From: Mycobacterium sp. Root265
Lineage (GTDB): Bacteria > Actinomycetota > Actinomycetes > Mycobacteriales > Mycobacteriaceae
Reading direction: 5' to 3'
DNA: 64,000 nt
Assembly: GCF_001428895.1 (NCBI RefSeq)
Contig: NZ_LMJA01000009.1
Span: 106,516-170,515, forward strand
Below the pieces are notes generated by a model that was not told the DNA's origin, did not search any database, and was given only the letters and a program-made list of their open reading frames with translations. Shown here piece by piece: positions 1 to 64,000 of this stretch. Every line of letters begins with the position of its first letter. Positions within the stretch are counted from its first letter, which is position 1. Made by a program: the position numbers and the translations under genes.

Positions 1-580
1 CTTCTGGAAGGCGGCCACCTCATCGGTCCAGGCCTTCTGCAGGTTGGCCGGGACGAGGTCCCAGTTGCCCTTGTAGATGTTGCCGAGGGCCTGGTTGAGG
101 CCGGTGACGAAGTTCGTCAGGCCGCCGAGTGTGGTCAGGGTGGTGTTCAGGTTGTTGAACGGAATACCGAGCACCACGAGCAGTGCGTTGGTGACGTCCG
201 ATTGGGCCGTCGGGAGGGCGGCGGCGGTCGACGCGACGGACTTGGCGGTGAGGGTCGAACCGCCTGCACCCAGGCTGTTGACGAAGTTCTGGATCGTCTT
301 GGTGTTGTAGGTGATCAGCGTCTGGGGCAGCTGGAGAACCTTCTGGAAGGCGGCCACCTCATCGGTCCAGGCCTTCTGCAGGTTGGCCGGGACGAGGTCC
401 CAGTTGCCCCCTTCTGGAAGGCGGCCACCTCATCGGTCCAGGCCTTCTGCAGGTTGGCCGGGACGAGGTCCCAGTTGCCCTTGTAGATGTTGCCGAGGGC
501 CTGGTTGAGCCCGGTGACGAAGTTCGTCAGGCCGCCGAGTGTGGTGAGGGTGGTGTTCAGGTTGTTGAACGGAATGCCGG
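1..580. repeat. two copies of a long intragenic repeat (1-170 and 411-580)
   Basis: Bases 1-170 and 411-580 are nearly identical, differing at only a few positions. They encode the same stretch of the repeat protein. Once the 71-bp duplication is removed the copies lie 339 nt (113 codons) apart, the unit length of this repeat-containing secreted protein. Confidence 0.8.
340..480. repeat. 71-bp imperfect tandem duplication
   Basis: The segment beginning CTTCTGGAAGGCGGCC at 340 recurs at 411 with a period of 71 bp. The first copy ends with one extra C. Because 71 is not a multiple of three, the duplication breaks the frame of the minus-strand secreted-protein gene. It may be real slippage or an assembly join at a repeated sequence. 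Confidence 0.85.
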
Positions 581-989
581 CCACCAGAAGAAGATTCTGC
601 AGCGCCACAGATGCGGCGGTCAGTTCGTAGGGCTGATCCAGCACCGACACAGTGCGGTGCTGAACCACGGGCAGTTCGGCGGCCGCAGCGTGCGGCGGTA
701 CGGCGACCATGGTTGCGGTGATGCACAGCGAGCACACACCGGCCGTCAGCGAAGCGGGCTTGTTCACGGCAGAAACTCCCGGGGTTTTGGGTGAGTTTGA
801 CAGGCAGAAAATACCGCAAAATCTTGTAATTAGGTACAGCACAACATATTTCAGGTCCATCAATTCGAAATCAGAAGCTCCGCAACCAAGTATGGACAGC
901 ACTTGGCAGAGAATGTCAGATTGACTGCGTTTCGGGCAGTCAATTCAACTGGGATGCAGCTATTTCGGGTCCATGCCTGAAGGTAGTTA

Positions 990-1679
990 TCAGGCGGGTG
1001 GTGGTGGAAGGTCCGGCGGGAGATCCGCCGGGACCTCCGGTGGGGGAGGCAGGAATTGACCCAGCCCCGGCGGGATGTTGGTTCCGGGCGGAGGCGCGGT
1101 GCCCGGTAACGGCTCACCGAGTTGCTGTTGCGGCAACTGCCCGAGCAGTCCGCCTCTGAGCATGCCGGCGCGGTACATGTCGATGTAGCGCCCCATCCAC
1201 TCCCGGCGGTTGACATCCGCGTTCTCTTGGCCGGGGGCGACATCGAACTGCTGGCATTCGCCGGGGGCCGACGGTACCAAGCACTGCTGGGGGCCGTAGG
1301 CGTTGTTGAACACGTTGAGGTTCGGGGGTGTCCCCGGCGCGGCTCCCGGCGCCGAGGGGATCGGGAGCTGGCCCAGCACCGTGGTTCTGTCCAAGCCGAG
1401 AACCGGTGGGGCGCCCAGCGGACCACCGGGCTGAGTTCCGCTCTGCGCCAGAACGTTCAACCCTTCCGGCCCGAGCGGTGCACCGACGATGGGCACATTG
1501 GGTCCTGCGGGAAGCGGTGGTGCCGGTGCGACCGGGGCCGGCAACGGCTCCGGTGGCGGCTCCGCAGCGGCGGCCGTTGCACAGGCGACCGCCGCTGCGA
1601 AGATTGCGATACCAGCAGCGACTCCTCGTGCAACGGAGGGCAAAAGCGCAGCGGATGAGCAGATGACACTGCGATTCAT
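990..1679 (-). CDS. secreted proline-rich protein of unknown function
   Basis: The product is 229 residues from the ATG at 1679. An in-frame ATG at 1712 would add 11 residues, and neither start has a convincing ribosome site. A hydrophobic Ala-rich signal peptide is followed by a region rich in Pro, Ala and Gly (PEPLPAPVAPAPPLP). A central part has two cysteines (QQCLV and GECQQ) and a short conserved-looking segment, NRREWMGRYIDMYRAG. The tail ends in polyproline. I do not recognise the family. It sits 7 nt or more downstream of an MspA-type porin and may be co-transcribed with it, so an exported envelope role is plausible but unproven. Confidence 0.7.
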   Translation of the reverse strand: MNRSVICSSAALLPSVARGVAAGIAIFAAAVACATAAAAEPPPEPLPAPVAPAPPLPAGPNVPIVGAPLGPEGLNVLAQSGTQPGGPLGAPPVLGLDRTTVLGQLPIPSAPGAAPGTPPNLNVFNNAYGPQQCLVPSAPGECQQFDVAPGQENADVNRREWMGRYIDMYRAGMLRGGLLGQLPQQQLGEPLPGTAPPPGTNIPPGLGQFLPPPPEVPADLPPDLPPPPA

Positions 1680-1719
1680 GTTGCAAGCCGCGTGATCTGG
1701 TGTCGATGCCATGTCTGCG

Positions 1720-2379
1720 TCAGACAGACTTGGTCACGCCGTAGTAGGCCACGACGTCATCGGTGTCCTCGGTCGAACTCGTCAACGTGGCGTAGGACCG
1801 CAGGAACGACTGACCGACACAGCCATCGACCTTGATGTGCGTGTCCTTGATGGTGACGCGCACCGGCGCCTTCTTGAATTCCTTCTTGTTGACGGTGACG
1901 GTCGAGACGGTGCCGGGCTTGGCGTGAATCTCGATGGTGCCCGAGAGCGGGAACGTGACACCGGTCGGGATGAGCCCGCCGGTCAATGACGAACCGGAGG
2001 TGCCGATACCCGCCGACCCGATGAGGCGCACCTGGCCGAGTTCGATTCCGCAGCCCACCTGGTAGCCCGCCTCCAGGGTGCCGCCCTTGAGTGTTGTCGA
2101 TCCTTCACCGGACACCGCGCCGGCGAACGTGCCGCCCACCAGGTACTCGCGGGACGACACCGCCGTGGTCAGCGGTGCGACCGGCAGCTGGGTTTCATTC
2201 GAGGCCGCAACGGTCAGTGTCCAGCCGTCCGGGGTCGTCACGATCCCGGGCGGAGACGATGCGACCACGCCGGTGTCCGGCGGCGGTACATCGCTGACCG
2301 GCGGCTCCGCCATGGCGATCTGTGCGGTGGCGAGTGGGAGCATCATGCACGCGGTCAGCGTGGCAATTCGCATGATCAT
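1720..2379 (-). CDS. MspA-family porin (copy 1)
   Basis: The product is 219 residues. The ATG at 2379 (or 2373) is preceded by CGGAA, and a signal peptide runs to about residue 20. MspA-type features in the mature protein are LEAGYQVGCGI, alternating beta-strand patterns, a Gly-rich middle, and a C-terminal SFLRSYATLTSSTEDTDD segment matching the family's RPFARL-S-TGD region. MspA proteins form octameric water-filled channels in the mycobacterial outer membrane for small hydrophilic nutrients. This copy lacks the WxFxxGR region of canonical MspA and has two cysteines, so it is a divergent family member. It shares about half its residues with the adjacent copy, which suggests a tandem duplication. 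Confidence 0.8.
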   Translation of the reverse strand: MIMRIATLTACMMLPLATAQIAMAEPPVSDVPPPDTGVVASSPPGIVTTPDGWTLTVAASNETQLPVAPLTTAVSSREYLVGGTFAGAVSGEGSTTLKGGTLEAGYQVGCGIELGQVRLIGSAGIGTSGSSLTGGLIPTGVTFPLSGTIEIHAKPGTVSTVTVNKKEFKKAPVRVTIKDTHIKVDGCVGQSFLRSYATLTSSTEDTDDVVAYYGVTKSV

Positions 2380-2419
2380 GTTGATTCCGTTCAAGTGTGG
2401 GGGTAGGGGCAGACGAGTC

Positions 2420-3109
2420 TCAGACGGCTTTGGTGACACCGAGATAGGTGATGATGTCGTCGGTGTTCTCGGTCGAGCTGGTCAGCGTCGCGTAGGAACG
2501 GATGAACGACTGGCCGGCGCACTGGTCGGTCTTGACGCGGACACCCGTGATGGTGATGCGGGTCTCGGTGCCCTTGAACTTCTTCTTGTCCAACGCCACG
2601 GTGGTCACCGTGCCGGGCTTGAGATAAACCTTGCCCTGCAGGGAGACGCCGAACGCGCCGGTCGCATTGCCCGTGAACGGAATGCCGATACCCGGGGTGA
2701 AGCTGGCACCCGGGTTGATCTCGACCTCGTCGGAGATGATGCCGCAGCCGATCTGCTCGCCTGCTTCGAACGATCCACCGGCCAGCTCGGTGGTACCCGA
2801 TCCCGTGATCTTGCCGGTGAACGTGCCGGCGATCAGGTACTCCCGCGACGAGATGGCGGTGGTCAGCGGTGCGACCGGCAGCTGGGTTTCGTTGCTGCCC
2901 GATACCTCGAGGCGCCAGCCATCGGGGGTGTCCAGGATTCCGGGCGGCCCGGAGGGGACCGCGCCTTCGGGCGGGAGCGGATTGCTCAGGTTCACCGGAG
3001 CCGCCACGTCGGGCGCCGGCGGCGGTGGCGCTGGCTCTGCCGCTGCGAGAGGTGCGGACGCTACCGGCACCAGTACACAGGCAGCCAGAGCGGCAAAGTG
3101 TTTGAGCAT
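2420..3109 (-). CDS. MspA-family porin (copy 2)
   Basis: The product is 229 residues from the ATG at 3109, with AGAGGG upstream. A signal peptide is followed by a Pro-rich linker of about 30 residues, and then the MspA-type beta-rich domain. The segments SNETQLPVAPLTTA, SSREYL, AGEQIGCGI and SFIRSYATLTSSTE match the downstream copy almost word for word. Both porins keep two cysteines at equivalent places (GCGI and DQCAGQ/DGCVGQ), which may form a disulphide not known in MspA itself. It is probably the first gene of a porin operon read from the AT-richer region upstream. Outer-membrane channel function is inferred from family membership. Confidence 0.8.
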   Translation of the reverse strand: MLKHFAALAACVLVPVASAPLAAAEPAPPPPAPDVAAPVNLSNPLPPEGAVPSGPPGILDTPDGWRLEVSGSNETQLPVAPLTTAISSREYLIAGTFTGKITGSGTTELAGGSFEAGEQIGCGIISDEVEINPGASFTPGIGIPFTGNATGAFGVSLQGKVYLKPGTVTTVALDKKKFKGTETRITITGVRVKTDQCAGQSFIRSYATLTSSTENTDDIITYLGVTKAV

Positions 3110-3627
3110 GAGGTGAGTTCGCCCTCTCGTGGTCGGAATGAGATCCAACGGATATGTCGAGTCGGAGCTTCTACGGACCGGGTTTCCGAACGGCAAACTG
3201 CCGGACAACGGTCCCCGCCTGATTTGCGTCGGGTGGACGTCTCGGAGCTGTGAGTTCGCTGTCGATGACCTTGGGCGCCAACCGATTCCATGTCCTGACA
3301 TGGACCGGTTCAGCGAAGGGGGCGGGCCGGTGACCCTGGGAGCTTCCTGTGGGCGACACGCCGACGACGCACTGTGGGACACGCTGTGTAGCAATACATT
3401 CCAAAAACAGGAGGTGTATATGCCCGGCCTGATCTGGCAAGTTGCTGTGAATAACCTTGTAATTCAACGTATTTCACTTGGAAAAGAACGCAAGTGGACG
3501 GCAACTGGAAGCCGCCAGTCTGCCGACTGTTCACGATCTGGACTCCTGGTCGATGGACCGTGAGCTCGATTCGCCCGCCCAGCCGGCGCGTCGGGTCGAA
3601 ACACAGCTCGTATTTGGAGGAAACGCC
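3110..3627. other. divergent intergenic region
   Basis: These 518 bases separate the porin operon (minus strand) from the exported-protein gene (plus strand). The part from 3360 to 3540 is noticeably more AT-rich than its surroundings and probably carries promoters for both directions. The string CTTGTAATT occurs at about 3455, and also at about 823 upstream of the repeat-protein gene. I see no convincing sigma-factor hexamers. A small ORF with a near-perfect Shine-Dalgarno lies at 3420. Confidence 0.4.
3420..3563 (+). CDS. possible 47-residue small protein
   Basis: An ATG at 3420 follows AGGAGGT (3409-3415) at ideal spacing, one of the best ribosome sites in the window. The reading frame gives a 47-residue peptide beginning MPGLIWQVAVNNLVIQ, mildly hydrophobic at the N-terminus and basic later. 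It ends 64 nt before the exported-protein gene. It could be a genuine small protein, a translated leader, or chance. I recognise no family, and only the ribosome site supports it. Confidence 0.3.
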   Translation: MPGLIWQVAVNNLVIQRISLGKERKWTATGSRQSADCSRSGLLVDGP

Positions 3628-4161
3628 GTGAAGTCATCAATGTTGTGTCCGAAGGCGACCACCGCCTTACTGATCGCCCTCGGCATCGGATTGTCGAGTG
3701 CCGCGACAGCGGTCGCCGACGACGTCATCCCCGACCCGGCATCGCCCGATTCCGTCGTGCAGGTGGCGGGCGCGCCGACAGCGGACAACGCAGATCCGGT
3801 AGCGGTGCAGGCCTGCGCGCAGTTCGCCCAGGTACTGGATGGTTCGGCCACCTACTACGGGGACTTCGCCGATTCCTACGAGGGGTCCGGCTACGCGGAT
3901 CCGGCGGTCGCGACCAGCAATGTCACCGGGCGCACCGCGCTGCGGGAGGCCGCCGGACTGTCGATGGGCGCGGCCAACACCCCGGGATTGGCGCCCGATA
4001 TCGCGGCACCGATGAGGACCTGGTCGCTCGGCGCGACGAAGCTGCTGTTGAAGATGGGCCTGCGCATCGACGGCGAGAGTCTCAACAGCACCGCGGCGGA
4101 GATGAACAGTCAGGCGACCCGCGCGCAGGAGGCCTGCGCCGCGGCCGGGACGCATGCCTGA
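3628..4161 (+). CDS. exported helical protein of unknown function
   Basis: The product is 177 residues from the GTG at 3628, chosen because GGAGG lies at 3617-3621 and the next codons encode a good signal peptide ending near ATAVADD. The mature protein is Ala-rich with conserved-looking cysteines (QACAQF and QEACAA) near either end, and is probably helical. It overlaps the next gene (lipoprotein, 4154) by 8 nt, so the two are translationally coupled. I do not recognise the family. Its partnership with a PknH-sensor-type lipoprotein suggests a periplasmic or cell-surface role. Confidence 0.7.
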   Translation: MKSSMLCPKATTALLIALGIGLSSAATAVADDVIPDPASPDSVVQVAGAPTADNADPVAVQACAQFAQVLDGSATYYGDFADSYEGSGYADPAVATSNVTGRTALREAAGLSMGAANTPGLAPDIAAPMRTWSLGATKLLLKMGLRIDGESLNSTAAEMNSQATRAQEACAAAGTHA

Positions 4162-4849
4162 TCGCGCGCGATCCATCGCGGTCGGAGCACTGCTGCTCGC
4201 CGTCGGGCTCGCCGGCTGCTCCGACGGTGATGCGTCCGCGGCGTCGGCAGCGCCGAAGCCGGTCCCCGACTCGGCGCTGCCCGGGTTGCTGCTCAGCGCT
4301 CAGGAGATGGACGCCGTGCTCGGCACCACCGGCGTCGTCGCCCATCCGCAGACCGACACCATGGGCGATCACCGCAACCTGCTCTCGAATCTGAACTGTC
4401 TGGGGGTGTGGCAGGTCGACGAAGCTCCCATCTACGACCCCAGCCACTACAAGACGGTGCGTCAGCAGTTGCTCCGGTCGCCCGACAGTGATCAGTGGGA
4501 CAGCCTCGCCGTGCAGTCGGTGGTGTCCTACCGCACGGCCGACGCGGCGCAAGGCTTCTTCGCCGAGTCGGCGCAGCGATGGTCGAAATGCACGGATCAC
4601 ACCGTGAACATCCGCATCAATGACCAGGTGATGCCGAAGTGGGTGAGCGGTGACCTCGACCGGTCCGACACCCTGTTGGCCATGCCGTATACCCGGGGGG
4701 TCGGCGCCGAGGCCAAGTCGTGTCAGCGCGCCCTCGCGGTCGCCGCGAACGTCATCCTCGACATCCAGGCCTGTCGGCCACCGCAGCAACAACCGATCAC
4801 GGCTGCGGTAGACATAGTGGAGAGCATCGAGGCGAAGCTGCCCAGATGA
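4154..4849 (+). CDS. lipoprotein with PknH-like sensor domain
   Basis: The product is 231 residues. A lipobox (GLAGC) lies at about residues 18-22 after a basic, hydrophobic leader, indicating lipid attachment outside the cytoplasmic membrane. The rest resembles the extracellular sensor domain of the kinase PknH (PF14032). It has the LLLSAQEMDAVLG start, two tryptophan-containing central segments, and cysteines in LNCLG, SKCTD, KSCQR and QACRP positions that form disulphides in the family. Mycobacteria encode several stand-alone lipoproteins of this kind, whose ligands are unknown. The start overlaps the end of the exported-protein gene. A hairpin follows the stop. Confidence 0.75.
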   Translation: MPDRARSIAVGALLLAVGLAGCSDGDASAASAAPKPVPDSALPGLLLSAQEMDAVLGTTGVVAHPQTDTMGDHRNLLSNLNCLGVWQVDEAPIYDPSHYKTVRQQLLRSPDSDQWDSLAVQSVVSYRTADAAQGFFAESAQRWSKCTDHTVNIRINDQVMPKWVSGDLDRSDTLLAMPYTRGVGAEAKSCQRALAVAANVILDIQACRPPQQQPITAAVDIVESIEAKLPR

Positions 4850-4852
4850 CCG

Positions 4853-4896
4853 GATGCCGGGCGCAACCGGCCCCTTCGTGGGGCGGTGCCGGCATT
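4853..4896 (+). terminator. hairpin terminator after the lipoprotein gene
   Basis: ATGCCGG (4854-4860) pairs with CCGGCAT (4889-4895), and CCCC (4871-4874) with GGGG (4880-4883) across a TTCGT loop. The stem is long and GC-rich, without a T-run, as is common for mycobacterial terminators. It would isolate the lipoprotein operon from secY. Confidence 0.6.
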
Positions 4897-5066
4897 CCAG
4901 CCAGTGCCGGGCAATCGGTGTCGGGCTGTTACTCTCGTAGACTGTTTGACGCGTGACTTTGCAGGCTGCAAACCTGCAGGTAGATCGCGCGAGACTTTAA
5001 CCAGACGCTGGACTGTCCAGCCCCATTGCACGCCGCGCGATTGAAGTCGGCTGCGCAGGAGGAAGA

Positions 5067-6395
5067 GTGCTTTCGGCTTTCATCTCGTCGCTGCGGACTG
5101 CCGACCTCAGGCGCAAGATCCTGTTCACCCTCGGGTTGGTCATTCTGTACCGCGTCGGCGCGACCATCCCGTCGCCGGGCGTCAACTACCCGAACGTGCA
5201 GCAGTGCATCGAGCAGGTCAGCGGCGGTGACTCGGCGCAGATCTACTCGCTGATCAACCTGTTCTCGGGTGGCGCGCTGCTGCAGCTGTCGGTGTTCGCG
5301 GTCGGCGTCATGCCCTACATCACCGCCAGCATCATCGTGCAGCTGCTCACCGTGGTCATCCCGCGGTTCGAGCAGCTGAAGAAGGAGGGTCAGGCCGGTC
5401 AGGCCAAGATGACCCAGTACACCCGGTATCTGTCGATCGCACTGGCGATCCTGCAGGCCACCAGCATCGTGGCGCTGGCCGCCAACGGTGGCCTGATGCA
5501 GGGTTGCAGCCTGGACATCATCGACGACTCGTCGATCTTCGGTCTGATCGTCATCGTGTTGGTCATGACCGCGGGCGCAGCCCTGGTGATGTGGATGGGC
5601 GAGCTGGTAACCGAGCGCGGTGTCGGCAACGGCATGTCGCTGCTGATCTTCGCCGGTATCGCGGCCCGCATCCCGTCCGAGGGCAAGGCCATCCTGGATG
5701 CCCGCGGCGGCATGGTGTTCACCTTCGTCTGCATCGGCGCTCTCGCCGTCCTGGTCGGCGTGGTGTTCGTCGAGCAGGGGCAGCGTCGCATCCCGGTGCA
5801 GTACGCCAAGCGCATGGTCGGGCGCCGTATGTACGGCGGCACCTCCACCTACCTGCCGCTCAAGGTCAACCAGGCCGGCGTCATCCCGGTGATCTTCGCG
5901 TCCTCGCTGATCTACATCCCGCAGCTGGTCACCCAGCTCATCGACAGCGGTCGCGACAATCCGGGCACCGGGTGGTGGAGTTCGTTCGTCGCCAACCACT
6001 TGTCGAACCCGACGGACCCGGTCCATATCGCCTTCTACTTCGGCCTGATCATCTTCTTCACGTACTTCTACGTGTCCATCACGTTCAACCCGGAGGAACG
6101 GGCCGACGAGATGAAGAAGTTCGGCGGGTTCATCCCGGGCATCCGCCCGGGCAAGCCCACCGCTGACTATCTGCGCTTCGTGCTGAGCCGTATCACCCTG
6201 CCGGGCTCGATCTACCTCGGCGTGATCGCGGTGCTCCCGAACGTCGTGCTGCAGGCCGGCAGCGGCGGCGCCACCCTGCAGAACCTGCCGTTCGGCGGTG
6301 TTGCGGTGCTGATCATGATCGGCGTGGGGTTGGATACCGTGAAGCAGATCGAGAGCCAGCTCATGCAGCGCAACTACGAAGGTTTCTTGAAGTGA
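5067..6395 (+). CDS. secY: preprotein translocase subunit SecY
   Basis: The product is 442 residues, the normal length for actinobacterial SecY. It is the ten-helix channel subunit of the SecYEG translocon, moving unfolded preproteins across and into the cytoplasmic membrane. The N-terminal STL-R-KI-FTL motif, the plug region, [15 protein letters not shown], and the cytoplasmic loop [16 protein letters not shown] are all visible. The stop overlaps the GTG of an alternative adk start. The gene order secY-adk-map is the standard end of the spc operon. The start at 5067 gives the expected [11 protein letters not shown]-terminus, with AGGAGG just upstream. Confidence 0.97.
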
Positions 6396-6409
6396 GAGAG
6401 GTTCCCAAG

Positions 6410-6955
6410 TTGAGAATTGTTTTGCTCGGACCTCCCGGTGCCGGAAAAGGAACCCAGGCGGAGAAGCTCGCCGCCCAGCTCGGCATCCCGCAGATCTCCA
6501 CGGGTGACTTGTTCCGGCACAACATCGGCGCGGGCACCCCGCTCGGTGTGGAAGCCAAGAAGTACCTGGACGCCGGTGACCTGGTGCCCGCCACACTCAC
6601 CAACGCACTCGTCGATGACCGCATCGACCACGACGACGCCGCCGCCGGGTTCATCCTTGACGGGTACCCGCGCTCGGTCGAGCAGGCCGAGGCGCTCAAG
6701 GACATGCTGGCCAAGCGCGGCCTGAAGCTGGACGCAGTGCTGGAGTTCCGGGTGTCCGAGGACGAGTTGCTCGAGCGTCTCAAGGGTCGCGGCCGCGCCG
6801 ACGACACCGAAGAGGTCATCCGCAACCGGATGGCGGTCTACAACGCCGAGACCGCGCCGCTGCTGGACTACTACGCGGACGAACTCAAGACCGTCGAAGC
6901 CGTCGGCACCCTGGACGAGGTGTTCGCCCGGGCGTTGCAGGCACTCGGCCAGTAG
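6410..6955 (+). CDS. adk: adenylate kinase
   Basis: Catalyses ATP + AMP = 2 ADP in the cytoplasm. I choose the TTG at 6410, preceded by GAGAGAGG, rather than the GTG at 6392. The 181-residue product starts [15 protein letters not shown], as in other mycobacterial Adk. The P-loop GPPGAGKGT is at about residues 7-15, followed by the AMP-binding ISTGDLFR and the [10 protein letters not shown] segment. The short LID without a zinc-binding domain is typical of the actinobacterial short form. It follows secY by 14 nt and is co-transcribed with it. Confidence 0.95.
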
Positions 6956-6982
6956 CCAGGAGCATCCCTTGATCGGCCAATC

Positions 6983-7777
6983 ATGATCAACGTGCCCGGC
7001 CTGCGGCGCAAGGTGGTTCCTCAGCGCAGCCCCGGTGAACTCGACGCGATGGCCGCGGCGGGTGCGCTGGTGGCCGCGGCACTCAAGGCCGTCCGGCAGG
7101 CCGCCGCGCCCGGCATCTCCACCGGTGAACTCGACCGGATCGCCGAATCGGTGATCCGCGACGGCGGTGGCGTCCCGTCCTTCCTCGGTTACCACGGGTT
7201 CCCGGCGACCGTCTGCGCGTCGGTCAACGACCGCGTCGTGCACGGCATCCCGTCGGACTCCGAGATGCTCGTCGCCGGCGACCTGGTGTCCATCGACTGC
7301 GGGGCGATCCTCGACGACTGGCACGGCGATTCCGCGGTCACCTTCGGCGTCGGCACGCTCATCGCGGCCGACGAACTGCTGTCCGAGGCCACCCGGGCGT
7401 CCATGGAGGCGGGTATCGCCGCGATGGTGCCCGGTAACCGGCTGACCGACGTGTCCCACGCGATCGAGGTCGGCACCCATGCCGCCGAGGCCCGCGATGA
7501 CCGGAAGTACGGCATCGTCGCCGGCTACGGCGGTCACGGCATCGGCCGCGAGATGCACATGGACCCGTTCCTGCCCAACGAGGGAGCGCCCGGAAAGGGC
7601 CCTTACCTGGAGGTCGGCTCGGTGCTGGCGATCGAGCCCATGCTGACGCTGGGCACCGCGAACACCAAGGTGCTCGACGACGATTGGACCGTCGTCACCA
7701 CCGACGGTTCACGCGCCGCGCATTGGGAGCACACGGTGGCTGTCACCGCGGACGGCCCGCGCATCCTGACGCTGTAG
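6983..7777 (+). CDS. map: type I methionine aminopeptidase
   Basis: Removes the initiator methionine from nascent proteins. The product is 264 residues with the pita-bread-fold metal ligands in place: Asp105 in SIDCGA, Asp116 in HGDSAV, the His of [12 protein letters not shown], and the two glutamates in AIEPM and WEHTVAVT. The substrate His is in YHGFP. It lies directly after adk, as in M. tuberculosis (mapA), where sigL follows. Here a three-gene minus-strand unit is inserted before sigL. The ORF lacks the N-terminal SH3-binding extension of the second mycobacterial MetAP. Confidence 0.95.
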
Positions 7778-7787
7778 CGCGGCAGGC

Positions 7788-8453
7788 TCAGTGCACGTCC
7801 TGGTCACTGGCCAGTAGCGTGAGCGTCTCCCAGTTCTGTTGCGTGGCCGCTGCCGCCGCGTCGGCGTCTCCCCGGCGGCACAGTTCGATGATGCGGTCGT
7901 GTTGAGCGATCGACTGACGCCCGGACAGCGATGAGAAGCGCTGGAATTCGAGGCGTCTGAGCACCGGGGTCACCGATTCCAGAGCCACCGGAATCACCTG
8001 GTTCTGACTCGCCTCGACGGCGACCTGATGGAAGCGATCGTCGGCCCGCATGGCCGCCGCGGGGTCCCCCGCGGTGAGCGCCTCCGCGAACTCCTTGTTG
8101 GCGTCCACCATGGCGGCGAACTCACCCTCGTGCATCAGCGGAACCGCGATCCGGACGGCAAGAGCATGCATGGCGGCGGCGACGGCCTGCGCGTCGAGGA
8201 CGGACTTGCGTTCGATGGTCGACACCACCGTCGACCGTCCGGGCAGTGTGTGCACCAGCCCGGCCGTCTCCAGACGGGCCATCGCCTCCCGGATCGGTGT
8301 GCGACTGATCCCGAGCCACTTCTCCAGCTCCGGGTCGCGCAGTTTCTCCCCGGGAGCCAACGTGCCGTTGACGATGGCATCCCGCAGTGACAGGTAGGCC
8401 TGCTCGCGGAGCAGCGACCTCTTGTGTTTGCCCTGTTCACCCGGTACCGGCAT
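7788..8453 (-). CDS. GntR/FadR-family transcriptional regulator
   Basis: The product is 221 residues from the ATG at 8453; an in-frame GTG at 8486 is an alternative. The N-terminal winged helix contains LRDAIVNGTLAPGEKL and GISRTPIREAMARLETAGLV, diagnostic of GntR regulators. The C-terminal all-helical FCD-type domain carries the metal or ligand residues Asp and His (DDRFHQ and AQHDRI). Such proteins usually repress catabolic genes and are released by an organic acid. It is the last gene of a unit with a GMC oxidoreductase and a lipoprotein hydrolase, its likely targets, and may bind the palindrome at 10927-10942. It is convergent with map, with only 10 nt between the stops. Confidence 0.85.
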   Translation of the reverse strand: MPVPGEQGKHKRSLLREQAYLSLRDAIVNGTLAPGEKLRDPELEKWLGISRTPIREAMARLETAGLVHTLPGRSTVVSTIERKSVLDAQAVAAAMHALAVRIAVPLMHEGEFAAMVDANKEFAEALTAGDPAAAMRADDRFHQVAVEASQNQVIPVALESVTPVLRRLEFQRFSSLSGRQSIAQHDRIIELCRRGDADAAAAATQQNWETLTLLASDQDVH

Positions 8454-8463
8454 GGAGAGGATC

Positions 8464-10038
8464 TTAGTTTGCGTGCTGATGGACACCGACTTCTGCAGGG
8501 TCTTTGGGATCCCGGCGTGGCCGGATCAGGTCGGCGGCCTTCTCGCCGATCATGATGGTGGCCACGTTGGTGTTGACCGACACGATCCTGGGCATGATCG
8601 AGGCATCGGCCACCCGCAGCCCGGTCAGGCCGTGCACGCGCAGCTTCGGGTCGACGACTGCGCCCGGTCCAATGCCCATCGCGCAGCTGCCGACCGGGTG
8701 GTAGTAGGTACTGGTCGCGTGGGCGATGAACGCGCGCAGTGCCGGTTCGCCGGTGGCGTCGGGGCCGGGGAGCACTTCGCGGCCGCGCCACGGTGCGAAT
8801 GCCCGGGTCGCCGCGACCTCGCGCGCCACCGTCAACCCGTGGATCATCCGCCTCATGTCGGACTCCGCACCGAGATAGTTCGGATCGATCAACGGCGCCG
8901 CGGCCGGATCCGGTCCCGTCAGCCGGATGGAGCCGCGGGCGTCGGGGACCGTCGCGAACGCGATCGTGAAGCTGTTGGCCGGCGCCACGAGATGCGGCGG
9001 GTGAAAGGGCACGTGGATGAACATCAACTGCATATCGGGCCCGGAGAGTGCGTCGCTGCTGCGCCACTGCATCGATGTCTCAGCCAGGTTGGTGCGCCCG
9101 GCAGGAATCGGCTGCAGCGCTTCGTAGACGACACCGCACAGGGGATGGTCGTGCAGGTTGCGGCCCACACCGGGCAGGTCGTGGCGCACCGGAACCCCGG
9201 CGGCCTCGAGTTCTCCGGCTGGGCCCACACCGGAGAGCAGCAGCAGGCGAGGGGTGTCCACCGTGCCCGCACTGAGCACCACCTCGGCGCGGGCACGGGC
9301 GGTCAGCAACCGGCCCGCTCGCTCGAATTCCACACCGATGCAGTGCTTTCCGTCAAAGATCAGCCGGTGTGCGCGGGATTCGGTGGCGACGTCGAGGTTG
9401 GCGCGCTCGCGTGCCGGGTGCAGGTAGGCGGCCGCGGTGCTCTGCCGGATGCCACCGGAGATCGACAGATCGTGCCAGCCGGCGCCTTCGGGGTGGGCGC
9501 CGTTCAGATCGTCGGTCAGCGGGAAGCCGGCCTCCGATGCGCCGTCGAGGAAGACCTGCGACAGGACATTGGCCGCATCGGCCGCCGCCGGCGCGGGCAG
9601 CAGCGGCCCATCGGTGCCACGCACGCGCGGGTCCCGCCCAGAGGTTGTCTCCATTCGCCGGAAGTACGGCAGGACGGACTCGTAATCCCATCCCGTACAA
9701 CCATTGTCGGCCCATCCGTTGAAATCGTTCGGGTGCCCGCGCAGGTGCACCATGGCATTGATGCTGCTGCTGCCGCCGAGAGTGCGCCCGCGTGGCCAGT
9801 TGTGGGATAGCCCATCGGTGCCCGGCTGCGGGACCGTGCGGTACCGGTGGTCGACATCGCTGCCCCACAGGGTCGGCCACGCCGGAGGCAGGGCAATCGC
9901 GGGATGGGAGTCGGCCGGCCCCGACTCCAGCAGCAGCACGTCGATATCGGGGTCCTCGGCAAGTCGCGCGGCCACGACGCAGCCTGCCGAACCCGCTCCG
10001 ACGACGATGTAGTCATAGTCCTTTTTTGATCCCGGCAT
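8464..10038 (-). CDS. GMC-family FAD-dependent alcohol/choline dehydrogenase-like oxidoreductase
   Basis: The product is 524 residues from the ATG at 10038, with GAGGAGA at good spacing; 16 further codons are open upstream. The FAD-binding VVGAGSAGCVVAARL lies near the N-terminus, with the GMC signatures RGRTLGGSSSINAM and LSAGTVDTPRLLLLSGVGP. The catalytic His is in TSTYYHPVGSCAMG and a second conserved residue in SVNTNVATIMIGEKAAD. It most resembles choline/glucose-type dehydrogenases of the BetA branch. The alcohol substrate cannot be read from the sequence. It is co-oriented with the GntR gene and with the hydrolase, whose stop is 48 nt upstream. Confidence 0.88.
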   Translation of the reverse strand: MPGSKKDYDYIVVGAGSAGCVVAARLAEDPDIDVLLLESGPADSHPAIALPPAWPTLWGSDVDHRYRTVPQPGTDGLSHNWPRGRTLGGSSSINAMVHLRGHPNDFNGWADNGCTGWDYESVLPYFRRMETTSGRDPRVRGTDGPLLPAPAAADAANVLSQVFLDGASEAGFPLTDDLNGAHPEGAGWHDLSISGGIRQSTAAAYLHPARERANLDVATESRAHRLIFDGKHCIGVEFERAGRLLTARARAEVVLSAGTVDTPRLLLLSGVGPAGELEAAGVPVRHDLPGVGRNLHDHPLCGVVYEALQPIPAGRTNLAETSMQWRSSDALSGPDMQLMFIHVPFHPPHLVAPANSFTIAFATVPDARGSIRLTGPDPAAAPLIDPNYLGAESDMRRMIHGLTVAREVAATRAFAPWRGREVLPGPDATGEPALRAFIAHATSTYYHPVGSCAMGIGPGAVVDPKLRVHGLTGLRVADASIMPRIVSVNTNVATIMIGEKAADLIRPRRDPKDPAEVGVHQHAN

Positions 10039-10085
10039 GGTTCTGTCTCCTCGGTCATGGGAGCTGGGCCCCGACATGTTGGGCA

Positions 10086-10901
10086 TCAGCTGTTGGTGGC
10101 GTCGGCGGCCTGGTCGATCAGGTCGGCGACGGCCTCGGGCCGAGAGACGGTGACGGCATGGGAGGCGTCGATCTCGACGGTGTGCGACCTGGCACGGTCA
10201 CCCATGAAGCGCATCGATTCGGCGGGGATGGCCAGGTCCTTGGTGGTGACCATGTTCCAGGACGGGATGGTCTTCCATGCCGCCTTGGTTGCCGGATCCG
10301 CAAGCGCCGCAGCGGCGATGGGCCGCTGGGTGGCCGCCATCAGGGTGGCGACATCGGCGGGGACGTCGGCGGCGAACACCGTGGCGAACTGGTCCTGCTT
10401 GATGTAGAGCTCGTCGGCGGTGCCACCTTCGGGCAGCGGATAGGGCACGGCGTTCAGGGCGGGTCCGAGTTCGGCGCCGGGGAACTGTGCGGCCAGTTGC
10501 CCGGTGCTCTCGCCCACCTCGAGGATGAAGCTCGCCACGTACACCAGGGCCTTGACGTGGGGGCTGCGGTCTGCGGCCTCGCTGATCACCGATCCGCCGT
10601 AAGAATGTCCGGCGAGGACCACCGGCCCGGCCACACTGTCCACCACGCTGCGCACATAGGCGGCGTCGGAGGCCAGGCCGCGCAACGGATTGGCCGCCGC
10701 GACGACCGGGTAGCCGTCGGCCTCAAGTCGTTCGATGACGCCGTTCCAGCTGGACGAGTCCGCAAAAGCCCCGTGCACGAGCACCACGGTGGGGCGGTTC
10801 GTCGGGTCGGGCGGTTCGGCTGCTGCGCCGGTGCAACCGGCGCTCAGCGATGCCGCGGACAGCGCGGCGGCCAGGGTGATCAGAGCGGTGCGGATGGTCA
10901 T
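10086..10901 (-). CDS. alpha/beta-hydrolase, probable lipoprotein
   Basis: The product is 271 residues, with TGGAGA upstream of the ATG at 10901. A lipobox-like LSAGC at about residues 19-23 suggests export and lipid anchoring. The hydrolase core has the oxyanion region VVLVHGAFADSSSW, the nucleophile elbow GHSYGGS and the catalytic His in SHAVTVSRPE. It resembles the small MhpC/EstC-like esterases that bacteria often encode near oxidoreductases. It is probably the first gene of the hydrolase-GMC-GntR operon. The substrate is unknown. A 16-bp perfect palindrome lies 26 nt upstream of the start. Confidence 0.82.
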   Translation of the reverse strand: MTIRTALITLAAALSAASLSAGCTGAAAEPPDPTNRPTVVLVHGAFADSSSWNGVIERLEADGYPVVAAANPLRGLASDAAYVRSVVDSVAGPVVLAGHSYGGSVISEAADRSPHVKALVYVASFILEVGESTGQLAAQFPGAELGPALNAVPYPLPEGGTADELYIKQDQFATVFAADVPADVATLMAATQRPIAAAALADPATKAAWKTIPSWNMVTTKDLAIPAESMRFMGDRARSHTVEIDASHAVTVSRPEAVADLIDQAADATNS

Positions 10902-10926
10902 CGGGTGTCTCCAGGGTCGGTGGTAA

Positions 10927-10942
10927 ATGCAATATATTGCAT
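10927..10942. promoter_or_regulatory. 16-bp perfect palindrome, candidate operator
   Basis: ATGCAATATATTGCAT is perfectly self-complementary and strikingly AT-rich for this genome. It lies just upstream of the hydrolase start, where an operator for the GntR regulator of the same unit would be expected. Assignment to that regulator is inference. Confidence 0.5.
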
Positions 10943-11064
10943 ATCGGTGGTTTGCGTCCAGCCCGAATGGGGAGGAACGGGTGGCGTCGAGCCTCGGGCC
11001 TCCCGCACGGGGAGGGTCAAGCAGTGCCGACGGCGGGCCACCGCCCTGGTGTTCGGCGTTAGTT

Positions 11065-11092
11065 TGAACTGGACCGCCACCCACGTCGTGTC
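11065..11092 (+). promoter_or_regulatory. SigL-type promoter of sigL-rslA
   Basis: TGAACT (11065-11070) and CGTGTC (11087-11092) are separated by 16 nt. This matches the consensus reported for M. tuberculosis SigL promoters (TGAACC then CGTgtc) and fits autoregulation of sigL. The leader to the GTG at 11110 would be very short, with GGAGG (11099-11103) near its 5' end. Confidence 0.7.
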
Positions 11093-11109
11093 AGAGACGG
11101 AGGTTGGGA

Positions 11110-11634
11110 GTGGACGATCCGGAGGCCGCGATGATGCGGGTCTTGTATGACGAGCACGCGGGAGCGCTGTGGCGCTACGCGCTGCGCTTGACCGGCGATG
11201 CCGCGCGGGCCGAAGACGTCGTGCAGGAAACGCTGCTGCGGGCATGGCGCCATCCGGAAGTCAGCGCCGATCCCGAGCGGCCGGCCCGGGCATGGCTGTA
11301 CACCGTGGCGCGTAATCTCGTCATCGACGAGCGGCGCAGCGCGCGGTTCCGCAATGAGGCAGGAACGCCCGATGTCGAAACGGTCGCCGGCAATACCGCC
11401 GCTGCCGGCCCCGACGAAGTGGATACCGCGTTGGACCGACTTCTGATCAGTACCGCACTGAGCGAACTCTCCGAAGACCACCGTGCGGTGATCCGGCGCG
11501 CCTACTACCAGGGCTGGAGTACCGCGCAGATCGCCGCCGACCTCGGGATCGCCGAAGGCACCGTGAAATCCCGGCTGCACTACGCTGTGCGGGCACTGCG
11601 ACTGAACCTGCAGGAAATGGGGGTGACCCGATGA
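11110..11634 (+). CDS. sigL: ECF RNA polymerase sigma factor SigL
   Basis: The product is 174 residues from the GTG at 11110, chosen for GGAGG 6 nt upstream; a TTG at 11104 is also in frame. Sigma region 2 shows LYDEHAGALWRYALRLTG and EDVVQETLLRAWRHPE. Region 4 shows LSEDHRAVIRRAYYQGWSTAQIAADLGIAEGTVKSRLHYA. It closely resembles M. tuberculosis SigL in length and sequence and has the same neighbours (map upstream, rslA downstream, then a MarR-like gene). SigL directs a small regulon including its own operon and, in M. tuberculosis, envelope and polyketide genes. Its stop overlaps the ATG of the anti-sigma gene. Confidence 0.93.
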   Translation: MDDPEAAMMRVLYDEHAGALWRYALRLTGDAARAEDVVQETLLRAWRHPEVSADPERPARAWLYTVARNLVIDERRSARFRNEAGTPDVETVAGNTAAAGPDEVDTALDRLLISTALSELSEDHRAVIRRAYYQGWSTAQIAADLGIAEGTVKSRLHYAVRALRLNLQEMGVTR

Positions 11635-12344
11635 CCGATTTCGAGCAGGCCGGCGCGGGCGACCCGTACCGCACCTGGGACGCCGGCTACGTGCTGGGTG
11701 CGCTGTCTCCCAGCGAGCGCCGAGATTTCGAGGCGCACCTGCAGACCTGCGCACGCTGCCGCGACGCGGTCGGCGAGCTGACCGGGATGCCGGCGCTGCT
11801 GGCGATGGTGGATCTCGACGAGGTGGAGGCACTCGACCACCGACTGCCCGATCCGCCGCTGCGCCCGGAGTTGCGTGAACAGGTGCTGGACCGGGTGCGT
11901 ACCCGGCGCCGCCGCTCCAGGTTTGTGACCACCGTCGCGGTGGGCCTGGCCGCCGCCCTGCTGGCTGTCGGTCTGGTGGTGGTGATCGCGCCGGAAACGC
12001 TGGGCCTGCAGCAGGGTTCACCGCCGGTGGCGATGCTGGAGATGAACAAGATCAACGAGACGCCGATCAATGCGAGTATCGCGTTGTCCGGCTACAGCTG
12101 GGGCACGCGCATCGACATGGCCTGCAGTTACGGGGACTGGGGCCAACGCGACGCCGCGGCACAGAATCTCGGGATGGTCGTGATAGGACGCGACGGTAGC
12201 CGCACCCAGATCGCGACCTGGCTCGGGTTGTCCGGCGCGACCGCGCTGCCCAGCGGGAACATTCCGCTGCCGCAGAGTGAAATTGCCTCTGTGCAACTGG
12301 TTTCCGCCGACGATGGAAAGGTCCTGCTGGAAAAGAACCTGTGA
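11631..12344 (+). CDS. rslA: anti-sigma factor RslA (zinc-binding, membrane-anchored)
   Basis: The product is 237 residues and begins within the sigL stop (ATGA overlap). The N-terminal ZAS domain has the zinc ligands His36, Cys40 and Cys43 in HLQTCARC. This motif in RslA binds SigL and releases it when the cysteines are oxidised. A single transmembrane helix (about residues 102-122, VAVGLAAALLAVGLVVVIAP) follows a basic stretch. The remaining 115 residues form the extracellular domain, with one cysteine in MACSYGDWG. It holds SigL inactive at the membrane. The next SigL-type promoter lies 14 nt after its stop. Confidence 0.9.
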   Translation: MTDFEQAGAGDPYRTWDAGYVLGALSPSERRDFEAHLQTCARCRDAVGELTGMPALLAMVDLDEVEALDHRLPDPPLRPELREQVLDRVRTRRRRSRFVTTVAVGLAAALLAVGLVVVIAPETLGLQQGSPPVAMLEMNKINETPINASIALSGYSWGTRIDMACSYGDWGQRDAAAQNLGMVVIGRDGSRTQIATWLGLSGATALPSGNIPLPQSEIASVQLVSADDGKVLLEKNL

Positions 12345-12358
12345 ATCACCTGGTGTGG

Positions 12359-12386
12359 TGAACCCGGGCACGAGGCGCCACGTGTC
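12359..12386 (+). promoter_or_regulatory. SigL-type promoter of the ThDP-enzyme operon
   Basis: TGAACC (12359-12364) and CGTGTC (12381-12386) are 16 nt apart, the same geometry as the promoter in front of sigL and an exact match to the reported SigL consensus. The ThDP-enzyme ATG is 28 nt further on. This predicts that the whole downstream biosynthetic operon is switched on by SigL. Confidence 0.72.
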
Positions 12387-12414
12387 TCCTGCAGAACGGG
12401 AAAGCAGGTGCACG

Positions 12415-14091
12415 ATGAACAGCAGTCCGCGGGTGGTCGACCATATCGTCGACCGGCTGGTCGGCTACGGTATCGGCCACATCTTCGGGGTCGACGGCGC
12501 CAATATCGAGGACCTGTACGACGCCGCCGCTCCCCGTGACGGCCTCACCGCCGTGCTGGCCAAACACGAGTTCTCCGCGGCGACGATGGCTGACGGCTAC
12601 TGCCGGTCCGGGGCGTCGCTGGGCGTGGTGGCCGCAACTTCCGGTGGTGGATGCCTCAATCTCGTTGCCGGCTTGGGTGAGTCGTACGCCAGCGGGATAC
12701 CGGTGCTGGCGCTGGTGGGTCAGCCGCCCAGCGCGCTGGACGGTCACGGCAGCTTTCAGGACACCAGCGGACACAACGGCGCGCTGGACGCGCAGGCGCT
12801 TTTCGCGGCGGTCTCCGTGTACTGCCGCCGCATCCTGGAGCCCGGCGACATCGTCGACGCCCTACCCGCGGCCGTCGCGGCCGCGCGTCGCGGCGGGCCC
12901 GCGGTGCTGTTGCTGCCGAAAGACATTCAGCAGAGCCGGATCAACGCTGCTGGGGGTGAGGTGCCGGACTGTGCATACGTGGGAGACCCGGCCGTGTTGG
13001 CCGAGCGGCTCCGCCACGCCCGCGGACCGGTCACCATCATCGCCGGGCAACAGGTGGCCCGCGATGACGCGCGCGACGAACTCGAACGACTACGCGCGAC
13101 CCTGCGGGCCAGGGTGGCCACCGAGCCGGATGCCAAGGACGTCAGCGGAGCGCCGGGGCTGGGCAGCTCATCGGCACTGGGCATCGTGGGCGTGATGGGC
13201 CACCCCGGAGTGGCCGAGGTCATCGCGGACAGCGCGGTGTGCCTGTTGGTGGGGACCCGGCTGCCGGTCACCGCACGGGCCGGGCTCGATGCGGCGCTGG
13301 CCCCGGTATCGGTGCTCTCCATCGGGTCGGCGACCCCCCACGTGCCCAGCGTGCATGTGCGGACGGAGGATCTGCGGGCCTCACTGGCTTTGCTCAACGC
13401 GGCACTCTCGGGTGCGGGGAGGCCGGTCGGTATCACTGTGCCCGAGAGCATCCCGCATCGAGAGCTGGATCCTCCCGCCCACCGGGGCCCCGGCATCCGC
13501 TACCGCGACGCCATCACCGCACTGGACCGCGCGCTGCCCGACGGCACCGATGTGGTGGTCGACGCCGGCAACGGCGGCGCGTCGGCGATCCACCTGCTGC
13601 CGGTACGGCGGGACGGGAGATTCCTCGTCGCACTGGGGATGGGTGGCATGGGATACAGCTTCGGCGCCGGCATCGGCATGTGCTTCGCGCGGCGCCGCCG
13701 CACCGTCATCATCGCCGGCGACGGTTCCTTCTTCATGCACGGTCTGGAACTGCACACCGCGATCCAGTACCGGTTACCGGTCACACTGGTGCTGTTCAAC
13801 AACAATTCCCACGCCATGTGTGTCACCCGCGAGCAGCTGTTCTACGGAGATCGATACAGCTACAACCGATTCACCGAGAGCCGCCTCGGTGCGGGGCTCG
13901 CCGCGATGTTCCCCGGCCTGCCCTCGCAGGATGTCGACGATCCCGCAGTGCTGCCGGACGCCTTGCGCGCGGCACTGGACGCCGATGGACCCTCGGTGCT
14001 CAGCATCGGGTGCTCCGCCGACGAAATACCCACGTTCGCAACGTTTCTCACCACACAGGAGGTTGGCGCCCATGTCCCTGCCCGCACTTGA
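12415..14091 (+). CDS. thiamine-diphosphate-dependent enzyme, acetolactate synthase/decarboxylase-like
   Basis: The product is 558 residues from the ATG at 12415 (AGCAGGT upstream). It has the three-domain layout of the pyruvate-oxidase/ALS superfamily. The catalytic Glu52 is in AKHEFSAATMADGYCRSG. The ThDP-binding GDGS begins at residue 435 and runs into the NNNSHAM motif. Such enzymes decarboxylate 2-oxo acids and either release an aldehyde or join the two-carbon unit to an acceptor. The substrate cannot be read from sequence. It is not the housekeeping ilvB, as no small subunit gene is nearby. It is the first gene of a four-gene operon with its own SigL-type promoter, so a specialised carboligase or 2-oxo-acid decarboxylase is likely. 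Confidence 0.85.
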   Translation: MNSSPRVVDHIVDRLVGYGIGHIFGVDGANIEDLYDAAAPRDGLTAVLAKHEFSAATMADGYCRSGASLGVVAATSGGGCLNLVAGLGESYASGIPVLALVGQPPSALDGHGSFQDTSGHNGALDAQALFAAVSVYCRRILEPGDIVDALPAAVAAARRGGPAVLLLPKDIQQSRINAAGGEVPDCAYVGDPAVLAERLRHARGPVTIIAGQQVARDDARDELERLRATLRARVATEPDAKDVSGAPGLGSSSALGIVGVMGHPGVAEVIADSAVCLLVGTRLPVTARAGLDAALAPVSVLSIGSATPHVPSVHVRTEDLRASLALLNAALSGAGRPVGITVPESIPHRELDPPAHRGPGIRYRDAITALDRALPDGTDVVVDAGNGGASAIHLLPVRRDGRFLVALGMGGMGYSFGAGIGMCFARRRRTVIIAGDGSFFMHGLELHTAIQYRLPVTLVLFNNNSHAMCVTREQLFYGDRYSYNRFTESRLGAGLAAMFPGLPSQDVDDPAVLPDALRAALDADGPSVLSIGCSADEIPTFATFLTTQEVGAHVPART

Positions 14092-14728
14092 CGATATCGC
14101 CGAGCCGATCGACGGATTGGTGCGCATCGAGTCCTCGCCCAGAGAGCGCGCGACGCCGATCATCATGGAGATGATGCGCTCGGTCTATCCGCACGACCAG
14201 GTGTTCGGTGCGTTCTGCACCGTGCACAGCTATGTCGATTGCCCGCCGGCCGAACTGTTCGAATACCTCTCGGACACCCGCTCGCTGGAGGAATGGACCT
14301 ACAGCCTGCGCGGTTTCGTCCGTACCGAGGAGCCGGGTCTGTGGCTGGCCTATGACCGACTGGGCTCGGAGACCAAGATCTTCACGCGCACCGTGACCGA
14401 CCGCGCCGCGATGACCGTCGACTACCACTGCGCCTGGGATCAGGGTCGCCACCTGTGGATGGTCTACCTGATGCGGGTGGTCGACGCCCGGGTGGTGCTG
14501 AACAAGCCGGGATCGGTGGTGTTGTGGACGAATTGTCACCACCCGTTCTACGACGACAACCCGTACCCGGAAGCGGCGCCGCCGCAGCGCCCGGTGTGGG
14601 TCGGGGACTTCTGGGACATGTTCGGCGCCGGCCACGAACTGGAGCTGCGCAACCTCAAGGAGATCGCGGAGTACCGGCACCGCAACGGCTTGCCGGTCAC
14701 CCCCGCCTGGATGAAGGAATCCCGATGA
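14072..14728 (+). CDS. SRPBCC/START-like fold protein
   Basis: The product is 218 residues. The ATG at 14072 sits 8 nt after AGGAGG, within the 3' end of the ThDP gene (20-nt overlap). Its central part (SYVDCPPAELFEYLSDTRSLEEWTYS) matches the start of the SRPBCC helix-grip fold used by polyketide cyclases, aromatases and lipid carriers, which bind hydrophobic intermediates in a cavity. The C-terminal third has the unusual segment NCHHPFYDDNPYPE, with paired His that could bind metal. No catalytic role can be assigned from sequence. Tight coupling to KASIII-like and aminotransferase genes suggests cyclisation or binding of a shared intermediate. Confidence 0.7.
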   Translation: MSLPALDDIAEPIDGLVRIESSPRERATPIIMEMMRSVYPHDQVFGAFCTVHSYVDCPPAELFEYLSDTRSLEEWTYSLRGFVRTEEPGLWLAYDRLGSETKIFTRTVTDRAAMTVDYHCAWDQGRHLWMVYLMRVVDARVVLNKPGSVVLWTNCHHPFYDDNPYPEAAPPQRPVWVGDFWDMFGAGHELELRNLKEIAEYRHRNGLPVTPAWMKESR

Positions 14729-15756
14729 CTGCAGCCACTCCCGTGAGCCTTCTGGATGTCGCCACTTACCTGCCGGGCGAACCGATCGGTGCGGACTACT
14801 ACCTGCAATTTCAGGCGCAGGGCGCGACATCCGATGACCTGCGCGAGAACCTGATGTTCCGGGCACCCGCCTTCCGGCATCACGTCGCACCCGAGGAGAG
14901 CGCCACCGATATGGTCGAGCGGGCCGCCGCCGGATTGGTCGAGCGGCACGGCGCCGATGCGCTGGCCGGCGTCGACGTGCTCATCACCCACACCCAGCTG
15001 CCCGATATGCCGTTCTACGGTGGCGGCGGCGCCATTGCGCACCGGCTGGGTATGAAACCCGAATGGGTGCTCGACCTGCACAACGGTGGCTGTGCCGCAT
15101 TCGTGCTTGGGCTCAAGCTCGCCCGCAATCTGCTGGCTTCCGGGCAGGGGCGCACCGCTTTGGTCGCCGTGGTGCAGAACGCGGCCGGACAGATCTTCGA
15201 TCAGCAGACCGTTCGGTGCAAGGCCCAGGCGGCGGTACCCGGTGACGGCGCCGCGGTCGGTCTGGTGGCCTGCTCGGATCGGTCACCGATCCTCGATGTC
15301 GAATGCCGCACCTACGGCGAGTTCGCCGGCGACATGACCATCGCGGTCGACCCGCCCCGCAAGTGGTGGGCGGCCGGTCCGGGGGAGGGCTGCATCGGCT
15401 TCACCGAGTCCAAGATCACCAAAGTGCTCGCCAGGGGCAACCGGCAGGTTCCCGAGGTGTCCTACGCGGTGTGTGACCGGATCGGTGTGGCGCCCAGGGA
15501 TATCGACATACTGGTGACCAACCAGCCCAACCGGGTATTCCTGCGTAACTGGCGGGAAGCACTCGAACTGCCCGCCGAACGGCACGTCGACACCTTCGAC
15601 GAATGCGGCAACTTGTTCGCTGCGGGCATCCCGGTCAACCTGGACCGGGCGGTGACCGATGGCCGGGTCGGCGTGGGGGACACCGTGCTGATGGCCGCCT
15701 TCGCGCACGCCGGGGACTTCGCGGGCGCCGCCGCGGTCCGTTGGGGTGGGCGATGA
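14725..15756 (+). CDS. KASIII-like (thiolase-fold) condensing enzyme with an altered triad
   Basis: The product is 343 residues with ATGA overlaps at both ends. Thiolase-fold features include the nucleophile Cys123 in HNGGCAAF and a C-terminal repeat ending FAHAGDFAGAAAVRW. At the position of the FabH HQAN histidine the sequence reads TNQPN (Asn266), while the GN asparagine (Asn296 in ECGNLFAAGIP) is kept exactly 30 residues later, as in FabH. Loss of the His argues against ordinary decarboxylative condensation and for acyl transfer or another condensation, as in some specialised-metabolism KASIII relatives. It probably acts on an acyl thioester supplied by general metabolism, since no acyl carrier protein gene is present. 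Confidence 0.8.
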   Translation: MTAATPVSLLDVATYLPGEPIGADYYLQFQAQGATSDDLRENLMFRAPAFRHHVAPEESATDMVERAAAGLVERHGADALAGVDVLITHTQLPDMPFYGGGGAIAHRLGMKPEWVLDLHNGGCAAFVLGLKLARNLLASGQGRTALVAVVQNAAGQIFDQQTVRCKAQAAVPGDGAAVGLVACSDRSPILDVECRTYGEFAGDMTIAVDPPRKWWAAGPGEGCIGFTESKITKVLARGNRQVPEVSYAVCDRIGVAPRDIDILVTNQPNRVFLRNWREALELPAERHVDTFDECGNLFAAGIPVNLDRAVTDGRVGVGDTVLMAAFAHAGDFAGAAAVRWGGR

Positions 15757-16787
15757 GTATGCCGCGACCGGAGCCTGCCGCGCGCTGCGTGGATCTTCCG
15801 GCCGCGGTCGATCCATCGGCACTGTCGCTGAACGAGAACCCCTTCCCGCCACTGCCATCGGTGCAGTCCGCGCTGATCCAGGCCGTGGGGTCGGCCAACC
15901 GGTACCCGGAGTTCCTGCCGCTGCGCATGCGGTCGCTGATCGCCGCCCAGATCGGTATCCGCGACGAGCAGGTGGTGATCGGTGCCGGCGCCACCGGAGT
16001 GATCCTGCAGGTGCTGCAGGCCCTCACCGAACCCGGCGATGCCATCGTGCTGACAGCACCGACCTTCGACGGGTACCCGATCCTCGCGCAGATGGCGCGA
16101 CTACGGTCGGTGACGGTGCCGTTGAATGTGCACGGCCACCACGATCTCGACGCGATGGCCGATGCCGCCGGCACCGCACGGGTGGTGGTGCTGTGCCGGC
16201 CGCACAATCCGACGGGAACCATCGAACCGGCAGCAGATGTCGAGCGTTTCCTGCACCGCGTCGGGACGGACACCACGGTGCTGCTCGACGAGGCCTATGT
16301 GGAGTTCCTGGCCCCGGCGGAGCGTGTCGATGCCCGGGCACTGGTATGGCGTTTCCCGAATGTGGTTGTCATCCGGACGTTCTCGAAAGCCTACGGACTG
16401 GCCGGGCTGCGGATCGGATACGGCATCTGCGCGCCGGATCTCGGCCGCCGGTTGTGGAGCATGCAGCTGCCTTTCGGGACCGCCTTGACAGGACTGGTCG
16501 CCGTCGCGGCGTGCTACCGGGCCGAAGACGAACTCCAGCACCGGATCCGGGTCATCGGCGCGGAGCGCAGGCGGCTGCGCGCCCAATTGTCCCGGCTCGG
16601 CGTCTACAGCACCGATGCACGCGCCAACTTCGTCTATCTGCCCGGAGGCCGGCCCTGGCCCGAGGTGTTCGACCGCGCCGGTCTGCGGGTGCGGCACTAC
16701 GCCGACGGCGGGGCACGCGTGAGCGTCGGCACCCGGCAGTCGACCCGCGCGGTGCTGGCCGCGGTGAGCACCGCGGGGCTCCGATAA
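15753..16787 (+). CDS. HisC-like PLP-dependent aminotransferase
   Basis: The product is 344 residues, coupled to the KASIII-like gene by an ATGA overlap. Fold-type I class I/II signatures are LNENP near residue 28, CRPHNPTG (contacts the PLP ring), LDEAYVEF (Asp to the pyridine nitrogen) and FSKAYGLAGLRIG with the Schiff-base Lys212. It resembles histidinol-phosphate and phenylalanine aminotransferases, but it lies far from any his genes. In this operon it probably aminates a ketone made by the ThDP and KASIII-like enzymes. The donor and product are unknown. It is the last gene of the SigL-linked operon. Confidence 0.85.
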   Translation: MSMPRPEPAARCVDLPAAVDPSALSLNENPFPPLPSVQSALIQAVGSANRYPEFLPLRMRSLIAAQIGIRDEQVVIGAGATGVILQVLQALTEPGDAIVLTAPTFDGYPILAQMARLRSVTVPLNVHGHHDLDAMADAAGTARVVVLCRPHNPTGTIEPAADVERFLHRVGTDTTVLLDEAYVEFLAPAERVDARALVWRFPNVVVIRTFSKAYGLAGLRIGYGICAPDLGRRLWSMQLPFGTALTGLVAVAACYRAEDELQHRIRVIGAERRRLRAQLSRLGVYSTDARANFVYLPGGRPWPEVFDRAGLRVRHYADGGARVSVGTRQSTRAVLAAVSTAGLR

Positions 16788-16820
16788 GGGAAAAGCCCAG
16801 CCGGTGCGGTAAGAAAGGTC

Positions 16821-17324
16821 ATGCCCTCACATCCCGGCAAACGTGACCCGATCACGCTGGCGCGCGCGAACTGGGAACGCGCCGGCTGGGGGGAGGTCGC
16901 CGACGGCATGGTCGCGGTGACCTCGGTGATGCGGGCCCACCAGATTCTGCTGGCCCGGGTGGAGAACGCGCTGCGACCCTACGACCTGAGTTTCTCCCGG
17001 TTCGAACTGCTGCGCCTGCTGGCGTTCACCCGCAACGGTGAGCTGCCCATCACGAAGGCCTCCGACCGGCTGCAGGTCCACGTCACCAGCGTCACGCACG
17101 CCATCCGCCGGCTGGAGAGCGACGGCCTGGTGGAACGTCTGCCGCACCCCACCGACGGACGCACCACCCTGGTACGGCTCACCGAATTGGGCCGCTCCAC
17201 CGTCGAAGACGCCACCGAGACGCTCAACAAGGACGTCTTCGCCGATATCGGTATCTCCACCGACGAATCGCGGTCGCTGGCAACGTCGATCGAGACGCTG
17301 CGCCGGCACGCCGGAGATTTCTGA
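16821..17324 (+). CDS. MarR-family transcriptional regulator
   Basis: The product is 167 residues. The winged-helix region contains LSFSRFELLRLLAF, the recognition helix KASDRLQVHVTSVTHAIRRLESDGLVER, and the wing LPHPTDGRTTLVRLTELG, all standard for MarR dimers. It corresponds in position to the MarR-like gene that follows rslA in M. tuberculosis (Rv0737). Here the four-gene biosynthetic operon lies between the two. It begins 34 nt after the aminotransferase stop and may regulate that operon or itself. MarR proteins usually respond to small phenolic or lipophilic ligands. It is convergent with the histidine kinase gene, 6 nt apart. Confidence 0.85.
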   Translation: MPSHPGKRDPITLARANWERAGWGEVADGMVAVTSVMRAHQILLARVENALRPYDLSFSRFELLRLLAFTRNGELPITKASDRLQVHVTSVTHAIRRLESDGLVERLPHPTDGRTTLVRLTELGRSTVEDATETLNKDVFADIGISTDESRSLATSIETLRRHAGDF

Positions 17325-17330
17325 GGCGGG

Positions 17331-18536
17331 CTACGCCGAGGGCAGCGGGATGGTGGCGGTGACCGTGGTGCCGGCATCCGGCCGGGAGCGGATATGCAGT
17401 CTGCCGCCGACGATCTCGGCACGTTCGGCCATCGACAACAACCCGTATCCGCCCATCTCGTCGCTGCCCAGCGGGTGCTCGAAGGTATCGAATCCGACTC
17501 CGTCGTCGACGATTTCGAGGCGCGCGAGGTCGTCTCTGACGCTGTAGGTCAGCTTCGCGCGGGTGGCCTGCGCGTGCTTGACGACGTTCTGCAGGCATTC
17601 CTGGGCGATCCGGTACAGCGCCAGTTCGATGTGATCGGGCAGCCGGTCCTGCGCGAGGTCGACGTCGATGGCGGGCTCGGGTATCGACCGGGCCAGACTC
17701 GCCAGACCGCCGGCCAGCCCCAGATCATCGAGCACCGGTGGACGCAGCCCGCCGATCGCGGCGCGGGCCTCCTGCAGCGTCAGGTCCACCAGTTCGCGGG
17801 CCTTGGCGAGATGATCCGCGGCGACGTTCGAGGACGCACCGGCCTCGGCGGCCACTGCACGGGTGGCCGCGTCCAGCCAGTAGGACAAGGTGACGAGGCG
17901 CTGGGAGATGCCGTCGTGGATGTCGCCGGCCAGCCGACGGCGTTCCAGTTCCTGGGCTTGAATGACCTGCTCGACGAAGTTCTCGTGGGCGCGTTCGCGG
18001 GCCACGAGCTGGCGGTGCAGCCGGGCCTGGTGCAGCGCCCCGGCGATCAACCGCCCGATCACCAGCAGCAGTTCGACGTCACGCGGGGTGAATTCGCGCC
18101 GGTGCACGGTGTGCACGTTGAGCACCCCGACCAGCCCACCCGGGTCGGTCTCCATCGGCACCGACACCATCGAGGTGAAATCCGAGCCGCGCAGCGACTC
18201 GAACGGCAGGTAGCGCGGGTCGGATTCCTTGTCGTGGCTGATCACCACCGGCTGCCGGTTGCTGGCCACCCAGCCGGAGATGCCGCTGCCCAGCGGCAAC
18301 CGGATCTTGCCGACCTCGCTGTCGAAGGGTGGGGTGGCTCCGGTGAGTGTGAGCGAGCGATCGGTGTCGTCGAGGACGTGCACGAAGCAGACGTCGGTGG
18401 CGGTGGCATCGGTGATCATCCGGGCGGCGGCCGCGGCCAGCGGCTCCACACCCGGCCCGCTGGAGGTCGCCTGGATCAGTTCGCGCAGCAGCGCCAGTTC
18501 ACGATCGGTGGTCAGTACGTTGCGGCGGGCAGTCAC
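17331..18536 (-). CDS. GAF-domain histidine kinase, NarL-type
   Basis: The product is 401 residues. The GTG at 18536 overlaps the response-regulator stop (GTGA), so the two are translated together. An N-terminal GAF domain (about residues 20-175) is followed by a HisKA_3 dimerisation helix with the phospho-acceptor His in RRRLAGDIHDGISQRL, and an HATPase domain (AQECLQNVVKHA, DDGVGFD, GGYGLLSMAERA). There is no transmembrane segment, so it senses a cytoplasmic or diffusible signal through the GAF domain. Family members such as DevS bind haem or other cofactors, but no haem ligand can be assigned here. The partner is the regulator at 18533-19195. Confidence 0.9.
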   Translation of the reverse strand: MTARRNVLTTDRELALLRELIQATSSGPGVEPLAAAAARMITDATATDVCFVHVLDDTDRSLTLTGATPPFDSEVGKIRLPLGSGISGWVASNRQPVVISHDKESDPRYLPFESLRGSDFTSMVSVPMETDPGGLVGVLNVHTVHRREFTPRDVELLLVIGRLIAGALHQARLHRQLVARERAHENFVEQVIQAQELERRRLAGDIHDGISQRLVTLSYWLDAATRAVAAEAGASSNVAADHLAKARELVDLTLQEARAAIGGLRPPVLDDLGLAGGLASLARSIPEPAIDVDLAQDRLPDHIELALYRIAQECLQNVVKHAQATRAKLTYSVRDDLARLEIVDDGVGFDTFEHPLGSDEMGGYGLLSMAERAEIVGGRLHIRSRPDAGTTVTATIPLPSA

Positions 18537-19195
18537 TGGTAGATCCCCTCGCGCAGCGCGGTGGCCACCGCACCGGTGCGGTCACTGACGCCGAGCTTGC
18601 GGTAGATCGAGCTCAGGTGGGTTTTGACCGTCTCTTCGCCGATCACCAGCTTGCCGGCGATGCCACGGTTGGACAGCCCGTTGACCACGTAGGACAGGAT
18701 CTCGCTCTCGCGCTGGGTCAGGCCCTGCCGGACGCCGGGCCAGAACTCGTCGCGCTGCAGGCGGGCGGCGGTGTCGGCGGCGCGGGCAGCCATGCTGGGG
18801 TCGATCGCGGTCTGCCCCCGGTGCGCGAACTCCAGCTGGCGCACCAGTTCGTCACTGCTGATGCTCTTGAGCAGGTAGCCCGACGCCCCGACCCGCAGAG
18901 CCTGGAACAGATATTGCTCATCGTCGTAGACCGACAGCATCACGACCTTGCGGTCGGGATCCCGTTCGCGGAGGGTCAGGCACAGATCCAGGCCGCTGGA
19001 TCCCTGCATGCGGACATCGCACAACACTATGTCGGGTTGCAGCTCCTGCACCACGGTGACGGCCTGTTCGGCGCCGATGGCCTGCCCTACGACCTCGACC
19101 CGGTCCCCGAAGGTCAGCAGCATCGCCTTGAGGCCCTCGATGACCATCTCGTGGTCATCGACCAGTACGAGGCGCAGGGGGCTGGGGGGCGCCAT
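18533..19195 (-). CDS. NarL/FixJ-family response regulator
   Basis: The product is 220 residues. The receiver domain has the acidic pair VDDHE, the phospho-acceptor Asp in IVLCDVRM and the conserved Lys in GYLLKSIS. A LuxR-type HTH follows (LTQRESEILSYVVNGLSNRGIAGKL, then TVKTHLSSIYRKLGV). It is transcribed first in the pair with the GAF kinase. The upstream gap contains the short palindrome CCCCC-TTAC-GGGGG at 19264-19277, which could be a binding site. Target genes are unknown. Confidence 0.92.
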   Translation of the reverse strand: MAPPSPLRLVLVDDHEMVIEGLKAMLLTFGDRVEVVGQAIGAEQAVTVVQELQPDIVLCDVRMQGSSGLDLCLTLRERDPDRKVVMLSVYDDEQYLFQALRVGASGYLLKSISSDELVRQLEFAHRGQTAIDPSMAARAADTAARLQRDEFWPGVRQGLTQRESEILSYVVNGLSNRGIAGKLVIGEETVKTHLSSIYRKLGVSDRTGAVATALREGIYQ

Positions 19196-19314
19196 GGCAT
19201 CACCTTAGAGGGGGCGACCCACCCGCTTCCGAACTTTGGCAAGCCCGACTTGGCCTGCCCAATCCCCCTTACGGGGGACGCGGCCGGTATGTGATGTGCG
19301 CCACTCTGTGGGGC

Positions 19315-20112
19315 ATGTCCACGCATGAGGAAAAAACATGGCCCGCCGCCGGTCAGTTCTGGTGGCATGGCGACGAGCCCGACGACCCGGCCGCCTACCC
19401 GCTGCACGCGGTGGTGTTCGACCTCGATGCCCTGTCCGACATGGACCTGGAAGGGCATCGCGTGGTGTACAACGCGGCGTTCGCGTCGCTGGGGCTGGAC
19501 CTGCAGTGGAGCGTCGGGCGCTACCAGCGGCTGATGGCGCTGCCGGACGAACGCCAGCGGGTAGCCGCCGAGCTGCGCAAACGGTGCGTGGGCACGGAGT
19601 GCGATGTGCTGGTCAACCTGCTCGTCGACGAGATCTGCGCCGCCAAGGACATGATGTTCGAGGAGATGATCCTGGACGCCGGTCTGACCCCGCGCCCGGG
19701 TCTGGTGGACCTGGTGATGGACGCCTTCGTCGCGCATATCCCGGTCAGTGTGGTCACGACCGGACGGCGCAGCTGGGCCGAGCCGTTGGTACGCCAACTC
19801 GTCGGTGAGGGTCTGGTGGAATCCGTGGTGACCGCCGACGACGTCACCGGACCGAACCTGTTCGGTCACGCACTCGCCGAACTCGGCGTCGCGCCCCACG
19901 ATGCGCTGGCGGTGGCCGGTTCACCGGCCGGGTTGCGCGCCGCGAACGCGGCGGGCCTGGCCACGGTCCTCATCGATGCCGACGCCGGACGCGGACGGGC
20001 GGCCGCCGCGGTGCGCTCCGGGTACAGCGACACCGGGGATGCGTTGCGGCTGGCGAACTGTCGACGGCTACACGCCCGGTGGTGGGATCAACACACTCCG
20101 TCGGCGGCTTAG
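19315..20112 (+). CDS. HAD-superfamily hydrolase (beta-phosphoglucomutase/phosphatase-like)
   Basis: The product is 265 residues from the ATG at 19315 (GTG and ATG at 19291 and 19294 would add 8 and 7). Motif I is VVFDLDALSDMD, with both catalytic aspartates. Motif II is SVVTTGRRSW and the C-terminal motif is DALAVAGSPAGLRAANAAG, where the usual Asp pair of motif IV is partly replaced. The helical cap after motif I fits the CbbY/PGMB branch, whose members hydrolyse small phosphate esters. Substrate is unknown. Its stop overlaps the mmsB stop by 4 nt on the opposite strand. Confidence 0.75.
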   Translation: MSTHEEKTWPAAGQFWWHGDEPDDPAAYPLHAVVFDLDALSDMDLEGHRVVYNAAFASLGLDLQWSVGRYQRLMALPDERQRVAAELRKRCVGTECDVLVNLLVDEICAAKDMMFEEMILDAGLTPRPGLVDLVMDAFVAHIPVSVVTTGRRSWAEPLVRQLVGEGLVESVVTADDVTGPNLFGHALAELGVAPHDALAVAGSPAGLRAANAAGLATVLIDADAGRGRAAAAVRSGYSDTGDALRLANCRRLHARWWDQHTPSAA

Positions 20113-20984
20113 CCGTTGCGGATGTACTCGATGACGGCGCTGAAATCTTTGTCGCCGTGGTCGCGAGCGAACTCGGCGTAGATCTCAGCGGCGTGACTGC
20201 CCAGCGGCGCCGCCGCCCCGGTCGAGGTCACGGCGGCCATCGCCAGACCCAGGTCCTTGTTCATCAGAGCTGTCGCGAACCCGGGCTTGAAATCGTTGTT
20301 GGCCGGTGAGGTGGGAACGGGCCCGGGGACCGGGCAGTTCGTGTGCACCGACCAGCAGTTGCCGGTGGCGCCGGTGATGACGTCGAACAACGACTGCTTG
20401 TCCAGACCGAGCTTCTCGGCGAGCACGAATGCCTCGCCGACGGCGATCTGCTGAACCGCGAGCACCATGTTGTTGCACACCTTCGCGGCCTGGCCCGCAC
20501 CGCAGTCACCGCAGTGAATGATCTTGCCCGCCATGGCTTCCAGCACCGGGCGGCCACGCTCGACAGCCTCGGTGTCGCCGCCGACCATGAACGCCAGCGT
20601 GCCGGCCACCGCGCCCTTGACGCCACCGGACACCGGCGCGTCGAGCTGGGCGAAACCGTGGTCGGCTGCCAGCTTGTGCACGTCGCGGGCGTCATCGACC
20701 GAGATGGTCGAGCTGTCGATGAACAGGGCGCCCTCGGCGGCCTTGGGCAGGATCTCGGCGTAGCAGCTCTTCACCAGCGCGCCATTCGGCAGCATCGTGA
20801 TGACGACATCGGCCCCGGCCACAGCCTCGGCGCCGCTGTCGAAGACACTGGCGCCGTTGGCCTTCGCAGCGTCCTTGGCTGCGGCGACGGGGTCGAAACC
20901 CTGCACGGCATGCCCGGCCGCCAGCAGGTTGGCGGCCATCGGGCCGCCCATGTTGCCCAGTCCCAGAAAAGCAACGGTGCTCAT
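20109..20984 (-). CDS. mmsB: 3-hydroxyisobutyrate dehydrogenase
   Basis: The product is 291 residues from the ATG at 20984, with GAGGTGAGG upstream. It oxidises 3-hydroxyisobutyrate to methylmalonate semialdehyde with NAD in valine breakdown. The N-terminal Rossmann motif FLGLGNMGGPMA, the substrate loop DAPVSGGVKGA and the catalytic Lys in GAGQAAKVCNNM are visible. It is the third gene of mmsA-fadE9-mmsB, the same order as Rv0753c-Rv0751c in M. tuberculosis. Confidence 0.93.
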   Translation of the reverse strand: MSTVAFLGLGNMGGPMAANLLAAGHAVQGFDPVAAAKDAAKANGASVFDSGAEAVAGADVVITMLPNGALVKSCYAEILPKAAEGALFIDSSTISVDDARDVHKLAADHGFAQLDAPVSGGVKGAVAGTLAFMVGGDTEAVERGRPVLEAMAGKIIHCGDCGAGQAAKVCNNMVLAVQQIAVGEAFVLAEKLGLDKQSLFDVITGATGNCWSVHTNCPVPGPVPTSPANNDFKPGFATALMNKDLGLAMAAVTSTGAAAPLGSHAAEIYAEFARDHGDKDFSAVIEYIRNG

Positions 20985-21002
20985 CTTCTGCCTCACCTCT
21001 CG

Positions 21003-22163
21003 TTAGCCGGCGGCCTTGGCCCGGGCAGCTTCTGCCCGGCCGATGACCACGCGCATGATCTCGTTGGTCCCCTCAAGGATGCGGTGCACCCGCAGATCCC
21101 GGACGATTTTCTCCAACCCGTATTCCTTGAGGTAGCCGTAGCCGCCGTGCAGTTGCAGGGCCTGATCGGCGACCTCGTAACAGGTGTCGGTCACGTAGCG
21201 CTTGGCCATCGCGCACAGCGTCACCTTGTCGGGGTGATTGCTGTCAAGAGCAGATGCCGCCCGCCACAACATGTTCCGGGATGTCTCCAGGCCGGTGGCC
21301 ATATCGGCGAGCGCAAACCGGATGGTCGGCTCGTCGAGCAGCGACCCGCCGAAGGCCTGGCGGTCGGCCAGATAGGCCACCGTCTTGTCGTAGGCGGTCT
21401 GCGCGCCGCCCAGCGAGCACGCCGCGATATTGATGCGGCCGCCGTTCAGCCCGTTCATCGCGATCCCGAACCCGGTGCCCTCGGTGCCGCCCAGCAGCGC
21501 CTCAGCCGGCACCCGGGCACCCTCGAAGACGACCTGAGCGGTGGGCTGGGCGTTCCAGCCCATCTTCTGCTCGGCGGCGCCGAAACTCACGCCCGGCGTG
21601 TCCTTCTCGACGACGAACGTCGAGATACCGCGGGGCCCGTCGGCGCCGGTGCGGGCCATCACCACATACAGGTCCGAGACACCCGCCCCGGAGATGAACT
21701 GCTTCACCCCGTCCAGGACGTAATGGTCACCGTCCCGAACGGCCTTGGTGCGCAGCGCCGCCGCGTCCGATCCCGCTCCGGGCTCGGTGAGGCAGTAGCT
21801 GGCGATGGACTCCATGGACGCGAGCTTGGGCACCAGCGTCTTGCGCTGCTCGTCGGTGCCGAAGCTGTCCACCATCCAGGCACACATGTTGTGGATGGAC
21901 AGGAACGCGGCGATGGTCGGGTCGGCGGCGGCCAGCGCCTCGAAGATGCGCACCGCGTCCAGGCGGCGTAACCCGCTGCCGCCGGCGTCCTCGGCACAGT
22001 AGATTCCCGCCATGCCCAGTTCGGCGGCCGCCCGCAGCACATCGGTCGGAAAGTGATGGGACTCATCCCATTCCAACGCGAACGGCGCAATGCGTTTCTC
22101 CGCGAAGGCAGCCGCCGTCTCGGTGATGACGCGCTCGTCATCATCCAACTCGAACACCGGCAC
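21003..22163 (-). CDS. fadE9: acyl-CoA dehydrogenase, isobutyryl-CoA dehydrogenase-like
   Basis: The product is 386 residues. Its GTG start directly abuts the TAG of mmsA. FAD-dependent acyl-CoA dehydrogenase signatures are present: SYCLTEPGAGSDAAAL, the FAD-binding AFGGSLLDEP region, and a C-terminal HGGYGYLKEYGLEKIVRDLRV followed by ILEGTNEIMR. The Glu position characteristic of short/branched-chain enzymes lies in the IRVHRILEGT context. Flanked by mmsA and mmsB, it most likely converts isobutyryl-CoA to methacrylyl-CoA in valine catabolism. The name follows the syntenic M. tuberculosis gene Rv0752c. Confidence 0.9.
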   Translation of the reverse strand: MPVFELDDDERVITETAAAFAEKRIAPFALEWDESHHFPTDVLRAAAELGMAGIYCAEDAGGSGLRRLDAVRIFEALAAADPTIAAFLSIHNMCAWMVDSFGTDEQRKTLVPKLASMESIASYCLTEPGAGSDAAALRTKAVRDGDHYVLDGVKQFISGAGVSDLYVVMARTGADGPRGISTFVVEKDTPGVSFGAAEQKMGWNAQPTAQVVFEGARVPAEALLGGTEGTGFGIAMNGLNGGRINIAACSLGGAQTAYDKTVAYLADRQAFGGSLLDEPTIRFALADMATGLETSRNMLWRAASALDSNHPDKVTLCAMAKRYVTDTCYEVADQALQLHGGYGYLKEYGLEKIVRDLRVHRILEGTNEIMRVVIGRAEAARAKAAG

Positions 22164-23684
22164 CTACTTCATGGTGGGGATGACGAACTCGGCGCCATCC
22201 TTGATGCCGGAGGGCCAGCGCTCGGTGACGGTCTTGACCTTGGTGTAGAACTGGATCGAGGCGGGTCCGTGCTGGTTGAGGTCGCCGAATCCGGATCGCT
22301 TCCAGCCACCGAAGGTGTGATAGGCCACCGGGACCGGGATCGGCACGTTGACTCCGACCATGCCGACCTGCACGCGGGAGACGAAGTCGCGGGCGGCATC
22401 ACCGTCGCGGGTGAAGATCGCCACACCGTTGCCGTATTCGTGCTTGGTGGGCAGTTCCAGGGCCGCTTCGTAATCCTCGGCGCGCACGATGCACAGCACG
22501 GGCCCGAAGATCTCGTCGGTGTAGATGGACATGTCGGTGGTGACGTGGTCGAACAGGGTGGGCCCGATGAAGTAGCCGCCTTCGAGGCTCTGGTCGTCGA
22601 AGGTGAGTTCGTCGGTGGCGCGTTCGCGGCCGTCGATCACGATTTCGGCGCCGGCGTCCACGCCCTGGCCGATGTAGTCGCGGACCCGCTCCAGCGCGGC
22701 GCCGGTGACCAGTGGGCCGTAGTCGGCCTTGGGGTCCAGGCTGTGCCCGACGCGTAGTTGGTTGACCCGCTCGACGAGCTTGGCGCGCAGGCGGTTCGCG
22801 GTTTCCTCGCCGACCGGTACCGCGACACTGATGGCCATGCAGCGCTCACCGGCGCTGCCGTAGCCGGCGCCGATCAGGGCGTCGACGGCCTGATCGAGGT
22901 CGGCGTCGGGGAGCACGATCATGTGGTTCTTGGCGCCACCGAAGCACTGTGAACGCTTGCCGTGCGCGGCGGCGGTGGAGTAGATGTACTGCGCGATATC
23001 GGAGGACCCGACGAATCCGACGGCCTGGACGTCGGGGTGGGTGAGGATGGCGTCGACGGCTTCCTTGTCGCCCTGGACGACCTGGAAGACGCCCGGGGGC
23101 AGCCCGGCCTCGATGAACAGCTCGGCCAGGCGCAGCGGGACCGAGGGGTCACGCTCGGAGGGTTTGAGGATGAACGCATTTCCGCAGGCCAGGGCGGGCC
23201 CGGCCTTCCACAGCGGGATCATGGCCGGGAAGTTGAACGGGGTGATGCCCGCGACGACGCCGAGCGGCTGGCGGATCGAGTACACGTCGATTCCGGTGCC
23301 TGCGCCTTCGGTGAACTCGCCCTTGAGCAGGTGCGGGATGCCGATGGCGAATTCGATGACCTCGATGCCGCGCTGGATGTCGCCCAGCGAGTCGGCGACG
23401 GTCTTGCCGTGCTCGATGGACAGCAGCTGGGCCAGCTCGTCGGCGTTCTGGTTGACCAGGTCGACGAAGCGCATGAAGACCCGGGCGCGGCGCTGCGGGT
23501 TGAACCCGGCCCACACCTTCTGGGCTTCGACCGCGTTGGCGACGGCGGTCTGCACGTCGGCGGTCGAGGCCAGCAGTACCTGGGCCTGGACCTCGCCGGT
23601 GCTGGGGTTGAGCACATCGGCAGTGCGGGTGGATGCGAGGGTGCTGCGCTCGCCGTTGATGAAGTGCGGAATCTGTGTGGTCAT
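22164..23684 (-). CDS. mmsA: CoA-acylating methylmalonate-semialdehyde dehydrogenase
   Basis: The product is 506 residues. It converts methylmalonate semialdehyde to propionyl-CoA with CO2 release, the last step of valine breakdown. The ALDH catalytic Cys is in GSAGERCMAIS. The NAD-binding SSDIAQYIY region and the family's FNFPAMIPLW and PVPVAYHTFGGWKRSGFGD are visible. The enzyme lacks the general-base Glu of hydrolytic ALDHs at the usual place, as expected for the CoA-dependent family. It is the first gene of the valine operon. Confidence 0.95.
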   Translation of the reverse strand: MTTQIPHFINGERSTLASTRTADVLNPSTGEVQAQVLLASTADVQTAVANAVEAQKVWAGFNPQRRARVFMRFVDLVNQNADELAQLLSIEHGKTVADSLGDIQRGIEVIEFAIGIPHLLKGEFTEGAGTGIDVYSIRQPLGVVAGITPFNFPAMIPLWKAGPALACGNAFILKPSERDPSVPLRLAELFIEAGLPPGVFQVVQGDKEAVDAILTHPDVQAVGFVGSSDIAQYIYSTAAAHGKRSQCFGGAKNHMIVLPDADLDQAVDALIGAGYGSAGERCMAISVAVPVGEETANRLRAKLVERVNQLRVGHSLDPKADYGPLVTGAALERVRDYIGQGVDAGAEIVIDGRERATDELTFDDQSLEGGYFIGPTLFDHVTTDMSIYTDEIFGPVLCIVRAEDYEAALELPTKHEYGNGVAIFTRDGDAARDFVSRVQVGMVGVNVPIPVPVAYHTFGGWKRSGFGDLNQHGPASIQFYTKVKTVTERWPSGIKDGAEFVIPTMK

Positions 23685-24085
23685 GACGTCCGTCCAAGGG
23701 GTGAGCAGAATTCAGGAGCCCGGCGCACGGCCGAGATACTTGCATATCCTAGTAATTGGTTTCGGGGTTTGGCAAGGACTGTTTCTGGGGCAGGGACCGA
23801 TCAGTGGTAGGCGCGCAGTTGCTCGACGAACGCGCGGGTGTCCGCCCAGGGTGTGCACGGGCCGCGGCGCGTAGCCCGCGGAGCACAGGTGCATCTCCGT
23901 CGAATCATCTTCCAGCACAAGGAAGTGTGGCCAGACCCTCGGACAGGTAGATCGATGTACGTTCGCGGTCGTCGAAGAGCAGGCCGCCGTCGACGTGCAG
24001 GGTCGGCGTCATCTCCCAGGCGCCGGGGGAATCTTGAACCCGGCGCCATCGGTGACCGACAGTCCCGTGGGTGAAACCTGTCGGG
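23685..24085. other. intergenic region with a gene remnant
   Basis: These 401 nt lie between mmsA and a luciferase-like oxidoreductase, both on the minus strand. The half nearest mmsA (23700-23800) probably contains its promoter; a run of AT-rich sequence lies at 23740-23770. The rest contains the decayed coding remnant at 23801-24070. Confidence 0.4.
23801..24070 (-). pseudogene. short decayed coding remnant
   Basis: Reading across three frames gives a coherent protein-like string of about 90 residues. It has GLSVTDGAGFKIPPAPG in one frame, TPTLHVDGGLLFDDRERTSI in the next, LVLEDDSTEMHLCSAGYAP in a third, and an ending ADTRAFVEQLRAYH before a TGA. The frame breaks fall near 24020 (a C-run), 23920 and 23845. 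This looks like a small gene broken by indels. I do not recognise its family. Sequencing error is an alternative. Confidence 0.35.
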
Positions 24086-24967
24086 CTACTTCTTGAGGCC
24101 GAGCGGGCCCGCCAGTTCGGTCAGCGTCGGGATGAGCTTGTCCCAGCCGCCGAGCACCTGGATGGCCACGTGATCCGCCCCGGCCTCCAGATGCTGGTGC
24201 AGTCGCGCCGCGACGGCACCCGCGTCGCCGTGTGCCACCACCGCGTCGATCAGTCGGTCGCTGCCGGGCTTGGCGATGTCGTCCTCGGTGAAACCGAGCC
24301 GGCGCCAATTGTTCAGGTAGTTGCTCAAATTCAGGTAGAAGTCGACCGCCCCACGACCGACCTCCCGGGCCTCGTCCGCGGCAGCATCAGGGTCCTCGCG
24401 CAAGCGCTCGTCCGGCGTGAGCACCACCTTGTGCTCGGGCGCCAGGAAAACGGTGTTCCCGATCAGGTTGTGGGCCTGGCCGGTGTGCTGGGGTGTGGTC
24501 AGGTAAGGGTGGGCGCCGGCACTGCGGGCGGCCGCCAGCTTGAGCACCTTGGGCCCCAGCGCGGCGATCACCCGGCGGCTGGTGGGCACCTTCTTCGCGT
24601 CGAGGGCGTCGAGGTACTCGACCAGCACGTCATAGGGTTTGCGGTACTCCTCGGTGTGCTCGGGGTGGCCAATGCCGATGCCGAGCAGGAACCGGCCGGG
24701 AAAGGCCTTCTCCACGCGGTGATAGGCCTCGGCGACCTCTTCGGCGTCGGCCGTCCACACGTTGACGATGCCGGTCGCCACCTGCAGGTTCTCGGTGGCC
24801 TCCAGTAGCGGCTCGACATAGTTGAGATCGCCCTTGGGGGATCCGCCGATCCACAACGCCCCGTAGCCGAGTTTCTCGATCTCGGCGGCCTGATCGGGCT
24901 TGGGGACGCCGAATGTCCAGACGCCGTAGCGGCCGAGGTCGGGTTTGAGCGTGACAGCGTCGGTCAT
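24086..24967 (-). CDS. LLM-class F420-dependent oxidoreductase (1)
   Basis: The product is 293 residues with a luciferase-like TIM-barrel layout. Its sequence tracks the neighbouring copy at 25005 throughout: YGALWIGGSPKGDLNY, LQVATGIVNVWTADAEEVAEAYHRVE, GRFLLGIGIGHPE, RRVIAALGPKVLKLAAARSAGAHPYLTTP. The family uses reduced F420 (or FMN) for two-electron reduction of varied substrates, and mycobacteria have dozens of members. Substrate and physiological role cannot be inferred. The ATG at 24967 is the only plausible start. It ends in GPLGLKK. Confidence 0.85.
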   Translation of the reverse strand: MTDAVTLKPDLGRYGVWTFGVPKPDQAAEIEKLGYGALWIGGSPKGDLNYVEPLLEATENLQVATGIVNVWTADAEEVAEAYHRVEKAFPGRFLLGIGIGHPEHTEEYRKPYDVLVEYLDALDAKKVPTSRRVIAALGPKVLKLAAARSAGAHPYLTTPQHTGQAHNLIGNTVFLAPEHKVVLTPDERLREDPDAAADEAREVGRGAVDFYLNLSNYLNNWRRLGFTEDDIAKPGSDRLIDAVVAHGDAGAVAARLHQHLEAGADHVAIQVLGGWDKLIPTLTELAGPLGLKK

Positions 24968-25004
24968 GTGATGTCCTTAATTCCGGGTTGATTCCGGGTC
25001 CGGG

Positions 25005-25850
25005 TTACTGCAGGCCGAGTGGCCCGGCCAGTTCTGCAAGCGCAGGCACCAGCTTGTCAGTACCCGTCAACACCTGAACCGGAACGTGGTCGGCGCCGGC
25101 GCTGAGATGTTCGCGCAGTCGTGCGGCGATGGCCTCGGTCGTGCCGTACGCGACGACCGCGTCGACCAGCGCGTCACTGCCGGGTTTGGCCACGTCCGCA
25201 TCGGTGAAGCCCAGCCGCTTCCAGTTGTTGAGGTAGTTCGCGAGATTCAGGTAGACCTCAAGCGCGTTGCGACCCACCTCGCGTGCCTTCGCGGCGTCCG
25301 TGGTGAGTACCACCTTGTGCTCCGGGGCAAGGAAGGCGTCGGCGCCGATGAGCTCGCGGGCCTCACGGGTGTGCTCGGGGGTGGTGAGGTAGGGGTGGGC
25401 GCCCGCGCTGCGACGCGCCGAGAGCTTCAGCACCTGCGGGCCGAGAGCCGCCACCACGATGCGGTCCTTGGGCACACCGTGCTGATCCAGCTCGCCAAGA
25501 TAGTCGTTGAGCGCGTCGTAGGGCTTCTTGTACTCGGTGTGCGCCTCGGGGTGGCCCACGCCGATCCCGAGCAGGAACCGGCCCGGGTACTCCTTCTCGA
25601 TGCGATGGAAGGACTCGGCCACCGGGGCGGCCGCCGCGGTCCAGATGTTGACGATGCCGGTCGCGAGCTGGATGGAATCGGTGGCGCCGAGGATCGGGTC
25701 GATCCACTCCAGCTCGGCCGGCGGCGAACCGCCGGCCCAGATCGCGCCGTAACCGAGGCCTTCGATATCGCGGAGTTGTTCCCGCGAGAGCTGCTGCCAC
25801 TGGCTGTAGTGACCGAATACGCCGAACGTGCCCAAGTCTGGTTTGCTCAT
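25005..25850 (-). CDS. LLM-class F420-dependent oxidoreductase (2)
   Basis: The product is 281 residues from the ATG at 25850. An ATG at 25883 adds 11 residues and has a purine-rich leader, so the start is uncertain. It is a tandem paralogue of the gene at 24086, with the same LLM core (GRFLLGIGVGHPEAHTEYKKPY, GPQVLKLSARRSAGAHPYLTTPEHT, YLNLANYLNNWKRLGFTDADVAKPG). The extra N-terminal GHYSQWQQLSREQL replaces a shorter loop in copy 1. The 37-nt gap to copy 1 suggests co-transcription. It may be read from the two-component operon upstream. Confidence 0.85.
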   Translation of the reverse strand: MSKPDLGTFGVFGHYSQWQQLSREQLRDIEGLGYGAIWAGGSPPAELEWIDPILGATDSIQLATGIVNIWTAAAAPVAESFHRIEKEYPGRFLLGIGVGHPEAHTEYKKPYDALNDYLGELDQHGVPKDRIVVAALGPQVLKLSARRSAGAHPYLTTPEHTREARELIGADAFLAPEHKVVLTTDAAKAREVGRNALEVYLNLANYLNNWKRLGFTDADVAKPGSDALVDAVVAYGTTEAIAARLREHLSAGADHVPVQVLTGTDKLVPALAELAGPLGLQ

Positions 25851-25908
25851 GGTCAGGTCAACCTCGGGCGAAACCGTGCGCATTCCGATCCGCGCACATT
25901 GATTCGAA

Positions 25909-27447
25909 TTACTCGGTGCCGGCTGCCGAGAGTTCACCCGGCGTCGGCGTGACGGGCGCCGGGGCGACCAGCGGGAGACAGACCGCGAACCGGGTGTCGC
26001 CCGGCTTGCTCTGCACCGAGATGTTGCCGCCGTGCTTCTCCACCACGATGCGCCAGGCCAGATCCAGGCCCAGCCCGGTGCCCTCACCGAACGGCTTGGT
26101 GGTGAAGAACGGCGTGAAGATCCGCTCGATGACGTCCTCGTCGATGCCCGGGCCGTCATCGCAGATCTCGACCCGGATCATCTGGTCGTTCTCCCGCGAG
26201 GTGCGGATGGTCAGCGTCCCGTGCCCGTCCATCGCCTGAATCGCGTTGTCGATGATGTTGGTCCACACCTGATTGAGATCGCCTGGGTAGCACTGTAATT
26301 CGGGGAGTGTCTTGTCGAGGTCCTTGACGAGGGTGACCGGTCGGCCCTTGCCCTGATGTCCGATTTTGTCGCCGAACATCATGATGGTGCTGCGCAACAA
26401 TTCGTGGACATTTGCGCTGCCGTAGGCTCCGCGGTCCATCTGCGAATACTGCTTGGCGCCGGCCAGCAGTGCCGATATCCGCTTGCTCGCCTCGGCGATC
26501 TCGTTCATCCGGAGCTCGTTGTCGATGGTGTACTTCAGCCACCCGACCGCGGCCTGCAGTGACGCTGTCGCGTCGACGGCGTCGACGGAGGTCAGCACCT
26601 TTTCCAGCCAGTCGGTGTCCAGGCCCGCCTCGACGAACGTCGGTGCGTAATCCCAGGCCCCGATGATGTCGTGGTCCTCAAGCCAATCGCCGATCGCGTC
26701 CTCGCGGTCCGATGCTTCGAGGGCCGTGAGTTCGACATCGCGGTTCTTGGCGACCTGCTCGGCCACGTCGTCCTGAATGCGGACCAGCACCCGCAGCGCC
26801 TCGGGGGTGAACTTGCCGTCCGCGAGCATCGACAGCTTGTGCCGCATCTTGCCGACCGTCTCGCGCAGATCCGAGACGGCGCGCGCGGTAGCGGCGGCCG
26901 GGTTGTTGAGCTGGTGGGTCAGGCCCGCCGTGATGGTGCCCAGCGCGAGCAGTTTCTCGCGTTGCCCGATGATCTGGCTCTGCCGGCGGCCGCCGACCAG
27001 TTGGCCCTCCATGAGATGGACCGCCATCGGGAACTGATCCCGCATGAACTGGGCGAAGTCATTGGAGTCCAGGACGAAGCACCGCGAAGGCTTGGTCAGC
27101 CGTACCGACGCCTGGTAGGTCTGCTCCTCACCGGGAATGTAGGCCGACCACGCGCCGAAGTACACGCCGCGCTGCGAGGTGCGGTTGGTCTGGATGTCGA
27201 CGCCACCGGAGCGCTTCGACATGATGAGCTCGCCGTCGATCATCACGTAGAAGCACGTTGCGGGTTCGCCCTCCTTGCTGAGCGGCCCGGCCGGGAAGAT
27301 CTCGATATGCCCGGCCTCGCAGAGGATGTCCAGTTGTTCATCGGAGAGGTCCTCGAACAGGAAGAGCGTGCGAAGTTCGTCCCGGATGCACTCCTCCTCA
27401 TGGGACAGCACGTCTTCTTGAGACAGGACACCGTCGGGTGAGCTCAT
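25909..27447 (-). CDS. histidine kinase with N-terminal cyclic-nucleotide-binding-type domain
   Basis: The product is 512 residues and soluble. An N-terminal cNMP/Crp-type sensor (about residues 20-150, including FEDLSDEQLDILCEAGHIEIFPAG and FYVMIDGEL) is followed by a HisKA-type helix with the likely phospho-His in TAGLTHQLNNPAAA. A long helical insert of about 150 residues comes next, then an HATPase domain (WTNIIDNAIQAM, CDDGPGIDE, GEGTGLGLDLAW). The cyclic-nucleotide cassette lacks an obvious full phosphate-binding RxA motif, so the ligand is uncertain. It lies 26 nt after a receiver-reductase fusion, which is its evident partner. Confidence 0.85.
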   Translation of the reverse strand: MSSPDGVLSQEDVLSHEEECIRDELRTLFLFEDLSDEQLDILCEAGHIEIFPAGPLSKEGEPATCFYVMIDGELIMSKRSGGVDIQTNRTSQRGVYFGAWSAYIPGEEQTYQASVRLTKPSRCFVLDSNDFAQFMRDQFPMAVHLMEGQLVGGRRQSQIIGQREKLLALGTITAGLTHQLNNPAAATARAVSDLRETVGKMRHKLSMLADGKFTPEALRVLVRIQDDVAEQVAKNRDVELTALEASDREDAIGDWLEDHDIIGAWDYAPTFVEAGLDTDWLEKVLTSVDAVDATASLQAAVGWLKYTIDNELRMNEIAEASKRISALLAGAKQYSQMDRGAYGSANVHELLRSTIMMFGDKIGHQGKGRPVTLVKDLDKTLPELQCYPGDLNQVWTNIIDNAIQAMDGHGTLTIRTSRENDQMIRVEICDDGPGIDEDVIERIFTPFFTTKPFGEGTGLGLDLAWRIVVEKHGGNISVQSKPGDTRFAVCLPLVAPAPVTPTPGELSAAGTE

Positions 27448-27473
27448 GGTCGTCTTTCCTCTCGGCCGGAAGG

Positions 27474-29177
27474 TCAGGCTTCCGCCAGATACCTGTGCAC
27501 CAACATCACTGCCATCGAGCCTTCGCCGACAGCGGCGGCCACCCGCTTGGCGGACTCCGATCGCACGTCACCGGCGACGAACACGCCGGGAACGCTCGTT
27601 TCCAGGTGGTGCGGAGGACGATCCAGCGTCCAGCCGACCTTGTCGCGGAGATCAGGCCCCGACAATATGAAGCCGTTGTCGTCGCGGGCTATTCCCGCTT
27701 CCTCGAGCCATTCCGTGCGGGGGGTCGCCCCGATGAAGCAACACATCCGGTTGCACGGGACGGGTTCGGTTTCGCCGGTCCGCTTGTCGAGGAGAACCAG
27801 CCCGGAGAGGAAGCCGTCGCCCGGGGTGATGTCGACGACCTCGGTGCAGGTCCGGACCTTGATGTTGTCGGTCCGGTTGATGCGGTCGACGAGGTACTGC
27901 GACATCCCGGCCTCCAGCGACGAGCCGCGGATCAACATGGTGACCGACTTGGCCGTCTGCGACATGTACATCGCCGCCTGGCCTGCCGAATTTGCGCCGC
28001 CGACGATGTAGACGTCCTCGCCCGCACATTCGTTGTTGTCGGCCACCGAAGCGCCGTAGTAGACGCCGCGGCCGATGTAGTTGTCCCCGGGGGCGTCGGG
28101 ATTTTCCCAACATCCGGTGATCTCCAACTGGCGGTAGTCCACGCCGGTGGCCAGGATGACCGCACGGGCACCGATCGTCTGGTCGTCGTTGAGGTGGATG
28201 GTGTGGGCCGCGCCGATCCCACCGGTCTTGAGCCGGCCGGCCTCCTGGGTGGTGATGACTTCGGCGCCGAACCGTTCGGCTTGCCGCCGTGCGGTCGTCG
28301 TCAGCACGGCACCCGCGACGCCGTTCTCGAAGCCGAGGTAGTTCTCGATCTTCGAGCTGCGGCCCGCCTGGCCGCCGGTGGTCGCCTTCTCGATGAGCAC
28401 GGTCTTCAGGCCTTCGGAGGCGCCGTACACCGCGGCGGCGAGGCCGGCGGGACCGCCGCCGATCACCGCGAGGTCATACATGTCCAGGGAGGGACTGGTG
28501 GACAGCCCGAGCAGCGCCGCGAGTTCCGCGTCGCTGGGTGCGACCATCGTGTGGCCCTTCTCGGTGATGACCACCGGAAGAACGCTGTCGTCGAGGCCCG
28601 CGGCCTGCAGCAGCTGTTGGCCCTTGGGCTCGTCGGCGTTCACGCTGCGGAACGAGTACTCGTTGCGCGCCAGGAACTGGCGCACCTCCCAGGAACGGTC
28701 GTTGTACCGGTGCCCGATGACCTTGGTGTACGGCATGCCGCGGTCGCCGACCGAGCGCCACTCCTCGAGAAGCCCGTCGATCACGGGATAGAGCTTCTCC
28801 TCCGGGGGATCCCACGGCTTGAGGAGATAGTGGTCCAGGTCCACGACGTTGATCGCGTCGATTGCGGCGTGGGTGTCGGCGTAGGCGGTGAGCAGCACCC
28901 GGCGGGCCATCGGGAAGAACTCCATCGCCTTTTCGAGGAACTCGATACCGCTCATCTGCGGCATCCGGTAGTCCGCGACGAACACGGCGACGGTGTCGCC
29001 GCGCAGCTTCAGTTCCTTGAGGGCCTCCAGGGCGTCGGCGCCGGATTCCGCACGGATGATGCGGTAGCGCTCGCCGTAGTGGCGGCGCAGGTCGCGGGCC
29101 ACCGCACGGGAGACGGCCGGGTCGTCATCGACCGTCAGGATTGCGGGTAAACGGGGTTGGTTCTCAGATCCGGGCAT
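27474..29177 (-). CDS. response-regulator receiver fused to thioredoxin-reductase-like flavoprotein
   Basis: The product is 567 residues from the ATG at 29177; a GTG at 29258 would add 27. The N-terminal receiver has LTVDDDPAV, the phospho-Asp in VFVADYRMPQMSG, the T/S in LLTAYADTHAA and Lys in YLLKPW. A linker domain of about 100 residues leads to a pyridine-nucleotide/FAD reductase (LAVIGGGPAGLAAAVYGASEG, VILATGVDY, VGGANSAGQAAM, VFVAGDVRSES). The position of the TrxR CxxC reads YYGAS, so disulphide chemistry is absent. The output of this two-component protein is therefore a redox flavodomain rather than DNA binding. The partner kinase is encoded downstream. Confidence 0.88.
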   Translation of the reverse strand: MPGSENQPRLPAILTVDDDPAVSRAVARDLRRHYGERYRIIRAESGADALEALKELKLRGDTVAVFVADYRMPQMSGIEFLEKAMEFFPMARRVLLTAYADTHAAIDAINVVDLDHYLLKPWDPPEEKLYPVIDGLLEEWRSVGDRGMPYTKVIGHRYNDRSWEVRQFLARNEYSFRSVNADEPKGQQLLQAAGLDDSVLPVVITEKGHTMVAPSDAELAALLGLSTSPSLDMYDLAVIGGGPAGLAAAVYGASEGLKTVLIEKATTGGQAGRSSKIENYLGFENGVAGAVLTTTARRQAERFGAEVITTQEAGRLKTGGIGAAHTIHLNDDQTIGARAVILATGVDYRQLEITGCWENPDAPGDNYIGRGVYYGASVADNNECAGEDVYIVGGANSAGQAAMYMSQTAKSVTMLIRGSSLEAGMSQYLVDRINRTDNIKVRTCTEVVDITPGDGFLSGLVLLDKRTGETEPVPCNRMCCFIGATPRTEWLEEAGIARDDNGFILSGPDLRDKVGWTLDRPPHHLETSVPGVFVAGDVRSESAKRVAAAVGEGSMAVMLVHRYLAEA

Positions 29178-29290
29178 CGCATATAAGTATGCGCCGCTGG
29201 TCTGACGAATTTCTGCCCAGATGTCCGGTCCGGCCATGGCATCGCCCAGGGCGAACACGTCACCGTCGCGGACTTTTCTAAACTTCGAGG

Positions 29291-29761
29291 ATGACCATCC
29301 TCGAATTCTCCGACTCCGTCACCGTCGCGCTGGCCCCCGAAGAGCTCTACGCGCTGGTGTCCGATGTCACCCGGATCGGGGAGTGGAGCCCGGTGTGCAA
29401 GGCGTGCTGGTGGGACGATCCCGCTGCCGGAGCCGTGGTCGGGGCGTGGTTCACCGGCCGCAACGTCTTGCCGGAGCGCACCTGGGAAACCCGCAGCCAG
29501 GTGGTCGCCGCGGAACCGGGCCGCGAGTTCGCGTGGGAGGTGAACAACGGCTGGGTGCGCTGGGGTTTCACCGTCGAACCCGACGGCGCCGGGTCTCGGC
29601 TGACCCAGCACTGGCGGTTCCTGCCCAAGGGCATCGAAGGGTTCGGTGAGCGTTTCGGTGCGGACGCCGACGCGCAGATCGCCGAGCGTTCCCGGCTGGC
29701 GCTCAGCGGTATCCCGGCGACGCTCGCGGCCATCAAGGCGACCGCCGAGCAGACCGGCTGA
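29291..29761 (+). CDS. SRPBCC-family protein
   Basis: The product is 156 residues. It has the helix-grip SRPBCC pattern of small polyketide-cyclase/dehydrase-type proteins: an N-terminal strand, then LAPEELYALVSDVTRIGEWSPVCKACWW, alternating strands, and a long C-terminal helix ending ALSGIPATLAAIKATAEQ. Proteins of this type bind hydrophobic ligands; no catalytic residue can be assigned. It is divergent from the receiver-reductase gene, sharing a short promoter region, and 240 nt upstream of infA. A paralogue of the fold occurs in the SigL-linked operon, but the sequences are clearly different. Confidence 0.75.
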   Translation: MTILEFSDSVTVALAPEELYALVSDVTRIGEWSPVCKACWWDDPAAGAVVGAWFTGRNVLPERTWETRSQVVAAEPGREFAWEVNNGWVRWGFTVEPDGAGSRLTQHWRFLPKGIEGFGERFGADADAQIAERSRLALSGIPATLAAIKATAEQTG

Positions 29762-29815
29762 GCCCTGTCTGGCTCCGCGTTCCCGGTGCCCGCCCGGAGC
29801 ACTGGTTTCGCGATT

Positions 29816-29844
29816 TTGAAGCACACCCCGACAGCGGGTATCGT
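29816..29844 (+). promoter_or_regulatory. predicted SigA-type promoter for the infA operon
   Basis: TTGAAG (29816-29821) and TATCGT (29839-29844) are separated by 17 nt in the 240-nt gap before infA. The resulting leader of about 150 nt is long, as is common for translation operons. No other good candidate was seen in the gap. Confidence 0.45.
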
Positions 29845-30001
29845 GGACCAACGGTGCGGCTTCCGTGCCGACTCTTTGCGTGCCTGTCTTGGAACCTTAA
29901 CGATTTCGTTGATCCGGCTCACGTGCTCAGTCGGTGGCGCGGCCGTGCCGAGCCGAGGGCGCACAGGATACGAAAACGAAGGCAAGGATCGCTAACACAG
30001 T

Positions 30002-30223
30002 ATGGCCAAGAAAGACGGTGCCATCGAGGTCGAGGGCCGTGTCGTCGAACCTCTGCCCAATGCGATGTTCCGCATTGAGCTGGAGAACGGACACAAGGTT
30101 CTGGCCCACATCAGCGGCAAGATGCGGCAGCACTACATCCGCATCCTGCCCGAGGACCGCGTAGTGGTGGAGCTTTCGCCCTATGACCTGTCCCGGGGTC
30201 GCATCGTGTACCGGTACAAGTAA
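30002..30223 (+). CDS. infA: translation initiation factor IF-1
   Basis: The product is 73 residues, the exact usual length. It has the S1/OB-fold pattern [29 protein letters not shown] and the conserved ending [11 protein letters not shown]. It binds the 30S A site during initiation. It is the first gene of infA-rpmJ-rpsM-rpsK-rpsD-rpoA-rplQ. In M. tuberculosis this operon is far from secY-adk-map, whereas here the two lie 22 kb apart on the same strand. Confidence 0.98.
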
Positions 30224-30304
30224 CACGCCTCTCAACTGCAACAACCACTACCTGTGGCGGGCGCTCATGTGCCCGTCACAACGACCAAGAAGGATCGCGA
30301 AGCC

Positions 30305-30418
30305 GTGAAGGTGAACCCGAGCGTCAAGCCGATCTGCGACAAGTGCAGGGTGATCCGCCGGCATGGGCGGGTCATGGTGATCTGCTCGGATCCGCGGCAC
30401 AAGCAGCGGCAGGGTTAG
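30305..30418 (+). CDS. rpmJ: 50S ribosomal protein L36 (bL36)
   Basis: The product is 37 residues from the GTG at 30305. It is the zinc-binding form of L36: CDKC at residues 11-14, a third Cys in ICSDPRH and the His that follows complete the C-C-C-H site. The AGGATCGCGAAGCC leader gives a modest ribosome site. The Zn form suggests that a zinc-independent paralogue may exist elsewhere for zinc starvation, as in other mycobacteria. It was too short for routine gene calls. Confidence 0.95.
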
Positions 30419-30596
30419 TCCCAGCCAAAGCAACGCAGCGTCCAAGCAAGCAGCACCACCCACAACTGAATGCAGACCTCCCAGTACCAGTGAGCGGATT
30501 CGCTGCTCACTACACGCCCGGCACGGAGGCCGGGCCCCGCCAAGACGGGGAACGGACTGGGAACAGACCTCCGCATAGAGAAGGAATCACTGCCTG

Positions 30597-30971
30597 ATGG
30601 CACGTCTCATGGGCGTCGATCTCCCGCGTGACAAGCGCATGGAGATCGCGCTGACCTATATCTACGGCATCGGCCGTACCCGCTCCCAGGAAATCCTGGA
30701 AGGCACCGGCATCAGCCGGGACCTGCGCACCAAGGACCTCACCGACGATCAGGTGAGCCAGCTGCGCGAATACATCGAAGGCAACCTCAAGGTCGAGGGT
30801 GACCTGCGCCGCGAGGTCCAGGCCGACATCCGTCGCAAGATCGAGATCGGCTGCTACCAGGGCCTGCGCCACCGTCGTGGCCTGCCCGTGCGTGGACAGC
30901 GCACCAAGACCAACGCGCGTACCCGCAAGGGCCCGAAGCGCACCATCGCCGGCAAGAAGAAGGCCAGGTAA
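30597..30971 (+). CDS. rpsM: 30S ribosomal protein S13 (uS13)
   Basis: The product is 124 residues. The conserved N-terminal [21 protein letters not shown], the helix-turn-helix-like middle, and the C-terminal [19 protein letters not shown] that contacts the P-site tRNA are all present. It starts at an ATG with GAAGGA upstream. It is part of the infA-rplQ operon. Confidence 0.98.
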
Positions 30972-30977
30972 CCCCGG

Positions 30978-31394
30978 ATGGCACAGGCAAAGAAGGGCGG
31001 CACCGCCGCCAAGAAGGGTCAGAAGACCCGCCGCAGGGAAAAGAAGAACGTCCCGCACGGCGCTGCTCACATCAAGAGCACCTTCAACAACACCATCGTC
31101 TCGATCACCGATCCCCAGGGCAACGTCATCGCCTGGGCCTCGTCGGGTCACGTCGGCTTCAAGGGTTCGCGTAAGTCGACCCCCTTCGCCGCACAGCTGG
31201 CCGCCGAGAATGCTGCCCGCAAGGCGCAGGAGCACGGTGTCAAGAAGGTCGATGTCTTCGTGAAGGGCCCGGGTTCGGGCCGCGAGACCGCGATCCGTTC
31301 GCTTCAGGCCGCAGGCCTCGAAGTCGGCGCGATCTCCGACGTCACTCCGCAGCCGCACAACGGCTGCCGTCCGCCCAAGCGGCGCCGGGTCTAG
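30978..31394 (+). CDS. rpsK: 30S ribosomal protein S11 (uS11)
   Basis: The product is 138 residues, with a basic mycobacterial-type N-terminal extension ([21 protein letters not shown]). The S11 core follows ([42 protein letters not shown]) and ends [18 protein letters not shown]. It lines the platform of the 30S subunit near the E-site mRNA. It lies 6 nt after rpsM. Confidence 0.98.
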
Positions 31395-31411
31395 GGAAGA
31401 GGATTTAGACA

Positions 31412-32017
31412 ATGGCTCGTTATACCGGCCCCGCGACCCGCAAGTCGCGTCGCCTCGGCGTCGACCTCGTCGGCGGCGATCAGTCGTTCGAAAAGCGTCC
31501 CTACCCGCCCGGCCAGCACGGCCGCGCGCGGATCAAGGAAAGCGAATACCGCACGCAGCTGCAGGAGAAGCAGAAGGCTCGCTTCACCTACGGCGTCATG
31601 GAGAAGCAGTTCCGCCGCTACTACGAAGAGGCCAACCGCCTCTCGGGCAAGACCGGCGAGAACCTGCTGCGCATCCTGGAAAGCCGGCTGGACAACGTCG
31701 TGTACCGCGCGGGCCTGGCCCGCACGCGTCGCATGGCCCGCCAGCTGGTCAGCCACGGCCACTTCACCGTCAACGGTGTGAAGGTCGACATCCCCAGTTA
31801 CCGCGTCTCGCAGTACGACATCATCGATGTCAAGGACAAGTCGATCAACACGCTGCCCTTCGAGGCTGCACGTCAGGCCGCGGGCGAGCGCCCGATCCCG
31901 GGTTGGCTGCAGGTTGTCGGCGAGCGTCAGCGCATCCTGGTGCACCAGCTGCCCGAGCGGGCACAGATCCAGGTGCCGCTCACCGAACAGCTCATCGTCG
32001 AGTTCTACTCGAAGTAA
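31412..32017 (+). CDS. rpsD: 30S ribosomal protein S4 (uS4)
   Basis: The product is 201 residues. It is a primary 16S rRNA-binding assembly protein. The N-terminal ARYTGPATRKSRRLGVDL, YPPGQHGRAR, and the S4 RNA-binding domain (LESRLDNVVYRAGLARTRRMARQLVSHGHFTVNG) are visible. The N-terminal zinc-site cysteines of the C+ form are absent, so this is the zinc-free variant. Confidence 0.98.
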   Translation: MARYTGPATRKSRRLGVDLVGGDQSFEKRPYPPGQHGRARIKESEYRTQLQEKQKARFTYGVMEKQFRRYYEEANRLSGKTGENLLRILESRLDNVVYRAGLARTRRMARQLVSHGHFTVNGVKVDIPSYRVSQYDIIDVKDKSINTLPFEAARQAAGERPIPGWLQVVGERQRILVHQLPERAQIQVPLTEQLIVEFYSK

Positions 32018-32025
32018 TCGTGTGA

Positions 32026-33153
<1,128 letters not shown>

Positions 33154-33241
33154 ACAGGGCACAACCCCCGGGCTACGTCAGCCCGGGATCCGTCCCGGTC
33201 CTACCTGATACGGGGATCGGCCACATTAGGAGATAGTCGCA

Positions 33242-33814
33242 ATGCCCAAACCCACCAAGGGTCCTCGCCTCGGCGGGTCGTCCTCGCACCAGGCCGCGCT
33301 GTTGGCCAACCTGGCCACCTCGCTCTTCGAGCACGGCCGCATCAAGACGACCGAACCGAAAGCACGGGCGTTGCGTCCGTACGCGGAGAAGCTGATCACC
33401 CACGCCAAGAAGGGCACGCTGCACAACCGGCGTGAGGTGATGAAGAAGATCCGCGACAAGGATGTGGTGCACACCCTGTTCGCCGAGATCGGTCCCTTCT
33501 TCGCCGATCGTGAGGGTGGCTACACCCGGATCATCAAGGTGGAGGCACGTAAGGGCGACAACGCCCCGATGGCCGTCATCGAGCTGGTCCGGGAGAAGAC
33601 CGCGACCTCTGAGGCCAACCGTGCTCGCCGTGCGGATGCGTCGCAGAAGGTTGCGGCGGCCGCCGCCCCGCAGGCTGCAGTCGAGCCTGAGGCCACCGAA
33701 GGCCCGACCGCCGACGAGGCTGTCGAGGAGACCACCGAGGCGCCTGCCGACGAGGCTGTTGCCGAGGAGACCACCGAGGCCGACGCCGAGGACAAGGCTG
33801 ACGACGCCAAGTAG
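33242..33814 (+). CDS. rplQ: 50S ribosomal protein L17 (bL17)
   Basis: The product is 190 residues. The conserved L17 core occupies about the first 125 residues ([53 protein letters not shown]). A long Ala/Glu/Thr/Val-rich acidic extension, typical of mycobacteria, follows and shows internal repetition ([19 protein letters not shown]). It is the last ribosomal gene of the operon and is followed by a hairpin. Confidence 0.97.
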
Positions 33815-33821
33815 CAACGCA

Positions 33822-34691
33822 ATGAACAAACCCGCCATCGACTCCGGTGGCGGGTTTGTTCGTTTGCGCTTGGACATCGCCTATGACGGCACCGAGTTCG
33901 CCGGCTGGGCCGCCCAGGACGGGCAGCGCACCGTCGCCGGTGTTCTCGAAGAGGCGCTGTCGACGGTGTTCCGCACCCCGGTGATCCTGCGGGCCGCCGG
34001 ACGTACCGATGCCGGTGTGCACGCCACCGGGCAGGTGGCGCATGTCGACGTGCCTGAGGATGCGCTGGGCCACGCTTACCCGCGCAGCGTGCGGCCGCCG
34101 GGGGAGCCCGAATTCCTGCCGTTGACAAGGCGTCTCGCACGGTTCGTGCCCGAGGACGTCCGGGTGCTCGGCATCGTGCGCGCCCCGGACGGTTTCGACG
34201 CGCGGTTCTCCGCGCTGCGCAGGCATTACGAATACCGGCTCGCCACAGCGCCATACGGCGCGACCCCGCAGCAGGCCCGGTTCGTCACGCCGTGGCCACG
34301 CCCGCTCGACGTGGACGCCATGGTGGCCGCGTCGCGGCACCTGATCGGGCTGCACGATTTCGCCGCGTTCTGTAAGCACCGCGACGGCGCCACCACGATC
34401 CGCGAGATGCAACGGCTGGACTGGACGAGGGACGGCGACCTGCTCACCGCCCACGTCAGTGCCGACGCGTTCTGCTGGTCGATGGTGCGCTCACTGGTCG
34501 GTGCGCTGCTGGCGGTGGGGGAGGGCCGCCGGGAACCGGCATGGTGCGCGTCGCTGCTCGACGCGACGAAACGCTCCAGCGATTTCGCGGCGGCACCGGC
34601 TCGTGGTCTGACCCTGGTGCGGGTGGACTATCCGGCCGATGATCAGCTGGCCGCGCGTATCAACGTGACGCGCGATCTGCGCACCCTCTGA
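33822..34691 (+). CDS. truA: tRNA pseudouridine(38-40) synthase TruA
   Basis: The product is 289 residues if the ATG at 33822 is used. Catalytic Asp lies in [17 protein letters not shown], with [15 protein letters not shown] at the start and the later [12 protein letters not shown] and [17 protein letters not shown] motifs. It isomerises U38-U40 in many tRNA anticodon stems. The first 13 codons coincide with a perfect terminator hairpin, so the true start may be one of the TTG codons at 33864 or 33870, which would begin at LRLDIAYDG. The gene order rplQ-truA-cutinases matches M. tuberculosis. Confidence 0.93.
33825..33860 (+). terminator. intrinsic terminator-like hairpin after rplQ
   Basis: AACAAACCCGCC (33825-33836) pairs perfectly with GGCGGGTTTGTT (33849-33860) across a 12-nt loop, and the descending arm is T-rich. 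It lies 11 nt after the rplQ stop and just after the first candidate ATG of truA. It would therefore limit read-through into truA. Confidence 0.75.
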
Positions 34692-34714
34692 ACGGTCAAC
34701 GAGGGCAAGGGCAC

Positions 34715-35404
34715 TCAGAGGCGCGGCGCCACGAAATCTGCAGCCTGGTTGACCATGCCCGCTTTGATGTACGCCGGTGCCAGGTGATCAGCCCAATACG
34801 ACTCCCAGTTCTCCGGGTCGGTCGGATTGCAGATCGGATCGTCGCCGTGGCAGAGCTCGATGGTGCGTTCCTGATAGAGCGGGTTGAAGTTCGAGATGGG
34901 CCCCACCCAGGCGATCCCGTTGCCGAACAGGGCCACCGCGGCGACCTTCTGGTCGATGCCGGGAGGCAGCGGTTTCTGGAATCCGAAGGCCGCGAAGGGG
35001 ACCGCGAGCACCACATCGGTCACCGCGGCCCCGAGTGAATAGCCACCCAGAATGAGCCGGGTGTCCGGGCAGTTGGTCGACATGTACTGCGCGCGGGCGC
35101 TCATATCGTTGGCGCCGATGTCGATCTGGGTGTCCGCGGGGTACTTCACCGCGTACATCGCCACATTCTTGCCGGTCTTGGAGCGCAGGGCGCTGACGAG
35201 GGCGTTGCCGATCTGGCCGGCGCCGGGAGATTCCATCCGGCCGCGCGCGAAGATCAGCTCGGCGTCGGGGCAGGACACCGCCCCGGCCGTCGGCAGGAGG
35301 GCGGGCGTGGTGAGAGTGGGCGTGGTCAGGGCGGCCAGCACGACGAGCACTGCAGACGACAGCACGGTGAAGCGGCGGACCCGACCCCTCGGCTTCAAGA
35401 TCAC
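34715..35404 (-). CDS. secreted cutinase-family serine esterase (1)
   Basis: The product is 229 residues with a signal peptide (about 40 residues after a basic start). The cutinase fold shows the oxyanion region CPDAELIFARGRMESPGAGQIG, the nucleophile in LGGYSLGAAV, and the Asp/His part in CHGDDPICN and ADHLAPAYIKAG. The cysteines flanking these positions form the family's disulphides. Mycobacterial cutinase-like proteins hydrolyse lipid or polyester esters, with activities varying from phospholipase to thioesterase. It is convergent with truA. It belongs to a four-gene tandem array. Confidence 0.9.
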   Translation of the reverse strand: MILKPRGRVRRFTVLSSAVLVVLAALTTPTLTTPALLPTAGAVSCPDAELIFARGRMESPGAGQIGNALVSALRSKTGKNVAMYAVKYPADTQIDIGANDMSARAQYMSTNCPDTRLILGGYSLGAAVTDVVLAVPFAAFGFQKPLPPGIDQKVAAVALFGNGIAWVGPISNFNPLYQERTIELCHGDDPICNPTDPENWESYWADHLAPAYIKAGMVNQAADFVAPRL

Positions 35405-35454
35405 CGCTCCGAGTGTAGTCGCCGGAATTGACGTCTGTGTTGCGAAGTTCGCGG

Positions 35455-36165
35455 TTACCGCACGCGCGCAGCGGCGAAGTCGGCGGCCTGGTCGATGAGT
35501 CCGGAGCCGATGTAGCCGTCCTGCAGGTGGTCGCCCCAGACCCGCTGGAGGTCGTTCAGGTCGTTCGGCAGGCCGCCCGAGCAGACCGGATCCTCTGCGT
35601 TGCAGACGTCGATGGTGCGGTCCAGGTACTGCCCGGCGATCTGATGCCCCGGAATCGACTTGGAGAAATTACCGACCAGCACGACGGCGGCGATGTGGCT
35701 GTCCATCCCGGGCGGCAGGGGGCGGTTGAACCCCATGCCGGTCTGGGTGGCCGACAGTGCCAGCGCGGCCGACGCCGCACCGAGCGAGTAGCCACCGACG
35801 ATCAGCCGGGTGTCCGGGCAGGCGCCGGCCATGTACTGGATGCGGTTGCTGATGTCGTTGGCGCCCTGGGGAATCTCGGTGTTGGCCGGATAGTTCACGC
35901 CATAGACGCCGATGGGCTGCGGCAGCCGGGCGTTCAGCGCGGCCACGAGATTGTCGCCGAGGCGTCCGACACCGGGCGCTTCGTTGCGGCCGCGCGCGAA
36001 GATCAGCTCCACGGGTGCGCACGGTTCGGCCGATGCGGTGGGAACCTGTGCGGTCGGCCCGGCCGTCGTCGTGGCCAGGAACCCCCCGGCGAGGGCCGCC
36101 ACCGCGGCGACGGTGGCGGCGAACTTACGCGCACGGCGCTTTGCTGGAAGCGTTCGGATAGGCAC
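35455..36165 (-). CDS. secreted cutinase-family serine esterase (2)
   Basis: The product is 236 residues. A basic N-terminus and Ala/Thr-rich signal region (to about residue 48) precede the catalytic domain. Catalytic Ser is in VGGYSLGAAS, Asp in CNAEDPVCSGG, and His in WGDHLQDGYIG. Asn/Gly-rich loops around FARGRNEAPGVGRLG match cutinases of mycobacteria (Cut3/Cut4 region of M. tuberculosis). Substrate is unknown. It lies 24 nt from the next cutinase and may share a transcript. Confidence 0.9.
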   Translation of the reverse strand: MPIRTLPAKRRARKFAATVAAVAALAGGFLATTTAGPTAQVPTASAEPCAPVELIFARGRNEAPGVGRLGDNLVAALNARLPQPIGVYGVNYPANTEIPQGANDISNRIQYMAGACPDTRLIVGGYSLGAASAALALSATQTGMGFNRPLPPGMDSHIAAVVLVGNFSKSIPGHQIAGQYLDRTIDVCNAEDPVCSGGLPNDLNDLQRVWGDHLQDGYIGSGLIDQAADFAAARVR

Positions 36166-36189
36166 CTGATGCAGTGTACCGGGGTGCGC

Positions 36190-36837
36190 TCAGAGCAGAC
36201 CGGCCGCGAAGCTTGCGGCCTGATCGGCGGGGCCGCCGTCGTAGGCGCGGTGCGCGGCGACGTCGTCGCCGGGGCTGCAGACCGGGTCGCCGAAGTTGCA
36301 CAGGTCGATGGACCGGCCACCCCATACCGGGCTGGCCGTCAGCGGCAGGCCCACCTTTGCCGACGGGTTGCCGAACGCCACCAGCGCGGCGACGTGCTCG
36401 GGCGTATTGGGCGGCAGTGGGGCGTTGAAGCCGATGCCGGGCACCGGCACCGCGGCGATGACGTCGATGACGGCGGCGCCCTGGGAGTAGCCGCCCAGCA
36501 CCAGTCGCGTGTTGGGGCAGTTGTTCATCATCCATTGGATGTGACCGCTGGCGTCGTTGGCGCCGCCCGCGGCGGCCAGGAAGTCGAAGCTCGCCGGATA
36601 GTTCACCGCGTAGGTGCCCACCGAACGTCCGCCGACCTTGTTGCGCAGCGAGTTGACGAAGGCACTCCCGATGCGGCCCAGGCCCGGATCCTCATTGGTT
36701 CCGCGGGCGAAGACGACCTCGATATCGGTGCATCCCTCGGCCTGCGCCGGCGACGCGGGCGTCAGGATCAGTGCACCGGCTGCCGTGGCAGCGGCGGCGA
36801 CAAGGACAGAACAACGGCGAACAAGATCAATGGCCAC
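36190..36837 (-). CDS. secreted cutinase-family serine esterase (3)
   Basis: The product is 215 residues. The signal peptide ends about residue 34 (PAQAEGC). The catalytic Ser is in LGGYSQGAAVID, the Asp in CNFGDPVCSPG, and the likely His in DVAAHRAYDGG, in a shorter loop than copies 1 and 2. FARGTNEDPGLGRIGSAFVN is the oxyanion segment. The closest relative in the array appears to be copy 4, with which it shares YSQGAA and the ParC-like short C-terminus. Confidence 0.9.
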   Translation of the reverse strand: MAIDLVRRCSVLVAAAATAAGALILTPASPAQAEGCTDIEVVFARGTNEDPGLGRIGSAFVNSLRNKVGGRSVGTYAVNYPASFDFLAAAGGANDASGHIQWMMNNCPNTRLVLGGYSQGAAVIDVIAAVPVPGIGFNAPLPPNTPEHVAALVAFGNPSAKVGLPLTASPVWGGRSIDLCNFGDPVCSPGDDVAAHRAYDGGPADQAASFAAGLL

Positions 36838-36877
36838 GCCAAAGCATAACGCGAAGACGGGCTAAATAAGTCCCGAG

Positions 36878-37567
36878 TCAGACGCGGCCGGCGATGAACC
36901 CGGCTGCCTGCGGAATGAAACCCGACGATTCGTAGTGGGTGTGCGCGAACGGGTTGCGCCCGCGCGAGCAGATCGGATCGCCGTCCGCGCAGAGGTCGAT
37001 CCCGCGCCCGCTGAACGGCGGTCCCGCTGCGGTCAACGGGTAGCCGAACTTCGCGCCGGCGTTTCCGAATCCGACCATCGCGGCGACATTCCCGGCCAGG
37101 TTGCCGGGCAGCGGTGGCGCCGAACCCATGTCGCCGATGCGATCACCGACCGGCGGCAGGCCGACAAGCATGTTGACGATTGCGGCCCCCTGCGAGTACC
37201 CGCCGAGCACCACCCGGGTGTTGGGGCAGTTCTGGGCCAGGTAGGCGACACGTCCGGCCGCGTCGACGGCGCCGTCGGCCGCGGTGAAGAAGTCGTAGGT
37301 CGCGGGATAGTTGATCCCGTAGGTGCTCAGGGTGCGCCCCCCGAGTTGCGGGCGCAGCGAATCCGCCAGCGCCTGGCCGACGCGGCCGATGCCGGGGGGC
37401 TCGCTGGTGCCGCGGGCGAAGAGCAGTTCGACGTCCGAGCACGGCTCGGCGGACGCGATCGGTGCGGGACCGGCCAGGACGGCGAGTGCAGTTATCAGTG
37501 CGGATCCCAGTGCGGCCGACCGGGCAGCCATCGTGCGCAGCTTCACGATCAACATCTTCACATTCAA
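36878..37567 (-). CDS. secreted cutinase-family serine esterase (4)
   Basis: The product is 229 residues. A signal peptide (to about residue 40) is followed by CSDVELLFARGTSEPPGIGRVGQAL, the nucleophile in LGGYSQGAAIVN, Asp in CADGDPICSRG and the likely His in NPFAHTHYESSG. It is the upstream member of the array and likely read first from the gap before the EamA gene, which ends 3 nt away on the same strand. Individual substrates of the four enzymes cannot be told apart from sequence. Confidence 0.9.
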   Translation of the reverse strand: MNVKMLIVKLRTMAARSAALGSALITALAVLAGPAPIASAEPCSDVELLFARGTSEPPGIGRVGQALADSLRPQLGGRTLSTYGINYPATYDFFTAADGAVDAAGRVAYLAQNCPNTRVVLGGYSQGAAIVNMLVGLPPVGDRIGDMGSAPPLPGNLAGNVAAMVGFGNAGAKFGYPLTAAGPPFSGRGIDLCADGDPICSRGRNPFAHTHYESSGFIPQAAGFIAGRV

Positions 37568-37570
37568 AGG

Positions 37571-38581
37571 TTAGCTACGGCTAATCGGTTGCCCGGCCGA
37601 CGGTTGCACGGGCGGGACGTCGGGCCAATTGGCCTGCGCCACCTGCTCGGTGCGGTCGCCCTGACGGGCAAGTGCCAGGCCGAGCAGAACCACTGCGCCG
37701 CCGACGGTCTGAGTGATGGTGATCGCCTCACCCAGCAGCGCCCAGGCGGTGAGCACGGCGAACAGCACTTCGGACAGCCCGACCAGCGAGGCGAACCGCG
37801 GGCGCAGCCGGGCCACACCCATGATGCCCAGCGTGTAGGCGATGGCGGTCGGGATGAGCGCGAGCGCGATGACGGGGACGAACCACGGCACCGTCAGTCC
37901 GGCCACCACGGCGTTCTCGGCGCTGAAGTGCATCGGCATGATGCCGGAGACGCCGAGTGCGGCGACGGAGACGGCGCCGACGACCAGGCCGGCCGCGGCC
38001 AGCGTGATGGGGCTCAGTCCGGTGCCGTCGGAGCTCGCCTTCTCCGACATCATGAAGTAGCAGGCCGCGCAGACTGCGGCGGCGAGTCCCCACATCACGC
38101 CGGTCGAGTTGATGTGCGCGCCGGCGAAGACGTCGAGTACCAGCGTGATGCCGGTGATCGCGATGGCGACACCGGCCAGCGTCAGATTGCTCGGTCGGCG
38201 CCGGGTCCGTGCCCACAACCAGCCCACCACCAGAATGGGCGCGGTGTATTCGAGCAGCAGTGCCACGCCCACCGACAGATGAGAGACGGCGTTGTAGTAG
38301 CAGAACTGGGCGCCCGCGACGGGGACCACGCCGTAGGCGATGATCGTGCGGCGATGCTCCAGCGCCTCACGGACCCAACCCGGCCTGGCGAAAGTGGCGA
38401 AGACGGCCATGGCCAGCGCCCCGCCGGCCAGTCGTGCGGTCACCGCGGCGGTGGGGGTCCAGCCCGCCTCCATGAGCGATTTCGCCAGGGGGCCGGACAG
38501 GCCGAACGCGAAGGCGGACGTGATGGCGAACGTCAGGCCGAGCCGGAACCGGCTCGTGGACCGCGCGTCGGTCATCGTCAT
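37571..38581 (-). CDS. EamA/DMT-family transporter
   Basis: The product is 336 residues from the ATG at 38581 (GGAGCG upstream). About ten hydrophobic helices form two EamA repeats. The first starts LTFAITSAFAFGLSGPLAKSLMEAGWTP and the second GVMWGLAAAVCAACYFMMSEKA, each ending in a conserved LLxEPxxP-like segment (LLLEYTAPILVV; LSEVLFAVLTAWALLGE). Drug/metabolite transporters of this type export amino acids, cofactors or drugs. It is divergent from a CGNR-type regulator gene, the usual arrangement of an exporter and its controller. Confidence 0.85.
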   Translation of the reverse strand: MTMTDARSTSRFRLGLTFAITSAFAFGLSGPLAKSLMEAGWTPTAAVTARLAGGALAMAVFATFARPGWVREALEHRRTIIAYGVVPVAGAQFCYYNAVSHLSVGVALLLEYTAPILVVGWLWARTRRRPSNLTLAGVAIAITGITLVLDVFAGAHINSTGVMWGLAAAVCAACYFMMSEKASSDGTGLSPITLAAAGLVVGAVSVAALGVSGIMPMHFSAENAVVAGLTVPWFVPVIALALIPTAIAYTLGIMGVARLRPRFASLVGLSEVLFAVLTAWALLGEAITITQTVGGAVVLLGLALARQGDRTEQVAQANWPDVPPVQPSAGQPISRS

Positions 38582-38599
38582 GAGGCGCTCCAAGATGTA

Positions 38600-38669
38600 A
38601 TGAGTAAAATGAATGTTGCTCATGACAATATCGGTGACGGGAGTCATGCGTCAAATGATTTTCACTCAT
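38600..38669. promoter_or_regulatory. inverted repeats in the EamA/CGNR divergent region
   Basis: ATGAGTAAAAT (38600-38610) and, in inverse orientation, ATTTTCACTCAT (38658-38669) flank the divergent promoter region. A shorter ATGAG/CTCAT pair lies at 38600-38623. These could be operator half-sites for the CGNR protein. The spacing is unusual, so confidence is low. Confidence 0.3.
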
Positions 38670-39212
38670 GACACGGAGCTCACACTGCGGGCCGCGTGCG
38701 TACTGATCAACAGCGACAGGGTCGACGGCGACGAGCTGGGCGACATCGCCGGACTCGACGACTACCTGGCCGAGTTCGGCTGGACCGGACGCCGCGACCG
38801 CGACGACGCCGAACTCGCCGAGGTGCACCGCTTGCGGGAGCGGATCGGGCGGCTGTGGGCGGCCGCCGATGACGAGGAGCGCGCGGTCGGACAGGTCAAC
38901 GCCCTGCTTTCCGACACCAAGGCCTCGCCCTGGCTGACCCGGCACGCCGAGATGCCGGAATGGCATCTGCATCTGGCCTCGATCCACGACCCGCTGGCGC
39001 GCAGGATGGGCGCCGAGATGGCCATGGCGCTGGCCGACCTGATCCGCGGCGGCGAGCTGCGCCGGCTCAAGATCTGCGCGGCACCCGACTGCGAAGCGGT
39101 GCTGTTCGACGTGTCACGGAACCGGTCCAAGATCTTCTGCGACACCGGGAACTGTGGGAACCGCCAGCATGTGGCGGCCTACCGGGAAAGGCGCGGGAAA
39201 GAGGGGGACTGA
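38655..39212 (+). CDS. CGNR zinc-finger (ABATE-type) regulator
   Basis: The product is 185 residues from the ATG at 38655; an ATG at 38646 would add three. The N-terminal part has the LTLRAACVLIN start common to this family and a helical domain. The C-terminal zinc finger has CAAPDCEAVLFDVSRN, then FCDTGNCGNRQHVAAYRERR, giving four cysteines and the CGNR signature. Such proteins are thought to be stress-responsive transcription regulators. It is divergent from the EamA transporter and is its likely controller. It converges on the last gene of the shell/terpenoid operon with a 34-nt overlap. Confidence 0.82.
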   Translation: MIFTHDTELTLRAACVLINSDRVDGDELGDIAGLDDYLAEFGWTGRRDRDDAELAEVHRLRERIGRLWAAADDEERAVGQVNALLSDTKASPWLTRHAEMPEWHLHLASIHDPLARRMGAEMAMALADLIRGGELRRLKICAAPDCEAVLFDVSRNRSKIFCDTGNCGNRQHVAAYRERRGKEGD

Positions 39213-40078
39213 AGGTCGTTCACCGGGCGAACGGACAACAAGTCGGCCGCATGGTGCGACAAAGGGCTCAGCGGGTGCAGCGAACCGCCGGGGTCTCTTG
39301 GTCCGAGCAGTTCCTTCCATTTCGGCGGATCGAGCTTCGACCCGTTCGAAGCATCACCAAGGCCGTTGTTGGTGTCGGACTGCGTCTGATCGGCGTCCGG
39401 CGCAGACTTCGACTGATCGGAGTCTGGCCTGCCGGCTCGTGTCGGAGCGCCCGCGACGGGGGTCTCCCTGCTCCACCACTCGGTGCCTGAGACTGAATAA
39501 GGTTCTGCAGCAGAAGAATAAAGGGATCGCGGCGCCGGATCGGTGGTCCCTCCGTAGGTGCCGGCTCCGCCTTCGGGTGCATAGGCCGAACCTACGCGGG
39601 GTGCGGGCGTCTCATATCCCGGGGCCACCCAAGGTGCAGTCTCCCCGGCATCGGCTCCGGTGGTGGTCTCTGAGGTTCGGCCGCCGTTGTCGATCAGCGG
39701 TGGAACACGGTCCTTCTCACGGCGTGACGAGTCGTCGACGGGTGCCGGCGCGGCGCCCCCTGCGGCAGGGGTGCGGAGCGCTTGTTCGAGGAATTGCCGC
39801 CAGGCTTGCAGTGCCGTCAGCAGCTGCTGGGTGTGGTCGGCGGGCGCGACTGTCGGCTGAATCGGCGGCGGGCCGAAGGCCGGCGGCATCGGGGTGCCGA
39901 ACCCGGGGGGCATCGGGGGGATCGGCGGCGGAACGAGCGGCATTGCCGGAGAGGGCAATTGGGGCATCACCGGGAATGCGAAGCCGGGCGCCACTGCTGC
40001 GCTCGCGACCTGTTCCAGGTACTGCCGCCACGCTTGCAGATAGGCAAGGAGGTTCGGATCGTGCTGCGGCATGGTCAT
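39179..40078 (-). CDS. Pro-rich low-complexity protein with duplicated LQAWRQ(Y/F)LEQ motif
   Basis: The product is 299 residues (MTMPQHD; start codon overlaps the FAD-gene stop as ATGA). Two copies of a helical motif, AYLQAWRQYLEQ (residues about 12-23) and TALQAWRQFLEQ (about 86-97), are separated by a Pro/Phe/Met-rich linker. The rest is a long disordered Ser/Thr/Gly/Asp-rich tail. No catalytic domain is visible. It is the last gene of the shell operon. Disordered proteins with short repeated helical motifs often act as adaptors or cargo-tethering factors, and that is my working guess here. No database family is recognised. Confidence 0.7.
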   Translation of the reverse strand: MTMPQHDPNLLAYLQAWRQYLEQVASAAVAPGFAFPVMPQLPSPAMPLVPPPIPPMPPGFGTPMPPAFGPPPIQPTVAPADHTQQLLTALQAWRQFLEQALRTPAAGGAAPAPVDDSSRREKDRVPPLIDNGGRTSETTTGADAGETAPWVAPGYETPAPRVGSAYAPEGGAGTYGGTTDPAPRSLYSSAAEPYSVSGTEWWSRETPVAGAPTRAGRPDSDQSKSAPDADQTQSDTNNGLGDASNGSKLDPPKWKELLGPRDPGGSLHPLSPLSHHAADLLSVRPVNDLQSPSFPRLSR

Positions 40079-42300
40079 CTTCGTTCCTCCAGGAATGGCG
40101 ATGGGAAGCTGGCGCTACTCGGTGGCGAGGACGGGGCGTCCAACGGGTGGGGAAGTGACTGCGCGGCATATCGGGCATCGAGGTTACGCAGCGGACGAGT
40201 GTCGGCCGGTTCCCGATTCTCCAGATCGAAGATGTAGCAGTAGTCACCGGCCGGTGTCGGCATCCGGATCGGGCTCGACAAGCTCTGGTCGAGGAACCCA
40301 TAGGGAAACCGCCAGTCGAGCGTGGTGTTTTCGCGACGATCGGCACCCCGGGTCGCGACCCAGACGTAGTGGTCCAGGATGGCGTTGACCGCGTGACGGC
40401 CCGATTCGCAGGCCGCTTCCATGGAGGTCATCCGGGTGAAGGTCTTGGTCCACGTGCCGGCGAAGACGACCGAGTTGTGGTGCACCTGATAACCGCCGTG
40501 GCGGGCTTGCCACACGTGGCGCTGCAGCAGATCCTCCAGCCACCACTGCTCGTTCGGCCGGTAGGTCCAGGACGTGCCGTGCGGATTCCAGGGATCGCCG
40601 CCGGGACGGTTTGGCCAGTCGCCGACGATCGGTATGAGATAGGGCGTTTCGTTGCGGATCGGGTGACCGGTGTCCGGCGCCAGATGTAGCCCGGTGTCGA
40701 GTGTGTACCAGGCGGGCCACGGCAGGATCCCCTCCGGACGGGTCCCGTCGACGGTGGTGAGCGCGTCGACGATCTGCCGCCACACCTCGGTGGCGATCTC
40801 GTCTGCGGTGCAGTCGCGGGCGGCCTTGCCGCGGCCGGATTCGTCGCGCAGGTGCTGCGACGCAGTGTTGAAATCGCCGATATCCACCGACAGCACCGAG
40901 ACGTAGCCATTCTGGGCCAGATTGGGTCGCTGTTCCCACATTCCGTGTTGGTTGATCGAGGACAGCGCCCACTCGGTGCCGGAGTAGTACATGTGCCCGC
41001 GCAGCAACTGGAACTCGGTATCGAAGAAGTACTGGATACCACTGAGGGTTTGAAACCGGTCCCACGGCACTCGGCCCATCTGATTTACGGCGTATGGATC
41101 TCGCCTCGTGTGCGGCCGGGTGGACCCCGGCTGGAGCGGGCCGTCGGGTGGAGGTGCCGACGTCGTGAAGCCGTCCAGTTCGGCCACCGTGCCCCCGGTG
41201 CCGGTTGCGCGCATCGTCGCCGTGATCCGCTCGGCGCCGGGAGCATCGACGGCCACCACGGTGTAGTCCGGTGTCACCCGAGTTTCGTCGGCCAGTGTCA
41301 CCCGGGCGCGGGGGCGAAGATATGGCGGCTGTGCCGGGTCGACCACGGGCGGATCGATGCTCGCGGCCGCTGCATGCACGAATCGCACACCGAGCCGGAC
41401 CAGATGGCGATACCAATGGTCGAACCACGACTCGGTGGTGGGCGCGTTGAGGACTCCGTCGGCCTTGTTGTCGCGGCGGTCCATCTGGAGTTGCAGCTGC
41501 AGATAGGTGGTCAGATTGGTGCGGGCGTCTCCCCAGCGGGCGTCGAATGCGGCCAGCACCTTGGGCATTTCGAGCAGGTACCGATCGAACTGCGGCGAAT
41601 AGTGGAAGCGACGGGTGCCATCGGCCTGCCGCCCGACGAAGAAGTCGTAGGCCGATTGGTTCTGCAGTTCGGTGGCGCGGCGCGGCGGGCTCGTCACGAG
41701 GTACTGCAGCAGCCGGCTCACGAAGTTCTGCACATCGCCGGGCGAGAATCCCAGACTCATGAGTTGTCGAACAACGCTGACGAATTCACCGGGGCTGCGG
41801 GGCGCCTCGCGCGGAAACACCAGGGACGGCTTGCCGGCCAGCGTCGTGCCCTGGGTGACAACGCGTTTGACGTTGTCCAGTACCGTCCGTGAACTCGGCT
41901 TCCACCGGAGCGCGCCGCCCGGGTCGGTCGTCGGCTCATATATCGGGATGCGGTTGAACAGATCCCAGGTGTGCAGGTAGTAGGCGGGGAAGAAGCGAAA
42001 GCCATGCTCGCCCGCGACGGCATCAACGGGCGGTGTCGGGCGGCCGCGGCAACCGGGAAAGGGACGCAGCTGCGCGCAATTTCCCCCCGTGGTTACGGCT
42101 TTCGCGTACTGCGACGCCGCGAGTCCGCCGAGTTTGACCGGCAGATTGCCGCGCTCATCCGCTCGGGCCTCGTACACCGTGACCTCGAAGCCACGTTCGG
42201 CGAGTTCCTGAGCTGAGGTCAACCCGGCGATGCCCGCACCCAGCACCGCCACGGTGGGGCGGCGGGCGCTGGACGCTGGGGTGATGATCGGTTCGTTCAT
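40075..42300 (-). CDS. FAD-dependent oxidoreductase, desaturase/dehydroxylase-like
   Basis: The product is 741 residues. An N-terminal dinucleotide-binding motif VAVLGAGIAGLTSAQELAERGFEVTVYEAR identifies the amine-oxidase/phytoene-desaturase superfamily. GEHGFRFFPAYYLHTWDLFNRIP resembles the second conserved block of carotenoid desaturases and hydroxysqualene dehydroxylase-like proteins. The C-terminus has SVVFAGTWTKTFTRMTSMEAACESGRHAVNAIL, the usual FAD-closing motif. It is about 250 residues longer than HpnE or CrtI, with extra inserts in the middle. I infer hydride transfer on an isoprenoid. It is coupled by ATGA overlaps to the SCP2-like gene (upstream) and the Pro-rich gene (downstream). 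Confidence 0.75.
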   Translation of the reverse strand: MNEPIITPASSARRPTVAVLGAGIAGLTSAQELAERGFEVTVYEARADERGNLPVKLGGLAASQYAKAVTTGGNCAQLRPFPGCRGRPTPPVDAVAGEHGFRFFPAYYLHTWDLFNRIPIYEPTTDPGGALRWKPSSRTVLDNVKRVVTQGTTLAGKPSLVFPREAPRSPGEFVSVVRQLMSLGFSPGDVQNFVSRLLQYLVTSPPRRATELQNQSAYDFFVGRQADGTRRFHYSPQFDRYLLEMPKVLAAFDARWGDARTNLTTYLQLQLQMDRRDNKADGVLNAPTTESWFDHWYRHLVRLGVRFVHAAAASIDPPVVDPAQPPYLRPRARVTLADETRVTPDYTVVAVDAPGAERITATMRATGTGGTVAELDGFTTSAPPPDGPLQPGSTRPHTRRDPYAVNQMGRVPWDRFQTLSGIQYFFDTEFQLLRGHMYYSGTEWALSSINQHGMWEQRPNLAQNGYVSVLSVDIGDFNTASQHLRDESGRGKAARDCTADEIATEVWRQIVDALTTVDGTRPEGILPWPAWYTLDTGLHLAPDTGHPIRNETPYLIPIVGDWPNRPGGDPWNPHGTSWTYRPNEQWWLEDLLQRHVWQARHGGYQVHHNSVVFAGTWTKTFTRMTSMEAACESGRHAVNAILDHYVWVATRGADRRENTTLDWRFPYGFLDQSLSSPIRMPTPAGDYCYIFDLENREPADTRPLRNLDARYAAQSLPHPLDAPSSPPSSASFPSPFLEERR

Positions 42301-42701
42301 CCGCGATCCGCCCGGAGCGCGTTCAATAAGCCGGGTTGTGAGGGTGCCCGCACGGCGGCATGCACGTAGGCCTTGAGCGTGTCGTGGGCTCGCAGGATGT
42401 CGTCGAGCGTGCCGTGCACAGTCAAACTGCCCGTCTCCACGGCGCGGTCCAGCGTGATCACCGCGTCGAGCACGTCGAGCACCGTGTCCCGTGACACCTT
42501 GACCCGAGTGCCGGCCGTCGGGTCGACGCCATTGGTCACCTCGAGCCGCCGGCCCCCGCTCAGTGAGAAGCATTCGGAGTCGATGTCGAGGCCGACCACC
42601 AGAGGTCCGAGGGTGTCGAGCACGATGCGGTAGCTGTCCGGTGCCTCGTCGGCAAGGTGGCCGATGGACTGCCGCAGGAGTGCCGAAATACGTTCAGCCA
42701 T
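42297..42701 (-). CDS. SCP2-like lipid-binding protein
   Basis: The product is 134 residues. It begins 8 nt inside the CrtC-like gene and ends in an ATGA overlap with the FAD gene. The pattern SYRIVLDTLGPLVVGLDIDSECFSLSGG, followed by KVSRDTVLDVLDAVITLDRAVETGSLTVHGTLDD, fits the sterol-carrier-protein-2 fold, in which a final helix covers a hydrophobic tunnel. It probably binds or presents a lipid intermediate to the neighbouring enzymes. The assignment is by pattern and is not certain. Confidence 0.6.
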   Translation of the reverse strand: MAERISALLRQSIGHLADEAPDSYRIVLDTLGPLVVGLDIDSECFSLSGGRRLEVTNGVDPTAGTRVKVSRDTVLDVLDAVITLDRAVETGSLTVHGTLDDILRAHDTLKAYVHAAVRAPSQPGLLNALRADRG

Positions 42702-43716
42702 GGAGAAACTCGAATACTCCGGTACCGATGAAGTCGATGTCCTTGCCGTTGATCGACCCTGTGACCGCTGCCGTTCCAGTGGATTCGCAGAGCACAGTGG
42801 AGTCGGTGAGTGACATCTCGCTGGGCTGCGCGAGCCGCGCGTAGGACTGCGGCCGGAACTCGACGTGCACGGTGTCACCGGCTCTGCTCGCGGCCACGTC
42901 GACGCATTCGGGTACGCCGGGTACATCGCCATCGAGCAGCAATCGCATCGGTGGTGGGAGCGTGCAATCCGCCTGACGGGCGAGCACACCGGACGTACGG
43001 ACCGTAACTGACGCATGGCGGAAGATGGCGGCAGGTTCGTCCTGGTGCCATACATAGAGTGCCTGTGACAGGTAGCGATGTCGTCGCCGGTCGGTCATCC
43101 GCAGGAACACCAGCGACCATGGCACGTCCGGATCGCTGGGAAGCACCGTCGCCCATTCCCAGCCGAAGTCGTCGCCCCACCAGAACCGGCCCCAGTTGTG
43201 GTCGTGATAGGCGATGTCGTTGTCGAAGCGGTGTTCTCGGTCGCCAATGCGCAGCCACCCGGTGGCGTGCAGGCGTGGTACGAACAGCCAGCTCATCCGG
43301 CCCGACCCCACCGGTTGATTGTTCACGACGAAGGGCCGGCTGACCGAGACGAACCAGAGTTCGCCTTTGATGCCCTGTTGGGGGAGGTCGATTCTGAGCT
43401 CGTAGCCGTTGCGTCCGATGTGCATGCCGCTGTCGCCAATGGACAGGTTACCGAGATCGGCTGCAATGACGAGATCGTCCTCATCGAAACGTTGGATAAC
43501 GCCGTGCCATTCGTCATCGTGTCCGATGACGATGATCCTGGGGACGGCGCGAATCCGGCCGCCCGGCGCGACCTCCGTGTCGAGGCTGAAGTTGATGAGT
43601 ACACGGCACTCCTCGGCGTGAATGACGAAGTGGTGCCATTCCTTGAATCCGTGTGGGTTGGCCGCACCGATGGTCGGTGTCCGCATGAAGTCGCTGGCGG
43701 CCAGTGAGGCGGTCAT
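42694..43716 (-). CDS. CrtC/AttH-type lipocalin-like hydratase-family protein
   Basis: The product is 340 residues from the ATG at 43716, whose ATGA overlaps the preceding stop. A double-lipocalin CrtC/AttH layout is indicated by the diagnostic AYHDHNWGRFWWG and by FGWEWATVLPS, KEWHHFVIHAEECRVLINFSL and the Trp-rich strands between. CrtC enzymes add water to the terminal double bond of acyclic carotenoids; others of the family are uncharacterised. In an operon with a prenyl synthase and a desaturase-type flavoenzyme, an isoprenoid substrate is likely. Reaction type is inferred from the family. Confidence 0.78.
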   Translation of the reverse strand: MTASLAASDFMRTPTIGAANPHGFKEWHHFVIHAEECRVLINFSLDTEVAPGGRIRAVPRIIVIGHDDEWHGVIQRFDEDDLVIAADLGNLSIGDSGMHIGRNGYELRIDLPQQGIKGELWFVSVSRPFVVNNQPVGSGRMSWLFVPRLHATGWLRIGDREHRFDNDIAYHDHNWGRFWWGDDFGWEWATVLPSDPDVPWSLVFLRMTDRRRHRYLSQALYVWHQDEPAAIFRHASVTVRTSGVLARQADCTLPPPMRLLLDGDVPGVPECVDVAASRAGDTVHVEFRPQSYARLAQPSEMSLTDSTVLCESTGTAAVTGSINGKDIDFIGTGVFEFLHG

Positions 43717-43979
43717 CGCAACCACCGCGTTGCGTCGGTGGTCGTGCGCACGGTGTTGGTGGCGGCGGTGTCGGTGTGCTGTCCCAGGCTTTCGATGCCG
43801 GCACCCATGCTGGCAAGACCCAGCAGCAGGTGCACGAAGTCGTCGGCAGCGCCGGCTGTGACTGCTTCCGGGGCTCCGGCCAGGGTGTGCACCATTCGTC
43901 CGATGCTCGCCAGGCCGACCAGATAGCCGATGAAGCTGCAGTCATCGGCAAGTGCGGCAGTGGGATCGGTCAGTGTCAT
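43713..43979 (-). CDS. small helical protein of unknown function (88 aa)
   Basis: The product is 88 residues with ATGA overlaps at both ends. Two similar hydrophobic helices, LVGLASIGRMVHTLAG and LLGLASMGAGIESLGQ, form an internal repeat with GLAS(I/M)G. They are not hydrophobic enough to be confident membrane helices. The C-terminus is polar. I recognise no family. Its strict conservation of position inside the operon (no gaps on either side) implies that it is functionally part of the system, perhaps as a subunit, a cargo anchor or a membrane-interacting factor. Confidence 0.6.
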   Translation of the reverse strand: MTLTDPTAALADDCSFIGYLVGLASIGRMVHTLAGAPEAVTAGAADDFVHLLLGLASMGAGIESLGQHTDTAATNTVRTTTDATRWLR

Positions 43980-44434
43980 GCGAATCCCTCGGGCCGCAGA
44001 CGCGCGAGCATGGCGTCGTCGAGGCCCTGCCCGACGACCGCGTCGGCCAGCAACTCGGCCCAGGCGGTCGGTGCGGCATTGGGTTCGGCTGGACCGTCGA
44101 GCACGTTGAGGCTGACCGTTTCCCAGACGCGGCGCAGATTCTCCACGGCATCGGAGGCCACCAGGCGATCGCGCAACAGTGCGCCTTCCGGTGTCCGGCC
44201 ATAGCGCATGCCCTCGGAGACGAGCATGTCGTGAATGCGGCGCGCCGCAGCGGGGTTGCCCAGCACCGCACGGCGGGCACCGAGGAGCAGGTCGAACACT
44301 GCCGGGCTCTGTCCCTCGACGTCATCTGGGGGCGCGGGTAACAGTTGCGGTGCCGCGTTTTCGGCGAGGTCGAGGGTGGCTTCCGTGATCCGCTCCAGCT
44401 CGGCCAGCACGCCGATCAGGTCCTCGGCGTTCAT
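43976..44434 (-). CDS. helical protein of unknown function (152 aa)
   Basis: The product is 152 residues from the ATG at 44434, which overlaps the prenyl-synthase stop. It is Ala/Leu/Glu-rich and probably all-helical (DLIGVLAELERITEATLDLAENAAPQL; GARRAVLGNPAAARRIHDML; AVENLRRVWETVSLNVL). It has no cysteine or obvious metal site. Its C-terminus overlaps the 88-residue gene. No family is recognised. In the operon it lies between the prenyl synthase and the CrtC-like gene and may be an accessory or assembly component. Confidence 0.6.
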   Translation of the reverse strand: MNAEDLIGVLAELERITEATLDLAENAAPQLLPAPPDDVEGQSPAVFDLLLGARRAVLGNPAAARRIHDMLVSEGMRYGRTPEGALLRDRLVASDAVENLRRVWETVSLNVLDGPAEPNAAPTAWAELLADAVVGQGLDDAMLARLRPEGFA

Positions 44435-45630
44435 CGCGTGCGCTCGTGTACGTAGTCGACCAGGCTGCTCAGCATCTCGCGGTGCTGGCTGGGCGGTAGC
44501 CAATCCAGCTCGGCCAGCACGGACTCCGCCGCCTCAGCGTGGCGGGCGGCAACGTCGCGGGCATGGCCCAACGAGCCGACCCGCTGGATCATCTCGAAGA
44601 GCCACCGGATGTCGTCGAGTGTCTTGGCGTCGGTGTGACGCTGGGCGTGCAGGAATCCGTCGATCTCAGTTCGCCCGGCCAGGGAAAGCTCGCCGCGCCC
44701 GGCCAGGCGATCCAACAGGTCGGTGAGGTTGAGTTCAGCGTCCATGGCGGGTCGGCGTCTGCCGAGAATCTGTACGGCGCGTTCGCGCTCACCGTCGGGG
44801 AGATTCCGCAGCATGTGCAGCAGCATCAGGGTGCGCTTGCCTTCCCACAGGTCGCCGCCGATCTCCTTGCCGTAGTCTTCGGGATCCCCACGCAGATTGA
44901 GCAGGTCGTCGGTGATCTGGAAGGCGGCACCGATGTGCCGGCCGAATGCTTCCAATGGGACGAGCCGGTCGACCGGAGCGCCGGCGGCGAGGGCGCCGGC
45001 TTGTAGCGGTGTGATGAACGAGTACCAGCTCGTCTTGAGCTCGACCATCTTCAGGTAGTCCGCGTCGTCCAGCTGCCACGTATTGCTCTTGACCCAGTCG
45101 AGTTCGATGGCCTGACCGTCCACGGTCTGCCTGGTCATGTGGGCGACGGCGCGCAGGATGCGCAGAGCCGGTCCGAGCCCGACGCGTTCGACATTGTCGA
45201 GCAGTGGTTGGAGCGTGAGCGACAACATGGCGTCACCGACGTTCACGGCGATGGGGACGCCGTGATCGATGTGCATGGTGGGTTTGCCGCGACGCCACCA
45301 GGATTCGTCTTCGATGTCGTCGTGGATGAGGAAGGCGTTGTGATACAGCTCGAGCGTTGCCGCGGTGGGTAGGACCGCTTCGAGGTGCCCGCCGAGACCA
45401 AGGCAGATGGCGATCGCCAGCGCGGGCCGTAGCGCTTTGCCGCCGCGTTGCGGATAATCGAGGATCAGGTCGTGCAGGCTGCTGGAGCCTTGTTGCCCCG
45501 AGCCGTACAGCCTTTCGATCTCGCCGTCGCAGAGGCTCTTGCATTCGGCGAGATACGTTTCGAGCGAGTCCGCCGCATCCTGAGGCCCAGCCGTTTCAGG
45601 GACCCTTGACGGCGACGATACCGCTGGCAT
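44431..45630 (-). CDS. polyprenyl diphosphate synthase (short-chain, GGPP-synthase-like)
   Basis: The product is 399 residues from the ATG at 45630 (GAGGATCAAGG upstream), overlapping the shell gene by 35 nt. The trans-prenyl transferase motifs are GGKALRPALAIAIC, the first aspartate-rich motif HDDIED, TVDGQAIEL, and the second motif ITDDLLN with GDLWEGKRTLMLLHML. Ala and Phe precede the first motif rather than bulky aromatics, compatible with a product longer than C15. The first 35 residues form a Ser/Pro/Glu-rich disordered tail that could be a targeting sequence. It makes the isoprenoid backbone in this operon. Confidence 0.85.
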   Translation of the reverse strand: MPAVSSPSRVPETAGPQDAADSLETYLAECKSLCDGEIERLYGSGQQGSSSLHDLILDYPQRGGKALRPALAIAICLGLGGHLEAVLPTAATLELYHNAFLIHDDIEDESWWRRGKPTMHIDHGVPIAVNVGDAMLSLTLQPLLDNVERVGLGPALRILRAVAHMTRQTVDGQAIELDWVKSNTWQLDDADYLKMVELKTSWYSFITPLQAGALAAGAPVDRLVPLEAFGRHIGAAFQITDDLLNLRGDPEDYGKEIGGDLWEGKRTLMLLHMLRNLPDGERERAVQILGRRRPAMDAELNLTDLLDRLAGRGELSLAGRTEIDGFLHAQRHTDAKTLDDIRWLFEMIQRVGSLGHARDVAARHAEAAESVLAELDWLPPSQHREMLSSLVDYVHERTR

Positions 45631-46432
45631 CCTTGATCCTCGTCGCGAAGCTGATACGCACCGCAAGTTCGACATGGCCTGCAGCAGTTTCTCCGATCAC
45701 CGCCAGACTCGGTGGAACGCCGATCGCAATATCCACCGGTTCCTCGCCGGGAGACGCACCTGCAGCCCGACCGTGGGCGATCAAATTGCGCCGACCCACC
45801 AGAAGAATTCGAACCTTGTCCTTATTGGCGGCGACCCCATCGATCGTCGTCGATCGGTGTAGCGAATTTGCGTTCGCAGCGGCGAGTAGCGAGTCGAGGA
45901 CTGAGTAGCCGCTTACAAACTGGCTGAGCTTCACGAGACCGGCGGTGTTGGTAAGCAGCGTGGAAGGCGCGCGATATCCGGCGTCCTCTACCCTGGCCCT
46001 AGCAGGAATCAGTTGATCGAGGATTTCCTGTGGCGTAATAACGGTTGGAGCGACCGGGGCGATAGTCAGACCGACGGCTTGGACAGCGGTGTAAAGAAAT
46101 TTCAGAATGATGTCATCGACCGTGCGGGCCAGTTCCACGGTGTGGCTGATGACAGTTGCGAGCAAGGCATCAGGATTGGGACCTGACGCTTGTGCGAGCG
46201 TCACGTTGATCTGAACGTCTTTGGGGTCGAGTGTCAGCGAAGCAGTGAAGAACGGTCCAGGAACTGATGGATTCGAAGGCTGGACCGCAGTTGCTGTGTC
46301 GCCGCGAACCTTGGTCGCGCCAGGATCGCCCGTCTCCCAGTGAGGAATGCTCTGCCAGACGATACTGGTTTGCTCAAAAGTCTCTCGAACTTGTTTATTG
46401 GCGAGCGCCAATCGGTCGGCAGTCAAGTACAT
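45596..46432 (-). CDS. putative encapsulin-like / HK97-fold shell protein
   Basis: The product is 278 residues from the ATG at 46432, preceded by GAGGGGG. The order of elements follows encapsulins. An N-arm helix and basic loop come first, followed by the strand-rich FFTASLTLD. A helix (ISHTVELARTVDDIILKFLY) aligns with the FEDEVIFRG region, and TPQEILDQLIPARARVEDAGYRAPSTLLTN aligns with the helix and P-domain strand. The C-terminal half, DIAIGVPPSLAVIGE and VELAVRISFATRIKDASGIVAV, aligns with GQDLSIGY and the final A-domain strand. Length matches family 1 encapsulins (about 265-280). There is no cNMP domain and no phage genes nearby. GC content is lower than its neighbours. The assignment is by eye only. 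Confidence 0.55.
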   Translation of the reverse strand: MYLTADRLALANKQVRETFEQTSIVWQSIPHWETGDPGATKVRGDTATAVQPSNPSVPGPFFTASLTLDPKDVQINVTLAQASGPNPDALLATVISHTVELARTVDDIILKFLYTAVQAVGLTIAPVAPTVITPQEILDQLIPARARVEDAGYRAPSTLLTNTAGLVKLSQFVSGYSVLDSLLAAANANSLHRSTTIDGVAANKDKVRILLVGRRNLIAHGRAAGASPGEEPVDIAIGVPPSLAVIGETAAGHVELAVRISFATRIKDASGIVAVKGP

Positions 46433-46500
46433 GCCCACCACCCCCTCGGTGTGTCATCGATTCTCCCAGATCAGCGTGTGTTTCGCGTCCGCCGATCGAA

Positions 46501-49500
46501 CTATTTCTGTAGCAAGGCGACTTCACCGCCGGGTGGCAACTCTCCTCGCAACGCCGCGTCGCAGTGCGCCATGTGCAGCGTGGCCACCGCATCTCCGGGC
46601 AGCAAAGTGCTGCAGTGCTCAAACGCTGCACGCGCTCGGTCGAATTCGCCGTAGTCGAACAATGCAAATGCCTCATCGAATGCGGGCTGCGCAGCGTATT
46701 TCGCCGCACGCAAGAGTTGTGGATCCTCGTCGTAGACCTCATAAACGGTCACCGGCCGGCGCCGATTCACCACCATGACCCGTTCCATCCGGCGGATGCG
46801 GAACTGCTCTGGATCCGCCAGTTGAGCGTATGTCGCGTCAGAGATGAGCAGGGCCGAGTCGTAGCGTTTGGTGGTGCCTTCGATGCGGGCGGCCAGGTTC
46901 ACGGCGTCGCCGATGATGCTGAGCACCATACGATTCACGCCGCCGACGAGCCCGAGGCCGACGACGCCGGTGTTGATGCCGATGCCCACCCGAAAGGCAT
47001 TCGAGCCGAGGGCCAGTCGTTCGGCGTTGTGTTCCTGCAGCGACCGCAGCATCCCGAGGCCTGCCCGCAAGGCGTTGTCGGGACCGGATTGGAACACGGC
47101 CAGGATCTCGTCGCCGCGGAGGTCTTGGATCACCCCGTCGGACGCGATGATCGGCAGTTCGACGGCACGGAAGAAGCCGGTCGCAAGGTTGTTCGCCTCA
47201 GCGATATCCATGTCCTCCAGCAACGTCGTGTATCCCCGGATATCGGAGATGAGTACCGTCATCTGCCGCTCGACGCGATGGCCGCTGCGGACGCGGCGGA
47301 TGTCGTCCAATTCCAAGATGCGGAGCAACTCGTTGGGTACAAAGCGCGATTGCATGTCGAGAAGCGACAGCCGCTGCTCGTCGGCCTCGCGCAGTCGCGC
47401 CTCGAGTTGAAAGTTCCACAGGGGAGCGGCGCACTGGGCGCACACGAACATGACCGCGTCCTCGTGTTCGGGGGTGAAGTTGCGGTCCAGTTCGGTGTGC
47501 TCGGCATAGATGACACCGATGACGTTCTCCTGCAGTTTGATCGGTGCGGCAATCACCGACGGCGTCCCGCTGGTGGGGTTGGCCATCACCCGGATCGGCG
47601 CGCCGGTTTCGGCGACCCGGCGGACCAGGTCGCGGTCGAACGGCACGTCGGTCCACGGGCCCTCGACCACCGAGGTGACGCCGCCTTCGTGGACCGCGCG
47701 GACACCCAGACGTTCACCCTCGCCGGTGAGCCCCACGATCCGGCCGGCGCCGGTCATGTCCGCAACGGTGCCGAGCGCCAGGCCGGCCAGGCCATCACGG
47801 GTTCTCGCTGCCGAGAGGGCACGCACCAGCTGGTGCGCTCCGGCAGGGTCGATGCCGGCGGATTCGTCGTGCACCAGATCGCGGCTGAGCAACCACGGAT
47901 AGGCATGGGCAAGACGTTCCGTACGCACCGTCAACCCCACGCTCTGGAAGCGTTGGTAGGCCGACCGGAGCATGTGCTGGCGAAGCCTGGGCCGGCCGGA
48001 CCGGGCGTACAGGGTCGCCGCCTCCTCATAGGCGGTGGCCGCGATCAAGGGCAGCTGATGCGTCTCGGCCAGTTCGATGGCCTGCTCCAGCAACCGTTCC
48101 GCTTTGCGGTGTTGTCCGCGGGCGCTGGCCCATGTCCCCTCGATCAGCGCATATTGAGCGGCGTAGTTGGCCGGTGCATCGGCCGCCCATTTACGGTGCA
48201 GGGCAAGGGCCGTGCGCACCGAGCGCCGGGTGGCGCGGTCGTTCGGCGCCGCCTGAATTCGGCTCAGGGCGTCCACCATGTGGATGAGCTGCATCACCGG
48301 GTTACCGGCCATGCCACCGATATGCCTCAGCGCTTCGTCTGCGACGGCCAGCGCGCCGGTGTAGTCACCAGCCCAGAAATGCAGGCCGACCTTCATGGTG
48401 GCGGCCACGCTCAAGCCGACTCCGTCATTTTCGAGCCGGGCAGCGGGAACCACAACGCGTTCGTCGTATCCGCTCTCGCCGGCCAGCAGGAACACATCTT
48501 CGCTGCGCCCCATCAGGTTCAGGCAGATCTGTTGCACGGCCTGACACAGCGTGGCGGGCGCGAGTTGCGACCTGATGCCGGGAACGATGGACTGCGCCAG
48601 AGCATCGATCTCGGCCAGCGGCCGCCCCAGCCAGAAGGATTGCGAAAGGACCGCTGCGGCTTGGTATCCCGCGAACTCCTGGTCGCCTTGGTCGAGTGCG
48701 GGGCCGATGGCCTCGCGAAGCTGGCTCAGGCTCTCCCGAATCGGGTGCCGCCAGTGACGGATGAAGTGCAGGTAGATGAACAACGTGTGTGGGTGCGCTT
48801 CGCGGAACTCCTCCCGCTCGGCCAGTGTCAGCGCGACCTCGCCGAATCGTTGGCTACCCGCGCGGTCCCCGGTGACCACCAACAGGATCGCGTAGTTCGC
48901 GAGCATGAGTGGCGAGGCCGGGGTGTGGCCGTGAGCCAGCGCGAGATCGAGTTGTTTGCGAACCAGCAGAGGGAAGTAGTTGGGCTGGATGCTGTAGCAG
49001 ATGTGAAAGAGCTCGCCGAGGATCCGCTGGATCTCGATGACGCGCTGATCTTCGCAGTACCGGAGCGCGAGAAGCCGCTCGTTGCTCCAGTGCCGCATCG
49101 TCAGTTTCATATTCGCCAGGGCAAGGCCCATCCGGGGCTTGCCCGGATTCCGCGGCAACGGTTCACCCAGCTCGTCCAGCGCTTGCAGGCCGGTCTCCAG
49201 GGCATCTTGCAGCCGGTTCTGGGCCAGTCTCCCCTTGATCCGCAGGTATGCCACCCGCGCGCGATCGGCCGGGTCGGTCAGGACGTCGTCGGCCTCATCG
49301 AGCAGGGTGTGCAATGCCGGAACGTCGCCGACGAGCAGCGCGGCCTCGGTGGCATCGAGATGCAACTCCCGACTCAGGGCGAAGTGCGTTTCCCAGCGCC
49401 GTTCGCCGAGCAATGACAGACCGTTCCGGCAGTAGTCGAGTGACAGCGGAAAGGACGCCTGTGCACGGGCTTTGCGTGCCGCGCGGCGAAGGACCTCGAC

Positions 49501-50817
49501 GTAGTGAGCGCGTTCGGGACCGTCGGGTAGCCCCTCGCCTCCGATGCCCACGTGGCGCGCGGCCTCGAAGAGTCGGTCTTCGCCGAGTGTGACCAGGCGC
49601 CGGCCGATGCGTAGATGCGTTTCCCGGCGTGCCTCTGCGCTGAGTCCGTTCCCGGCCACCTCGGCCACCCGGTCGTGACTGAACCGGTACCGGGCATCGT
49701 GACTGATCGCGTTGGCAATCCGCTGACCCCGGTGGTCCAGTGCCTCCAATTGGCGCAGTTCGAGCGCCGCCCACAGTGCCTGTGCCACCGCGTGTGGTGG
49801 CTGGGCGGCCGCGGCCACGGCGTCATCGAGATCGAATTCTGCACCGATGCACGTCAGCGACCGCAGGACCTCGCGGTCAGGCGGACGAAGCTGATCCAGG
49901 TAGCGGCCCATCGACTCGGCGGCCGTCGCCGTGACCTCGATGGAGCTGAGCATCCGTAGGTCCCAGCTGGGATCGCCGGTCACGGCTGTCGGCGTGAGTG
50001 CCCCTTCGATCTGGGCGCGGTATAACAGCTGTCGGATCTGGAGTGGGTTGCCGTCGGTCCGGTAGTGGAACTCTGCGGCCACGTCGGAGAGCTCCGCAGT
50101 GGGACCGCCGGCCGTGGCCAGCAAGTCGTGGACGTCTGCGCGAGACAGCGGCTCCAGGCGCATCTCGCGCACGTTGGCCAGTGTGATGCCGGCTGCGGCC
50201 GGATCGAACTCGCCGGCACGATGCGCACCCAGCATTACGACGTTGCGCGGCGATACCGTCAGCAGTTCGGCCAACAACAGCAGAGAGTCACGATCCGCCC
50301 ACTGCAGGTCGTCCACGGCGAGCACCACAGGACGGTAGGCGGCCGTCTCGGATATCAGGCGTATTGCCGCACGGTGCAGGCGCCGCCGGGCGTCGGCGGC
50401 GTTGAGGTCGGTGATGCGAGAGCGCTCACCGAGGACGGCAGCGAGTTCGGGCACGAGGTCGCCCAGCACGCCGGACATCGTCGACATCGCGGCGCTCAGC
50501 CCGTCGCGCCAACGGTCGCGTTCGGCAGCGGGGGTGGACTCCATGGACCGAACGATCGAGCTCAGCGCATCACCGAGCGCAGCATAGGGAGCCGGCGCGC
50601 CGTCTCGGCAGCGCCCGTAGGCGAATATGCAATTGCGGCTTGAGACCTCGGCGCCGAAGGCCTGGATGAGCGTCGACTTGCCCACTCCCGGTACGCCGGC
50701 GAGCAAGATGCATCCGCCGCTGTCTCGGCCCGCTTCATCTACTGCTGTTCGTAGATCCGCAATCTCCTGCCTTCGATCGACCACCCGCCCGTCGAAGTCG
50801 AACACGGGCGTTGTCAT
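46501..50817 (-). CDS. AAA-ATPase/TPR/GAF/class III cyclase-type regulator
   Basis: The product is 1438 residues. The N-terminal AAA/NTPase part has Walker A GVPGVGKST (residues 41-49) and Walker B VVLAVDDLQWAD. A long helical repeat region (about 350-1000) resembles the TPR-like arms of MalT/LuxR-type regulators. A GAF domain (about 1030-1160) and a class III nucleotidyl-cyclase domain (about 1180-1310) follow. The cyclase keeps a metal Asp (LISDIRGYT) and the Asn/Arg pair (GDAVNLAARIEG), but the substrate-selecting Lys is replaced by Asp1232 in QDLRGDE. It lies 60 nt upstream of the shell gene on the same strand and is its likely regulator. Activity as a true cyclase is uncertain. Confidence 0.8.
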   Translation of the reverse strand: MTTPVFDFDGRVVDRRQEIADLRTAVDEAGRDSGGCILLAGVPGVGKSTLIQAFGAEVSSRNCIFAYGRCRDGAPAPYAALGDALSSIVRSMESTPAAERDRWRDGLSAAMSTMSGVLGDLVPELAAVLGERSRITDLNAADARRRLHRAAIRLISETAAYRPVVLAVDDLQWADRDSLLLLAELLTVSPRNVVMLGAHRAGEFDPAAAGITLANVREMRLEPLSRADVHDLLATAGGPTAELSDVAAEFHYRTDGNPLQIRQLLYRAQIEGALTPTAVTGDPSWDLRMLSSIEVTATAAESMGRYLDQLRPPDREVLRSLTCIGAEFDLDDAVAAAAQPPHAVAQALWAALELRQLEALDHRGQRIANAISHDARYRFSHDRVAEVAGNGLSAEARRETHLRIGRRLVTLGEDRLFEAARHVGIGGEGLPDGPERAHYVEVLRRAARKARAQASFPLSLDYCRNGLSLLGERRWETHFALSRELHLDATEAALLVGDVPALHTLLDEADDVLTDPADRARVAYLRIKGRLAQNRLQDALETGLQALDELGEPLPRNPGKPRMGLALANMKLTMRHWSNERLLALRYCEDQRVIEIQRILGELFHICYSIQPNYFPLLVRKQLDLALAHGHTPASPLMLANYAILLVVTGDRAGSQRFGEVALTLAEREEFREAHPHTLFIYLHFIRHWRHPIRESLSQLREAIGPALDQGDQEFAGYQAAAVLSQSFWLGRPLAEIDALAQSIVPGIRSQLAPATLCQAVQQICLNLMGRSEDVFLLAGESGYDERVVVPAARLENDGVGLSVAATMKVGLHFWAGDYTGALAVADEALRHIGGMAGNPVMQLIHMVDALSRIQAAPNDRATRRSVRTALALHRKWAADAPANYAAQYALIEGTWASARGQHRKAERLLEQAIELAETHQLPLIAATAYEEAATLYARSGRPRLRQHMLRSAYQRFQSVGLTVRTERLAHAYPWLLSRDLVHDESAGIDPAGAHQLVRALSAARTRDGLAGLALGTVADMTGAGRIVGLTGEGERLGVRAVHEGGVTSVVEGPWTDVPFDRDLVRRVAETGAPIRVMANPTSGTPSVIAAPIKLQENVIGVIYAEHTELDRNFTPEHEDAVMFVCAQCAAPLWNFQLEARLREADEQRLSLLDMQSRFVPNELLRILELDDIRRVRSGHRVERQMTVLISDIRGYTTLLEDMDIAEANNLATGFFRAVELPIIASDGVIQDLRGDEILAVFQSGPDNALRAGLGMLRSLQEHNAERLALGSNAFRVGIGINTGVVGLGLVGGVNRMVLSIIGDAVNLAARIEGTTKRYDSALLISDATYAQLADPEQFRIRRMERVMVVNRRRPVTVYEVYDEDPQLLRAAKYAAQPAFDEAFALFDYGEFDRARAAFEHCSTLLPGDAVATLHMAHCDAALRGELPPGGEVALLQK

Positions 50818-51355
50818 GGACAGCGTGCCCGAAGGCGTGAGCCGGACGAAGGCCGTGGAAAGGGAACGGTTGGACCCTGCGCCCGACCGTTTCGAGACGG
50901 TGCCAGTTCTGAGTGCATCGCCTGACCGAGACTCCTCACGATCACCGGTGACCTGCTGCGTAGCCGGTGACCGGGATAGTGCGGAAGCTTAACCTCTTCC
51001 TCCATCACCGGCTTGGTGTTTTCCGTTGCGCGCGATATCGATGTCGCGGCTCTCGCATCCGGCTAAGTTGATTCAGCGCACTTCGCGACGTTGTCCCTCC
51101 TGGAGACCGAACCGCGGACGGCCTTTGAACTCGCAAATAAGTTGCTGTGCAATGCATTTTGGGTGATGCGCGGTTGACCACGTTTCGCGAGATTCTGCTA
51201 TTCGGGTGTAGTTGCACCCAACGCGGATCGCGTAAGTCTTCGGACCGTCCGTCACCAGCTAACCCGTATTCCGATCCCCATGTTTCGCCGGCAAGGACCA
51301 GAATTGGTGCGGCGGACCTGCTCGCAGCCCGGTTAGGGTCGAATCCGGGGGACAT
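50818..51355. other. intergenic region between the cyclase-type regulator and eccB
   Basis: This 538-nt gap between divergent genes is more AT-rich in the middle (51120-51210). TTGACC at about 51173 followed by TATTCG is separated by 19 nt, too long for a confident promoter. Several short ORFs cross it on both strands without good ribosome sites. I see no RNA gene. Confidence 0.4.
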
Positions 51356-52747
51356 ATGGTTCGGCGTTCGGTGACACGGCTACAGGTGAGCGGCTACCGC
51401 TTCCTGACGCGCAGAATGGAATACGCGTTGGCATGCCGGGATACCCGCATGCTCGACGACCCCATCCGCAGCCAGTCGATGGCACTGGCGGCCGGCGTCG
51501 TGCTGGCCGCGATCGTGGTGGCGGTGTGTGCGGTGCTGGCACTGATGCGTCCACACGGAAGCCTGGGCGCCGATCCCATCGTCATGGCCCGGGACTCCGG
51601 TGCGATGTACGTGCGCGTCGGCGACATCATGCACCCGGTGCTGAATCTGGCGTCCGCGCGGTTGATCGCCGGGACCCCGGCGGTGCCGCGGCTGGTGAGC
51701 GCGGCCATGATCGCCGACGCCGAACACGGTCCGCTGATGGGTATCCCGGGCGCGCCGGGCAATATCGCACCGGCGCTCGCAGACGATCAGCAGGCCTGGA
51801 CCGTATGCGATGACGGCGGCGACCGGACCACCACGGTGATCATCGGCGCGCCCGGGCAGCACCCGGTCGCTCCGCCGGTGCTGGTCACCGCGGCCCAGGA
51901 ACGCGCGCGCGGAACCTACCTGCTACACGCCGGGCGCCGCGCCGCGGTGGATCTGCGCGACCGCGCAGCGGTGCGCGCGCTGCGACTGGACCGCGTTGTC
52001 CCGCTGCCAGTTTCGGCCGCACTACTGGACCCCCTCCCGGAGGCGACGCCGATCGTGGCGCCCCGGGTGCCCGGCGCCGGAGGACCCGGACCCGCCGGGC
52101 TGGCCGAGTTCCGGGTCGGCGAGGTGCTGCGGGTGCCGCGGGCGGACGCGGCCGATCACTACGTGGTGCTCGCTGATGGAGTGCAGCGCGTGGGGCCGGT
52201 GGCGGCGGATCTGATTCGTTTCGCCGACTCTCACGGCGGCGGCGAGATACCCGATGTGCCGGCCGACCGTATCGCCGCCGTGCCGGTGGTGGACACGTTG
52301 ACGGTGACCGATCTGGCCGATCCGACGGTGGCCGGTGCCGACCTCGGTGGCGGGCTGTGCACGCGCTGGCAGTGGCGCAACGGATCGGTGCCGGACACGG
52401 CCGTGCTGGCACCCGGCACCCTGCCCGACCAGGAACGCGCCCTGACACTGGTCCAGGCCGATGGCGACGGGCCCCGGGTCGACGCCGTGTCGGTTCCGCC
52501 CGGGCACAGTCTCTACCTCCGGGCGGCAGGCGTCGCCGGGGAGGGCATGTCGACCGGACCGCGGTACCTGGTCACCGAATCCGGGGTGGCATTCGGCGTC
52601 GGTGACGCGCACGCTGCCGAAGCCCTCGGGCTGCCGCAGGCACCGGGCGCCGCGCCGTGGCCGCTGCTCGCGCTGCTACCGCGTGGACCGGAGCTCAGCG
52701 TCGCCCGCGCTGCCGTCGTGCAGGACAGCGTCCGCGTCCCGTCGTGA
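51356..52747 (+). CDS. eccB4: ESX-4 type VII secretion protein EccB
   Basis: The product is 463 residues. It begins LQVSGYRFLTRRMEYALACRD, a motif characteristic of EccB. A single transmembrane helix (about residues 41-67, MALAAGVVLAAIVVAVCAVLALM) follows, then a large periplasmic domain with IPGAPGNIAPAL, WTVCDD and a C-terminal GVAFGV region. EccB is the core-complex component that links inner-membrane EccC/D to the periplasm. It is the first gene of the ESX-4 locus, convergent with mycP; their 3' ends overlap by 72 nt. Confidence 0.92.
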   Translation: MVRRSVTRLQVSGYRFLTRRMEYALACRDTRMLDDPIRSQSMALAAGVVLAAIVVAVCAVLALMRPHGSLGADPIVMARDSGAMYVRVGDIMHPVLNLASARLIAGTPAVPRLVSAAMIADAEHGPLMGIPGAPGNIAPALADDQQAWTVCDDGGDRTTTVIIGAPGQHPVAPPVLVTAAQERARGTYLLHAGRRAAVDLRDRAAVRALRLDRVVPLPVSAALLDPLPEATPIVAPRVPGAGGPGPAGLAEFRVGEVLRVPRADAADHYVVLADGVQRVGPVAADLIRFADSHGGGEIPDVPADRIAAVPVVDTLTVTDLADPTVAGADLGGGLCTRWQWRNGSVPDTAVLAPGTLPDQERALTLVQADGDGPRVDAVSVPPGHSLYLRAAGVAGEGMSTGPRYLVTESGVAFGVGDAHAAEALGLPQAPGAAPWPLLALLPRGPELSVARAAVVQDSVRVPS

Positions 52748-54037
52748 CCTCAGAGCCGCCGAGGCCACCGCGAGTGCCGCACACACCGCGGCGCCCATCA
52801 GCGCGAACCGCCGTGGCTCAGCGTCGGTGACCACGGTGGGCGGCGACGCCAGTGGACGCGGTGCGTCCGGCGGCGCGGGAGCGGCGATACCGCGCATCGC
52901 GGCCAGCACATCGACCACGCCGTGTCCCACCAAGGGATTCCAGTCCGACCCGGGATGGCGTGCGGTGCTCTCGATACGGTGCATCACCTGGCGGGCCGTC
53001 AAGGTCGGGGCCGCCGCGCGCAGCAGCGCCGCGACGCCCGACACCACCGGGGCCGCGTAGCTGGTCCCGGAGATCGGTTGCGGATCAGGGTGTCCCGGCA
53101 TCGTGTCCGCCAGTCCCTCCCCGGCCGGATTCAGCGATGTCACGGACTCGGCGGGGGCGGCGACGTCCACCCACGGACCGGCCAGGGTGAAATCGGACGG
53201 TGCCCCGTCGGCGTCGACCGACCCGACCGTCAGCACGTAGTCGTCATACCAGCTGGGGCTCGCCACCACGTCGACGCGATCCCAGTCGGGCCCGCCAGCA
53301 GGATCGGGCAGCGGATTCTGTTTCGGGCATGTGCCCTGTCCGCCCACATTTCCGGCCGCGGCGACCACCACCACGTTGCGGGTGTCCACTGCGTACGCCA
53401 GGGCCGCACCCAGCGCCCGGTCATCGAGAGCATCGGCGACGGCGAGGCAGGCCACCGAAGAGATGTTGATGACGGTGGCACCCTGGTCGGCGGCGGCCCG
53501 CACCGCCGCAGCGAGCGACTCGACGTCCCCGACGCCGTGGCCACCGGCATCGGCGGCGCGGAACTTCATGCTGGACTGGCGGATCGCGAGAATGGCGGCA
53601 TCCGGTGCGATACCGCTGAACCCACTGGCCGGGTCGGGAGCCGCCCCGATGATCCCGGCGACGATGGTGCCGTGGCCGTCACAGTCGGCGGTGCCGTCGC
53701 CATCGGCGACGTAGTCGCCACCCGGCACCAGATGCGGCAGCAGCCGGTGCCGCGCCACACCGGTGTCGATGACCGCCACCGTCTGCCCGGCGCCACGGGT
53801 GCGAACCCACGCGGTGCGCAGATCGGGTCGTTCCCGGCGCGGCACCGTCTCGACGAGCGGGGCGGTCGCGCAGGTTTCGAATTGTTCGGTGGGGTAACGC
53901 GAAGCGGCCGGCCCGGGCTGCGGCAGTAACCGGCTGTCGATCGGCGGCGGACCGACCGCGACGGCGGGCGCCGCGGTGAGGACCGGTGCCACGGTGAACA
54001 GCACGGCCGCGAGCATCGGGGCAGCCCGGCCGATCAT
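52676..54037 (-). CDS. mycP4: ESX-4 mycosin (membrane-anchored subtilisin-like protease)
   Basis: The product is 453 residues from the ATG at 54037, in ATGA overlap with the eccD stop. A signal peptide leads to the mature protease with Asp in VIDTGVA, His in DGHGTIVAG and Ser in SGTSYAAPV. The oxyanion Asn is in VVVVAAAGNVGG. A C-terminal transmembrane helix (FALMGAAVCAALAVASAAL) is followed by a basic tail of 25 residues. MycP stabilises the ESX core complex and processes substrates in some systems. The long upstream ORF reading is not used. Confidence 0.93.
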   Translation of the reverse strand: MIGRAAPMLAAVLFTVAPVLTAAPAVAVGPPPIDSRLLPQPGPAASRYPTEQFETCATAPLVETVPRRERPDLRTAWVRTRGAGQTVAVIDTGVARHRLLPHLVPGGDYVADGDGTADCDGHGTIVAGIIGAAPDPASGFSGIAPDAAILAIRQSSMKFRAADAGGHGVGDVESLAAAVRAAADQGATVINISSVACLAVADALDDRALGAALAYAVDTRNVVVVAAAGNVGGQGTCPKQNPLPDPAGGPDWDRVDVVASPSWYDDYVLTVGSVDADGAPSDFTLAGPWVDVAAPAESVTSLNPAGEGLADTMPGHPDPQPISGTSYAAPVVSGVAALLRAAAPTLTARQVMHRIESTARHPGSDWNPLVGHGVVDVLAAMRGIAAPAPPDAPRPLASPPTVVTDAEPRRFALMGAAVCAALAVASAALRSRRDADAVLHDGSAGDAELRSTR

Positions 54038-55338
54038 CCGACACTCAGCGATCGCACCAACCCGTACACGTCGGCGGCCCAACATGCCAGTGGCACGACG
54101 GCAGCAAGCAGGACGTATTCGGCCACATCGCTTGCGCGCGCCCACGACGAGGCGTGCCTGCCTTGGCCTGCCCGGCACCAGCCAGCCAGGCCAACGGCCA
54201 GCAGCACCGCCGGACCCGCGTACCGCGGCGCCGATACCGTGGCCAGCGCGGCGACCGCCGCGACACCGCTCAGGCCGCACCAACCCAGCGCGGCCCGGCA
54301 CCGCGGGTCGGCGTAGAACCGGGTTCGCAACAGCAGCAGTGCCGCAAGCACCGCGGCCAGCACGAATCCCGGCAGCCATGAGCTGCCGCCCCGACAGCCC
54401 GCGGCAATCGCGCCGATGGCCAGCGCGGTGGCCGTCGCACCTCCGGTCACCAGGCCCGCGAAGACCGTGTGGCCACCGAACGCGGCCGCCTCGGACACCG
54501 GGTCGGCACTGTCGCCAGGAAACGGCGGACGAAGTCCGCTGACCGACAAAGTGATCCGGCCGGCGACGCCCAGTGTGCCCAGGGCCAGCACACCGAGAAC
54601 TGCACCCGATGCCACGAGGTCCAGGGCCGCCATGAGTGAGAAAGCGGACACCGCGGCCACCGCTGCGGACGCGGTGGCCACAGCGGTGAGCAGCCAGGCA
54701 TCACCGCGTCCCGCACGCAGTAGCCACAGCGAGGCGAGACCACCGGCAGCCGCGCCGAGCGTCAACCCGGGGCCGCCCCCACCGGGCACCGCGAGAAAGC
54801 CTGCGACGCCGACGAAACCGACCGACAAGCCGTGCAGGGTCGCACGCATGGCATCGTGTCGCCACCCGACGATGAGGCACCCCGCCGCACTGATCAGGGC
54901 GATGCCGGCGGCCACCATCGGCACGCCGCCGCGGCTGCCCGAGAACCCGAGCGTGATCAGCGCGAGCACACCGACGCACGCCCACATCCGGGCAGAGGTC
55001 GTGTGATCCGGTGCGGGGCTGGGTCCGGCCTCGGCCACGGCGCGGAAGGGATCCGCGCGGAGTGGGCCCGGCGCCGGCGCGCCGACGGGGGAGAGCACCA
55101 TGACGTCGCCGTCGGATACTCCGCTTTCGTGCAGCGTCATCGACTCATCGCAGTGCCCGCCGCTGAGACGGTCCAACCGCCAGCCCTGGGATGCGGTACC
55201 CGACTCCGGTTCTGCGGCAAAGAGGTCGACGATATCGGGCAGCAGCAGACCGACTTCGGCATGGCGCGGCAGCATGAGGTCCACCGCCCTCGGCTCGGTG
55301 GCACTCTGAATCGACACCCGGCACAACGGATCATCCAT
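54034..55338 (-). CDS. eccD4: ESX-4 integral membrane protein EccD
   Basis: The product is 434 residues from the ATG at 55338 (GGGGGATGG upstream). A ubiquitin-like N-terminal domain (about residues 1-95, CRVSIQSATEPRAVDLMLPRHAEVGLLLPDIVDL) is followed by about eleven hydrophobic helices, the EccD pattern. It forms the dimeric channel-like membrane vestibule of the type VII secretion system. Its stop overlaps the mycP start. It is divergent from eccC, with about 110 nt between. Confidence 0.92.
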   Translation of the reverse strand: MDDPLCRVSIQSATEPRAVDLMLPRHAEVGLLLPDIVDLFAAEPESGTASQGWRLDRLSGGHCDESMTLHESGVSDGDVMVLSPVGAPAPGPLRADPFRAVAEAGPSPAPDHTTSARMWACVGVLALITLGFSGSRGGVPMVAAGIALISAAGCLIVGWRHDAMRATLHGLSVGFVGVAGFLAVPGGGGPGLTLGAAAGGLASLWLLRAGRGDAWLLTAVATASAAVAAVSAFSLMAALDLVASGAVLGVLALGTLGVAGRITLSVSGLRPPFPGDSADPVSEAAAFGGHTVFAGLVTGGATATALAIGAIAAGCRGGSSWLPGFVLAAVLAALLLLRTRFYADPRCRAALGWCGLSGVAAVAALATVSAPRYAGPAVLLAVGLAGWCRAGQGRHASSWARASDVAEYVLLAAVVPLACWAADVYGLVRSLSVG

Positions 55339-55448
55339 CGCCCATCCCCCTGCACGTTCCCCCGATGCCACGGTAACGGGGCGGTGAGCATCCGCTGCGC
55401 ACCAAAATTGAGGGGAACCCGAGGCGCGCGCGCTGCGTCGAAATAGGA

Positions 55449-58400
55449 ATGGAGTTCCTGAGGGAGAAGCGTCTGCCCGCTCCGCCCGTGCCGGACGGAG
55501 AGGTGGTACTGCGGCGACCACCTGACGTGCCCGTGGTAGAGCCGGCGAGTCCGTTGGCGCGCCTGTTGCCGGTGCTGATGCTCGTCGCGGTCGGCGGCAT
55601 GGTGGTGCTCTACCTGACCTCGTCGACCGGCTCGGGCGCGACGACGCCGCGCAACCCGGTGTACATGATCTTCCCGGTGATGATGGTGATCTCGGTGCTC
55701 GGCACACTGGCCCACACCGGGCGGGGCCGGACTGCCGAGCTGAACGCCGGCCGGCGTGACTACCTGCGCTACCTGGACACCGTGGCAGCGGATATCGGTG
55801 AAACCGCACGCAAGCAACATGTTTCGGCGCACTGGAGCGATCCCGATCCCGCGACGCTGTGGACACTGGTGGGCGGCAGGCGAATGTGGGAACGCAGACC
55901 CGTGGACCCTGACTTCTGCCGCGTTCGGGTCGGAGCGGGCCCCGCCCCGCTGCTCACCCCACTGACCACCGCACCGGCCGACCGGGTCGCCGAGCCGGAC
56001 CCGGTGACGGCCGGGGCGCTGGAGGGCCTACTCGTCGGCCGAGCGGTGGTGGCAGACCAGCCCGTGACGGTTGATGCCTCCGGTCACCTCGGGTTCGACG
56101 GTGAGCCGGCTGCGGTGCGAGACCTGGTGCGTGCCATGGTCTGCCAACTTGCGGTGCTGCACAGCCCGGGTGATGTATCCGTGATGGGGCCCGCCGGTCC
56201 GTACTGGGACTGGCTGAAATGGCTGCCCCATCACGCGCAGCGGCCGGGCGCGGGGCGCACCGTGGCGATCCTGGAGGGGGACATGCCCGCCCCGGTCGGC
56301 GCCGAGGTCACGGTGCTCGACCTCAATGGAGGCGGCGACACGACGATCGAGCTCGCGGCCATCGCTCACGTGGACGGCCTGTCGCCGGCGCAGGCAAGGA
56401 TGTGCGCGCGCAGGCTGTCCCGGTGGCGTACCGGCCCGGATGCGGGCGTCGCCGGCACGACATGGGCGGGTCTGGTCGGTGTCGGTGTCGGTGCCGCAGC
56501 GGATCTCGATCCGGCGGCGGTATGGCGCCCCCGCGCGGATCAGGACCGGCTGCGGGTACCCATCGGTGTCGGCGACGGCGCGGACAATCGGGGTGAACCG
56601 GTGTTCCTCGACATCAAGGAGGCCGCCGAGGGCGGTATGGGCCCGCACGGACTGTGCGTCGGAGCCACCGGATCGGGGAAGTCGGAATTCCTGCGCACGC
56701 TCATCCTCGGACTGGTGGCCGCCCATTCCCCCGATGACCTCAATCTCGCCCTCATCGATTTCAAGGGCGGCGCCACATTTCTCGGCTTCGAACAGCTGGC
56801 CCATGTGTCGGCGGTCATCACCAATCTCGATGACGAGGCCTACCTGGTCAGCAGGATGCACGAGGCGCTTTCCGGTGAGATGAACCGGCGCCAGCAGGTC
56901 CTGCGGGCAGCCGGAAACCTCGGGAACATCGCCGAGTATCGGCGCGCTCGGACGACGGAGTCCGGTCTGCCCGCGTTGCCCGCGCTGTTCATCGTCATCG
57001 ACGAGTTCTCCGAGCTGCTCAGCCAGCACCCCGACTTCGCCGAGTTGTTCGTGGCGATCGGGCGGCTGGGCAGGTCGCTGGGGATGCACCTGCTGCTGGC
57101 CAGTCAGCGTCTCGATGAGGGCAGGCTGCGCGGGCTGGAGACCCACCTGTCCTACCGGGTGTGTCTGAAGACATTCTCGGCCAGTGAATCCCGCGCCGTT
57201 CTCGGACTGCCCGACGCGTACGAACTGCCGACCGCGCCGGGCGCGGCCTATCTGAAGACCAGCGACGGCCGGCTGGTGCGGCTGCGCACCACGTATGTCT
57301 CCGGACCGGACATCGCCAGGGGTGCTCCGGACCTGCGCGCGCGCCGATTCACGTCGGCATCCGATGACGATGCCGGCGGGGCTGAGGTGCATATCGACAC
57401 CGGTGCGACCGTGCTGGAGACCGTACTGCACCGGCTGGCCGGTCACGGCAGGCCGGCGCACCGGCTGTGGTTGCCCGCGCTACCGGCATGTCCGGCGTTG
57501 GAGGAACTGCTCGCGCTGCACGACGGTGCCCGGCTGACCGCGCCGATCGGGCTGGTGGACAACGCCTTCGCGCAGCGTCGTGACCTGCTCACCGTCGACC
57601 TCAACGGGTCCGGTGGGCACGTCGCCGTGGTGGGTGCGACGCGATCCGGCAAATCCACCGCACTGTGCGCACTCCTGCTGGCGCTCGCCGCCACGCACAG
57701 CCCCGCCGACGTCCAGTTCTACTGTCTCGACTTCGGTGGCGGCACATTGACTGCACTGCAACACCTTCCGCACACCGGGGTGGTCGCAGGACGCGGTGAC
57801 GGCGAACTGGTGCGCCGGACCGTGGCGCAGCTACAGACGCTGATCCGTCGCCGCGCGGGCGCCGGACGCACCGCCGCGCCCGACGGCTATGGCGAGGTAT
57901 TCCTGGTGGTGGACGGCTGGGGCGCGCTCCGGCATGTCGACGACAACCTGGAGGAGGTCATCACCGCAATGGTCGCCCAGGGTCTCGCGCACGGAGTCCA
58001 TGTCGTCATCGCCGCCTCCCGCTGGGGCGAACTGCGGCCCGCCCTCAAGGACCAACTCGGCACCCGCATCGAGTTGCGTCTGGGCGAGCCTGCGGAATCC
58101 GAGATGGACCGCAAGGCGGCCCGCCATCTGGTGGACAGCCCGCCCGGAGCCGCCATCACCCGGGACGGCAGGGTCGCGGCGATCGCCGTGCCGCGCCTCG
58201 ATGCCCTCGACACCATCGCCCAAGACCTGCGCACGCGTCATGCCGGGCGCTGCGCCATCCCGGTCAGGCTGTTGCCCACGTTGGTGGAGCGCAATTCGGT
58301 CCCTGCCCAGGATGCAGGCCCCACCAACGTCACCATCGGCATCGGAGAGTCCGAGTTGAAGCCGGTAACAATCGATTTCGCCGAGACGTCACATCTGATC

Positions 58401-59015
58401 GTGCTGGGTGACAACGGCTGCGGCAAGACCACGGTGCTGCGCACACTGTGTACCCAATTGGCCCGAACCTGCACGCCGCAAGAGGTGCAGATACATCTCG
58501 TCGACATGCGGCGGACCCTGCTCGGCGTGGTGGATGACGAGTACCTCGCCGGCTACCTGATGTCCAACACCATGCTGCAGACACACCTCGCCGGACTGAT
58601 CGAACACCTTCGCGGCCGGCTGCCCGGCGTCACGGTCACCCAGCAGCAGTTGCGCGACCGATCGTGGTGGACGGGTCCGGAAATGTACGTCGTCGTCGAC
58701 GATTACGAGCTGATCGCGGGCGCCGGCACGGACCCGTTGGCACCGCTGCTGGAGTTTCTGCCGCACGCCCGCGATATCGGCCTGCACGTGGTCATCGCGC
58801 GGCGCGCCGGCGGTGCGGCGCGGGCGCTGTTCAACCCGATGCCCGCCACCATGCGTGAGCTCGGCTGTGCCGGGTTGCTGATGAGCGCGGGCCCCGACGA
58901 CGGCGCCCTGCTCGGCGTCGCACGGCCCACGCCGTTGCCGCCGGGGCGGGCCACCCTGACCAACAGAGGGCACACCGACGAGCGGGTGCAGATCGCCTGG
59001 ACCGCCGAGCCGTGA
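55449..59015 (+). CDS. eccC4: ESX-4 FtsK/SpoIIIE-type ATPase EccC
   Basis: The product is 1188 residues, a single polypeptide rather than split EccCa/EccCb. Two N-terminal transmembrane helices (about 38-60, 70-90) precede three ATPase domains. Walker A motifs are GATGSGKS (residues 405-412), GATRSGKST (about 729-737) and LGDNGCGKTT (about 986-995). Walker B aspartates are in NLALIDFKGG and QFYCLDFGGG. The third module is the substrate-recognition ATPase that binds the YxxxD/E tails of WXG100 partners. It powers ESX-4 secretion and lies directly ahead of the Rv3446c-like gene with an ATGA-type overlap. Confidence 0.94.
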   Translation: MEFLREKRLPAPPVPDGEVVLRRPPDVPVVEPASPLARLLPVLMLVAVGGMVVLYLTSSTGSGATTPRNPVYMIFPVMMVISVLGTLAHTGRGRTAELNAGRRDYLRYLDTVAADIGETARKQHVSAHWSDPDPATLWTLVGGRRMWERRPVDPDFCRVRVGAGPAPLLTPLTTAPADRVAEPDPVTAGALEGLLVGRAVVADQPVTVDASGHLGFDGEPAAVRDLVRAMVCQLAVLHSPGDVSVMGPAGPYWDWLKWLPHHAQRPGAGRTVAILEGDMPAPVGAEVTVLDLNGGGDTTIELAAIAHVDGLSPAQARMCARRLSRWRTGPDAGVAGTTWAGLVGVGVGAAADLDPAAVWRPRADQDRLRVPIGVGDGADNRGEPVFLDIKEAAEGGMGPHGLCVGATGSGKSEFLRTLILGLVAAHSPDDLNLALIDFKGGATFLGFEQLAHVSAVITNLDDEAYLVSRMHEALSGEMNRRQQVLRAAGNLGNIAEYRRARTTESGLPALPALFIVIDEFSELLSQHPDFAELFVAIGRLGRSLGMHLLLASQRLDEGRLRGLETHLSYRVCLKTFSASESRAVLGLPDAYELPTAPGAAYLKTSDGRLVRLRTTYVSGPDIARGAPDLRARRFTSASDDDAGGAEVHIDTGATVLETVLHRLAGHGRPAHRLWLPALPACPALEELLALHDGARLTAPIGLVDNAFAQRRDLLTVDLNGSGGHVAVVGATRSGKSTALCALLLALAATHSPADVQFYCLDFGGGTLTALQHLPHTGVVAGRGDGELVRRTVAQLQTLIRRRAGAGRTAAPDGYGEVFLVVDGWGALRHVDDNLEEVITAMVAQGLAHGVHVVIAASRWGELRPALKDQLGTRIELRLGEPAESEMDRKAARHLVDSPPGAAITRDGRVAAIAVPRLDALDTIAQDLRTRHAGRCAIPVRLLPTLVERNSVPAQDAGPTNVTIGIGESELKPVTIDFAETSHLIVLGDNGCGKTTVLRTLCTQLARTCTPQEVQIHLVDMRRTLLGVVDDEYLAGYLMSNTMLQTHLAGLIEHLRGRLPGVTVTQQQLRDRSWWTGPEMYVVVDDYELIAGAGTDPLAPLLEFLPHARDIGLHVVIARRAGGAARALFNPMPATMRELGCAGLLMSAGPDDGALLGVARPTPLPPGRATLTNRGHTDERVQIAWTAEP

Positions 59016-60157
59016 GAGCGACGGTACTGCTGATCGGACCGGGCACGGTCAGCGGTCCTCATCCGGTGCCCGCTGACATCAGCGGTGCGGCAGTCGATGC
59101 CATCGATGACGAGTACACCCTCGTCGATGAACGGCCGGTCGCCGTCGACGATGTGTGGGCGTGGGTCCTTCGCGTGGCGGCCGGAGAACCGGACGGCAGC
59201 CTCCTGCTGGTGTGTCCCGGCTGGTGGAGCGATGCCCGGCTGAACCGCATCCTGCACGCGGCGCGACAGCACCGCGAACCGGTCCTGCTGCGGCGGCACG
59301 AGGCGCTTGAAGCCATACGGAGCGACGGGGAATCACACCGATCGCCGACGGCCTGCATCATCGAGATCGCGCCGGAGTTCGTGATCTGCCGCATCCCGGG
59401 CTCGCCGATCACGGTGACACCTCGCCTCGCTGAGATGGGGGAGGTCGCCGGCACCGTCACACGCGGCATCCTCGGGGCCGGACCGGTGGTGATCGACGCC
59501 CCGGTGGGCGTGGCCGGCGCAGCAGAACTCGCCGCCGCTCTCGCGAATGACCTCGACGGCCGCGATGTGCAGATTGTGGACGATGCCATGCTCGCTGCGG
59601 CGGTCACCGCGGAGCACCTGCCGGCACCGGTGGCGCGCCGGCGGCGCACCACGGTGTGGGCGGTGCCTATCGGCCTGCTGATGGCGCTCGGTGTGCTGCT
59701 CGGCCTGCCGAGAGCGGGCCAGCCCACCGAGGCGGCCCTCACGGTGCTGACCGAGGGCCGCGTGACGGTGAAGATCCCCGCGGGCTGGGAGGTCCGGCGG
59801 ATCACCGACGGTGCGGGTTCGCCACGCGTTCAAGCACATTCGCCGACCGAGGAAGTGGCCGCGATCCTGCTCACGCAGTCGGCGGCAGGACCGGACCTGC
59901 CCCGCACCGCGGACGTCCTGGAGGCTGCGCTGGCACTCCAACCGCCAGGGGTGTTCACCGGGTTGCGCACCGACGACCACCAGGGCGGGCGCGCCGTGCT
60001 GAGCTACACCGAGACGCGCGCGGACCGCGAGATCGCCTGGGCGGTCTTCCTCGACGGTCGGGTGCGGATCGCGGTCGGATGCCAGCAGCCGCCGTCGGCT
60101 GCGGTGATCCGGAAGTACTGCGATGAGGCCATCCGGTCGGCCCACGCAGTGCAGTGA
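59012..60157 (+). CDS. type VII secretion-associated protein (Rv3446c-like)
   Basis: The product is 381 residues. Its N-terminal half (DEYTLVDERPVAVDDVWAWVLR, SLLLVCPGWWSDARL, AALANDLDGRDVQIVDD) resembles the ATPase-fold ESX-4-associated protein family. A transmembrane helix (about 212-235, TTVWAVPIGLLMALGVLLGLP) then leads to an extracytoplasmic domain of about 145 residues, rich in beta-strand patterns. The equivalent M. tuberculosis gene sits between eccC4 and esxU. Its role is not established. Overlaps the eccC stop. Confidence 0.85.
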   Translation: MRATVLLIGPGTVSGPHPVPADISGAAVDAIDDEYTLVDERPVAVDDVWAWVLRVAAGEPDGSLLLVCPGWWSDARLNRILHAARQHREPVLLRRHEALEAIRSDGESHRSPTACIIEIAPEFVICRIPGSPITVTPRLAEMGEVAGTVTRGILGAGPVVIDAPVGVAGAAELAAALANDLDGRDVQIVDDAMLAAAVTAEHLPAPVARRRRTTVWAVPIGLLMALGVLLGLPRAGQPTEAALTVLTEGRVTVKIPAGWEVRRITDGAGSPRVQAHSPTEEVAAILLTQSAAGPDLPRTADVLEAALALQPPGVFTGLRTDDHQGGRAVLSYTETRADREIAWAVFLDGRVRIAVGCQQPPSAAVIRKYCDEAIRSAHAVQ

Positions 60158-60256
60158 AAACGAATTCGGCACAGACGGAACCGAATCGGGTGCCGCTGCG
60201 TCCTATTCACAACAGCAATTCCACACGCAAGTCATCTCACCCGGGGGAGGACCACC

Positions 60257-60565
60257 ATGCCCGCACTGAACACCGATCTGGAACTCATGCACTCGGTCGC
60301 CGGCCAGATCGATGCCCGCAACCAGGAGGTCCGGGCCATGCTCGGCACCTTCATCGGACGCATGTGCAGCGTGCCGGCATCGGTATGGGGCGGTGCGGCG
60401 GCGGTCCGCTTCCGGGAGGTCGTCGACCGCTGGAACGCCGAATCGCTGGCGTTGCACAACGCCCTGGAGCGCATCGCCGAGACCGTTCGGCTCAACGAGC
60501 ACACCCTGCGCGAGGCCGCCGAGGGCCACTCGCACGGCATCGGCGCCGTCAGCAATCAGCTGTAG
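60257..60565 (+). CDS. esxU: WXG100-family protein EsxU-like
   Basis: The product is 102 residues. It has a two-helix hairpin with the WGG motif (VWGGAAAVRFREVVDRW) at about residue 43, and helices on both sides. The start is at the ATG 60257, with GGGGGAGG upstream. It pairs with the following gene to form an ESX-4 WXG100 heterodimer. A C-terminal YxxxD/E signal is absent, as is often seen in one member of the pair. Position matches esxU (Rv3445c) in ESX-4. Confidence 0.88.
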   Translation: MPALNTDLELMHSVAGQIDARNQEVRAMLGTFIGRMCSVPASVWGGAAAVRFREVVDRWNAESLALHNALERIAETVRLNEHTLREAAEGHSHGIGAVSNQL

Positions 60566-60600
60566 CGAGAACCGAGCTGCAGAGATCAGGAGTCAGGAAC

Positions 60601-60897
60601 ATGGACATGATGTTGACCTACAACTTCGATGAGATCGAGTACACGGTGCGGCAGGAAATCCACGCCACATCGGCCCGGTTCAACGCGGCGCTGGAGGAGT
60701 TACGGGCCCAGATCGCCCCCCTGCAGCAGACCTGGACAGCCGAGGCCGCCGAGGCGTACCGCGCCGAACAGCTGCGCTGGAACCAGTCGGCGGCCGCGCT
60801 CAACGACATCCTCTTCCGGCTGGGCAATGCGGTACGCGACGGGGCCGACGATGTCTCGGCAACCGATCGCCGCGCAGCCGGCGCCTGGGGTCGCTGA
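60601..60897 (+). CDS. esxT: WXG100-family protein EsxT-like
   Basis: The product is 98 residues (MDMMLTYNFDEIEYTVRQEI). The central turn reads WTAEAAEAYRAEQLRW, a WxA variant of the WXG motif, flanked by two long helices. It is the partner of the EsxU-like protein. The last residues contain no clear YxxxD/E signal, but the tail is short and polar. It is the last gene of the ESX-4 locus and is followed by the 14-bp hairpin. Confidence 0.88.
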   Translation: MDMMLTYNFDEIEYTVRQEIHATSARFNAALEELRAQIAPLQQTWTAEAAEAYRAEQLRWNQSAAALNDILFRLGNAVRDGADDVSATDRRAAGAWGR

Positions 60898-60919
60898 CCA
60901 GCGACCCGCGCCCATGACC

Positions 60920-60963
60920 CTGTGCGGTCCCGCTTCGGGGGAGAGACCGGCGGGACCGCACAG
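60920..60963 (+). terminator. strong hairpin after the ESX-4 operon
   Basis: CTGTGCGGTCCCGC (60920-60933) and GCGGGACCGCACAG (60950-60963) form a perfect 14-bp stem with a 16-nt loop, 23 nt after the esxT stop. It has no T-run, as is common for mycobacterial terminators. Confidence 0.75.
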
Positions 60964-61077
60964 TCATGGCAAAGCGCCCCCAGGAGGGCGAATTCGATTC
61001 AGACTGTCAACCGTCAACTATCCTGATCTCATGCGCTGGTGCCGGCTCTTCGGCTGTGCGCGGGGAGTGTGAGCTTG

Positions 61078-62358
61078 GTGGCGATATCGAAGACGACCGG
61101 CGGCCGTGTGCCGCCGGCGCAGGTGCGCGCCGTCCATGACCTCTTCGTCGCAGGTGAGGTCGACGCGTCCTATCTCGATTCGGTGCCGCTGCGCCGGGTC
61201 GTCGCCGAGAGCTGGCAGCGCAGCCTGGCCACGGGTGTGGATCCGGACAGCATGGGCCGCACGGCCGAGGCCGTGAACGCGCTCGACGAGTTGCGCAAGA
61301 CCCACCCGCTGGCACCGACGTTGCCGCTGATCCGGCGCCTCCTCGTCGAAGATGCGGTGGACGCGGGCGTCGTCGTCGCCATCACCGCCGCCGACGGCAC
61401 GCTGCTGTGGGTCGAGGGTGACCGGCTGGCCATCCGCAAGGCCGAGGCGATGAACTTCGTGCCGGGCACCGACTGGAGCGAGAACATCGCGGGGACCAAC
61501 GCACCCGGCACCGCACTCGCGCTGGACCGGGAGGTGCAGATCCGCGGATCCGAGCACTACTCCCGCATCGTGCACCCCTGGAACTGCACCGCGGTGCCCG
61601 TCCACGACCCCACCACCGGGGCGCTGCTGGGCGCCATCGATCTCACCGGCGGATCCCGCGTCGCCGCGCCGGAGACCCTGGCCTTGGTCCGGGCCACCGC
61701 CGTGGCCGTGGAAAACCAGCTCGCGCTGCTACGCCTGACCACTCCCGCGCAGCCCACCCCGGCCCCCGATGCGGCCGCCGCCCCCCGGCTCTCGGTGCTC
61801 GGTGCCGACCGGCCGCGCTGGCAGGCGGACTCGCGTTCCACCACGCTGACCGGCAGGCATGCCGACATCCTGGTGTTGCTGATCCGCCACCCGGAGGGAC
61901 TGAGCGCCGACCATCTGGCGATGCTGCTCGACGACAAGGACCTCGACGTGGTGACCATCCGCGCCGAGATGTCCCGGTTGCGTCGGGTGATCGGCAACAG
62001 CTTCATCGCGTCCCGGCCGTACCGGCTGCTGGGTCCGGTGACCAGCGATATGGGCGACGTACTCGAGGCCTTGCAGGCCGGTGATGTCTCGGCCGCACTC
62101 ACCGCGTACTCCGGCGCGCTGCTGCCGCAGTCGGTGTCACCGGCGATCGGGCGGCTGCGCACCGAGTTGATGACCAGCCTGCGCGGTGCGGTCCTGGCCG
62201 GCGCGGATCTCGGCCTGCTGCGGCGCTGGCTTGAACTGCCCGACGGTCGCGATGACCGGCGCGGGTGGACATTGCTGCACGACCACGCCGAAACCGACCC
62301 GGTGGCTCGTGCCGGCGCGCGTGGTCATCTGGCCGGGCTCGACTCCGAACTCGGCTGA
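61078..62358 (+). CDS. GAF-domain transcriptional regulator (AcoR-like without AAA domain)
   Basis: The product is 426 residues from the GTG at 61078 (GGGGAG upstream); a GTG at 61069 adds three residues. A GAF-like domain (about residues 70-230, including GTDWSENIAGTNAPGTALAL) resembles those of AcoR-type sensors of acetoin and alcohols. The C-terminal half has a winged-helix/SARP-like domain (LSADHLAMLLDDKDLDVVTIRAEMSRLRRVIG) and a helical tail. No AAA or sigma54-interaction domain is present. It is upstream of an aldehyde dehydrogenase gene, which is its likely target. Confidence 0.75.
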   Translation: MAISKTTGGRVPPAQVRAVHDLFVAGEVDASYLDSVPLRRVVAESWQRSLATGVDPDSMGRTAEAVNALDELRKTHPLAPTLPLIRRLLVEDAVDAGVVVAITAADGTLLWVEGDRLAIRKAEAMNFVPGTDWSENIAGTNAPGTALALDREVQIRGSEHYSRIVHPWNCTAVPVHDPTTGALLGAIDLTGGSRVAAPETLALVRATAVAVENQLALLRLTTPAQPTPAPDAAAAPRLSVLGADRPRWQADSRSTTLTGRHADILVLLIRHPEGLSADHLAMLLDDKDLDVVTIRAEMSRLRRVIGNSFIASRPYRLLGPVTSDMGDVLEALQAGDVSAALTAYSGALLPQSVSPAIGRLRTELMTSLRGAVLAGADLGLLRRWLELPDGRDDRRGWTLLHDHAETDPVARAGARGHLAGLDSELG

Positions 62359-62460
62359 CCGCAAAACCTGAGCAGAACCCCGCGCGTCAGCTCTGAACTG
62401 CACCGACGGTGCCTCCGTAAGCGAGTTGTCAGCTCCGCGGTGGCACCCGACGATCGACAC

Positions 62461-63381
62461 ATGGATATCGACCGCTATGCCGCGTTCCTGCCCGCCGACC
62501 GTCGCGGCCCGATCGCCGCGCCACGGCAGACCTGGATGGACTGGCGCGGACGCCGCATCCACATCGCGCGCGGCGGAAACACCGACGGGCCTGTGCGCGG
62601 AATTCTGGTGCACGGCGGCGGCGGATACTCCGGCGCCCTGTGGCCATTGGCCGGGCTGGTCGCCGGCAACCGGGACGGAATCGGCGTGGAGATCGTGGCA
62701 CCGGATATGCCGCTGTACGGCTACACCGAGGAACCCGCGCCGGGCCAGGTGCGCTACCCCGACTGGGTCGACCTGCTGTGCGACATCATCACCGCCGAAC
62801 GTGCCCGCGACGACCGGCCGATCATCCTGTTCGGCGCGAGCATGGGCGGGATGCTGGCCTACGAGGCGGCGCATCGCACCGGCGCCGTCGATGCGGTGCT
62901 GGCGACCTGCCTGCTGGACCTGTCCGATCCGGCCGCGCTGGCGGCGGCCTCCCGAATCAAGGTCGGAGGCGGGCTCACGGGGCCGATACTGCGGGCGGCC
63001 GGCGCGGCACTGGGATCGGTCCGCGTACCCATACGGTGGATGGCCGACATGTCGGCGATGAGCAGCAATCCGGGCCTGTCGACACTGTGCGCCACCGACC
63101 CGCGTGGCGGCGGCGTCCGGGTGCCGATCGGCTTCCTGTCGAGCTGGCTGAACTACGAACACACCCCACCGGAGCGCTACCGCGGCGCCCCGGTCACCCT
63201 CGTCGCTCCGGCGGCCGACACCTGGACGCCCCCGGAACTGAGCGTGAAATTCCTGCAGCGGATCGCCGGCCCGACGCGCGTGGAGCTCCTGGAGAACTGC
63301 GGGCACTATCCGATCGAGGAACCGGGCCTGAGCCGGCTGGAGGCCGTCGGCCGAGAGGTGCTCGAGGCCGTCGTCGCGTAG
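62461..63381 (+). CDS. alpha/beta hydrolase
   Basis: The product is 306 residues from the ATG at 62461; a GTG at 62440 would add seven. The oxyanion loop is ILVHGGGGYSGALWP, the nucleophile elbow is ILFGASMGGMLAYEAA and the catalytic His is in ENCGHYPIEEPG. The fold resembles esterases, epoxide hydrolases and haloperoxidases; none can be chosen from sequence. It lies between the GAF regulator and the aldehyde dehydrogenase, all on the plus strand, probably one metabolic unit. Confidence 0.8.
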   Translation: MDIDRYAAFLPADRRGPIAAPRQTWMDWRGRRIHIARGGNTDGPVRGILVHGGGGYSGALWPLAGLVAGNRDGIGVEIVAPDMPLYGYTEEPAPGQVRYPDWVDLLCDIITAERARDDRPIILFGASMGGMLAYEAAHRTGAVDAVLATCLLDLSDPAALAAASRIKVGGGLTGPILRAAGAALGSVRVPIRWMADMSAMSSNPGLSTLCATDPRGGGVRVPIGFLSSWLNYEHTPPERYRGAPVTLVAPAADTWTPPELSVKFLQRIAGPTRVELLENCGHYPIEEPGLSRLEAVGREVLEAVVA

Positions 63382-63478
63382 GTCATCCGCATTGTCGCGT
63401 TGCAACCGTGATGCAACCTCTGCGCGCCTAAGTTGAGTGACGACCGACACACCTCGGTGTCACAACGCAGGAGAAGCC

Positions 63479-64000
63479 ATGACTGTTTATGCACGTCCGG
63501 GCGCAGACGGCGCCCTGATGTCGTTCGACGCGCGATATGACAATTTCATCGGCGGCCAGTGGGTCGCACCGACCGCCGGCCGCTACTTCGAGAACCCCAC
63601 CCCGATCACCGGCCAGGTGTTCTGTGAGATCGCCCGGTCCGACGAGTCCGATATCGACAAGGCTCTGGACGCCGCGCACGCCGCCGCTCCGGCCTGGGGC
63701 AAGACCTCGGCCGCCGAGCGCGCGCTGATCCTCAACAAGATCGCCGACCGTATCGAGGAGAACCTCGAATCCATCGCGCTCGCCGAGTCCTGGGACAACG
63801 GCAAGCCGATCCGCGAGACGCTGAACGCCGACATCCCGCTGGCCGTCGATCACTTCCGGTACTTCGCCGGATGCATTCGCGCGCAGGAGGGTTCGCTCTC
63901 GGAGGTCGATGAGGACACCGTCGCCTACCACTTCCACGAGCCGCTCGGCGTCGTCGGCCAGATCATTCCGTGGAACTTCCCGATCCTGATGGCCGTGTGG
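63479..64000 (+). CDS. NAD-dependent aldehyde dehydrogenase (partial, runs off window)
   Basis: The first 174 residues are present. The ATG at 63479 follows AGGAG at ideal spacing. ALDH features seen so far are [45 protein letters not shown] and the NAD-binding start [11 protein letters not shown]. The catalytic Cys and Glu lie beyond the window. It resembles the acetaldehyde/ExaC-type dehydrogenases that mycobacteria place near GAF regulators. The upstream regulator and hydrolase suggest an alcohol or aldehyde catabolic unit. Confidence 0.9.

Follow-up and report, generated by a model that had tools for sequence, protein, structure and literature searches.

On the minus strand of the window (the whole stretch of 64,000 nucleotides from Mycobacterium sp. 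Root265 that was analyzed here) lies a nine-gene cluster of some mycobacteria that appears to combine a virus-capsid-like protein shell with isoprenoid-modifying enzymes (Table 1). The initial annotation had delimited an operon of eight genes at this site, and all eight minus-strand open reading frames are indeed present and free of internal stop codons. Neighboring genes overlap at each of the seven junctions, as had been claimed; five of these overlaps are of the ATGA type (PPS-g3, g3-g4, g4-g5, g6-g7, and g7-g8), while g5 and g6 share 8 nt and the shell and PPS genes share 35 nt, given the inferred PPS start at the ATG at position 45630. Such overlaps favor translational coupling; the wording that they force co-translation was too strong. 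The extent of the operon also needs revision, since a nucleotide cyclase gene that belongs to the cluster had been overlooked. It is positioned on the same strand 68 nt upstream of the shell gene and is found immediately upstream of the shell gene in the other loci as well, except that in one (L078) it is inverted and located downstream. Scans for promoters and terminators yielded nothing usable.

Table 1. Genes of the putative nanocompartment cluster, with positions in the window.
Feature	Position	Strand	Size and description	Basis
AAA_16/TPR/GAF/class III nucleotide cyclase gene	46501..50817	-	1438 aa	Pfam
Shell gene	45596..46432	-	278 aa	AF2 model, Foldseek, sub-cut-off PF04454 in homologues
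PPS	44431..45630	-	399 aa (start inferred); trans-polyprenyl diphosphate synthase	Pfam PF00348, PDB match
g3	43976..44434	-	152 aa; conserved protein	Genome co-occurrence with shell
g4	43713..43979	-	88 aa; small conserved protein	Homologue alignment, gene order
g5	42694..43716	-	340 aa; AttH/CrtC-like tandem beta-barrel protein	AF2 model, Foldseek
g6	42297..42701	-	134 aa; SCP2-like lipid-binding protein	PF02036 in homologues
g7	40075..42300	-	741 aa; amine oxidase/desaturase-type flavoenzyme	Pfam; fusion to g8 tail elsewhere
g8	39179..40078	-	299 aa; Pro-rich disordered tail protein	Motif count, in-frame fusion to g7 elsewhere, ribosome-binding site

The order of the genes was maintained in all 20 loci of one comparison and in 40 of the 42 named loci of another, and the shell and g3 genes were present in exactly the same genomes of the genus (22 of 148). 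The co-occurrence of the shell homologues with their neighbors, on which the initial annotation had made its proposal depend, is therefore seen, and the cluster represents a discrete trait with a patchy spread.

Searched on its own, the 278-amino acid shell protein had no match in Pfam, NCBIfam, PHROGs, or the PDB sequences, and a first scan of the genome contigs with this single sequence found nothing; profiles and a structure model were hence needed. The AlphaFold (AF2) model (pLDDT 88.2; pTM 0.87) has the HK97 subunit fold, with an N-terminal helix (residues 5-22), an E-loop region, a spine helix (residues 88-119), and a beta-rich A-domain region. When this model was compared with the PDB by Foldseek, 46 of the 50 matches listed named encapsulin or EncA, with E-values down to 6.7e-14 (7s21: E 1.6e-13, TM 0.73); phage capsids followed next (E 8.2e-12), and the matches to assembled shells were full-length. 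At the level of the model, the earlier guess of an HK97/encapsulin-like shell is thus borne out. Since the fold is common to phage major capsid proteins, the shell gene might also be the remnant of a phage capsid gene that came to lie next to a lipid operon by chance. We regard this as very improbable, given the widely kept gene order and the joint occurrence of shell and g3 in the same genomes; moreover, no relative turned up in viral, plasmid, and phage collections at the sensitivity used, and none of the five proteins scanned matched PHROGs, so that a prophage origin is unsupported.

Residual sequence signal was detected among the 42 shell homologues scanned. The Family 1 encapsulin models PF04454 (Linocin_M18) and NF041155 were found in five (best E 1.7e-4; 21.4 bits versus a cut-off of 24.3) and two (best E 0.0029) of them, respectively, below both curated cut-offs, and neither model matched the window protein itself. 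Aligned by hhalign with Family 1, the shell reached a probability of only 7.1, and unrelated PDB chains ranked just behind the encapsulin match in the profile search. With Family 1, whose natural shells in the PDB list are M. xanthus EncA and those of T. maritima, M. smegmatis, and M. tuberculosis, the shell shares a similar length, an N-terminal helix, and these faint profile matches; it differs in its low identity (about 14%) and in its setting, where several isoprenoid enzymes are clustered in place of the ferritin-like, peroxidase, or similar cargo of Family 1. A long N-terminal helix without an extended N-arm is given as a Family 1 trait in the excerpt used of PMC8346489, and such a helix is present in the predicted shell model.

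Matches of the 42 homologues included neither of the Family 2 shell models (PF19307 and NF041162), and searches with Pfam and NCBIfam found no cysteine desulfurase, the partner of Family 2A shells, among the eight genes. The initial annotation correctly stated that the shell lacks the cNMP domain of Family 2B: PF00027 was absent from the Pfam families matched by the 42 homologues, whose lengths of only 246-279 amino acids leave no room for such an insertion. In Family 2B, with its polyprenyl transferase or terpene cyclase cargo, the shell gene also adjoins isoprenoid enzymes, and the excerpt of PMC8346489 describes Pro/Ala/Gly-rich disordered regions on this cargo. However, the tail is here found on the flavoenzyme g7 and not on PPS, and a neighboring cyclase gene stands in place of the cyclic-nucleotide domain within the Family 2B shell. 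In NCBIfam, PPS scores best against the Family 2 cargo model NF041169, but we gave this no weight as an indication of Family 2B membership because the score (183 of the 450 bits required) is far from the cut-off and almost equaled by that of archaeal IdsA (181.8). Family 3 resembles the present locus in placing the shell gene within a biosynthetic cluster (PMC8346489, excerpt). Its shells are annotated as PF05065 and its clusters are of the peptide type; PF05065 was absent from the families matched by the 42 homologues, and the gene content also differs. Family 4, in which the shell is truncated to the A-domain, was rejected since the model possesses the N-terminal helix, the E-loop region, and the spine helix as well. 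Both the Foldseek listing and hhalign place the shell closer to Family 1 than Family 2, and fold and residual sequence signal together suggest that its closest kin are found in Family 1. The best reading of the tests run is an encapsulin-type shell that is nearest to Family 1 and falls outside the described families. The same genome also encodes a separate, true Family 1 shell.

While most enzymes of the cluster are conserved, close relatives have shell bodies that are exchanged or hypervariable: DNA identity fell below 70% between conserved flanks in 37 of the 88 pairs compared, and the protein diverges rapidly outside its N-terminus. Such variability is unexpected for an intracellular shell and raises the question of what selects for it.

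The annotation of g7 as a desaturase-type flavoenzyme agrees with its Pfam matches (NAD_binding_8, E 1.6e-08; Amino_oxidase, E 8.5e-08) and its N-terminal FAD/NAD(P)-binding motif. The adjoining g8 protein carries LQAWRQ(Y/F)LEQ helices at residues 14-23 and 90-99 and an RSLYS motif at residues 184-188. The duplication of this helix, already noticed in the window, recurs widely, as a regular expression found at least two copies in 31 of the 39 usable homologous tails and none in shuffled sequences. Instead of the GSLxIGSLK-type consensus of Family 1 cargo targeting peptides (PMC10960027, excerpt), which the tails do not carry, 29 of 39 contain (K/R)SL(F/Y)S-like motifs, whose SL(F/Y)S core only slightly resembles known targeting peptides. 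The g8 gene is fused in frame to g7 in 19 of 39 intact loci, and the fused and free states have switched at least five times. The g8 gene in the window has its own ribosome-binding site (GGAGG), and an internal GGAGG is retained in 18 of the 19 fused genes, versus one of 407 other in-frame ATGs; hence, both forms may be made from fused genes. Because fusion switched repeatedly while the ribosome-binding site was nearly always kept, g8 looks, from sequence, like a detachable tail of g7 and a candidate docking tail. No obvious loading tail is present on g5, g6, or PPS; g7 is the sole enzyme seen with a disordered tail and, by these sequence features, most likely the cargo. The tail offers a candidate loading signal that can be tested directly, and its natural switch between fused and free forms a ready experiment on the control of loading.

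The paired helix motifs of g8 are also of a type often present in partners of scaffolds, and the HK97-fold protein might have lost the ability to form a cage and serve as an oligomeric scaffold that gathers the enzymes via these helices. The rapid divergence of the shell protein would fit this idea, and the prediction concerns its fold, not its assembly. We nevertheless consider such a scaffold unlikely, as the model retains the fold in its entirety, from N-terminal helix to A-domain region, and aligns over its full length with assembled shells.

As proposed initially, PPS is a polyprenyl diphosphate synthase: it matches PF00348 (polyprenyl_synt; E 1.7e-58) and the T. thermophilus GGPP synthase 1wmw (1.7e-52), both with the provisional start at 45600, and contains the motifs DDIED and DDLLN. 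For g3, no family or PDB match was found, and g4 had no family match. The AF2 model of g5 (pLDDT 82.2) matched AttH (2ich; E 5.8e-12), kievitone hydratase, the pericyclases CghA, Phm7, and Fsa2, and 25-phosphosteroid lyase in Foldseek, and thus shares the predicted fold of these double-lipocalin enzymes at 10-14% identity. Structure hence speaks for the CrtC/AttH-type assignment of g5, and sequence adds weak support, with DUF2804 matched by 14 of 16 homologues (best E 0.0083); we view g5 as a candidate hydratase, lyase, or cyclase. PF02036 (SCP2) was detected in eight of 14 g6 homologues (best E 0.0037), in line with the suggested SCP2-like lipid binder, and Pfam gave no PF02036 match for the window copy. 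The cyclase protein (AAA_16, E 8.2e-30; Guanylate_cyc, E 6e-09; GAF, E 7.3e-06), in which D1192, D1236, N1307, and R1311 are invariant (38 of 38 sequences), is probably a regulator or sensor of the cluster.

The initial annotation envisaged a new compartment for isoprenoids. Its fold, co-occurrence, and gene order hold, and a filled compartment for making or storing isoprenoids is a proposal built upon them. A shell outside the described encapsulin families probably constitutes a nanocompartment, and we assign a probability of roughly 0.6 to an encapsulin-type nanocompartment that contains g7 by means of the g8 tail and is encoded together with isoprenoid-modifying enzymes. In the course of assembly, cargo docking, chemistry, and regulation that we infer, HK97-fold subunits, each roughly 250-280 residues long, would form a closed shell holding g7, and the disordered Pro-rich g8 tail, either fused to g7 or separate beside it, would dock on the inner shell wall. 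PPS would supply a prenyl diphosphate, whose chain g5 and g7 might hydrate, cyclize, or (de)saturate; the hydrophobic product would be carried by the SCP2-like g6, and the upstream cyclase protein may tune expression or activity.

More tentatively, and with somewhat less than even odds, the cluster may define a fifth family of encapsulins: an isoprenoid nanocompartment with several enzymes, in which the cargo tail alternates in evolution between a fused and a free form without losing its ribosome-binding site. Strains would exchange the body of the shell like a variable cassette, with its N-terminal helix, the cluster's enzymes, and the cyclase controller held constant. If so, exchange of the shell body alone would point to diversifying pressure on an intracellular shell. 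A nanocompartment of this kind would extend encapsulins beyond what sequence profiles recognize, with neighbors that look more like a pathway for isoprenoids than like one enzyme. Isoprenoids are important to the lipids of mycobacteria.

The SCP2-like g6 and the restriction of the loading-type tail to one enzyme would also fit a shell that stores or carries the lipid product, with the enzymes outside and g6 and g8 helping to load a hydrophobic isoprenoid into the cage. The repeated fusion of the tail to an enzyme is what one expects for enzyme cargo, and we consider a mere store or carrier improbable. Consistent with enzymes acting outside, a query that does match in other genomes found no shell in one genome (G992; locus L138) that has PPS, g5-like, and SCP2-like genes. 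The chemistry may hence not need the shell, and the notion that the enzyme module generally requires it is unsupported. A g3/g4-like gene at L138 is unconvincing as a relative (hhalign E 0.0046 and 0.043; probabilities 7.7 and 1.2); its SCP2-like gene is a convincing one (hhalign probability 88.6).

The product of the shell gene, 278 amino acids in length, is very likely an HK97/encapsulin-type shell protein. As a single sequence it matched no Pfam, NCBIfam or PHROGs family and nothing of note among the PDB sequences. An AlphaFold2 model computed from an alignment of the window's protein with 41 of the 42 loci found by a profile scan of GTDB contigs (L083 was excluded as frameshifted) reached a pLDDT of 88.2 and a pTM of 0.87. 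When this model was compared with the PDB by Foldseek, 290 matches at E <= 0.001 were obtained; 46 of the best 50 of these are named encapsulin or EncA, the other four being the P. furiosus virus-like particle (two rows) and an engineered nanocage (two rows). Myxococcus xanthus EncA (7s21) matched with an E of 1.6e-13 and a TM of 0.73 at 14% identity. We take the encapsulin and EncA entries among the listed matches to be Family 1 shells. Among predicted viral structures, a capsid protein ranked first (E 8.2e-12, TM 0.64).

At the sequence level, PF04454 matched five of the 42 shell homologues (best E 1.7e-4; 21.4 bits, below the cut-off of 24.3) and three in a rescan of ten of them, while NF041155 matched two of the 42 (best E 0.0029). 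A search with the shell profile placed the T. maritima encapsulin first at an E of 0.62, with unrelated chains close behind from 0.9 up. Small, narrow alignments compared by hhalign yielded an E of 0.005 (probability 7.1) against Family 1 and of 0.11 (probability 0.5) against Family 2. This faint signal agrees with the structure in direction, towards Family 1. Encapsulin families are counted as four in two sources (PMC8346489; PMC12407261). On the tests applied here, the shell falls outside the described families, Family 1 being the nearest. We recognised no description of this system in literature that covered subscription journals thinly, and a report elsewhere is possible. The same genome also encodes a Family 1 shell and a Family 2A shell, each in a gene of its own (Table), and may thus have three shell systems.

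Coordinates of the features (window positions unless a locus or contig is named)
Feature	Location	Strand
Cyclase gene	46501-50817	minus
Shell gene	45596-46432	minus
Start codon (ATG) set for the polyprenyl diphosphate synthase (PPS) gene	45630	minus
Gene for the Pro-rich tail (g8)	39179-40078	minus
Flank with genes resembling type VII secretion parts EccB, mycosin and EccD	51356-55866	
Flank with ABATE/CGNR regulator, transporter and cutinase-like genes	36878-39212	
Module in G992, a genome of another class	L138 8146-11838	
Unknown proteins after the G992 module	L138 5816-8091	
Family 1 shell gene, same genome	G000:C14:23191-23943	
Family 2A shell gene, same genome	G000:C27:323112-323999	

The initial annotation had proposed an operon of eight minus-strand genes with overlapping junctions throughout. 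All eight reading frames are open, and with the PPS start set as in the Table the genes do overlap at each of the seven junctions, by ATGA at five and by 35 nt and 8 nt at the other two. The upstream cyclase gene, which encodes 1438 amino acids (AAA_16/TPR/GAF/class III cyclase) and ends 68 nt ahead of the shell gene on the same strand, belongs to the cluster as well. The order cyclase-shell-PPS-g3-g4-g5-g6-g7 was present in 20/20 regions from the genus search, a count that takes in one cyclase that runs off its contig and one g5 in pieces; g8 was matched in 17 of the 20. The order was also kept in 40 of the 42 named loci, a set that has strains in common with these regions; this figure includes L076 with its shortened cyclase, the decayed L083 and matches truncated where a contig stops. 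The exceptions are L074, where the contig ends, and L078, where the cyclase lies downstream and inverted. The genes resembling type VII secretion parts were identified as such by reading their ORFs; the EccB-like, mycosin-like, transporter, cutinase-like and ABATE genes adjoin the cluster in the same 6/42 loci.

The shell was present in 22/148 genomes of the genus, in 7/298 of an order draw (2/76 genera) and in 6/394 of a class draw (1/137 genera), draws that overlap. A g3 profile, the only one compared with the shell in this way, hit the identical set of 22/148 genomes. The 42 loci come from Mycobacterium or Mycolicibacterium records, apart from a Pseudonocardiales MAG (L074) and Pseudonocardia eucalypti (L078). 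Searches of viral contigs, plasmid and phage records by patterns or tblastn found no relatives. In Mycobacterium lepraemurium (L083) the cluster is decaying, with frameshifts in the shell and flavoenzyme genes.

Together, the genes likely specify a putative compartment that would house the flavoenzyme and an isoprenoid pathway. PPS is similar in sequence to GGPP synthases, a likeness that gives no product length. The g5 model is all-beta (pLDDT 82.2) and by Foldseek closest to AttH, kievitone hydratase, [4+2] pericyclases and 25-phosphosteroid lyase; g5 had no sequence match in the PDB, and its homologues gave weak matches to DUF2804 (14/16) and tocopherol cyclase (6/16). The g6 protein is SCP2-like, and the g7 flavoenzyme is recognisable chiefly by its nucleotide-binding N-terminus. 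Neither g3 nor g4 matched a family in Pfam, NCBIfam or PHROGs, nor did g3 match a PDB sequence. Cyclase residues D1192, D1236, N1307 and R1311 are invariant in 38/38 sequences, as are D1232, V1298 and L1299, unusual residues that presumably occupy the base-choosing positions, where Lys and Asp are the usual ones. Judged from these residues, the cyclase is probably active. In G992, a PPS gene (40% identity, 4e-81) and an SCP2-like gene accompany a g5-like gene (E 3.8e-41), and the search of this genome for a shell gave no match; the enzyme set may be older than the shell. One of the unknown proteins following this module has weak fn3-like/PapD-like matches.

The g8 sequence continues g7 in frame in 20/40 complete g7 ORFs (19/39 without the frameshifted L083), giving ORFs of 911-1076 residues in the fused form versus 738-756 in the split form. 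A g7 tree with 38 rows, of which 18 are fused and 20, the window among them, are split, requires six state changes, five of them forced by well-supported branches. In a guided scan that took the first GGAGG-type start past a PHPL landmark, GGAGG preceded the internal start in 18/19 fused genes (L045 has AAGGAG instead; the L078 start is TTG). It precedes the g8 start in 20/20 split genes, against a background of 1/407 other in-frame ATGs and 7/693 ATGs in any frame of g7. The tails contain 13-28% Pro. With regular expressions composed after the sequences were seen, and L070 dropped for Ns, at least two helix motifs occurred in 31/39 usable tails (0 in shuffles) and a (K/R)SL(F/Y)S-like motif in 29/39 (2.4% in shuffles). 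We read the tail as a candidate docking element, by analogy with the disordered regions of Family 2 cargo and the targeting peptides of Family 1, as described in PMC8346489 and PMC10960027, respectively.

Median pairwise identity is lowest for the shell (0.49), followed by g4 (0.52), which is thus variable too, g6 (0.64), g5 (0.68), the cyclase (0.69), g3 (0.73), g7 (0.75) and PPS (0.76). Three pairs (L064/L066, L051/L059 and L067/L076) are 80-98% identical over the adjoining flanks and the initial 100 nt of the shell gene. Identity then drops to 45-75% in the shell body and is regained at the gene end or no more than about 100 nt from it; the control pair L064/L069 shows no drop, with one bin only at 0.75. 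Among 88 pairs with downstream DNA identity of at least 0.86, which share loci and are not independent, the shell body fell below 0.70 in 37, with 0.76-0.98 in the first 96 nt and at least 0.81 in the upstream flank. The simplest reading is exchange of the shell body for a divergent allele; a constrained N-terminal helix combined with very fast change in the rest of the shell is the alternative. Between close relatives the shell body is swapped or hypervariable, which is unexpected for an intracellular shell. The window's g7 clusters with L075/L079/L081, and its shell lies outside this group (AU p 0.02, the group having been chosen from the g7 tree). GC3 of the window's shell gene is 0.61 versus 0.73-0.82 for the other eight cluster genes, a low value peculiar to the window (median of the homologues, 0.80).
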